Shown one piece after another: positions 1-35,994 of a stretch of DNA of 35,994 bases; positions within the stretch are counted from its first letter, which is position 1, and every line of letters starts with the position of its first letter. Under the pieces are notes generated by a model, which was not told the origin of the DNA, made no database searches, and saw nothing but the letters and a program-made list of their open reading frames with translations. A program made the position numbers and the translations under genes. The stretch comes from a virus: positions 1 to 35,994 of IMG/VR virus record IMGVR_UViG_3300025732_000128. One strand, written 5' to 3'.

Positions 1-93
1 CGACTACCCTGCATGGGTTGTTAGCCAGCGTGAAGCAAACACCACGCAAGCACCTTCTTCTTCTTCTTCTTCTTCTTCTTCTTCTTCTTCTTC
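1..93. repeat. 93-bp direct repeat ending in (TTC)13, identical to 20487-20579
   Basis: Bases 1-54 are identical to 20487-20540. Both copies then run into a TTC microsatellite, 13 units here (55-93) and 15 units at 20541-20585. After the run the two sequences have nothing in common. The internal copy lies in the middle of the protease fusion gene, where it encodes a poly-serine linker. The match starts at base 1 of the window and breaks exactly at the microsatellite, so I read this copy as a probable assembly join through the repeat rather than a true duplication. A real second poly-Ser gene cannot be excluded. Confidence 0.9.
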
Positions 94-400
94 TTTACCA
101 ATCACTGCCGCTGAATTTTCACACCTGAAGACGGAGAATCGAACGGTCCGCAGAAGAGCCGAACCGTTCGATCCGCTTAAGCCGAAGCTAGACAGCGGTG
201 TTGCGGCGACGATCTCGATGATCGCTCCGCTCGCACGCCGCTACAGGTCTGGCTCGAGTCCGACGGGAGAATACGCGAGGGCGAACAGTACGCTGTCGCG
301 TATCTGTAAGGACGAGTTCGCTCGAGGAGTCTCGATCAGAGAACTTAGTGACGCCGCCGGTGTCACGTATAAAGCTATGGAGAAACGAGTTAAACGATGA
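2..400 (+). CDS. Small HTH-like protein, 5' end missing or chimeric
   Basis: The frame is open from base 2 to the TGA at 398-400. Codons before about base 95 belong to the duplicated segment and its serine run, so only the part from LPITAAEF onward is trustworthy as this gene. No ATG, GTG or TTG lies in frame between 95 and the ATG at 218, and the residues upstream of 218 look like coding sequence, so the true start is probably lost. The C-terminus (ending in GVTYKAMEKRVKR) resembles a helix-turn-helix, with SIRELSDAAG as a possible first helix and turn. Small HTH proteins are common upstream of portal genes in actinophages and may be DNA-binding, possibly packaging-related; that role is inference. 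The stop overlaps the next start as ATGA, indicating translational coupling. Confidence 0.55.
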   Translation, partial: DYPAWVVSQREANTTQAPSSSSSSSSSSSSSLPITAAEFSHLKTENRTVRRRAEPFDPLKPKLDSGVAATISMIAPLARRYRSGSSPTGEYARANSTLSRICKDEFARGVSIRELSDAAGVTYKAMEKRVKR

Positions 401-771
401 GAGTTTTATGTGACATATTTCCCGCGCGTCTTCGGGTGATACCGTCAACGACACCGATCGACTACGACACGCTTGACGTTGTTCAGCCGGCGGACGGTTC
501 GCGTCTCGTGACGGTTGTTCGCGTCATCGTTTCGGACGACACGGTGCTTGTTGGAGGAGAGTCATCCGACGGTCCGATGTTGATCTTCCGCGAACGATAC
601 GATCCAGCGACACTGACCGTCGACCGCTCCGGCCTCACGCCGTCCCGACTTGTGACAGAGTCTGGAAAGGTACTTGTTTTTGACAAGGACCAGAACTGCG
701 GCTGCGGTTCCAGACTGCGGTCATGGAACCCGTACAGGACGCTCTCCTCGAGCAAGGACCCGACAGAGTGA
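397..771 (+). CDS. Conserved-type small phage protein of unknown function
   Basis: A 124-aa soluble protein starting at the ATG of the ATGA overlap with the upstream gene. The middle is rich in beta-type residues (VTVVRVIVSDDTVLVGGE). The C-terminal part carries a CGCGSRLRSWNPY motif, which I recall from small unassigned actinophage proteins encoded near terminase and portal. The closely spaced cysteines could bind metal, but the sequence alone does not show this. It overlaps the next gene by 49 bases, which fits a compact late operon. No function is assigned. Confidence 0.7.
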   Translation: MRVLCDIFPARLRVIPSTTPIDYDTLDVVQPADGSRLVTVVRVIVSDDTVLVGGESSDGPMLIFRERYDPATLTVDRSGLTPSRLVTESGKVLVFDKDQNCGCGSRLRSWNPYRTLSSSKDPTE

Positions 772-1058
772 ACAACTGGCTGACGTTACTGGTGCTCGCC
801 CTCGCGACAGCCAGATTGACACGACTCGTGACGACAGACCACATCTGTGAACGTCTTCGAGAGTGGATCTGGAAGAAATTTGGCGATCCGGGTTCGTCCA
901 TGCTTGGATACCTGATCACGTGCAACTGGTGCACGAGTATCTATGCAGCATCACTTGTTATCTTTATGTATAAGATAGCGCCAGATCCTACGTTCATCGT
1001 TTGTTCGATACTTGCTCTCTCGATGTTCGCCGGATCAATAGTTGACCGCGCTGGCTAA
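723..1058 (+). CDS. DUF1360-like small membrane protein
   Basis: A 111-aa protein with two or three hydrophobic stretches: roughly residues 19-36 (NWLTLLVLALATARLTRLV) and two segments after the conserved core. The core pattern, LTRLVTTDHICERLREWI followed by GYLITCNWCTSIY, matches the DUF1360 family, whose hallmarks are an R-L-T-R-L-x-T-x-D segment and a C-x-W-C pair before a membrane helix. DUF1360 proteins occur in many actinophages and Bacillus; their biochemical role is unknown. The gene begins inside the preceding one in another frame. A stem-loop directly follows the stop codon. Confidence 0.7.
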   Translation: MEPVQDALLEQGPDRVNNWLTLLVLALATARLTRLVTTDHICERLREWIWKKFGDPGSSMLGYLITCNWCTSIYAASLVIFMYKIAPDPTFIVCSILALSMFAGSIVDRAG

Positions 1059-1089
1059 CATCACGTCTCGGTACGTGATGTATTATTTC
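1058..1089 (+). terminator. Stem-loop, possible weak intrinsic terminator
   Basis: ACATCACGT (1058-1066) and ACGTGATGT (1073-1081) form a perfect 9-bp stem with a 6-base loop, beginning at the last base of the preceding stop codon. The following TATTATTTC is T-rich but not a clean U-tract, so termination may be partial. The element may instead separate or stabilise the mRNA ahead of the portal gene. Confidence 0.5.
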
Positions 1090-1122
1090 AGTTAGCTCCG
1101 TTACGAGGACGAGGAGACAAGT

Positions 1123-2853
1123 GTGGGCGTATTTCGCCGAAATAGCATTCCGCAGACGCGTAGAACCACTCAACCTACAGCTCGTGGAACTGTTTCACCG
1201 ATTCCGTTTGGATACAATCCGGCCCCGCTGGCCGCGTATTCAACTCCTCGTGGAATGACGGCTGCTGCGTCTCAGGTGCGTCTAAATGATAAGGGCGAAG
1301 CCGAGCATTTTCGCGTCCGTCGCCAAGCATACTCTGCTGCCTGGCAGTCTGAGGCTTGGGAGTACTACGACGCCATCGGCGAGATAAAGTACGCGTTCAA
1401 CCTTGTCGCGTCTGTTGTATCTAGAATCAAACTGTACGCAGCTGTTGTTGATAATCCCGCAGAGGCGCCAGCCCCGGTGAGAACGTCGTCAAAGGTTGAC
1501 CAACGGCTGGCGGCCGCGGCAGAACGGGCGCTTATTCGTCTTGATTCCGCGTACGGCGGACAGGCTGGTCTTCTGCGCGACGCGGCTCTAAACCTTAGTG
1601 TCGCCGGAGAATGCTATCTCGTGCAGATACCAGAACGTAAGGGTTCTGGTATTCCAGAGTCGTGGGACATTCGATCAACAGATGAAGTTCAGGTCGATCA
1701 GCGTAATAACTACGGTATAGCACCTCGTCGTGATCTGCTGACGGGCAGAGGTTCAGGTTCTGGTTCTGGCAAGGACATTATTTCTCTACCGTCAAACGCG
1801 TTTGTTGGTCGTATCTGGCGGGCGCACCCTCGTTTTTCCGAGGAGGCTGATTCGAGTCTACGCGGTCTTCTGGACCTCTGCGCTGAGCTGCTTCTACTCA
1901 ACAGAACATTCCGTGCTACAGCGAGGTCACGCCTGAACGCCGGAGCGCTGTACCTGCCGGACGGTTTGTCTGTCGCCGCGTCGCCGGATCCGGATTATCC
2001 GTATGACGATGAAACCGACTTGAATCCTGGCGTAACGCAGGAAGAGATCGCTGATGAGTTTGAAGATCAGCTGATTGACGCGATGACAACGCCGATTCGT
2101 GACGAGGACTCGGCGAGCGCTGTTGTTCCGTTGATCATCCGTGGCCCCGCCGAGCTCGGTGACAAGATCAAGCAGTTCAAGTTTGAACGAAGCTTCGACC
2201 CCGCCCTCGCGCAGCGCGCAGATCGCGTGTTGGAGCGTATTCTTCAAGGTCTCGATGTTCCAAAAGACATCGTCACCGGTCTTGCGAATGTCAAATATTC
2301 AAACGCGTTGCAGATCGATGAATCACTGTACAAAGCGCACATTGAACCGTTGATGCTGTTGATCGCCGACGCGTTGACCGTCGTCTATCTTCGTCCGTAT
2401 CTAATCGCAAATGGATATGATCCGGCGCAGGTTCAAAACATCGTTATCTGGTTTGACCCAAGTCAGGTCGCGACAAGAAACGACAGAGCTGTTGACGCGG
2501 ACTCTGGCTTTGATCGTAAGGCAGTTTCTCTTGAAACGTGGCGTCGCGCTCATGGATTTAGTGAAAGTGACGCGCCGACCGCGAATGAAATCGCGATGCG
2601 ACTTGTTTTTGAAAAAGGCATGATTACACCAGAACTGACAGAGGCGATGATTGGCGCCTTTGCTCCTGAAGTTATCGAGGCGGCTCGAGCCACGCAGCAG
2701 GCAACAAGCGTCGCACCAGTGCCAGACGAACTTCAACAGATGTTGCAGGGAGCTCAGCCGGAAGCTGCACCAGCACCCACTCCCGCCCCTACCGAGGCAC
2801 CAGCCGAGCCTCCAACAGCGGCAGGCGAAGAAGCTGGAACTCCTGTTTTTTAA
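1123..2853 (+). CDS. Portal protein
   Basis: A 576-aa protein starting with GTG after a good Shine-Dalgarno (GAGGAG, about 5 bases upstream). Length and layout suit an actinophage portal, the dodecameric ring at the packaging vertex through which DNA enters and leaves. Recognisable segments are the basic N-terminus, a YAFNLVASVVSRIKLYAAVV early helix, GECYLVQIPE, the WRAHPRFSEEADSSLRGLLDLCAELLLL stretch (quoted in pieces: WRAHPRF, then EADSSLRGLL), and the conserved late core around LERILQGLDVPKDIVTG and SNALQIDES, which is typical of portal stems. A GRGSGSGSG linker lies near residue 210. The last ~60 residues are a Pro/Ala/Glu-rich disordered tail. It precedes the Dps-like gene and lies upstream of protease and capsid genes, the standard order. 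Confidence 0.85.
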   Translation: MGVFRRNSIPQTRRTTQPTARGTVSPIPFGYNPAPLAAYSTPRGMTAAASQVRLNDKGEAEHFRVRRQAYSAAWQSEAWEYYDAIGEIKYAFNLVASVVSRIKLYAAVVDNPAEAPAPVRTSSKVDQRLAAAAERALIRLDSAYGGQAGLLRDAALNLSVAGECYLVQIPERKGSGIPESWDIRSTDEVQVDQRNNYGIAPRRDLLTGRGSGSGSGKDIISLPSNAFVGRIWRAHPRFSEEADSSLRGLLDLCAELLLLNRTFRATARSRLNAGALYLPDGLSVAASPDPDYPYDDETDLNPGVTQEEIADEFEDQLIDAMTTPIRDEDSASAVVPLIIRGPAELGDKIKQFKFERSFDPALAQRADRVLERILQGLDVPKDIVTGLANVKYSNALQIDESLYKAHIEPLMLLIADALTVVYLRPYLIANGYDPAQVQNIVIWFDPSQVATRNDRAVDADSGFDRKAVSLETWRRAHGFSESDAPTANEIAMRLVFEKGMITPELTEAMIGAFAPEVIEAARATQQATSVAPVPDELQQMLQGAQPEAAPAPTPAPTEAPAEPPTAAGEEAGTPVF

Positions 2854-2900
2854 CATCAAAAGTACTAGTTAAAATTAACTTAACACGATAGGACAGAAAA

Positions 2901-4031
2901 ATGCGCAATTTGGAAAGCGTTGAAAATAAGAAAGGTCTCGCTGGAGAACTCTACAGTCTTCTGGCTGACACGTACACAATGTACTTTAGAGTCCAATCAT
3001 GCCACTGGAATGTCGAGGGTTCAGATTTTCATGAATACCACGGATTCTTCGGCATGATCTATGACGATCTTGGATCCGCTATCGATCCAATCGCTGAAAA
3101 TATACGTAAACTAGGTTTTCAAGCACCGATGAACCTGCACGACATGTGCGCGGCGACAATGATCCAGGAAGAGCAACTATCTCCCGATCCCTTGAGCATG
3201 GTTTCGTCACTTCTTGCCGCAAATGGCATCGTGATTTCGCGACTCTATAGCGCGATTGTTGTTGCGAGAGAGATCATGCAGCCGGCGATTGAAAACTTCC
3301 TCGCTGACCGTCTCGGTATGCATCAAAAGTGGGAATGGCAGCTAAACTCCACGTTGAACCGTGGCTCTATCGGTATGCCGGGAAAAGCTATAGCTGATCA
3401 GCCTATTGGAGTGTCGGTTGTTGACATGAGCGATCAGCTGTTTGTTGAGTACGACACCGACGAGGGTGGAATGTACGCTTCGGCAAAGATCAAGTTTTCG
3501 GATAAGGTTGAAAAAATTCTAAGTGACAAGACTGCGGCATACAACAAAAAAGCTCCAGCAAATAGAGTTCTTTCAGTTGACCAACTCCGCGCTGTCTATC
3601 GTCGCGGCGCAAATTCTCATACGCTTGCTCACAGCGGGAGCGTATCAAGAGAATCACTTGCCATGGCTAGAGTTGACCAATTTCTAAAACTGTCTGGTCT
3701 ACAAAAAATATATGACATCAGCAGTTCGCAGGACAGTGATCTTCTTCCGGTCTCGCACCCTAAGTCAAGAAAAAGCGAATCAGCGCTCGTCGCGTCGCTC
3801 GATAGTGAACTTAGCATCGTCCTAAAAAATTCAGATGAATACGATTCGCCAGATAACGCAATTGTAGCATTAGCTGAATTTTCAGGCCATGGATACGAGA
3901 TAATTCCTGCGCTTCGCGCCGCATGGTCGCGTGCAGTCAATGCAGGCGACAGTGGATATAGCAGGGCGTATGAACTCGCGACAAAACTATATTCAAGCAG
4001 CGACAGTGATCTTCTTCCACGTATAGCGTAA
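2901..4031 (+). CDS. Dps/ferritin-like protein with long C-terminal extension
   Basis: Residues 1 to ~155 match the Dps (DNA-protection during starvation) ferritin-like four-helix domain, including the SCHWNVEG signature. Aligned by eye with E. coli Dps, H35, H47, D62 and E66 occupy the places of ferroxidase residues H51, H63, D78 and E82 with identical spacing; the D67 equivalent is Gly51, so the site may be altered. Dps proteins form dodecameric shells that oxidise iron with peroxide and protect DNA. The remaining ~220 residues are not ferritin; I recognise no domain, but DSDLLP occurs twice, near residue 280 and at the extreme C-terminus. The gene lies between the portal and the giant polyvalent gene, so packaging in the head is plausible but unproven. 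Confidence 0.8.
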   Translation: MRNLESVENKKGLAGELYSLLADTYTMYFRVQSCHWNVEGSDFHEYHGFFGMIYDDLGSAIDPIAENIRKLGFQAPMNLHDMCAATMIQEEQLSPDPLSMVSSLLAANGIVISRLYSAIVVAREIMQPAIENFLADRLGMHQKWEWQLNSTLNRGSIGMPGKAIADQPIGVSVVDMSDQLFVEYDTDEGGMYASAKIKFSDKVEKILSDKTAAYNKKAPANRVLSVDQLRAVYRRGANSHTLAHSGSVSRESLAMARVDQFLKLSGLQKIYDISSSQDSDLLPVSHPKSRKSESALVASLDSELSIVLKNSDEYDSPDNAIVALAEFSGHGYEIIPALRAAWSRAVNAGDSGYSRAYELATKLYSSSDSDLLPRIA

Positions 4032-4040
4032 GATGGAGCA

Positions 4041-7000
4041 GTGGTGAAAAAGAACAAGAATAGCAGAATTGCTAGATCAAAGTTTGCCGCCGGACATTCA
4101 AGTAAACTTCGTTCGCGTATCGAAATCACTCTCGCTGACGCAAATAAGAATGTTGGTCCAGAACGGCAAGTTACGTTAAAGACCGCAGTCACTGTCGCTA
4201 ACCGCGATCTAGTAAAAACAGCTAAAAGTTCGCCAGATGTTCGCGTATTTTCAGCGTTACGAGCCGTCAATGCTCATATCGCTCTCGCAAAGCACGATAG
4301 ACGTACATCAGCATCACTTTCTAACTCGGATCTGCTACCCATAGGGCATCCAGCTTGCACAAGAATGCACTCGATGACAGCGTCCGCACTGAGACACGCG
4401 CAGGCTAGATGGATTTCTGCGGATCAGTCAATCGACCCGGAAATCAGACCGCTTGTTGTTGCGGCGCATTCTGCTCTCCCTGGATCAGCCTCTCGTGATC
4501 ACGCATTTGCTCGACTTGCTACGGTCGACAGTCGACTTATTCCCATCTACGCATCGGTTGATCCGATCGTGGCTGTCGGTGGTTTTGGACTTGGAGGAAA
4601 CTCTTCAGCAGCTCGCTCGCTTCGTGCAAAGATGCAACGTCGCGACCGCTATGGCCGATTTGCATTCATGGGTGGTGGATTCTCTTTTAACTTGCGCGGA
4701 CTTGATGGACTCATGTCTGTAATTACCGGCAAGGTTGTTGGGCAATCTGGACAAGCTGACGACATTGAAATAGAAATCAATGGGAACTCGACTCTTCCTG
4801 ATGGCATCTACACAGTCCCGTCGAGTAAGGGCGAATCATTTAAGGCGATTATCGGCCGAGACGCACTTAGAAAGCTTATTGGAGAGCCAAGAACGCGTAA
4901 GACAATTGATGACGTGTTCGTAGATGTCAACGATCTTGGCCCAAGAAAAGAAGCGCCGTCAGGTTGGTCAAAGATCAGCTCAACAGGTGAGGGTTCTTTT
5001 CTACGCGAGGTATTTCAGTCAGAAGATGGGTACTTTGCCGTCAAGTCGTTTAGTGACCGCGGCGCTGTGCAATACGATCTTCACAGAGCAAATCTAAAAG
5101 ATAACTCTGTTGGAAAGAAAGTATCCTCTGGCGACTCATGGGCCAGCGTGCAGAGATCGGCTAAAAAAGATTCTCGTTCGTATGAAAAAGTGCTCAAGGA
5201 TTCGTACTCCAGAGAAAAATTTACCGGTGATCAATACGATCAACAGTATGAAAAGATCCGTGACCAACTTCTCGAGGAGGGATATTCTGGAGAAGAACTA
5301 GATGCAGAACTAAAGCGTCGCGCGTTTACTGCGGACTATCTTGCGAAAAAATCTAAACCGTACGACGACTTTGATGCGTACGCAGATTCGTTGTTTTTTG
5401 GAAAAGTAAGTGACTGGTACGTTGACAATCTATTGTCAAATTCCAAGTTGTCAAAATACAGAAAAAAGAAAAAGTTAAGTTATACCGACAAGATAAAAAT
5501 TGCAGAAATTGCGAATAGTGATCCGTCATTTGCAGACTATGTCGCGATTCCTAAGGGTATGACAAGAGATGAATTTGATGATCTGCGTAGTTGGGTTCTT
5601 TCTCCAGATTCTGGAAGTGTTAATTCAATAAAGTCAATCGATGTATCAGGTGAATGGCCAGTAATTAATCAACAACCTGCTGAATACATCGTCAATAAGA
5701 TAGCAAACGCTGTTGAAAGACTTCAAAAAGGTGAACATGTCGACAGAAAGACATGGACTGACCTTGCTAATCAGAGAAAAGCGCTACGTACTGATGCAGA
5801 AGAAATTGAATTTATCGGGTCGAATGTCAATGTCGGACGTAAAGCCGCTAGAGACATTATTGATAGATCCGACAACATACTTGATAGCGCCGATAACCGC
5901 GAACTCGGTGATCCACTGCGCGAAAGAGAGGTGGCTGAGGCGCAATATTTTGCTGACGTCGCTGAGCGCATAATTGATCATTTTGACCTTGAAGATTACA
6001 TCCGCGATGGACATTCGGAACTTATTTCTGACATTGCCGCCGTCCGCGACGCAAAATCAGCAGACATCGTCGAGTCCGACAAAGAATACATAGAGTCTGA
6101 TGTTCCAAAAGAACCAGAGTCAGATGTTGAAACGGGTGAACCAGCAACAAAAACTGAAGCACCTCTCGAGACAGCAGAGGCACCGGAAGAATCCACTAGC
6201 GCAGTTGTCGAAGAAGTAAAGTATACTCCTCAGGCCGGCGCCCGTGCGCTTACTGGAGTGACGAGAGACGAACTTGAATCTCAGATTGATGAAGCTATCT
6301 CACAGTCGCGTCCAGTGATCTTTGACTACAACGGAAAAGAGCGCACGTTTACTCCCACCGGTAAGTGGTTTAATCCTAAAGCTGGCCACACGAACCTTAC
6401 AGGGTTTGATGAAAACGGTGAAACTAGAACATACACCCTTGAAAAGATTACTCCAAAGCCAGCGCCGCCCTCGGCGGCAACTGTTCGTGAACTTGTTGGA
6501 GAAACTACAGCAGAGCGTGTCGCTGATATTGAAAATGCGATGACGAACGGTGAAGGCATCCGTTTTGTCTACAATGATAAAGAGCGGACGTTTATCCCAG
6601 AACGGGTGTATAGAACTCCGTCTGGAAACACGAATGTTGTCGGGTTCATGCAGACAGGCGATCAACCTGGCGAAGGCGAGAGCCGAACGTTCACAGTAGA
6701 GAAAATGGACTTGATACCACCGACTGTTGATGGATCAGTTGAAGATTTTTCAGATGCTCCGGTTTGGGAGCCGTTGTTTGACGACTTTTTTACTGTGCCA
6801 GACGGAGCTAAAAAAGTCAATATTTTTGACACCTATATCCCTAAAGGACGAACTACGGAAGGTAGTTCTGACTACACTGACGACCCGACAGTGCTCGCCC
6901 AGATGTTTGATGTCGACGAGTTGGCGACAGCTCTAAAGACTGCAGTTCTTCGTGACAGTGTAAGTGGTGATAGTGCGACAGGGTACGGAGATCTTGACTT

Positions 7001-10000
7001 TAGAGAAGGCACTGAAGCTGTACCCGCAGAAGCGCTGTACGAAGCTATTTCGCAAACGGGCATAGATGCTGACACACTGCTAGCTGTTATATACGACTCA
7101 GGATTTGACTCAGGAGAACAGAGAGATATAACAAATATAGAACTTGCCAAGCAACGCCGTGACGAGCTATTTTATGACCCCTCACTAAGTCCATACATCG
7201 ACTCGGTGCCAGTATCTCGCGAAGATTCAGATCGTCTTCGCGACCCAGATTCGTCAAAAAATCAAGAACTTCCTAGCAGAGTCGCTAATCTTCGTGCGGC
7301 CGTCGAGGATCTTTATTCGTCTCCTGAAACAAATCCTCGTCTAAAAGAAGTAGCTAATAGACTTCGCGAAATGTCTAAGGAGACAGCTCGCCCGATAGAT
7401 AGAGAAAAGCCGACTTTAAGTGAAGATGACAGAAACACTGCGTACATTGATCTTTTTAAAGAACATGTTGATCTAGCTCTCAGTTCTGATCCACAAGATC
7501 AAGAAGCGTTTGCTGGTATATGGGGAATGCTTCTTTCACTTGACGGTGGAGATGGCGACACTACGTGGGGATTCTATCCACACAACGTCAAGGGTCTTGC
7601 AGGCGGAGACGGGTGGCAATCAAAGATAGCTAGGGTTCTTTGGGATCGTTTTGGTGGATCCGATTCATATACTTCAGAGGAAGAAGATGAACCGATCTAT
7701 CTGCAAGCTGAAGAAGCTTGGAAAAAGATTGTAGACACCTACGGAGATCACGCATCATTCGCGTCGGCGAGAGAAAAACTTCTTCAGCGGGAACTGAGTC
7801 CAGATGACCCAGAAGCTAGAACTGCTGCAGCGTTTCATCGACTAGCTCTAGCGTCATCTAGTCCAAATGATAAACCTTTATATCGTTCAATTAGTGTTGA
7901 AAGAAATTCCGATCTGTTGAAGGCGTTGACAACAGTCGGAGCACAGATCTCAACCGATCCTAGATCGTGGACTGACGTAGATCTATCAACAGGAGACCTG
8001 GCGACTCAATATACGTTTGGAGCAAAAGCTTCACAGGACAGAGTTGTTTTTGAAGCTCTTCCTGGAGACGTTGACGCACTGGATCTTACAGGAATATCAT
8101 GGTTTGATGACGAGCGCGAAGTTGTTGCATCTGGTTTGTTTGAGGTTGTATCTGTAAGAAAGAACAAACTTCTGACTGGCGACAAACAAGGTGTCGAGCA
8201 TATTGTTCAAGTTCGTCGAACAAAAGATAAGCCGACAGACAGCGATGTTTCTGCAGAGCGGCTGACTGAGAAGGCGCCATCTGCAGAACAGCAACCAATC
8301 AAAACTCCAGAAGCAGCGCCGCAGGAGGTATCTGCAGAGCCTTCAATCACTTCAGCAAATAAATACTATTCAGGTATTGAAAACTGGAAACGTGTAGGTC
8401 CGCAATCTGGATCACATCCTGGAGGATTCTTTGAAGATCCAGAAGGTAGAAGATATTACGTAAAAATCCCCCACTCGAGATCGCACGCTGAAAATGAGTC
8501 TCTGGCGTCATTGATGTACGCGGAGGCTGGAATACCTGCGGCTGAAATTTCTCTCGGTGACTCGAACGGCGATCTTCGTCTAGTCTCACCTCTGATTCCA
8601 GACGCGGATGTTGAAGGTTTTGCCGAACGCGTATGGCAGGGTGACAGCGAAGTTCTTGATGCCGTACGCGACGGATTTGTCATGGACGCATGGCTAGCTA
8701 ACTGGGACAGCATCGGTCTAGTATATGACAACGTCGTTCTAGACGCTGACGGTAAGCCGGTCAGGGTTGATCCAGGCGGATCATTGATGTATCGAGCAAG
8801 AGGAGCAGAAAAAGGCGCAGCGTTTGGCGATCGAGTCGGCGAACTCGATACACTACGCGACCCAGATAATAACGAGCAAGCCGCGAACGTCTTTGGAGAG
8901 ATGACCGACGAGCAACTTCGCGCAAGTGCAATGCACGTTCGCGACATATCTCCGTCACGGATTGATGAAATTGTCGACAGCATAGTTAGTGACCCGTATG
9001 AAGCAAAACTTCTAAAGGATCGCTTGAAAGCTCGTCGTCAGTACATTCTTGACAGATTTGGAATTCCCGAAGGCACAGATGACAGTGACGTTTTGCCTGA
9101 ACCGATTTCTCTTGCTGATGACATCGGAATTGAAGCTCAAGATCTTCAGCCAGGTGACATCGCATACGACGAAAATCGAGTGCCGTTCGTTATTGAAAAA
9201 TCATTCATTGACGAAGAAACACCAAAGGGTAAGGTAAGTATCCAAGGATACTATCCAGGACACCAATCGCAGCGAAAAGAATGGAATCCGCAAACCGTCA
9301 TAACAGCGACTCGCGGAGAAAAAGTTCCACCAAAGGGCCCTCTAGAAGCGCTTCATAAGCCAAAACGTCCAAGAAAGCCAGGTTCATCAGCCTGGGGTGG
9401 CCGGATGGCTGAACTGCTACAAGGTGTTGAGACGTGGGAAGACGCCGCAGAAGTTATACGTGGAACTGACATCATTTTCTTTGACTACGAGACAACCGGT
9501 CTTATCGATCCAGATCAACCAAATGTAAAGAATGATCCGATTCAGCTTGGAGCCGTCCGTGTGCGAAACGGTAAGATAGTTGACCGACTCAATCTTTACA
9601 TGAACCCGGAATCAGAACTTTCAAGTTGGTCTTCTGAAAACCTTCTAAATCCTGACGGCGAACTAATCACTCCTGAATGGCTATCCCAGCAGATAAGCAA
9701 GAAAGAAGCTCATCAAAGATTTCTAGAATTTGCCGGCGAAAGTCCGATTCTTGGTGGACAAAACATCACTGGATTTGATCTAGAGGTTTTGAGACGCACG
9801 CTCTCCGAGAATGCCCTCGAGCTAGACATCGCTGGAACAATTGATTCAATGATTCTAGCAGATAAAACTCTGCCAAAGTACACTAAGGCAAATCCAGACG
9901 GTCCGCGGATGGTCACGAAGAACGGACAGGTTCGCGCGAGTAAATCTCTTGGACCAGTCGCAGACTATCTAGGTGTCCCGTTAGGCGATGGTTGGCACAG

Positions 10001-13000
10001 CGCCGACGCAGACGCTGAGGCGTCATGGGGCATTGTCGATGCGATGTTGTCGCGGGCGATTGATCATCCAGAAACTTCAACAGATCTTCTTGATACTGAA
10101 GAAGGTCGCGCTAAGCGTGCTGCTGATGAAGCCGAATATAACGCGGCTCTTGAAGCGCATAAGGACGAGCTAGCCGAGTATGAAGCAAAGAAGATTGTTG
10201 CAAAACTTTGGCACTGCGAGTGGACGCTTACAGCCGCAATTGACGGTGGAAGCAATGATGGTTGCGGACCAGTCGATCCGGACAATATCATTCAGAATGC
10301 TAGCAATCCAGGCCCAGATCCAATTGATCCGGACGGTGTTCCAGAAAACATCTCGCTTGGCGGCGAAATTGATAGAACAGACTACGACGGTGTTGATGTC
10401 AAAGACCCGTACGCAGACGAAAAGTTTCCGCCGACCCCGCAACAACGCGAAATCGTTGATGCTGTTCTTACCGGCGAGGACACTGTAGTTAGAGCTCTTG
10501 CTGGCACAGGTAAGACAAGTACACTGCAACTTATCGCGAGAAGACTCAAGAAAACAAGACCAAAGGCGCGTATTATTTACGTCGCATTTAACAGGTCAAT
10601 CGCTGAAGAAGCCGCCGATAAGATGCGCGGAACAAACGTTGAGTCAAGAACAGCGGACTCAATCGCTTGGCGATCAATGACGAAAAAGATGCGAGATAAA
10701 AAAGATCTAAATCGCTTCAACAGTACAGCTAATAAGCTGGCCGGTCATTTTGGAATTACTTCAATTGATGTCATACAGGACGACGGAACAATACGTCAGT
10801 TAAATCTGCGCGAAGCTGTCGCTGCTGTAAAGAAGACAGTCAATAACTATACGATAAGTGCAGATGACGATCTAGGTCCGCAGCACGTCCCATTTAACGA
10901 TCCGTCTGGGCAGATTCTCGGGTGGGCTCAGGAAATGTGGACAGATCTAAAAGATGAGAATGGATTCGCACCGTTCACATTTAATCATGCGATGAAGATA
11001 TGGGCTCTCTCCAGGCCAAATCTTGCGGATACGGCGTCTGGCGTTAGTTTTCCAGCTGACATCATCTTCTTTGACGAGGCTCAGGACATTAACCCCGTTC
11101 TTGGAAAGGTCATCGCTGATCAAAACATCCAAAAAGTATACGTGGGAGATGGAAATCAGGCGATTTACGCGTTCCGCGGAGCTGAAGATGAACTTCAAAA
11201 AGTTGTAGCCACGCACGATCTGCCGTTGACAAAGTCGTGGAGATTCGGCCCGCAGGTTGCAGGAATCGGAAACAGATTCCTATCTCTTCTTGGTTCAAAG
11301 CACAGGATCGAGGGTGGCGGACCAGACGGAGAGATCCTCGAGCGCGGTGACATGGTAGACGCTGACGCTGTGCTCGTGCGCTCGAATGCTGGCGCGATTA
11401 AGGCGATATTTGACGAACTAGAGCGTGGACGAACAGTCGGTGTATCGTCAAATTATAAAGAAGATCTTGTTAATTTCTACAATACGGCAAAATGGTTAAA
11501 GAACGGTGCTAATCCGAGCGACCGGCCTTCCGTTGTGCATGACGATCTTGTTGGATTCTCATCATGGGAAGATGTTGTACGAGAGTCTAAAGAAGAAGGA
11601 AGCAGAAAACTAAAGTTTCTTGTAGATCTAGTCGATGAGATTGGACTTGACGGCATAAATGATTTACTATCACAACTAAGAATTGTTAGTGCCGGAGAAA
11701 CTGGTGGTCAAAAGTCTACTAGAGTTTCAGTTCAAGATGTTCTTAGTGGCGCTAAAAATCATCTCTTGACCTATAAGTTTAACGGAAAAGATGAGAAGAT
11801 TGACTATCAGGTAGACGGCGACCGTGTCCTTCTTACCGGAGGAACTTTCAACGCAAAGTCTAGAATATATGACGCCGGCTTTAGGTGGGATAAAGACAAA
11901 AAAGCTTGGGCTAGAACGATTAAAGGCGACGATAAAAAGGCCGAAGAACTCAATAAGCTTCGTTCGATAATTGGAACTGATGACGAAGAAGGCGTTGATG
12001 TTGTCGTTACTACAGCTCATAGGTCAAAAGGTCTCGAGTGGGATAACGTAAGAATCGGTGACGATTTCTGGGGTCCTAGACTTGATAAGTCTGGCAACAA
12101 GGTTATGCCGAGTGACGAAGAAATTCGTCTAGCCTATGTTGCAGTTACCCGTGCGAAGAAGCGTCTTGATCCAGGTGCTCTTGAATGGATCTACGGCGAA
12201 ACTTCTGATGATGACGAACTTCCGTTCCAAAAGCCAGCGTTTGCTCCTCCGTCTGGTCCTGCAGTAAGTCTTCCTCCTCCAGGTGCACCTCAGAGTCCGT
12301 TTGCACCTCCCACTGGGATACCGCAGAATCTACCTGAAGTACCTGAAGTACCTGAAGTACCTGAAGTACCTGAAGTACCTGAAGTACCTGAAGTACCTGA
12401 AGTACCTGAAGTACCTGAAGTACCTGAAGTACCTGCGGCGCCTAGAAGTTCAGAACCAATCGGTGACGAGCAGTCTTTTGTAGGTAAGGCTGCCAAAAAG
12501 AAATACCCAGAACCTCACGGAAGATGGACAAGCAATGGGTACACGTTTGAAACCAAGACCGGGACATCAACAATAGGTCCAAACACGATAGCTGACATGA
12601 AGACAGGAAAAGCTATCGATTGGCTTTCAGACACCATCGGACTGCACCACGATGAGGCTGTTGATGTAGTACACCGACTTACCGGGAAGAAAGGTGTATG
12701 GGACCCCGAAGCCAACGACGGTGAAGGTGGCTATAAGATATATACGACTAAGGACTGGACACTAGATCTCCCTGAAGTCAATGAATCTGAACTCACTGGA
12801 TCAGATCTTGTTGATATTGGAGAAGTTCCATCTACTGAAGTTCCACCAGCAGGCCAGTCCGGAACCTCAAGTGTACCAGATTCTGGAGATCCAGATTTTG
12901 TTGACGAGGTTCTGTACGATCTTGATGATCCCGATGGAAGTTTTGTAGCCTCTATTGACGAGGTAATTACCGACGTCAATGAATCAATTGACGCGTTTAC

Positions 13001-16000
13001 AGGACAGTCATTTGAAAAGAAAAAGTTTAAAGACTTTGCGCAACGAATCATTGATCTAGCAGAACGTCTAAAAGCTGGAAAAATATCAAAAGATGACGCC
13101 CAAGCCGAGGTGCTAAAGCTATCAGATGAAGCTGACGGTCTTCCAGAAAAGTCAGTAAACTCTTCATTCATTAAATCGAATATTCTAAACTTTAGAAGAA
13201 TATTTACTGATAGGGTTATAGCAAAAGGTCTCCCTCCCGAAGGTAGTGGACTTGGATACTCAAAGAACGGAATTTTTATCGTCCCAGGTATGCGAGTCCG
13301 CGACAAGTGGGGATACGCTGGCACAGTAATAAGTTACAACCAACCAGACTTCATCAATGTATTTATACGTCCAGATATTGACCAACGCGATCCATCAAAA
13401 GTTAAAGGAAAGCCTTGGGGCCCTAAAAAGAATACGACGTCAAAGGGCACAAAAACGCTAACCGTTCTCCAAGAAGGAGACGACCAATCACCTTGGATCG
13501 ACAATGGAAAAGTCCCTGTAGGAAAGCGTCCTCATAATCTAGAAGACCAACTCAGACTTCTCGCTGAAATGGACTCTGATGACGGTGAAGGCCCTGTCGG
13601 TGTCGTTGAACCGACACCTTCACCTGACGATAGTGGTGGAGCAGCCGGCGAACCAGCGGCAGGCACGACAGAGGCACTTCGCAAAAACATTGAAAAAGCC
13701 GCGAAAGAAGAGGCGTGGTCTGGTGAAGAAGCAGAACGCACTGGTTCGGAGTCTGATACGCCCAAGATGTCCGAAGGTGCAAAAAAGTTTTTAGGCCCTC
13801 GAAAAGTTGGTGGAAGATACTGGAGTAATTATTATAAAAAACCGTATACGGTCGTAGCCATCAATACTGATCAAAACGGATTTACAAAAATAACTGTTGA
13901 ATGGCAGGATGGAGTGAGAACAACTCACTCAACACCATGGGACAGTAAAGACAAGATTATTGAAGAACCTCCGGAGTCTGAACCCCCAAAAGTTGAAGTC
14001 CCCACTGGGGACACGCCAGAGGTTGATAACTCTCCAGAAACAACAACAAAACTTGGAACTGATATTTCAACACCAGACGTGACAGTTGACGGTGTTGAGG
14101 CTGCCCCAGATCACACGCCGCAAGAACAAGATCTTCTTCAAAAAATGCTTTCTGAGGGTCCAAACGCTGTTGGCTCAGAATTTACGGCGAACTGGGTGCA
14201 ACACGTAGAAGACTTCATTGCGTCCGGCGCGAAAGATGACGAGGCAGCTGAAGCCGTTGCGCTGATCCAAAGTCTTGGCGATTCTCAGGAGTTACTTGAC
14301 GCGAGTCGCGGTAACGCTCTTCTACAGAATATGCGCACTGGCATTGCCGTATTTACAGAAGAAGGACCGCAGGCGTTACTCGGGAAGAAAAAGAAATACA
14401 GTCTCGATATGCCTGTACAGTCTGAGGACTTTGTTTCAGTTGACCTCATTCCAGTCGGCAAATCGTCAGTTAGGGCTTTCTACAGTGATATAGCTCGCTA
14501 TTTTGACGATCCAACGTTGATTGATACGGAGATGACTCCGGCTTCAGCGTTTCTTCGCGGAGTTAGATCTGGAACAGTTAAGGGTGGTCAAGGATATGAA
14601 CGTTGGATACAATTTGATGTTCCAATTACTGATCCAAATCATCCGTTGCATCAACTTCTTTCTCCAGGACAGGAAATCGATCTTCGTCCCTCTTCATGGA
14701 CCGCACTTGGCAACATAGCAAATGTCGCGTATGAGTACGATAAAACAGATGGAGAGATCGACGCTCTCGAAGGCGAGTATAAAAGCCCACCGATTGACAA
14801 AATTTACAGCGTAGTGCTCGAGGTCGGCGACGTTCCAGCTTTTGACATCTCAAAAACGAGTCCGATACCTAGTGAAAAAGAATCAGTTGTCACGAACGGA
14901 CGATACAAAGTTGCTTCCGTTGAACTCGATAGTCTTATCATGCCGTATCCAGAGTCCGTTCTCGAGGAGGGGCACCAAAATCATCTACCGATTGTCAGAA
15001 TACGTCTAGAATCTGTTACATCGCCGAATCGCGAGAACGTTGACGATGTCGAGTCTGCGTCTCAAGTTGCTCCAGAACCAGAACTAGAAGAAACGATCCC
15101 GCAGAGTAAATCCTCGTCTTGGGAGGGCGGAGTTCTCACAACGGACGCTGACGGAGTGACTGTTGCGAGTGGTTTAGGCTACGATACAGTGCAAAAACTT
15201 AAGAGAGGCGCGATTGATCCGCCTACTCTGCCGTTTTTTGTTCCTTTTGGTGGAGATCTCTCTGATCCAGAAAACGGTGAAGGATACTTTTTTGCAAAAT
15301 CAGGAAAACGTTATTGGGGAAGATACGGTGCGGCTGGAGTTTTAGTAAGAACAAAAGGTCCAGATGGAAAATATCGTTATCTTCTCGGTAAAAGAGCTGA
15401 TTGGATAAGTTCAGGTGGAGGAAAGTGGGCGTTCCCGGGTGGGGCGCACAAAAACAGAGATGAATCAAATGATCGAACTACTACGGCATTTGGAGAATTA
15501 AGTGAAGAACTGGGTCTTGATTTAAATCAAGAAAATTCAGTTGTTGTCGGTGAACACAGAAATGCTGTTGAACCCGACTGGGCGTACGACACTGTAATTG
15601 TTGACACAGACCGCGCAACCGCTGACTCGCACAGTATCGGCGATAACGAGACGTCAGCGACGGACTATTTCACTGCTGATCAAATTAGAGAAATGGCGAC
15701 GAGAGGCGAATTACACCCGGCACTTGAAAAATCAATATTTGAAATATTAGATATCGCCGAAGATGGAAATGATACCGCAGAAGAACCGGAGTCCAAAGAA
15801 TCACCGGATACTTTGCCAGAATCTGGCGCCGCCAGCGTGCTTTCTCAGGCGCCCGTCGGTGGAATAAGTCTCTCTGACGCGATTAAAAACGTGACAACAT
15901 CGTCTGCAGGAACGAGCAGTTCACTGTTCGATGGCGGAGATATTCACGATCTGTCAGTCTACGCCACCGTCAAAGACGCTAAAAATGGCGGACTGCTAGA

Positions 16001-17993
16001 TGAATTAGGAACTGATGGTCCGCGACTAGTTCTATCTCTTAAATTGGCGCCTGATACTGGACTCGAGATGCGAAGACTTGCTGTCGATGACGAAAGTGGA
16101 TGGAAACCGTTAGTTGAAAATGGTCGTCTTGGTAGTTCAATTCCGAACCGAGCGTTCAATCAAGATACTGGAATGTTCTCCGATGTTCTCTACACGAGTT
16201 CTGGAGCAGTAGCTCAACCAACAAGACTGCAAACAGTATATAGTTCAAACCCTCTAAACGCGATGTCAACAGAGCAAGTGACATTTATCTATGTTGACCC
16301 GAAAGAGCGTTTCAAGATTCGCGGAGTGTTCTTTGAGGTTGATCCGACGGAACCAAAGGCTCCAACAGTCGGAAATACAGTTGAAATTGAATTCGCGGAT
16401 GATAAACCGTCTGATGAAGTCATCCGCGATGCACTTCGCCAAGCCGGGGTGCAGAATCCTTCTCCGCCGTCAGACGCCGACGTACAGCGTCTTGTCGAAA
16501 ATCGTCTAATGCGCGTCTATGGTCGCGTTGATTTTGGGCAAGTTGTTAACGAGTCTGATCGCAAAGATATTCTTGAAAGCATTGAATATAAATTTGGCAT
16601 CACCGCGAGTGACTATGAAGTAGCGACAGATTCTAGTGGATTCACTAAAATTCTATTGAGTGAAGACGCAGCTGACACTATAGTTCGTCGTACTGGACTT
16701 GCGGGTCTCAGTCATAGCGTGACGTTTCCTTCATCAGCGGGCAGTGATGATGAGTACGCCGACTACATGGCCAACCTGTTGATGACTGGCAACTTGAAGT
16801 CGGCTCATAGAAGATTTCATATCGGACAACAGTATCGCGGTTTAAGTACTGACACAGACCTTGAGTCGGGGGCCGGGGACTACGTTTTCCTATCGCAAGA
16901 AGACGAGCAAAGCGCGTATTTTCTTACGACTGGAAACAGTCTCTATGATAACGCAGTAATATTTTTTAATCATCGTCAAATTCTTAGAAGACCGGACATT
17001 TGGGCGAACGTTGTTGACAGATACGGATCAACGACAGCGCATACCGACGTGATTACGAATATCAAGCCCGGAGGGTATGAATTGATGGTCAAGCATGAAG
17101 TAGGTTTTGATGACGCAATTGCTATTTATGTCCCGCCAAAGGTCATAGGGCCGTTGATCGCGAAATTAAAATCTAAAGGCATTGATCAGATCGGCGGAAT
17201 TCCAGTTGAAGATATAATATACGACGCTGCTCTTGGTCCACAGTCTGGTGATGCCGGCGAGCGCCTGCGCGAAGGCAGAAAACAGTATGAGAAATACATA
17301 AATTCATCTGGATCGCCAGCTAATTTCCCGACGTATGCGGCAATGAGCGAAACTGCCGGAGGAATCCAAGATGACGGAAAGTTTAGATATGGCTACGAGC
17401 AGTATCCGACGTTTCCGCGCGCGAGGAGCGAAGTTTTGGCTATCGACAAGAAAACTGGAGATCTTTTAGTTGCCAAAAAGAATAACAGTGAATTTTTTAT
17501 TGGATTTGAAGTTGTCTACAAGAACAATACGGCTAGAGGACTACCATCGTCGAGTCCAATTGACGCTGACAATGAGATGATCGCCAACAGTCTTGAAAGT
17601 CCAGATTTTATACGTTTAGGCACGTACGGCGTACGTGGCGAAGACCCAAATGGGACGAGCTACACTACAGATAAGAATAAGATTGAAAGTATATTTGAGG
17701 ATCTACAGAATAAAAAAATTACTCCTGTTGAAGCATATCAAGCTTTAATGTCAATGTATCTGTCTAATCTAAACACTCTCATAAAGGAAGATCTGGTAGC
17801 TATACTTTTCCGTTTGGAAAGTCGACAGACTGACTACGCCAGATATAAAGATTTTGTGTACCTATCTGACTATGCAGCTGAAGCCGGCCACGGCTGGACA
17901 TCAGTCGTACCAAAGCGGCAAAACGATGAAGGAGGCGAATCAAGTGCAAAAAATTTCAAAAATCCTAGTGGATCGAACAACCTCCCGCTATAA
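4041..17993 (+). CDS. Giant multidomain 'polyvalent' phage protein (4,650 aa)
   Basis: One uninterrupted frame covers about 39% of the window. It starts at GTG 4041; GTG 4044 has better spacing from the upstream GGAG. Domains in order: N-terminal region ending in a RDRYGRFAFMGG module (~201-290); unknown helical region (~300-700); two WYL-like repeats (~745-895); ART (~1260-1392); HipA/PI-kinase-like domain (~1444-1676); DEDDh exonuclease (~1805-2000); SF1 helicase (~2130-2715); (PEV)11 linker (2765-2797); unknown region with small beta modules; ART-like domain (~3450-3655); Nudix domain (~3760-3905); unknown C-terminal region with a possible third ART-like segment (~4265-4400). Polyvalent phage proteins are known to combine such enzymes, and Mu-F-like members are packaged; packaging here is inferred from the position between portal and protease genes. 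Pro/Glu/Ser-rich linkers separate the domains. Confidence 0.9.
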   Translation: MVKKNKNSRIARSKFAAGHSSKLRSRIEITLADANKNVGPERQVTLKTAVTVANRDLVKTAKSSPDVRVFSALRAVNAHIALAKHDRRTSASLSNSDLLPIGHPACTRMHSMTASALRHAQARWISADQSIDPEIRPLVVAAHSALPGSASRDHAFARLATVDSRLIPIYASVDPIVAVGGFGLGGNSSAARSLRAKMQRRDRYGRFAFMGGGFSFNLRGLDGLMSVITGKVVGQSGQADDIEIEINGNSTLPDGIYTVPSSKGESFKAIIGRDALRKLIGEPRTRKTIDDVFVDVNDLGPRKEAPSGWSKISSTGEGSFLREVFQSEDGYFAVKSFSDRGAVQYDLHRANLKDNSVGKKVSSGDSWASVQRSAKKDSRSYEKVLKDSYSREKFTGDQYDQQYEKIRDQLLEEGYSGEELDAELKRRAFTADYLAKKSKPYDDFDAYADSLFFGKVSDWYVDNLLSNSKLSKYRKKKKLSYTDKIKIAEIANSDPSFADYVAIPKGMTRDEFDDLRSWVLSPDSGSVNSIKSIDVSGEWPVINQQPAEYIVNKIANAVERLQKGEHVDRKTWTDLANQRKALRTDAEEIEFIGSNVNVGRKAARDIIDRSDNILDSADNRELGDPLREREVAEAQYFADVAERIIDHFDLEDYIRDGHSELISDIAAVRDAKSADIVESDKEYIESDVPKEPESDVETGEPATKTEAPLETAEAPEESTSAVVEEVKYTPQAGARALTGVTRDELESQIDEAISQSRPVIFDYNGKERTFTPTGKWFNPKAGHTNLTGFDENGETRTYTLEKITPKPAPPSAATVRELVGETTAERVADIENAMTNGEGIRFVYNDKERTFIPERVYRTPSGNTNVVGFMQTGDQPGEGESRTFTVEKMDLIPPTVDGSVEDFSDAPVWEPLFDDFFTVPDGAKKVNIFDTYIPKGRTTEGSSDYTDDPTVLAQMFDVDELATALKTAVLRDSVSGDSATGYGDLDFREGTEAVPAEALYEAISQTGIDADTLLAVIYDSGFDSGEQRDITNIELAKQRRDELFYDPSLSPYIDSVPVSREDSDRLRDPDSSKNQELPSRVANLRAAVEDLYSSPETNPRLKEVANRLREMSKETARPIDREKPTLSEDDRNTAYIDLFKEHVDLALSSDPQDQEAFAGIWGMLLSLDGGDGDTTWGFYPHNVKGLAGGDGWQSKIARVLWDRFGGSDSYTSEEEDEPIYLQAEEAWKKIVDTYGDHASFASAREKLLQRELSPDDPEARTAAAFHRLALASSSPNDKPLYRSISVERNSDLLKALTTVGAQISTDPRSWTDVDLSTGDLATQYTFGAKASQDRVVFEALPGDVDALDLTGISWFDDEREVVASGLFEVVSVRKNKLLTGDKQGVEHIVQVRRTKDKPTDSDVSAERLTEKAPSAEQQPIKTPEAAPQEVSAEPSITSANKYYSGIENWKRVGPQSGSHPGGFFEDPEGRRYYVKIPHSRSHAENESLASLMYAEAGIPAAEISLGDSNGDLRLVSPLIPDADVEGFAERVWQGDSEVLDAVRDGFVMDAWLANWDSIGLVYDNVVLDADGKPVRVDPGGSLMYRARGAEKGAAFGDRVGELDTLRDPDNNEQAANVFGEMTDEQLRASAMHVRDISPSRIDEIVDSIVSDPYEAKLLKDRLKARRQYILDRFGIPEGTDDSDVLPEPISLADDIGIEAQDLQPGDIAYDENRVPFVIEKSFIDEETPKGKVSIQGYYPGHQSQRKEWNPQTVITATRGEKVPPKGPLEALHKPKRPRKPGSSAWGGRMAELLQGVETWEDAAEVIRGTDIIFFDYETTGLIDPDQPNVKNDPIQLGAVRVRNGKIVDRLNLYMNPESELSSWSSENLLNPDGELITPEWLSQQISKKEAHQRFLEFAGESPILGGQNITGFDLEVLRRTLSENALELDIAGTIDSMILADKTLPKYTKANPDGPRMVTKNGQVRASKSLGPVADYLGVPLGDGWHSADADAEASWGIVDAMLSRAIDHPETSTDLLDTEEGRAKRAADEAEYNAALEAHKDELAEYEAKKIVAKLWHCEWTLTAAIDGGSNDGCGPVDPDNIIQNASNPGPDPIDPDGVPENISLGGEIDRTDYDGVDVKDPYADEKFPPTPQQREIVDAVLTGEDTVVRALAGTGKTSTLQLIARRLKKTRPKARIIYVAFNRSIAEEAADKMRGTNVESRTADSIAWRSMTKKMRDKKDLNRFNSTANKLAGHFGITSIDVIQDDGTIRQLNLREAVAAVKKTVNNYTISADDDLGPQHVPFNDPSGQILGWAQEMWTDLKDENGFAPFTFNHAMKIWALSRPNLADTASGVSFPADIIFFDEAQDINPVLGKVIADQNIQKVYVGDGNQAIYAFRGAEDELQKVVATHDLPLTKSWRFGPQVAGIGNRFLSLLGSKHRIEGGGPDGEILERGDMVDADAVLVRSNAGAIKAIFDELERGRTVGVSSNYKEDLVNFYNTAKWLKNGANPSDRPSVVHDDLVGFSSWEDVVRESKEEGSRKLKFLVDLVDEIGLDGINDLLSQLRIVSAGETGGQKSTRVSVQDVLSGAKNHLLTYKFNGKDEKIDYQVDGDRVLLTGGTFNAKSRIYDAGFRWDKDKKAWARTIKGDDKKAEELNKLRSIIGTDDEEGVDVVVTTAHRSKGLEWDNVRIGDDFWGPRLDKSGNKVMPSDEEIRLAYVAVTRAKKRLDPGALEWIYGETSDDDELPFQKPAFAPPSGPAVSLPPPGAPQSPFAPPTGIPQNLPEVPEVPEVPEVPEVPEVPEVPEVPEVPEVPEVPAAPRSSEPIGDEQSFVGKAAKKKYPEPHGRWTSNGYTFETKTGTSTIGPNTIADMKTGKAIDWLSDTIGLHHDEAVDVVHRLTGKKGVWDPEANDGEGGYKIYTTKDWTLDLPEVNESELTGSDLVDIGEVPSTEVPPAGQSGTSSVPDSGDPDFVDEVLYDLDDPDGSFVASIDEVITDVNESIDAFTGQSFEKKKFKDFAQRIIDLAERLKAGKISKDDAQAEVLKLSDEADGLPEKSVNSSFIKSNILNFRRIFTDRVIAKGLPPEGSGLGYSKNGIFIVPGMRVRDKWGYAGTVISYNQPDFINVFIRPDIDQRDPSKVKGKPWGPKKNTTSKGTKTLTVLQEGDDQSPWIDNGKVPVGKRPHNLEDQLRLLAEMDSDDGEGPVGVVEPTPSPDDSGGAAGEPAAGTTEALRKNIEKAAKEEAWSGEEAERTGSESDTPKMSEGAKKFLGPRKVGGRYWSNYYKKPYTVVAINTDQNGFTKITVEWQDGVRTTHSTPWDSKDKIIEEPPESEPPKVEVPTGDTPEVDNSPETTTKLGTDISTPDVTVDGVEAAPDHTPQEQDLLQKMLSEGPNAVGSEFTANWVQHVEDFIASGAKDDEAAEAVALIQSLGDSQELLDASRGNALLQNMRTGIAVFTEEGPQALLGKKKKYSLDMPVQSEDFVSVDLIPVGKSSVRAFYSDIARYFDDPTLIDTEMTPASAFLRGVRSGTVKGGQGYERWIQFDVPITDPNHPLHQLLSPGQEIDLRPSSWTALGNIANVAYEYDKTDGEIDALEGEYKSPPIDKIYSVVLEVGDVPAFDISKTSPIPSEKESVVTNGRYKVASVELDSLIMPYPESVLEEGHQNHLPIVRIRLESVTSPNRENVDDVESASQVAPEPELEETIPQSKSSSWEGGVLTTDADGVTVASGLGYDTVQKLKRGAIDPPTLPFFVPFGGDLSDPENGEGYFFAKSGKRYWGRYGAAGVLVRTKGPDGKYRYLLGKRADWISSGGGKWAFPGGAHKNRDESNDRTTTAFGELSEELGLDLNQENSVVVGEHRNAVEPDWAYDTVIVDTDRATADSHSIGDNETSATDYFTADQIREMATRGELHPALEKSIFEILDIAEDGNDTAEEPESKESPDTLPESGAASVLSQAPVGGISLSDAIKNVTTSSAGTSSSLFDGGDIHDLSVYATVKDAKNGGLLDELGTDGPRLVLSLKLAPDTGLEMRRLAVDDESGWKPLVENGRLGSSIPNRAFNQDTGMFSDVLYTSSGAVAQPTRLQTVYSSNPLNAMSTEQVTFIYVDPKERFKIRGVFFEVDPTEPKAPTVGNTVEIEFADDKPSDEVIRDALRQAGVQNPSPPSDADVQRLVENRLMRVYGRVDFGQVVNESDRKDILESIEYKFGITASDYEVATDSSGFTKILLSEDAADTIVRRTGLAGLSHSVTFPSSAGSDDEYADYMANLLMTGNLKSAHRRFHIGQQYRGLSTDTDLESGAGDYVFLSQEDEQSAYFLTTGNSLYDNAVIFFNHRQILRRPDIWANVVDRYGSTTAHTDVITNIKPGGYELMVKHEVGFDDAIAIYVPPKVIGPLIAKLKSKGIDQIGGIPVEDIIYDAALGPQSGDAGERLREGRKQYEKYINSSGSPANFPTYAAMSETAGGIQDDGKFRYGYEQYPTFPRARSEVLAIDKKTGDLLVAKKNNSEFFIGFEVVYKNNTARGLPSSSPIDADNEMIANSLESPDFIRLGTYGVRGEDPNGTSYTTDKNKIESIFEDLQNKKITPVEAYQALMSMYLSNLNTLIKEDLVAILFRLESRQTDYARYKDFVYLSDYAAEAGHGWTSVVPKRQNDEGGESSAKNFKNPSGSNNLPL
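6276..6720 (+). other. Two tandem WYL-like repeats within the giant protein
   Basis: Two ~55-residue segments share one pattern. The first has VIFDYNGKERTFTPTGKWF then GHTNLTGFDENGETRTYTLEKI; the second has IRFVYNDKERTFIPERVYR then GNTNVVGF and SRTFTVEKMD. The order of a beta strand with Y, an R-T-F-x-P step, a glycine turn and a final R-(T/Y)-(Y/F)-T-(L/V)-E-K strand resembles WYL domains, which sense ligands or nucleic acid in regulators and defence proteins. Sequence is short and divergent, so the family call is tentative, but internal duplication is clear. Confidence 0.5.
7800..8214 (+). other. ADP-ribosyltransferase (R-S-E type) domain in the giant protein
   Basis: The domain shows the R-S-E ART order: R1282 in LYRSI, S1309-W-T1311 in the NAD-binding strand position, and E1358-R-E1360 as the catalytic E-x-E, followed by the typical final strand VVASGLFEVVSV. 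This clade transfers ADP-ribose from NAD to arginine or other acceptors. ART domains fused to phage head proteins are known, and T4 Alt is a packaged, injected ART that modifies host RNA polymerase. The target here is unknown. The domain sits directly before a Ser/Glu/Pro-rich linker and the kinase-like domain. Confidence 0.75.
8370..9068 (+). other. HipA/phosphoinositide-kinase-like domain in the giant protein
   Basis: Residues ~1444-1676 start with WKRVGPQSGSHPGGFF, a glycine-rich ATP-binding type segment, followed by lysine K1475 in YYVKI. The catalytic-loop candidate is NWDSIGLVYDN (D1556, D1563, N1564) and the metal-binding aspartate is D1577 in VDPGG. This order matches the HipA/PI3-PI4-kinase-like fold seen in phage and mobile-element proteins, where the activity is assumed to be Ser/Thr kinase-like. 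All key residues appear present, so activity is plausible. A DSDVLP motif (1681-1686) follows just after the domain end. Confidence 0.7.
9453..10050 (+). other. DnaQ-like DEDDh 3'-5' exonuclease domain in the giant protein
   Basis: Exo I is FFDYETTG with D1815 and E1817, Exo II is GQNITGFDLEVL with D1913, and Exo III is H1986-S-A-D-A-D1991, giving a complete DEDDh active site with the H-x4-D spacing. These residues bind the two metal ions used in 3'-5' hydrolysis of DNA or RNA ends. An insert of roughly 40 residues precedes the Exo III block. The domain lies ~120 residues before a helicase in the same chain, suggesting joint nucleic-acid processing. Confidence 0.85.
10425..12195 (+). other. 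SF1 (UvrD/Fbh1-like) helicase domain in the giant protein
   Basis: All major SF1A motifs are visible: Q motif TPQQREIV (~2132), Walker A AGTGKTST (K2158), motif II FFDEAQDINPV (D2345, E2346), motif III YVGDGNQAIYAFRGA, motif IV KSWRFG, motif V TTAHRSKGLEWDNV and motif VI YVAVTRAKKRL (~2699). This indicates an ATP-dependent 3'-5' DNA translocase of the UvrD/Fbh1 group. Between motifs IV and V is an insertion containing GTFNAKSRIYDAGFRWDKD, then AWART, which resembles DUF5710-type modules that often accompany nucleic-acid enzymes. The domain appears catalytically intact. Confidence 0.88.
12333..12431 (+). repeat. Perfect 11 x 9-bp tandem repeat encoding (Pro-Glu-Val)11
   Basis: Eleven identical units of CCTGAAGTA encode 33 residues of PEV directly after the helicase domain of the giant protein, flanked by further Pro-rich sequence. 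The lack of any substitution between units points to recent expansion by slippage. The protein segment is probably a stiff, acidic spacer between domains. The unit is a multiple of three, so length changes keep the frame. Confidence 0.97.
14388..15010 (+). other. Second, divergent ART-like domain in the giant protein
   Basis: Residues ~3450-3655 repeat the layout of the first ART: an arginine-bearing first strand (candidate SSVRAFYSD), S3552-W-T3554 in the second motif, and E3612-K-E3614 followed by a closing strand NGRYKVASVELD that parallels the first domain's ending. Spacing between the motifs differs and the N-terminal arginine is uncertain, so an inactive or altered-substrate domain is possible. 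No other family fits better by eye. Confidence 0.45.
15321..15753 (+). other. Nudix hydrolase-like domain in the giant protein
   Basis: Residues ~3760-3905 contain GAAGVLVRTKGPDGKYRYLLGKR, quoted in part as GAAGVLVRTK, then KWAFPGGAHKNRDES and a Nudix-box end FGELSEELGL. Nudix enzymes hydrolyse nucleoside diphosphates linked to another group, including NADH and ADP-ribose. The metal-binding glutamates of the ExxEE end are kept, but the usual arginine before them is Gly and the loop between the first Glu and this block seems two residues longer, so activity needs testing. With the ART domains it suggests NAD or ADP-ribose metabolism in one chain. Confidence 0.7.
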
Positions 17994-18309
17994 GGAGAGA
18001 AAAAATGAAATTGTTCCACCGGCAATTTTCGAGTGTGTCTCCGGCCCAGACAAGGGAAAAACTCGGGTGATCTACTCGTTCATTGATCTGTCTATAGATA
18101 AAAAATCTGATAACTACTACCCAAAGGTGTACGCATACTTTACTGATTCGTCTGGTTCGTATCGTCTTGATGATAAGACATCTGTTGTATATGATGAAGA
18201 AGAGCAGCAGATTTCATTCTCATCAAATGAAGTTAGATATATTATTAGACCAATCCAAGATACTGATAGACTTATCGGTGAAGAATACAGTCCTCCGAGA
18301 AAGACATAG
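17944..18309 (+). CDS. Small protein of unknown function overlapping the giant gene's end
   Basis: The frame is open further upstream, but GTG 17944 is chosen because AAGGAGG at 17929-17935 lies 8 bases before it; this gives 121 aa and a 50-base overlap with the giant gene, so the two are probably translationally coupled. The protein is acidic in its second half, beta-rich (IYSFIDLSI, YYPKVYAYFTD, SNEVRYIIRPI) and ends in SPPRKT. I recognise no family. It is followed by the next start after only two bases. Confidence 0.7.
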   Translation: MQKISKILVDRTTSRYKERKNEIVPPAIFECVSGPDKGKTRVIYSFIDLSIDKKSDNYYPKVYAYFTDSSGSYRLDDKTSVVYDEEEQQISFSSNEVRYIIRPIQDTDRLIGEEYSPPRKT

Positions 18310-18311
18310 AC

Positions 18312-19046
18312 ATGGATCAAGAACGAAAAACGACAAGTCGTTGGCCTCAAACACTTGGTCCTAAAGATAATCTATATGTCGTTCAAAATGACGACACTGA
18401 TGAACCGGAGTATTTGATTTTTTCAAGTATGAAAAAGCGCGCGACGTTTATGCGTAATAACGGTGCGTGGTGGCGTATTGATCAAAATGTTATAATGGAT
18501 TTTGATGATCTAAAGTATTCAATTTACTTTGTTGAACCAGATTACATAGATGAATACGACAGATTTGAATCCACAAAATTTTCAGACAAAGTGCAGATGA
18601 ATATTCCAAGTGATGCCGCCGTGGTGACGGCTGCAGCATACGAGTGTCCACCTGCAACTCAAGACATCAAATTAAATCTAAAAAATAGATCAAGAGCAAT
18701 TTCCGTTGCAAACTATGGTCCACTAAATCCAAAAGAAGAAAATAAAGATTTCTGGGAAGAAAAAGCTGAAAACTGGTCTGTGTCAATTGATGACGCGAAA
18801 AAATCACTCTGTGCCAACTGCGTATTTTTTGTTGTCACAGACGATGTTAAAAACTGTATTGCTTCAGGGTTGGAGCAAGGCGGCTCGTCATCAAACGATG
18901 CCTGGGACTCGATTGTAGCTGCAGAACTTGGTTACTGTGAAGCATTTGATTTTAAGTGTGCAGGTAGTAGAACGTGTGATGCATGGGCCGTAGGCGGACC
19001 AATTGATAACAACAGTCAAGGAGCTAGAAAAGATGCGATCAGTTAG
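18312..19046 (+). CDS. Cysteine-rich protein, possible metal-binding domain
   Basis: A 244-aa protein. The N-terminal half is beta-rich with no recognised domain. The C-terminal ~80 residues contain six cysteines: C167-x2-C170, C182, C209, C216 and C222, in SLCANCVFFV, LGYCEAFDFKCAG and RTCDAW. This spacing suggests a bound zinc or iron-sulfur centre; the exact family is not clear. A shorter CxxC...C...C module of the same flavour (CSNCILYAGG, GSCRFALIP) ends the frameshifted form of the next protein. The stop overlaps the start of the protease gene by 14 bases. Confidence 0.7.
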   Translation: MDQERKTTSRWPQTLGPKDNLYVVQNDDTDEPEYLIFSSMKKRATFMRNNGAWWRIDQNVIMDFDDLKYSIYFVEPDYIDEYDRFESTKFSDKVQMNIPSDAAVVTAAAYECPPATQDIKLNLKNRSRAISVANYGPLNPKEENKDFWEEKAENWSVSIDDAKKSLCANCVFFVVTDDVKNCIASGLEQGGSSSNDAWDSIVAAELGYCEAFDFKCAGSRTCDAWAVGGPIDNNSQGARKDAIS

Positions 19047-22000
19047 TCTATACGGACAGGCTGGAAATTACGCGCTGTATTCCGACGGTTCATCAGCTGT
19101 TGTCATCGACAGAAATCTCAACATGATCGAAGACACTGGATCGTTCGCTGACCTTCTGATCTTGTATCCATGGATTTCATCAGAAAACATCGCTCAGCAC
19201 GAGCAAGAAGATTTGCATCTTGAACTAGCGATCGGCACTCTCCAAAGTCTTGACATCGAGACAATAACCGCGTCTGGTCGCATGTACACGATTCCAAAGG
19301 GAGCGCAAGAAGAAGCAAAGAAAGCTCTTGAATGGAGAAAGAAGTATAAAAGAGGCGGAACACCCGTTGGGCTAAATACGGCAAGAATTTTAGCAAACGG
19401 CGGACAAATAGGAATCAATAAAGTCCGGCACATCGCTAAATATTTTCCACGCCATGAAGTTGACAAAAAAGGAAGAGGATACAAGCCTGGCGACGACGGT
19501 TTTCCGTCATCAGGTCGTATCGCTTGGGCGCTTTGGGGCGGAGATACCGCGTGGAAATGGGCTCGCCAAATTGTTGAACGCGAAAATAAGTCAATTAATG
19601 CCTGTGGAAATTATGATGATTCGTTTCAACCATTGCGATCATATGATTCAAACGTTAACGCGTTCGAGATCGCTAGAGCGTATGACGGCCTAGAAAATTC
19701 TCCAGAATTTGCAGCGCGCGTTCGGTTAGACGGATCTGGAATTGACCGACTCTACATGATTGATCAGCAGGGTCAAGTATTCGTTTGGGATGGAAATTCT
19801 TGGGACGATCTTGGGCACATCGACAGTGACATCTCGACGTACGACAGATCACTTGATGATCCGTACGATCGCGTCGAAAAGCATCATGTTCTAATTGATC
19901 ACGAATCGGCACTGATTCTTTCGGCAAAAATGCAGATGAATCCTTTTAGTGCCGTTCAAATTGAAGATCTTGACGAACAGGAAGCTCAATTGGTAGCGCT
20001 AGCTGCGGATGAGATCGACTGGGTGACAATTGACTCTACGCTAGTCGCTGCTGGAGAAGAACCGTTAAGTGGGCAATCATCAAAAGACGGAGTGTACACT
20101 CCGGAGGAGCGAGCGGCAAACGCAAAACGGCAAGTCCGCGACAAGGGCGGAAAATTTGCAAAGATGGGTTCAAGAGTCTCTATAGACGGAGATTCAGGCG
20201 CCGTCGGAAACATCACAAGAATAAATCCAGATCGCGGAACTGTGTCAGTGACAATGGATGATGGTTCGGTTCGCGAAGTTGCTGGAAATAGAACAGAGAC
20301 ATACACCGGAGATTCTGGACAGGCACCGGCGCTTCGTAAGGAACCGGAGGACGCGAAAACAGACCAAGCACCTCTCGATACTTCTGGAATCTTGGCTCAG
20401 CCTCGAGCGCCAATCGATCGTCCAAAAGCTACCATCCCAAACGGTCTTCCAGCGCTCACGAGTGACGATCTAAAGCAGATTGTCAACGACTACCCTGCAT
20501 GGGTTGTTAGCCAGCGTGAAGCAAACACCACGCAAGCACCTTCTTCTTCTTCTTCTTCTTCTTCTTCTTCTTCTTCTTCTTCTTCAGATTCTAGCGAGCC
20601 GGCGTCAACTGTAAAAACTGTAAAACCAGCAGGAGACAACGCTCCGCAGCATCAAAAGAGCGACTATCTAAAGAAATTAGAAGAAGATACTGGAACTTCT
20701 CTCTATACCGACAGCGCGTTAAATCACCCTCTTCTGCAGAACTTTTTCAAGAAAAAGAAAAACAAGCTCTGGTATAACCCGATAACTTCAGCGGCAGAAT
20801 CGCCTGCTGCTGTCGTCGCACCTGATGTTGAAGAGGCTTCTGGCACTGAACTTACTCCAGAAACAAGTGACGTTCCTCCGATGTATCTTGCTCTCGTCTC
20901 ACCGGATGATCCTGCCGCTGTTATGGATCTTATTTCCATAGTTCCAGCATCAACTAAACTTGCTACACCCGTTGTGTTTAAGCGAGTTGACGGAAAATGG
21001 TTACGTGATGACCAAATTTTGAAAGACCTGAAGTCAGCGACTCCTCCCCCCGTAGTGGCGCTTGACGCAGTGTCGTACGAAGACGTTTTGAGTCAAGTTG
21101 ATCAGACGCAAGATGCGGCGGTGGCCGCCGCTGTTCCAACAGAATTCTCAAGAAAATTTGTTGAACTGTATCTTGCAAAAATCAGTCCACTTGCAATTAT
21201 CGCAGAAGGTGGAATTGACAGAAATAGAGGCAACGCGGAAAAACTTCGCCGCTACTGGCTGTACGGTCGCGGAGCTCTAAAAATCAGATGGAACACACCA
21301 GGTGACTGGACTCGGTGCTACCGTCACCTCCGTAAATACATGGGTCCTCGCGCAAAAGGATACTGCGCGTTACGTCACAAGGAAGCGACAGGCGTGTGGA
21401 CCGGCAGTCGATTCAATGTTGGAAAACGAAATGTTAGAGGAAGCGCGTTCGAGACATACGAACTAGCTGATGAACAGCAGATTTTTTCAATTGCTGAAAC
21501 AAGAGCAGCGATCAACGCGGCTCGCGAACGTGTCCTCACAGCGTCTGTTGATCAGCAAATAGTCGGAAGAAAATTTACAATTCCACTTGTGATTCCGGAA
21601 GAAACAGAAACAGGCGACGGCAGAATATTTAAGAAAGATTCAATTGAATTTAGAGAACTTCCGTTGCCTCTACTCTGGCAGATCAAGACATCAGACGGAC
21701 ACGACGGATCAGTTGTTGTCGGAAGAATAGATCACATGGAGCGCGTCGACGGTGGAATTGGAAACGCGCACGGCGTGTTTGACACCGGCGCCTACGGCCG
21801 CGAAGCGCAGAGAATGATTGAAAATGGATTTATTCGTGGCGTATCAGCAGATCTTGATAAGTTTGAAGCGAGCGAAGACAGTGATGACGATGACGACATC
21901 GATGCGGCCGCTGAAAAAATAGAAAAAAGTAAAAAGAAAAAGAAGATTGAAAATTCTAAAATTCTTGTTGACAAGGCAAGAATAATGGCGGTCACGATTG

Positions 22001-23229
22001 TCCCCAAACCAGCCTTTCAAGAATGCAAAATTTTTATTCCAAAGGACGATGAAAGTCAATATTCCATCGAGGAGATCGAAATGTCAATTGTACCAGACGG
22101 AGTCTATGTAGACGAAGTACACGAAAATGATGCGGAAGCGCTTGTAGCCTGTGCTCTAGTTGCTGACGCAATACCTGTTGTGCCGCCTGAATCATGGTTT
22201 GAAAATCCAAATCTAGACAAGCCAACACCTCTTACCGTTGAAGACAGCGGTCGAGTATACGGTCACATCGCTGCATGGCACGTCGACCATATCGGCATGG
22301 CATATGGTACAAAACCACCAAGAAGTAAGAGTAACTACGCATATTTCCACACGGGTGTTGTCCGTGCGGCGAACGGCAAGGACTATCCTGTCGGCCAATT
22401 AACACTCAGCGGAGGTCATGCGTCGCTCGAGGCAAGCGCACTCGAGGCGGCACGTCACTATGACGACACCGGATCGGCGATCGCTGACGTCCGCGCTGGA
22501 GAAGACTCGCACGGGATCTGGGTTGCCGGAAGTCTTCGCTCGAGCGCAACACCCGAACAAATCCGTGCGCTTCGGGCATCTGCTCCATCCGGCGATTGGC
22601 GTCCAATTCGTGGATCACTCGAACTTGTCGCTGTTTGTCAAGTAAACGTTCCAGGATTTCCGATCGCTCGTGCCCGTGTAGCTAGCGGTCAAGTATACGC
22701 TCTTGTCGCCGCCGGCGCGATGACACTAGCAAAGATGAAGAATGATCCTCTACGTGATCTATCACAGCGTCTTGAGCGTCTTGAGGAACAGGCTTCACTT
22801 TCAATTTCAGGTGAACCAGAGTCTGTCAATGGGACGGAGATCGATGCCACTGAACTTGCTACAAAAGTCGAAGATCTTTCAGCACGCATCAGATCAGATA
22901 AGCCATATGACACTCTTGGCTACATCTCAGACAAGACCAGAGAAAAACTTGCTGGAGAAGGTAAAGCATTGCCGGACGGTTCATATCCAATCAGAAGCGT
23001 TGCTGAACTCAAGGACGCGATCCAAGCATATGGACGGTCAAAGCCTGGAAAGCGTGCTGCAGTCCGTCGTCACATCATGAAGAGAGCCAGATCGCTCAAG
23101 AGAGCTGATCTTATTCCAGAGCAATGGAAGTCCGCGGGTCTTATTGATGACGATGTTGTTACTGACATTAAAGCTCGGGTAGCCTCAGCTCAATCAAACA
23201 TCTCAGCAGTTGACAACCCAAAAGAATAA
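19033..23229 (+). CDS. Capsid maturation protease fusion protein (zero-frame product)
   Basis: ATG 19033 is chosen over an upstream TTG because AAGGAG lies 9 bases before it; product 1,398 aa. Domains: a conserved actinophage module with YTIPKGAQEEAKKALEW and GRIAWALWGGD (~84-185); an RDKGGKFAKMG beta module (~369-425); a poly-Ser linker (504-518); a GGIDRNRGNAEKLRRYW / MGPRAKGYCALRHKE module (~727-790); an S78-type prohead protease (~843-1003) with H890 in DGHDGSVVVGRIDHME and S938 in IRGVSADLD; a second protease-like fold (~1070-1228) ending in LELVAVCQVNVPGFP; and a DUF6582-like C-terminus (~1293-1369, GKALPDGSYPI to LIPEQW). A D5...K5 charged insert follows S938. S78 proteases cleave scaffold and head proteins during maturation. 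A CCCAAAA heptamer precedes the stop. Confidence 0.85.
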   Translation: MRSVSLYGQAGNYALYSDGSSAVVIDRNLNMIEDTGSFADLLILYPWISSENIAQHEQEDLHLELAIGTLQSLDIETITASGRMYTIPKGAQEEAKKALEWRKKYKRGGTPVGLNTARILANGGQIGINKVRHIAKYFPRHEVDKKGRGYKPGDDGFPSSGRIAWALWGGDTAWKWARQIVERENKSINACGNYDDSFQPLRSYDSNVNAFEIARAYDGLENSPEFAARVRLDGSGIDRLYMIDQQGQVFVWDGNSWDDLGHIDSDISTYDRSLDDPYDRVEKHHVLIDHESALILSAKMQMNPFSAVQIEDLDEQEAQLVALAADEIDWVTIDSTLVAAGEEPLSGQSSKDGVYTPEERAANAKRQVRDKGGKFAKMGSRVSIDGDSGAVGNITRINPDRGTVSVTMDDGSVREVAGNRTETYTGDSGQAPALRKEPEDAKTDQAPLDTSGILAQPRAPIDRPKATIPNGLPALTSDDLKQIVNDYPAWVVSQREANTTQAPSSSSSSSSSSSSSSSDSSEPASTVKTVKPAGDNAPQHQKSDYLKKLEEDTGTSLYTDSALNHPLLQNFFKKKKNKLWYNPITSAAESPAAVVAPDVEEASGTELTPETSDVPPMYLALVSPDDPAAVMDLISIVPASTKLATPVVFKRVDGKWLRDDQILKDLKSATPPPVVALDAVSYEDVLSQVDQTQDAAVAAAVPTEFSRKFVELYLAKISPLAIIAEGGIDRNRGNAEKLRRYWLYGRGALKIRWNTPGDWTRCYRHLRKYMGPRAKGYCALRHKEATGVWTGSRFNVGKRNVRGSAFETYELADEQQIFSIAETRAAINAARERVLTASVDQQIVGRKFTIPLVIPEETETGDGRIFKKDSIEFRELPLPLLWQIKTSDGHDGSVVVGRIDHMERVDGGIGNAHGVFDTGAYGREAQRMIENGFIRGVSADLDKFEASEDSDDDDDIDAAAEKIEKSKKKKKIENSKILVDKARIMAVTIVPKPAFQECKIFIPKDDESQYSIEEIEMSIVPDGVYVDEVHENDAEALVACALVADAIPVVPPESWFENPNLDKPTPLTVEDSGRVYGHIAAWHVDHIGMAYGTKPPRSKSNYAYFHTGVVRAANGKDYPVGQLTLSGGHASLEASALEAARHYDDTGSAIADVRAGEDSHGIWVAGSLRSSATPEQIRALRASAPSGDWRPIRGSLELVAVCQVNVPGFPIARARVASGQVYALVAAGAMTLAKMKNDPLRDLSQRLERLEEQASLSISGEPESVNGTEIDATELATKVEDLSARIRSDKPYDTLGYISDKTREKLAGEGKALPDGSYPIRSVAELKDAIQAYGRSKPGKRAAVRRHIMKRARSLKRADLIPEQWKSAGLIDDDVVTDIKARVASAQSNISAVDNPKE
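20487..20585. repeat. Internal copy of the 5' direct repeat with (TTC)15 poly-Ser tract
   Basis: Bases 20487-20579 match 1-93 exactly. The TTC run continues to 20585 and then the gene reads on normally into DSSEPAS, so this copy is in natural context. It encodes a 15-serine linker inside the protease fusion. The microsatellite is the likely cause of a mis-join at the window start. Confidence 0.93.
23217..23223 (+). promoter_or_regulatory. Candidate -1 ribosomal frameshift site CCCAAAA
   Basis: The heptamer reads C CCA AAA in the protease frame, the canonical X XXY YYZ arrangement, with one codon (GAA) before the TAA stop at 23227-23229. Slipping by -1 gives CCC AAA AGA ATA ATC and opens 100 more codons. 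A GATCGCGCGATC palindrome follows about 8 bases downstream and could form part of a stimulatory structure. The placement at the frame junction is as expected for programmed frameshifting. Confidence 0.75.
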
Positions 23230-23525
23230 TCGATCGCGCGATCTCTGCAGCTGCTGGTGTTGTAGTTGCTGAAGAAAGTGAATTAGCAGACGCACTCGTC
23301 GCGATCGCCAACAAATACGGCAAGTTCAACGAAGATGATACCGGGATTTGGGCTGGATACATCTCTGCTGACAAGAATGAAAATGCTTCTATTGGAGTAA
23401 ACTGCAGTAATTGCATTTTGTACGCAGGAGGAACAGAGTGCAAAATTTTAGCAACTGCTGTAGAGCCTCTTGGAAGTTGTAGATTCGCACTGATACCAGA
23501 TGGATTGGTAAAGAAAAATGCATAA
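23223..23525 (+). CDS. Frameshifted C-terminal extension of the protease fusion
   Basis: The -1 frame is open from 23214 to the TAA at 23523-23525 and contains no ATG, GTG or TTG in its first two thirds, so it cannot be an ordinary gene. Entered by slippage at CCCAAAA it adds 100 residues to residue 1397, giving a ~1,497-aa product. The extension begins RIIDRAISAAAGVVV, has a helical acidic part, and ends with C-x2-C-x8-C-x12-C (CSNCILYAGG, then TECKI and GSCRF), a likely metal-binding knuckle. Its stop overlaps the next ATG (23518), consistent with it being translated. A sequencing frameshift would give the same picture, but the slippery heptamer at the exact junction argues for programming. 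Confidence 0.75.
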   Translation, partial: RIIDRAISAAAGVVVAEESELADALVAIANKYGKFNEDDTGIWAGYISADKNENASIGVNCSNCILYAGGTECKILATAVEPLGSCRFALIPDGLVKKNA

Positions 23526-24090
23526 TCTTGATAATCCAGATGCAGTTTTGGCTGCAGCTAAATACGACCGTGAAAATACGATATACGAGTCTGGCGTTGA
23601 CCAACCTAGAGATGCTAAAGGCAAGTTCAGAACAGTTCTAGCAAGAATTAAGGAAAATCTTGGTGTTTCAGGTCTTCAACGCTCTCTAGAAAGAGCCGAG
23701 GAACTCGAGCTTATGGTAAACGCCGGCAACTACGCGCAGGCGGCCTCGTCGGCGCAGAAGTTGAAAAATCTTCTAGAACGTCTAGATACCGGCGCTTTAA
23801 ACGCTATTTCCCTTGAAAACGTACGTGAATCGGCCAGACTTCTTGGTGAAGTGATGTCAAATCTTCCGCTTCCGTTTGGAGAAGACGTTGAAAAAGTAAA
23901 GTTTTCAGATCTACCTCCAGTTCTCCGTGACCTAATTGAAGATATGTCCAAGCGCGTCAAAGAAAAAATTGGTGAAAAAGATGCCAAAGACGCAACGGCG
24001 AGATTAGACTCTTTTCAAAGTGGCGGTGATCTTTTTAGTCAGTCTGAAGTGGCGTCGGAGATGAGCACTCTTCTACGATTGCTGACATAA
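23518..24090 (+). CDS. Helical capsid-assembly-associated protein (QPRDxxGKF type)
   Basis: A 190-aa, almost entirely alpha-helical protein. It contains QPRDAKGKFRTVLARIKENLG (in parts: QPRDAKGKF at residue 29 onward), NLPLPFGEDVEKVKFSDLPP and the C-terminus SEMSTLLRLLT. I recall this set of motifs from conserved actinophage proteins encoded directly upstream of the major capsid gene, usually without a proven function; a scaffolding or head-assembly role is inferred from position and composition. The start overlaps the frameshifted stop by 8 bases. A structured ~125-base leader separates it from the capsid gene. Confidence 0.75.
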   Translation: MHNLDNPDAVLAAAKYDRENTIYESGVDQPRDAKGKFRTVLARIKENLGVSGLQRSLERAEELELMVNAGNYAQAASSAQKLKNLLERLDTGALNAISLENVRESARLLGEVMSNLPLPFGEDVEKVKFSDLPPVLRDLIEDMSKRVKEKIGEKDAKDATARLDSFQSGGDLFSQSEVASEMSTLLRLLT

Positions 24091-24095
24091 TTTTG

Positions 24096-24104
24096 TGATA
24101 TTAT
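24096..24104 (+). promoter_or_regulatory. Possible extended -10 promoter for the capsid transcript
   Basis: TGATATTAT has the TG-N-TATNNT form of an extended -10 element and lies just after the preceding stop codon, upstream of a long structured leader. No convincing -35 is visible at normal spacing, and the host sigma preference is unknown, so this is a suggestion only. Confidence 0.3.
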
Positions 24105-24143
24105 TTCTTGTAGGTGAGTGCCTCCGTGCTTCTGTGTACGAGA

Positions 24144-24217
24144 GTCCCTCCCTGGACAGAACCCCCAAGACAGGTTGAAGGAAAACCTGTCCTGACTGGC
24201 CCGGAGGAGGGACAGTG
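24144..24217 (+). promoter_or_regulatory. Structured 5' leader able to mask the capsid gene ribosome-binding site
   Basis: GTCCCTCC (24144-24151) is exactly complementary to GGAGGGAC (24206-24213), which contains the Shine-Dalgarno of the capsid gene and ends one base before its GTG start (24215). Between them, GACAGGTT (24169-24176) pairs perfectly with AACCTGTC (24184-24191) in a 7-base-loop hairpin. Together they predict a closed multi-stem leader that hides the ribosome-binding site. This could hold back capsid translation until bound by a protein or opened by coupled translation. No known riboswitch class is recognised. Confidence 0.6.
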
Positions 24218-26077
24218 GACCGTATTAAGCAGATGCTCGACACTATCGACCAACTGACCGACGACCAAATCGTCGAACTTCAGAGTGCAATTGTGACCGA
24301 GTTTGAGACGGTTGAGGGCGAAGATCCTACCGCAGAAACAGTTGAAACCATGACAACTCTTGCCGACATGCTCGACACAGTTCGCGCAGAGTCCAAGCGT
24401 CGTGACGCTCTTGCTCAGGAACTGGCCGTTCGCGCCAGCGAGGCGAGCAACAGAGTCAAGTTGGCCATGGATGAAGAGCAGCCCATGATGACCCCCGAAG
24501 AAGAGACTGAAGAGCCTGAGGGCGAAGAAGCTCCGATGGAGGAAGAGGAGGAGCAAATGAAGAGCGCTCCTTCTGCCATGAGCGATGCATCAACAGTTAC
24601 ATCGGAAGGTTCTGAACTTTCAACCGATGAACCAGAAGTAGTAAGTGACGAACCAGCTGCTGTTGCTGAAGAGGCACCAGCAGAACCAGCCGTAGAGGCT
24701 GAACTCTCAACAATCACAGAAGTAGCTCAAGAAGAGCAGAAAGATCAGGAGGCACCAATGACTGCCGCAGCTGAAGAAGGCGCCCAGGACGTTAGCGTCC
24801 AGGCCCCAGCCGACCGCCGTCCCAGCATCCAGAAGGCGCAAGCTCCGGTAACTATCACAGCCGGTGCTGACATCCCTGGATTTACCGCTGGTTCGCAGAT
24901 GGCTGACTACAAGGAAATTGCCGAGGCCATGGCAGCTCGTCTGCACGGTCTTCGTCACGTAAAGGGTGGAGACGGCGAGCAGCACATCGTTGCTTCAGTC
25001 AGCACTCGCTACCCCGACTCACGGATCCTCACTCAGGATACTGACAGCAACGTTGCAAAAATCAACGCTGTCACCAATCCCGAGGCTCTAGTCGCGTCAG
25101 GCGGGCACAGTGCCCCATTCGAGGTCAAGTACGACATCTTCGGATTCGGCACTACCGTCCGTCCAATCCGCGATTCGCTACCTCGCTTCCAGGCCGACCG
25201 TGGTGGTATTCGCTACATCGTTCCTCCTACCCTCATCGATACCGTCAACGGAACCGTCACCTATGACTCCGCCATTGGCGTATGGACAAACGTGGTTGAC
25301 ACCAACCCCGGAACAAACACCAAGAACAGCCTGACTGTTAGCGCTGCAACAGAGACAACAGTTGCCACAGATGCTGTGACACTGCAGCTCAGATTCGGTA
25401 ACTTGATGACCCGCGCCTACCCAGAGCTTATTGCTCGTCACAACGAACTTGCTCTCATCCAGCACGCTCGTGAAGCTGAGCAATACCTTGTGAGCAAACT
25501 GGACGCCGGCTCAATCGCTGTAACAACCTCGAGCCTCATGGGCGCCGCCCGTGACTTCCTCGTACAGGTTGGTCGCGCTGCAGCTGCCTACCGCAGCCGT
25601 CACCGTCTCGATCCTGCGCAGCGTCTCACTGTAATCGCTCCTGCCTGGCTAAAGGGTGCCATGCGCGCTGACCTCACTCTGGCGATGCCGGGTGACGGCA
25701 CCCTAGCCGTCGCTGATTCGGAGATCGAGGGCTACCTCGATGTCCGCGGTGTTTCAGTGACATGGTCACCAGACATGACAACCTTCGGTCAGCAGGCTGC
25801 GTCCTCACTGAGCGGATTCCCGAACAGTTTTGATTGGTACATCTTCGCCGAGGGCACGTTCCTTTTCCTCGACGGTGGTACTCTCGATCTTGGAATCATC
25901 CGCGACTCGACACTCGTCGGCACCAACGACTACCGGATGTTCGTAGAAACGTTCGAAGGAGTTGCAAAGGTCGGCGTAGAGTCGCTCAAGGTGACATCGA
26001 CGATCAACGTCAACGGTGTGGCTGCTGCTCTCCGTGACACCACCGGTGGTGCTACCGCCGCCGCGATCGAGTACTGA
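24215..26077 (+). CDS. Major capsid protein with N-terminal scaffold-like region
   Basis: A 620-aa protein starting with GTG after GGAGGAGGG. Residues 1 to ~100 are helical (MDRIKQMLDTIDQLTDDQIV...), ~100-210 are extremely acidic and Glu/Pro/Ala-rich, and the HK97-type shell domain follows from about residue 215. Shell-like features include the E-loop region with RGGIRYIVPPTLID, long spine-type helix HNELALIQHAREAEQYLVSKLD, SRHRLDPAQRLTVIAPAWLKGAMRADL and the DYRMFVETFEGVAKVGVESLKV ending. An N-terminal region fused to the capsid acts as scaffold (delta domain) in HK97-like phages and is removed by the maturation protease, here encoded upstream. The gene uses more C-ending, GC-richer codons than its neighbours, as expected for the most abundant protein. 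Confidence 0.85.
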   Translation: MDRIKQMLDTIDQLTDDQIVELQSAIVTEFETVEGEDPTAETVETMTTLADMLDTVRAESKRRDALAQELAVRASEASNRVKLAMDEEQPMMTPEEETEEPEGEEAPMEEEEEQMKSAPSAMSDASTVTSEGSELSTDEPEVVSDEPAAVAEEAPAEPAVEAELSTITEVAQEEQKDQEAPMTAAAEEGAQDVSVQAPADRRPSIQKAQAPVTITAGADIPGFTAGSQMADYKEIAEAMAARLHGLRHVKGGDGEQHIVASVSTRYPDSRILTQDTDSNVAKINAVTNPEALVASGGHSAPFEVKYDIFGFGTTVRPIRDSLPRFQADRGGIRYIVPPTLIDTVNGTVTYDSAIGVWTNVVDTNPGTNTKNSLTVSAATETTVATDAVTLQLRFGNLMTRAYPELIARHNELALIQHAREAEQYLVSKLDAGSIAVTTSSLMGAARDFLVQVGRAAAAYRSRHRLDPAQRLTVIAPAWLKGAMRADLTLAMPGDGTLAVADSEIEGYLDVRGVSVTWSPDMTTFGQQAASSLSGFPNSFDWYIFAEGTFLFLDGGTLDLGIIRDSTLVGTNDYRMFVETFEGVAKVGVESLKVTSTINVNGVAAALRDTTGGATAAAIEY

Positions 26078-26116
26078 TCCAGTAGAAGTATTCAATAAGT
26101 AATCAAGTAATCATCC

Positions 26117-26220
26117 GCGGGCGCCGCTAGAGACCAGAGGAGTATGTTGTGGCATTTCGGGGCATTTATCCTGCAACCGAGCTAAAACCTACAGAATTTG
26201 GCATCTTTAGCGGCGCCCGT
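26117..26220 (+). promoter_or_regulatory. Long inverted repeat bracketing the ribosome-binding site of the next gene
   Basis: GCGGGCGCCGCTAGAGA (26117-26133) can pair with TCTTTAGCGGCGCCCGT (26204-26220) over 17 bp with two G-U pairs; the central 12 bp are perfect. The right arm lies inside the coding sequence and the ~70-base loop holds the Shine-Dalgarno (GAGGAG) and the GTG start at 26149. A stable mRNA structure presenting or timing initiation of this gene is possible; termination is unlikely because no U-tract follows. Confidence 0.6.
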
Positions 26221-27237
26221 GTGATGAGGCACACATCCCGCAACTATGACGAACGCTGGATACGTGGTTTTTCCGTTGAATACGACACACAGCCGACTGT
26301 CCGTCTTCTTGAAGACGGCGGAACATCTGTGCACACGATGTTTGACGGTTCCGGACTCGCCAGATACTTGAATGTTGAACCGTTTTTCATTGAGGTAGAA
26401 GACTACAGGTCGACATTTAGTCTTACTGGTGAAGACCGATTTTCTCGTGTTCTTAAGCAGCTAGAAGCTGTAACTCAAAAAGCTGTCGAACGCGAATTTT
26501 ATAACGGGTACGTTACTCGAACAGATTTGACTCAGAATCAATATCTGACAAAATCTGGTTCATATACGTTCGCGTCTTCGACACCTCAAACCGCTGTTTC
26601 GGTTCAAAGAGCTGTTGCTCTACTTGAAGCGCAGTTGGCAAATTCTCCCACGGGCGAGCAGGGAGTGATTCACATGTCGAGGGACGCCGCTGCGCTACTT
26701 GGTTCACAGTGGTTACTCATGCGTGTTGAAGATGACAAAGGTGTGTTTCATCTAGAGACCCTAAACGGGACAACATGCATCATAGGATCAGGATATACCG
26801 GTGACGGACCTTTTTCCGCGATCACGAACAAAGCAGCCTCTGGCGGTACAGCGACAATAACGACGGCGACACCGCACGGTCTTGTCACGAACGACACAGT
26901 CACGGTGTCTGGTGTCGATGCAACGTTTAACGGTACCTACACGGTTACAGGTGCTCCGACAACCACAACATTTACATACGCGAAAGCAGGGACTATAACA
27001 TCAACGGCAGCTACCGGTCTCGCGCAGATGGTCGCTACCGCAGATGTAAAGTGGATGTTTGCCACAGGTTCGCTCGATATTCACGTCGGCAAACCTGACG
27101 TTGTAAACGACACGCTTGCTCACGGATACGATGTTTCTACAAATCAAAACAATATGCGTATAAAGGCGTTGAGACCTGCCGCAGTTCATTTTGATCCATC
27201 AATGCACTACGCAGTCAAGGTAAATCTGACAGCGTAA
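26149..27237 (+). CDS. Second capsid-like structural protein with inserted Ig-like module
   Basis: A 362-aa protein starting with GTG after GAGGAG. The body (RFSRVLKQLEAVTQKAVEREFYNGY, in parts LEAVTQKAVEREFYNG; GVIHMSRDAAALLGSQ; GTTCIIGSGYTGDGP; DVKWMFATGSLDIHVGKP) recalls actinophage capsid-like proteins annotated as second or pentamer-forming capsid subunits. Residues ~229-294 are an inserted module with TATITTATPHGLVTNDTVTV and VSGVDATFNGTYTV; the protein resumes after it with MVATADVKW. The module also occurs in the next two structural genes. The gene follows the major capsid gene after 71 bases. A penton or minor head-shell role is my best guess; a decoration protein is an alternative. 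Confidence 0.55.
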   Translation: MAFRGIYPATELKPTEFGIFSGARVMRHTSRNYDERWIRGFSVEYDTQPTVRLLEDGGTSVHTMFDGSGLARYLNVEPFFIEVEDYRSTFSLTGEDRFSRVLKQLEAVTQKAVEREFYNGYVTRTDLTQNQYLTKSGSYTFASSTPQTAVSVQRAVALLEAQLANSPTGEQGVIHMSRDAAALLGSQWLLMRVEDDKGVFHLETLNGTTCIIGSGYTGDGPFSAITNKAASGGTATITTATPHGLVTNDTVTVSGVDATFNGTYTVTGAPTTTTFTYAKAGTITSTAATGLAQMVATADVKWMFATGSLDIHVGKPDVVNDTLAHGYDVSTNQNNMRIKALRPAAVHFDPSMHYAVKVNLTA

Positions 27238-27280
27238 TATAGTGATAGTTAGTAAAAATTTTTAACAGGAGATCAACAAG

Positions 27281-28330
27281 ATGCCCACTCAAGACTATGC
27301 CGCGAGTATTCAAGGTGTGTCAATTCGCGTCACGCGTCTTGACGCATCTGGAAACCTCCTCAATACAGCAGGTGACAGCTACACGACAAGCGCCTTCATG
27401 CGTATCTCGTTCACACCCGAGTACGAGCAAGGTGACGAGATCACTGAAAAGTCCGCAAACGGACAGATCTGTGTTTCATACCAGGCGCCAGACACCCTCA
27501 AGCGTGTAACCATGGAGCTCGCGATCTGTGAGCCTGATCCTGAGCTCACCAACTTAATTTCTGGCGGTCTGCTTCTTCGTAAGAACTATGGTACATTTGC
27601 TTTACCGAGCAACAAGAGCGTCGGTTGGGGCTCGCCGGCTGTCGGCGACGATCCTGCTGGTAACGGTGTCGCGATCGAGTGCTGGTCATATGCCGTGACC
27701 GGCGGCAAGCGTGCCGCGACCGCTCCCTACTTCCACTGGGTCTTCCCGTACTGCCGTATGCGGTTGACCGGTGACCGTGTTATCGAGAACGGAATGGTCG
27801 CGACCACGTTTGAGGGATACAGTCTCGGTAACACGTTGTTTGGTGACGGACTTGATGATCGTTGGGAGTTCCCGACCGCGACAGAGCGCCCGTACGCGTA
27901 CGCTCGTACTTCATGGGCTCCCACTGGTCGCAAGGGTTTCTACACCTGGCACGGCGATCTCACAGCTGCGACAACAAACGCGGCAAGAGCAGGCACGACA
28001 GCCACACTTACGTTTGCCTCTCACAGTTTTGTTACCGGTGACATCATCTCTGTGGCTGGTCTAACATCAACGTTTGCACCGATGAACACTACGTACGCTG
28101 TGATAACTGGAACAACATCAACAACTATCACGTACACTACTTCAACATCAGGTACGATCACATCTGGTGCTGCCGTTGGTACGGTTACTTGCGTGGCTGG
28201 TAGTCGTGACGTCAACGACTTCTCATCGCAGGGTTCAACGACAGCGTATAACACGCCTGGTAACCTCAACTACAACGCGGATCTGCCGATCGACTTCATC
28301 ATCGCATCGGTCAAGGACCCGACAAGCTAA
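27281..28330 (+). CDS. Major tail (tube) protein with C-terminal Ig-like module
   Basis: A 349-aa protein with ATG 27281 after AGGAGA. The N-terminal two thirds carry actinophage tail-tube signatures: VSIRVTRLDASGN near the start, FTPEYEQGDEITEKSANGQ, APDTLKRVTMELAICEPDPEL and the CRMRLTGDRVIENGMVATTFEG segment. Tail-tube proteins stack as hexameric rings around the tape measure. Residues ~233-303 are an Ig-like insertion (TATLTFASHSFVTGDIISVAG) followed by a short closing segment, probably displayed on the tail surface. The gene lies before the connector genes rather than after them, which is unusual order. A strong terminator follows, fitting a highly expressed protein. Confidence 0.75.
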   Translation: MPTQDYAASIQGVSIRVTRLDASGNLLNTAGDSYTTSAFMRISFTPEYEQGDEITEKSANGQICVSYQAPDTLKRVTMELAICEPDPELTNLISGGLLLRKNYGTFALPSNKSVGWGSPAVGDDPAGNGVAIECWSYAVTGGKRAATAPYFHWVFPYCRMRLTGDRVIENGMVATTFEGYSLGNTLFGDGLDDRWEFPTATERPYAYARTSWAPTGRKGFYTWHGDLTAATTNAARAGTTATLTFASHSFVTGDIISVAGLTSTFAPMNTTYAVITGTTSTTITYTTSTSGTITSGAAVGTVTCVAGSRDVNDFSSQGSTTAYNTPGNLNYNADLPIDFIIASVKDPTS

Positions 28331-28345
28331 CAACTTTAGACTGTC

Positions 28346-28395
28346 AACGGCGCGTCCTGTGTATAGAATACATGGGACGCGCCGTTTCAGTTTTT
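28346..28395 (+). terminator. Intrinsic terminator after the major tail gene
   Basis: AACGGCGCGTCC (28346-28357) pairs perfectly with GGACGCGCCGTT (28375-28386), and TGTA/TACA inside can extend the stem. The sequence then runs TTTCAGTTTTT. The GC-rich 12-bp stem followed by a T-tract is a classical rho-independent terminator, sitting 16 bases after the stop codon. It would separate abundant capsid and tail-tube messages from the less abundant connector and tail genes. Confidence 0.88.
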
Positions 28396-28414
28396 ACAGA
28401 AAAGACGAGGAAAG

Positions 28415-29782
28415 ATGTCCAATTTATGGATTGCGCCAGAAGAACTTGGAGTTTACGCGGAAACAGAGTTCTCGTACGAGGCTGCTAAATCCGCGTCAAA
28501 TCTTTTATGGGCACTGTCCGGTCGCAAATATAGCGGGCTGACAACTGTGACTGAACGATACATCTGTGCTGGAAGAGTGTACAAATACGGACCGTCAATC
28601 TATAACACGCAGGCAGTGCTTGTTGATGGAGACGTAAACAACTTCTTTGGTGATAATCTTAGCTTCTATGAGGGGATGACCGCCGACGGAATCACATCAT
28701 CGTCGCGCATCCGTCTTCGTGGACGTCCCGTAACAAAAATTCATACGATACGCGATCGTTCAGGCAACATAATCAGTCCAAGTAAGTATTATCTTGTTGA
28801 TCATTCGACAATTCAAGCGTCTTTGGGCGTTCCGTGGACTCCGTGCAATATTGAAATCACGTATTCATATGGTGTCGAGCCACCTACACTCGGAAAGATG
28901 GCTGCAAGGACGCTCGCGATTGAGTTTGCAAAACTATGGTCTGGCGATGTTTGCGACCTACCTCAACGTGTGACTTCAATATCTAGACAGGGTGTATCAT
29001 ATACTCTTCTTGATTCACAGGACTTTGTTGAAGAACTGCGAACTGGACTTTATGCAGTTGACATGTTCCTAAAGTCTGTCAACCCAGACAAGGCTCGAGC
29101 AAAGGCGAGGGTGTTTTCGCCAGATGTCCCTCGAGCAAGACGAAACACACCAAAGCAAAATAAACTTCCCACAAGTTCATTTGACATTGTTGTGCCCGCA
29201 GGCGGGACAGGTAGCGTTGATCTATTAGTGTCCGCGATCGGCGCAGAATTTTTGACCAACGGAAGCGGATGGTCGCCAGAAATTAGAATATATAACTATC
29301 CGCAAACGGTCACAAAGATACTCGCAGATGCGGCAAGTATAACAGATCCGACAACGGCATCTTCGACCGTCGTTAGCAAGAGTCTACAGTCAAATATGGC
29401 GACACTTACGACATCGTCAGCTCATGGACTCTATCCTGGCGGCGAAATAACTGTCGCAGGTGTTGACGCGACATTCAATGGGACATACACTATTCATCAA
29501 GTCCCCTCATCGACAATCGTGCAGTATCAATTGACTGCAGCAAATGTTGCGTCTACCGTGTCGGGCGGCACGATAACTTCGTCGGTTGAAGATGATCGAA
29601 TTGAAATAAGTGTTGGGTATTCGGACGCTCTTCAGACTTTAGGAATGATTGATCCAGGCTCGTGGGACCTCTATGGAACGAGAATAAACGGTCTTGGAGA
29701 AGAAGAAACAGCCTATGTATGTTCGGGAAATCTAAGAATAGCGCTCGCAACATCAGCTGTCAGCGCGTACACGGCGGTGTAA
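28415..29782 (+). CDS. Head-to-tail connector (adaptor) with C-terminal Ig-like module
   Basis: A 455-aa protein with ATG 28415 after GAGGAAAG. Residues 1 to ~240 match the actinophage version of the HK97 gp6-type adaptor: an N-terminal helix with AAKSASNLLWALSGRKYSG, then a beta-rich part with SSRIRLRGRPVTKIHTIRDRSG and YYLVDHSTIQ, then CNIEITYSYGVEPP, a helix LAIEFAKLWSGD and LPQRVTSISRQGVSYTLLD. Adaptors form the ring below the portal. The C-terminal ~200 residues are extra, including an Ig-like module (~320-391; VAGVDATFNGTYTI) close to the one in the 362-aa protein. Most adaptors are about half this length. Confidence 0.75.
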   Translation: MSNLWIAPEELGVYAETEFSYEAAKSASNLLWALSGRKYSGLTTVTERYICAGRVYKYGPSIYNTQAVLVDGDVNNFFGDNLSFYEGMTADGITSSSRIRLRGRPVTKIHTIRDRSGNIISPSKYYLVDHSTIQASLGVPWTPCNIEITYSYGVEPPTLGKMAARTLAIEFAKLWSGDVCDLPQRVTSISRQGVSYTLLDSQDFVEELRTGLYAVDMFLKSVNPDKARAKARVFSPDVPRARRNTPKQNKLPTSSFDIVVPAGGTGSVDLLVSAIGAEFLTNGSGWSPEIRIYNYPQTVTKILADAASITDPTTASSTVVSKSLQSNMATLTTSSAHGLYPGGEITVAGVDATFNGTYTIHQVPSSTIVQYQLTAANVASTVSGGTITSSVEDDRIEISVGYSDALQTLGMIDPGSWDLYGTRINGLGEEETAYVCSGNLRIALATSAVSAYTAV

Positions 29783-29788
29783 CACGAC

Positions 29789-30295
29789 ATGCCTTTGACA
29801 GATATTTCAACTGTGTCAACTGATGCTTTAAACATTGTCACGCTGCTCGACAACGTACTTGACGCAGTTGTAAACACGTATGTTTCCTACAATGTTCCGC
29901 TCCCGGCACGGCGATACTGGACTCTCGGAATGTCGTCAATCGACTGTGAACAATTGACAATTACGCTGATTCAAGGTTATCTGGGACCGCCAGGTTCACA
30001 GCAAAGTCAACCGCAGCGATGCAACATGCCGCGAACGGTGACGATGTTGATCACCGTCGCTCGGCAGATACCAGTTGTTTCGCAGAGCGGACGGGCGCCG
30101 CTTGCCGCAACGATCGAGGACGGTTCGAGAATCGGAGCGATTGACGCATGGGTTCTTCTTGAATCAATAAATTTACTTGACCAGTGGGACGTTTCGTCTG
30201 GTTTTGGCGTCGGTGTCATAGGTTCCGTCGAGATACCTCCTCCAGACGGAGGATTTCAGCTAGTAACTCTCCAGTTGACGATGGCAGTACCATGA
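29789..30295 (+). CDS. Head-tail joining protein, probable tail terminator or stopper
   Basis: A 168-aa protein starting 6 bases after the connector stop. It has PARRYWTLGMSSIDCEQLTITL near residue 40 (in parts: LPARRYWTLG, DCEQLTITL), a strand-rich middle MPRTVTMLITVARQIPVV, and closing GSVEIPPPDGGFQLVTLQLTMAV. The last strands and the place in the order (connector, this gene, gp10-like) fit small ring proteins that close the head-tail junction in siphophages. I cannot separate stopper from tail terminator by sequence. The stop overlaps the next start as ATGA. Confidence 0.6.
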   Translation: MPLTDISTVSTDALNIVTLLDNVLDAVVNTYVSYNVPLPARRYWTLGMSSIDCEQLTITLIQGYLGPPGSQQSQPQRCNMPRTVTMLITVARQIPVVSQSGRAPLAATIEDGSRIGAIDAWVLLESINLLDQWDVSSGFGVGVIGSVEIPPPDGGFQLVTLQLTMAVP

Positions 30296-30684
30296 CACAG
30301 GCGATCGTTTGGAACTATCCGGAACTTGATCGTCTTTTAAAGTCAAGATCTGGCCCTGTCGGCCGTGATCTTGAAAAAAGATCTGCAAAAGTTCTTGCTG
30401 CAGCAAAAATTCAAGTAGGCACCAACACCGGTGCTCTTAAAGTTTCAATAAATCAAAATTTCGAACGAAGCGCGATGGGACCGAAAATTTTAATTGGTTC
30501 ATCGCTATCATACGCTCTTATGCACCATGAAGGAACTAAACCACATGTTATCGTAGCGAAACCTTCACAAGTTCTTAGGTTTAGAAACCGTGCTGGAGTC
30601 GCGGTATACGCGCACACAGTAGTGCATAAGGGGACAAAGCCGAACAGATTTCTTACGGATAATCTCAGGCTCGCTGTTCTGTAG
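30292..30684 (+). CDS. HK97 gp10-like head-tail/neck protein
   Basis: ATG 30292 is chosen because it overlaps the previous stop as ATGA; a longer frame upstream is a shadow of the preceding gene. The 131-aa product has an N-terminal helical part (LEKRSAKVLAAAKIQV), then the hallmark GALKVSINQNF, GSSLSYALMHHEGTKPHVI and a C-terminal VVHKGTKPNRFLTDNL. This matches the HK97 gp10-like family, which takes part in head-tail joining or tail completion. Position between the stopper/terminator gene and the tail chaperones fits. Confidence 0.8.
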   Translation: MTQAIVWNYPELDRLLKSRSGPVGRDLEKRSAKVLAAAKIQVGTNTGALKVSINQNFERSAMGPKILIGSSLSYALMHHEGTKPHVIVAKPSQVLRFRNRAGVAVYAHTVVHKGTKPNRFLTDNLRLAVL

Positions 30685-30722
30685 ATTTCTACGTGAAAAA
30701 CATCTTTTATGCAGAAATCTTG

Positions 30723-30730
30723 TATAAAAT
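30723..30730 (+). promoter_or_regulatory. Possible -10 element before the tail chaperone gene
   Basis: TATAAAAT lies in the ~90-base gap before the chaperone gene, preceded directly by TG. No clear -35 is visible at normal distance. The gap is otherwise AT-rich with no gene; a weak internal promoter is possible. Confidence 0.25.
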
Positions 30731-30776
30731 TAAAGAAGGATGTCAAGACGACAACCATGATTACGGAGAAAATAAG

Positions 30777-31130
30777 ATGACAAAGTTTAAAGACTTCGGT
30801 GCGCCTGTAACAACAGAAAATGCGGAAGAAATCATGTTTCGTCTGTATGGCGAAGATTTCTATTGTCGTCCGCAGATTCCAGGAAAGGTGATGCTCGATC
30901 TTGCTGGAAGATCTGGAAATGATGACGACACAGCGGCGAGTGCCACCGTTATAACTGACTTCTTTAAGTATGTTCTTGTTCAGGAAAGCTACACTCGTTT
31001 TAACACCCTCTGTGAAGACCCAGATCGCATTGTGACAATCGAGCAGCTCATGGACATCATCAGTTGGCTGATGGAGACTTACAGCAACCGCCCTACGCAG
31101 CGGCCAGAAGTCTCGCCAGATGGGCAATAG
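30777..31130 (+). CDS. Tail assembly chaperone, short form (gpG-like)
   Basis: ATG 30777 is chosen for its GGAG 8 bases upstream; a GTG at 30693 in the same frame has no ribosome-binding site. The 117-aa product is mildly acidic and helical in its second half (SATVITDFFKYVLVQES, TIEQLMDIISWLMETYSNRP), as in gpG-type chaperones, which hold the tape measure during tail assembly. It sits directly upstream of the tape measure gene and overlaps a second frame in the -1 direction, the hallmark arrangement of G/GT pairs. Confidence 0.8.
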   Translation: MTKFKDFGAPVTTENAEEIMFRLYGEDFYCRPQIPGKVMLDLAGRSGNDDDTAASATVITDFFKYVLVQESYTRFNTLCEDPDRIVTIEQLMDIISWLMETYSNRPTQRPEVSPDGQ

Positions 31131-31534
31131 ATCTCTGGCCGTACGTCAACGGTAAGGCGTTGACTCACGGTGTTCATCTTGATTCATTAGAAGTGTCTGA
31201 CATGCTAGATGTCTTTCACTTTTATTTTGAAGAAGACATGCTCGCGGCGAGTTCAAAAGAGCATCTTGAAGTGCGTGATCACGTCCGCAGGACTCTGTAT
31301 AGAGAATTCTATAACAGGGAGTATCAGTATGCTTCGTCTACTTCGTCGTCGCTTAATGCGTCCATTCTCGATGATGAACTTGATTTTGACGAAGATGCGC
31401 CGCCGCGGCCGATTGATGTAGAAGAAGAGTCTAGGGCTTTTGCTGTTCCACCAAAACCGTATGTGCCTCCGACACCGGTCAACGCGAACTCCGCAAAGCC
31501 TTTTGGAATGCTAATTGACGCTCCACTAGGGTAA
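31064..31534 (+). CDS. Tail assembly chaperone, frameshift extension (gpT-like)
   Basis: This frame is -1 relative to the upstream chaperone and open from 31016, overlapping it by 115 bases; the only early start is TTG 31064 with no ribosome-binding site, so expression by frameshifting is likelier. It encodes SLARWAIDLWPYVNGKAL, a helical acidic middle and a Pro-rich tail (VPPKPYVPPTPVN), similar in size and make-up to gpT parts of siphophage G-T proteins. I found no canonical X XXY YYZ heptamer in the overlap; a single-codon slip such as at CGC CCT is possible. The tape measure gene starts 54 bases later. Confidence 0.7.
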   Translation: MADGDLQQPPYAAARSLARWAIDLWPYVNGKALTHGVHLDSLEVSDMLDVFHFYFEEDMLAASSKEHLEVRDHVRRTLYREFYNREYQYASSTSSSLNASILDDELDFDEDAPPRPIDVEEESRAFAVPPKPYVPPTPVNANSAKPFGMLIDAPLG

Positions 31535-31541
31535 CTTTTGT

Positions 31542-31552
31542 TGGTATAGAAT
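31542..31552 (+). promoter_or_regulatory. Possible extended -10 element before the tape measure gene
   Basis: TGGTATAGAAT has a TG-N-TATAGA form in the short gap before the tape measure gene. The 10-mer GTATAGAATA inside it also occurs in the loop of the terminator at 28361-28370. No -35 is clear. Low-confidence suggestion. Confidence 0.25.
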
Positions 31553-31588
31553 AACTACGACGATCTGCGTGAGGAGGTGTGACATACG

Positions 31589-34500
31589 ATGGCTGTTATT
31601 GGAAACGCGTATATTGCAGTTCACGCGATTGTTGATCGTTTTAAAAAAGACGTTGATAATGAACTTTCGTCTACTGTACAGAATTTCCAACGCGCAGGAC
31701 AGCAGTCTGGTTCGTCTTTTTCACGGGGACTTTCAAAAGGCGACGCTCTACAAAAGTTTAGACAAGAAGCTCTCGCCGCGAACGAAGCCTTTGCTAAGCT
31801 AGTAACTACTGGCTATTTTGTTGGTCCAGCCATTAGCGTCGCTATAAGTGGAATTTCTGCGTTAGTTTCCGGTCTTTCAGCGTTGGTGATGCAGGTCGGC
31901 GCAGCTGTGCCGGCGTTGATTGTTCTTCCAGGAATTTTTGCCGCGATAGGACAAGCAGCCCTCACCGCAAAATTAGCGTTTAGCGGCGTTGGGGCCGCAA
32001 TAAAAGGCTTAATGAAGCAAAAAACCGGCGGCGGCGGCGGTGGTGGAGCTGACCAAGCTCGTCAAATCGAAGATGCAGAAAAGAATCTTGCAAGAGTTCT
32101 TGAGTCAAACAGAGAGGCTCTCGCAAGAGCGAGTAAAAACCTTGCTGACGCCGAGGATCGGCTGACTGAGGCCCGTAAAACAGCAGCTGAAAGTCTTCAA
32201 CAGTTAAACTTTGATGCCGAAGACGCGGCTATTTCTGAAAAGAAAGCATCAATTGAACTTGAAAAAGCACGAGAGCGTCTTGCTCGAGTTCAAGATCTTC
32301 CACCAAACTCACGCGCGCGACGTGAAGCAGAACTTGCGTACGCTGAGGCAGATCTTAATCTGCGTCGAGCAAAAGATCGAAATTCAGATCTTGCGAAAGA
32401 AACTGAAAAAGCAAATAAAGCTGGCGTTGAGGGATCAAGAGAGGTTGTCAACGCAACAGAAGCTGTGCAGGAAGCCACTGACGCTAAGGCGCGGGCAGAG
32501 CGTGATGCGCTGCGCGCTGAAGAAGACGCGTTAAAACGGCTCGAGGACGCGAAAAAGAAAGCCGCTGGTGCTGGCGGTGGTGGAGTTGACCCACTTGCTG
32601 GACTATCTGAAGAAGCTAAGGCGTTTGTTCGATACATAGTTTCAATACAAGACAAAATTAAAGAACTCAAGGCAGCTGCTGGCAAGGATCTATTCCCTCT
32701 TTTAACTGTCGCAATTAAAAATCTGGTTGATAACCTATTTCCACGTCTTATTCCAATTCTGCGTGAAACTGGAAAAGCTTTAGGTGAAGCAGCAGTCAAC
32801 ATTTCAAACGTTGTCACCGAGTCATCAAATCTTGATGAACTTGGGAAGATCGGCGATACAAACACATATGTTATCCGCCGAATGGGGGATGCTGCTGGTA
32901 ATCTTTATGACGTATTTTTATCGCTTCTCACAGCAGCTGATCCACTAATTAGACGCTTCTCAGATTGGGTCGTCACCCTAACAGATGGGTGGAGAGAAAC
33001 ATTTGAATTTAAGAATTCAACCGGTGAACTTACCAGCATGTTCAACCAAGCCGGTGATGTTGCTGCGCAACTAGGTTCAATTTTTAGAAACTTGTATGAA
33101 GCAATCAAAAATATCGGTAAAGCAGCTTCCGGACCTGGAAGTGGCGGTCAACTTTTGCTTGATGCATTCGAGGCTTCAACTCAAAAGTTTGAAGAATTTA
33201 CAAAAAAACTTGGAGATAGCGGACGACTTCAGCAGTTTTTTATCGATACTGCAAAGAACACTCATGAAATAAGTAAACTTGTTGTCTCGCTTGTTAAAGA
33301 GTTCTTGAAACTTGGAGACAATCCAGGGATTGGAAAGACAGCTCAGGGGCTGTCTGCCATGATGCCGACCCTTGGAACAATAATTGACACTCTCACGTCT
33401 GGTTCGCCGTATTTAACAAAATTTGCCGATGAGTTTCTTAAATTCATAAAAAACTTTACCGAGACAGCGTCACTGCAGTACTTTTTTGGCACTCTCACCG
33501 CTGGTTTAAAGATTATCAACGCTGTATTTGGTAATGAAGTTGTTCAAAGAGTACTTCTCTTTAGCGCTGGTATCATGGGAGTTGTCAAGGCGCTTCGGTT
33601 GATGAACAACGCTACAACATTTGTCTTTAACGCATTCTCTGGTTACTTTTTTAAAGCTATCGACATTGTCACAACTTTAAGAGACAAAATCGCGGCAGCT
33701 CGACTAGTTTTTGCAAACTTTGGCATCGGCGGAGGAGCGCTCGCCGGAATTGTTGCTGGTGTTGCTGCGTTTATTGCTGTAATCGTCCTGGCGTACAAAA
33801 ACAGTGAAAATTTTAGAAAAGCAATAAAAGATCTAATTGATGTCGTCTGGGGAAATCTTAAAAAAGCGTTTGAATCTATAAAGCAAACAATAAATGAAGT
33901 TCTTAAATCTTTCGGCGGGACAGAGACTGTCGTAAAAAACGTAAAAAATGTTTTTAAATCAATCGGTGACTTTATAGCAAAATACATTGTTCCGATCTTT
34001 AAGGTAGCTTTTGTCGGCGCGATCGACATCGTGTCGAGGGCAATAAAGGTTCTCATCAACACCGTCGGCGCCATTGCGAAGGTATTCCAGTCAGTGTGGA
34101 AAGTTGTTCAAGGAATCTTTGCGCTTCTGCGTGGAGACGTCAGCGGTGCCGTAAAGCATTTTGGTAAAGCGTTCTCGTCGTTGAAAGACGCGCTTAAGTT
34201 TGTGTTTAACGGAATAAAAGACATGCTCGGAAGTTTTGGCATGTCAATTATCCAAGGACTATGGAAAGGTCTTGTTGCTGGCGCGAAATGGATCTACGAT
34301 TTTTTCACTGGTATCGGTGAATGGATCATCAACGCCGTTAAGTCGATCTTTGGCATCTCTTCACCGTCAACTGTATTTCTTGACTTTGGTAAAAACATTA
34401 TTCTCGGTTTCCTAAACGGGCTTGTCTCGGTTATGGGAGACATCGCAAGTTTCTTCTTAAGCATTCCATCAAAAATTCTCGGATGGCTTGGGATTCTTGA

Positions 34501-35994
34501 TTCGTCGCTTATTGAAAAAGGTCGAGAGTTACTATCAAATTTCTGGAATGGCATCAAAAACATATTTGATACCGTTTGGAACGCGATCTCATCAGCAATT
34601 AGTTTTGCTTGGAACAGTGTCATTAGACCTGTATTTGAATCAATATTGACTGTTTTTAAGACTGTATGGACGGCCATCAGCGCCGTGTTCGGTCCGATAT
34701 GGGACCTGATCACGTTCCAAATTCGGTTTGCATGGGAATACGTCATTAAGCCAGCGTTCAATGCGATGTTGGCAATTTTTGGTTTTGTTTGGGAAGGAAT
34801 AAGAAGAGCTTTTAATTTAGTCTGGACAATGATTTCATCATCGATTTCGTTTGTTTGGGACAACGTCATCAAGCCAATCTGGAATGCGATCTACGCGGTG
34901 TTTACGGCATCGTGGGAAGATATCGCATCAGTGTTTACCGCAATCTGGGATGGCATCTCGTCGTCAATTTCATTTGTTTGGAATAATGTCATCAAGCCAA
35001 TCTGGAATGCGATGTCGGAAATATTTAGTTTGGCTTGGTCTGGCATTAAAGCGTACTTCACGACTATATGGGACATCATCACCGGCGCGATAAGTTTCTA
35101 CTGGAACAACGTTATTCAACCGATCTGGGACGCCATGTCAACGGTGTTCGGTGTTGCTTGGGAAGGTATCAAGGCGTACTTCACGACGGTATGGAACATT
35201 ATTTCAACATCAGTTTCATTTGTCTGGAACAACGTCATCAAGCCTATATGGGACGCCATGTCCACAGCGTTCGGCGTAGCTTGGACTGGAATCAAGACTG
35301 CGTTTGACACCGTTTGGGGCGCGATCTCAACAGCGATTGATTTTGCCTGGAACAATGTCATTAAACCCGTTTGGGACGCGTTATCCAGTACGTTTGAGTC
35401 AACGTGGAACACAATAAGTTCTACATTCCACTCTGTGTGGGATCCGATATACAATGCAATAATTGCATTTGGAGAAGCTGTTAAGTCCGTCTTTGACGGA
35501 ATCGCGTACTTCTTTAACAACGCTTGGGATGGTTTCGGTAGCGCTGCAACTGGAGCTATTAAGATCGTAAAAACTGGTCTTGACAAGTTCTGGAAAGCTA
35601 TTAAACCTATCTGGGAAGGAATATCAGTAGGATTTTCAGCTGCCTGGAGCGTAATAAAGACTGTATTTAACGTCGCTTGGACAACTATTTCAACAGCAAT
35701 TTCGTTTGTTTGGAATAATGTCATCAAACCTATCTGGTCAGCGATGTCTACAGTGTTTAGTTTTGCTTGGTCTGGCATTAAAGCGTACTTCACAACGGTG
35801 TGGAACATCATCACCGGCGCAATAAGTTTCTACTGGAACAACGTCATCAAGCCGATCTGGGACGCGATGTCGACAGTCTTTGGCCTTGCTTGGTCAGGTA
35901 TCAAGACATATTTTGAAACCGTATGGAACATTATTTCAACATCAGTTTCATTTGTCTGGAACAACGTCATCAAGCCGATCTGGGACGCGATGTC
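31589..35994 (+). CDS. Tape measure protein, truncated by the window end
   Basis: ATG 31589 follows a strong GAGGAGGTG 9 bases upstream. The frame is open to the last base (1,468 codons seen). The N-terminus VIGNAYIAVHAIVDRFKKDV is typical of actinophage tape measures. Residues ~77-126 are hydrophobic and Ala/Gly-rich, a poly-Gly stretch follows, ~156-324 is a highly charged coiled coil, another membrane-like segment lies at ~712-736 (GGALAGIVAGVAAFIAVIVLAY in part), and WKGLVAGAKWIYDFFTGIGEWI with IFGISSPSTVF is a common tape-measure motif. From residue 1008 a 41-residue Trp-rich repeat begins. The protein sets tail length and is ejected with the DNA; membrane segments suggest a channel role. 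Confidence 0.92.
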   Translation, partial: MAVIGNAYIAVHAIVDRFKKDVDNELSSTVQNFQRAGQQSGSSFSRGLSKGDALQKFRQEALAANEAFAKLVTTGYFVGPAISVAISGISALVSGLSALVMQVGAAVPALIVLPGIFAAIGQAALTAKLAFSGVGAAIKGLMKQKTGGGGGGGADQARQIEDAEKNLARVLESNREALARASKNLADAEDRLTEARKTAAESLQQLNFDAEDAAISEKKASIELEKARERLARVQDLPPNSRARREAELAYAEADLNLRRAKDRNSDLAKETEKANKAGVEGSREVVNATEAVQEATDAKARAERDALRAEEDALKRLEDAKKKAAGAGGGGVDPLAGLSEEAKAFVRYIVSIQDKIKELKAAAGKDLFPLLTVAIKNLVDNLFPRLIPILRETGKALGEAAVNISNVVTESSNLDELGKIGDTNTYVIRRMGDAAGNLYDVFLSLLTAADPLIRRFSDWVVTLTDGWRETFEFKNSTGELTSMFNQAGDVAAQLGSIFRNLYEAIKNIGKAASGPGSGGQLLLDAFEASTQKFEEFTKKLGDSGRLQQFFIDTAKNTHEISKLVVSLVKEFLKLGDNPGIGKTAQGLSAMMPTLGTIIDTLTSGSPYLTKFADEFLKFIKNFTETASLQYFFGTLTAGLKIINAVFGNEVVQRVLLFSAGIMGVVKALRLMNNATTFVFNAFSGYFFKAIDIVTTLRDKIAAARLVFANFGIGGGALAGIVAGVAAFIAVIVLAYKNSENFRKAIKDLIDVVWGNLKKAFESIKQTINEVLKSFGGTETVVKNVKNVFKSIGDFIAKYIVPIFKVAFVGAIDIVSRAIKVLINTVGAIAKVFQSVWKVVQGIFALLRGDVSGAVKHFGKAFSSLKDALKFVFNGIKDMLGSFGMSIIQGLWKGLVAGAKWIYDFFTGIGEWIINAVKSIFGISSPSTVFLDFGKNIILGFLNGLVSVMGDIASFFLSIPSKILGWLGILDSSLIEKGRELLSNFWNGIKNIFDTVWNAISSAISFAWNSVIRPVFESILTVFKTVWTAISAVFGPIWDLITFQIRFAWEYVIKPAFNAMLAIFGFVWEGIRRAFNLVWTMISSSISFVWDNVIKPIWNAIYAVFTASWEDIASVFTAIWDGISSSISFVWNNVIKPIWNAMSEIFSLAWSGIKAYFTTIWDIITGAISFYWNNVIQPIWDAMSTVFGVAWEGIKAYFTTVWNIISTSVSFVWNNVIKPIWDAMSTAFGVAWTGIKTAFDTVWGAISTAIDFAWNNVIKPVWDALSSTFESTWNTISSTFHSVWDPIYNAIIAFGEAVKSVFDGIAYFFNNAWDGFGSAATGAIKIVKTGLDKFWKAIKPIWEGISVGFSAAWSVIKTVFNVAWTTISTAISFVWNNVIKPIWSAMSTVFSFAWSGIKAYFTTVWNIITGAISFYWNNVIKPIWDAMSTVFGLAWSGIKTYFETVWNIISTSVSFVWNNVIKPIWDAM
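34610..35994 (+). repeat. 123-bp (41-residue) tandem repeat in the tape measure gene
   Basis: Copies of a W-N-N-V-I-K-P-I-W-D-A-M core start at 34610, 34733, 34856, 34979, 35102, 35225 and 35348, each exactly 123 bases apart, then after a diverged stretch at 35711, 35834 and 35957. The gap 35348-35711 is 363 bases, three units less two codons. Some distant copies are more alike than neighbours: a block of over 50 bases at 35189 is almost unchanged at 35921. The array continues past the window. Confidence 0.95.

Follow-up and report, generated by a model that had tools for sequence, protein, structure and literature searches.

The window analysed here, which is the whole 35,994-base stretch of an IMG/VR virus record from a freshwater phage, carries the gene order portal, Dps/ferritin-like gene, giant polyvalent protein gene, two small open reading frames (ORFs), protease ORF, 190-residue ORF, major capsid gene and tail genes. 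The portal gene, the Dps/ferritin-like gene, the giant gene with its domains, the protease ORF and the 190-residue ORF lie on the plus strand. The portal gene (1123..2853) matches phrog_776 with an E-value of 5.8e-105, and its product is 75% identical to the portal protein of Actinomycetia phage DSL-LC01 (OQ999401.1), a complete, metagenome-assembled record of 129 kb. The Dps/ferritin-like gene (2901..4031; Pfam Ferritin, 7.1e-15) encodes a probable co-cargo, the homologues of which in loci L031 and L099 bear the tag motif described below. The giant gene (4041..17993) starts with a GTG at 4041, with a further GTG at 4044 and a GGAG upstream (4034-4037), and runs for 4,650 codons without a stop. 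Downstream are a capsid-maturation-protease fusion ORF of 1,408 residues (19003..23229), in which phrog_18402 covers residues 1056-1240, and a small scaffold-like ORF of 190 residues (23518..24090), 57% identical to the product of a DSL-LC01 gene that bears a protease annotation. The initial annotation had described one continuous frame between portal and capsid protease. The phrog_776 and phrog_18402 matches confirm this location, while the open frame and the recurrence of the same module junctions in independent contigs confirm its continuity.

Several other features of the window were observed. Bases 1-95 are identical to bases 20487-20581, and each copy continues into a (CTT)n array. The left end of the contig thus probably arose by misassembly at this simple repeat, so that the first ORF is unreliable in its 5' portion. 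The protease ORF, which contains a (CTT)n array, corresponds to a fusion of two genes that are separate in DSL-LC01. The Dps/ferritin-like protein may itself be packaged, as a cargo that binds DNA or handles iron; DSL-LC01 retains its C-terminal part only. Adjacent head/tail proteins (26149-27237 and 28415-29782) have in common a phrog_9998-like inserted domain, seemingly missing from their DSL-LC01 counterparts, and the tape-measure gene, with which the contig ends on the right, contains 123-bp direct repeats (34596-35994).

The giant protein begins with a region conserved throughout the family (residues 1-390; 4041..5210), which is 44% identical to its DSL-LC01 counterpart and was found in 194 viral contigs in one scan. 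Residues 196-215 (4626..4685) form the tag motif RAKMQRRDRYGRFAFMGGGF, a proposed procapsid targeting or processing signal. Further along the chain, two WYL-like repeats (residues 742-803 and 823-889; 6264..6707) were detected by PADLOC WYL (E-value 3.1e-6) and by a repeat HMM. Six of seven homologous copies match Pfam WYL below the cut-off, a weak and consistent signal that tentatively suggests a WYL assignment. The first ADP-ribosyltransferase domain (ART1, residues 1234-1464; 7740..8432) displays the R-S-ExE signature (R1282, S1309 and E1358-x-E1360) together with the corresponding fold, the fold search returning Tre1 (Z 9.8) and HopU1 (Z 8.7). A second R-S-ExE domain (ART2, residues 3500-3679; 14538..15077) contains R3521, S3552 and E3612-x-E3614 and is a paralogue of ART1 (E-value of 1.1e-11 with the ART1 HMM; hhalign probability 97.7%); its structural model has low confidence, and it is assigned by these residues and this homology only. 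Searching viral contigs with ART2 alone yielded nothing new.

The kinase domain (residues 1441-1690; 8361..9110) is of the CtkA/HipA/CotH-like type. Its AlphaFold2 model matches CtkA with a Z of 16.3 (rmsd 3.4, 217 aligned residues), followed by CotH (14.1), PI4KIIalpha (13.2) and HipA (11.1). The atypical kinase fold is accompanied by the conserved Lys, catalytic Asp/Asn and metal-binding Asp expected of a CtkA/HipA-like kinase: the residues in question are K1475, D1549, N1554, D1556, N1564 and D1577, and the key Lys and Asp/Asn are kept in a 21-sequence alignment. At the sequence level, the domain has no significant Pfam match, and a profile of the preART1-ART1-kinase segment found no match among PDB sequences. 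Relatives of the kinase domain are present at 51 bacterial genome loci (L199-L249) from widely differing phyla.

The DEDDh 3'-5' exonuclease (residues 1776-2062; 9366..10226) and the UvrD-type SF1 helicase (residues 2121-2710; 10401..12170) were both detected directly by Pfam, PHROGs and NCBIfam. The exonuclease matches Pfam RNase_T (3.9e-12) and phrog_192 (9.3e-21), and its D1815, E1817, D1913, H1986 and D1991 are kept in 13 aligned relatives. The helicase matches phrog_1967 (3.5e-82) and Pfam UvrD (1.3e-14) and possesses Walker A, Walker B and motif VI. Between the helicase and the middle region, a tandem array of 11.7 copies of TACCTGAAG (12331..12435), made of perfect 9-bp repeats, encodes a (VPE)n linker; the length of this array may be variable. 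The Nudix hydrolase domain (residues 3740-3915; 15258..15785) has a divergent box and, searched alone, passes the Pfam cut-off with an E-value of 2.6e-4. The family profile matches RenU (6uuf) with an E-value of 6e-21, and the structural model superimposes on RenU with a Z of 20.0 (rmsd 2.2, 156 aligned residues). Relative to the consensus GX5EX7REUXEEXGU, E3819, E3822 and E3823 are kept, while REUXEEXG is replaced by GELSEELG, with Gly in place of Arg and a shifted spacing.

Close to the end of the chain, a conserved domain with invariant residues (approximately residues 4110-4405; 16368..17255) is found in most full-length kinase-bearing relatives and has no similarity to ART1. Its candidacy as a third ART was not supported, with an hhalign probability of 0.3 against ART1 and only noise from a profile search of PDB sequences; in the fold search, the matches listed were taken up by the Nudix domain. 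A Pfam search with the whole chain missed the ART, kinase, Nudix and WYL domains. The list of modules first read from the sequence (two ARTs plus kinase, exonuclease, helicase and Nudix modules) is borne out by profile, residue, homology and fold matches, and is now extended by the two WYL-like repeats, the N-terminal tag motif, the (VPE)n linker and the conserved C-terminal domain.

The window giant is not a one-off; it belongs to a widespread family that includes still larger proteins. Related viral stretches number at least 560 by a portal-profile scan and 194 by an N-terminal scan. Intact homologues of 2,541 to 7,671 residues occupy the same slot after the portal gene in independent viral contigs, many with the same backbone order, and full-length homologous frames free of stops were found with 4,616, 5,212, 5,086, 5,184, 6,562, 6,094, 5,743, 6,546 and 7,671 residues. 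The usual order is N-terminus, WYL-like repeats (one to four in number), ART1, kinase, exonuclease, helicase, middle region, variable stretch and C-terminal domain, the variable stretch of the giants being the location of the second ART, the Nudix domain and a second kinase. In L162, the Nudix cassette precedes ART1 rather than lying near the C-terminus; some lineages have the ART and kinase without the exonuclease and helicase, and others the reverse. Isolated actinobacteriophages carry other large proteins in the same slot, namely Racecar gp78, Zooman gp70 and gp72, and Forza gp78 and gp80 (ART), and the pairing of ART and kinase is also seen in Forza, Jeremy and L003. In a separate observation, a 3,665-residue protein from another viral contig (L007:8255-19249) has this kinase domain fused to the large-polyvalent-protein-associated domain LPD38.

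Two sister contigs, L169/L170 and L171, share about 96% nucleotide identity. One sister giant contains a clean in-frame insertion of 673 residues with two ART-like stretches inside, and a second length difference is located near residues 520-1095. The dN/dS of the pair is 0.20 across 15,192 nonsynonymous sites, ranging from 0 to 0.37 by domain, and these domains are under purifying selection. Helicase and exonuclease were located solely inside giants. No copy of the helicase was found anywhere in DSL-LC01, Zooman, G010, G016 or G018, and no copy of the exonuclease in the same five or in Racecar; the records of DSL-LC01 and of the named phages are complete, and those of G010, G016 and G018 may be fragments. 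Since a stand-alone replacement is absent in these relatives, the phages can do without either enzyme, which argues for the exonuclease and helicase being accessory cargo rather than core replication enzymes.

The tag motif has the form Q-x-RDxxG[RKQ][FW]..MGGG, with the core R-D-x-x-G-[RK]-[FW] in the context Q-x-RDR-x-GRFA-x-MGGG. It occurs once per motif-bearing giant, usually near residue 200-230, and recurs in the protease ORF (near residue 370; nt 20137 in the window) and in the 190-residue ORF (as RDAKGKF, nt 23608), and hardly elsewhere. Across 198 loci, 190 raw matches were counted versus 3.7 in shuffled ORFs, a count biased for the giant copy by the fact that part of the loci were fetched with a motif-containing pattern. 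When distinct motif contexts are considered, 96 out of 99 lie in the giant, the protease fusion, the 190-residue ORF, a Dps fusion or an A466-like cargo ORF, and Racecar gp78 is one of the three that lie outside these classes. The portal-selected test and the whole-record scan of named phages are free of the bias for the giant, and the protease and scaffold-like copies are unbiased in every scan. In the portal-selected loci, all 20 distinct cases have the motif (with G[RKQ] allowed) within residues 1-450 of the largest downstream ORF. Twelve whole records contain 41 matches of the DNA-form motif versus 3 of the reversed pattern. The four DSL-LC01 matches all fall within genes for head cargo, protease or scaffold-like proteins, and G006, G007, G009 and G016 have exactly three matches each, with the spacing of the giant, the protease and the 190-residue ORF. 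We infer that the motif is a procapsid-targeting or processing signal. Racecar gp166 (L250, 111081-112013), encoded away from the head genes, is a counter-example with its two RDSKGRF copies; either it is a further packaged protein, or the repeat may have arisen by chance.

Taken together, these observations make it likely that the giant is a phage polyvalent effector which is produced late, loaded into the procapsid and delivered along with the DNA. The suggestion of a virion-packaged multi-tool, made in the initial annotation, gains support from the portal-to-protease slot, the motif common to the protease and scaffold-like ORFs, the swappable modules and the precedent of P1 DarB. In such a scheme, the giant would be synthesized late in infection, recruited to the procapsid through its N-terminal region with the Q-x-RDxxGRF..MGGG tag and perhaps processed by the head protease, and would enter the new host cell together with the DNA. 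There, the ARTs and the kinase may modify host proteins, and the exonuclease-helicase may target DNA or a defence that relies on nucleic acids. Signals based on NAD/ADP-ribose or nucleotides could be handled or sensed by the Nudix and WYL-like domains. The modules behave as exchangeable cassettes. It is possible that ART and Nudix act in one predicted NAD/ADP-ribose pathway. Points that speak against a packaged effector include the absence of LPD and ArdC-N matches and of an HExxH zincin motif in the window giant, the two motif copies of the non-head protein Racecar gp166, and the need for a 4,650-residue chain to cross the portal unfolded or to be cleaved. A broader proposal, namely that the shared tag loads any fused module into the head, as a general protein-delivery slot of the actinobacterial phages in this group, in which multi-thousand-residue toolkits evolve by in-frame cassette exchange, appears to us evenly balanced.

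The giant could instead act in the infected cell, in host takeover or replication, without ever being packaged, its position among head genes being incidental. The resemblance of the exonuclease and helicase to replication enzymes fits this explanation, not every late gene is structural, and no virion proteomics was found for any family member. However, both slot and tag are conserved family-wide, the tag is common to the protease and scaffold-like ORFs, and relatives without the exonuclease and helicase have no replacement elsewhere, so that we consider this explanation unlikely. A mainly structural or scaffolding head protein, for instance of an internal core, with decayed enzyme domains, would account for the N-terminal motif common to the protease and scaffold-like ORFs and for the low-complexity linkers of the giant. 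It is nevertheless very improbable given the catalytic residues retained in divergent relatives, the purifying selection on the sister-pair domains, and a range of length and content (2.5 to 7.7 thousand residues) unlike that of a structural core.

Another explanation takes the ARTs as toxins against eukaryotic grazers of infected bacteria and the remainder as passenger, following the 'Trojan horse' idea put forward for VIP2-like ARTs from freshwater phages, a set that includes phages predicted to infect Actinobacteria (PMC6802176). This leaves the shared motif and the exonuclease, helicase, Nudix and WYL-like domains of the same chain unexplained, and Tre1, among the closest ART folds, belongs to a toxin/immunity pair; we give it hardly any credence. 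Finally, the joining of several genes by misassembly, brought to mind by the probable artefact at the left contig end, is refuted by the position of that end outside the gene and by the presence of the module junctions in one open frame in independent contigs.

Under the broader proposal of a general delivery slot, the motif would represent a capsid-targeting system new for these phages. Should the packaged-effector interpretation be correct, it would explain how many host-takeover and counter-defence enzymes enter the cell before any gene expression, and would offer a protein-delivery handle for Actinobacteria. The short candidate packaging tag can be tested in isolated actinobacteriophages. 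In widespread freshwater phages, the polyvalent-protein strategy reaches an architecture of constant backbone and variable cassettes. Within the open-access literature, to the exclusion of subscription journals and preprints, we found neither an earlier description of this module combination, of a constant-backbone family reaching 7.7 thousand residues, of the cassette exchange or of the shared tag, nor papers on the isolated relatives Racecar, Zooman and Forza.

Polyvalent proteins as such are already known (PMC5512222), and the giant is a new family-wide variant of them. As described by Iyer et al. (2017, PMC5512222), they combine disparate enzyme domains, including ARTs, in a virion-gene setting of portal-terminase phages, with predicted injection. 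The earlier assignment to this class is right: the window giant joins at least two disparate activities in one polypeptide, lies amid late or virion genes (portal, protease, major capsid and tail genes, with terminase in DSL-LC01), and its domains recur in other combinations (Forza, Jeremy and L003; L007). The same study reports UvrD helicases in actinomycete plasmid proteins, mentions NUDIX only as linked to InPase domains, and gives a different description of the kinase group, with loss of the C-terminal subdomain (PMC5512222). LPDs, ArdC-N and zincins are a common theme of polyvalent proteins and are not required in each (PMC5512222). In the window giant, LPD and ArdC-N gave no Pfam match up to an E-value of 1, a search that divergent members could escape, and no HExxH zincin motif was found. 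T4 Alt is not known to be fused to a kinase, nuclease or Nudix domain. Alt itself is a head-packaged, injected ART (PMC5512222), and a survey of viral NAD/ADP-ribose systems makes the case that packaging in the head is frequent among ART and Nudix proteins (PMC9503650).

Among phage genomes, DSL-LC01 encodes a homologue of 3,289 residues in the same slot (WJZ48510.1, annotated as hypothetical protein), which shares with the window giant the N-terminus, WYL-like repeats, ART1, kinase and C-terminal domain, and lacks the exonuclease, helicase and Nudix domain. Identity is 29-44% over most segments and 57% in the kinase. In the isolated Arthrobacter phage Racecar, gp78 (2,709 residues) directly follows the portal gene; its helicase is homologous to that of the window giant (39% identity), sequence comparison gave no match to ART1, the kinase or the exonuclease, and the tag motif lies N-terminally, at about residue 23. 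P1 DarB is a methylase-helicase anti-restriction protein. It is a 251 kDa head protein, the N-terminal 30 residues of which suffice to target a reporter to the capsid interior. The P1 ORF order lists it beside the portal and prohead protease, and it is believed to enter the cell (PMC9024508). By analogy, P1 DarB would be the closest experimental precedent for the giant, with the difference that the window motif is found around residue 200 and not at the extreme N-terminus.
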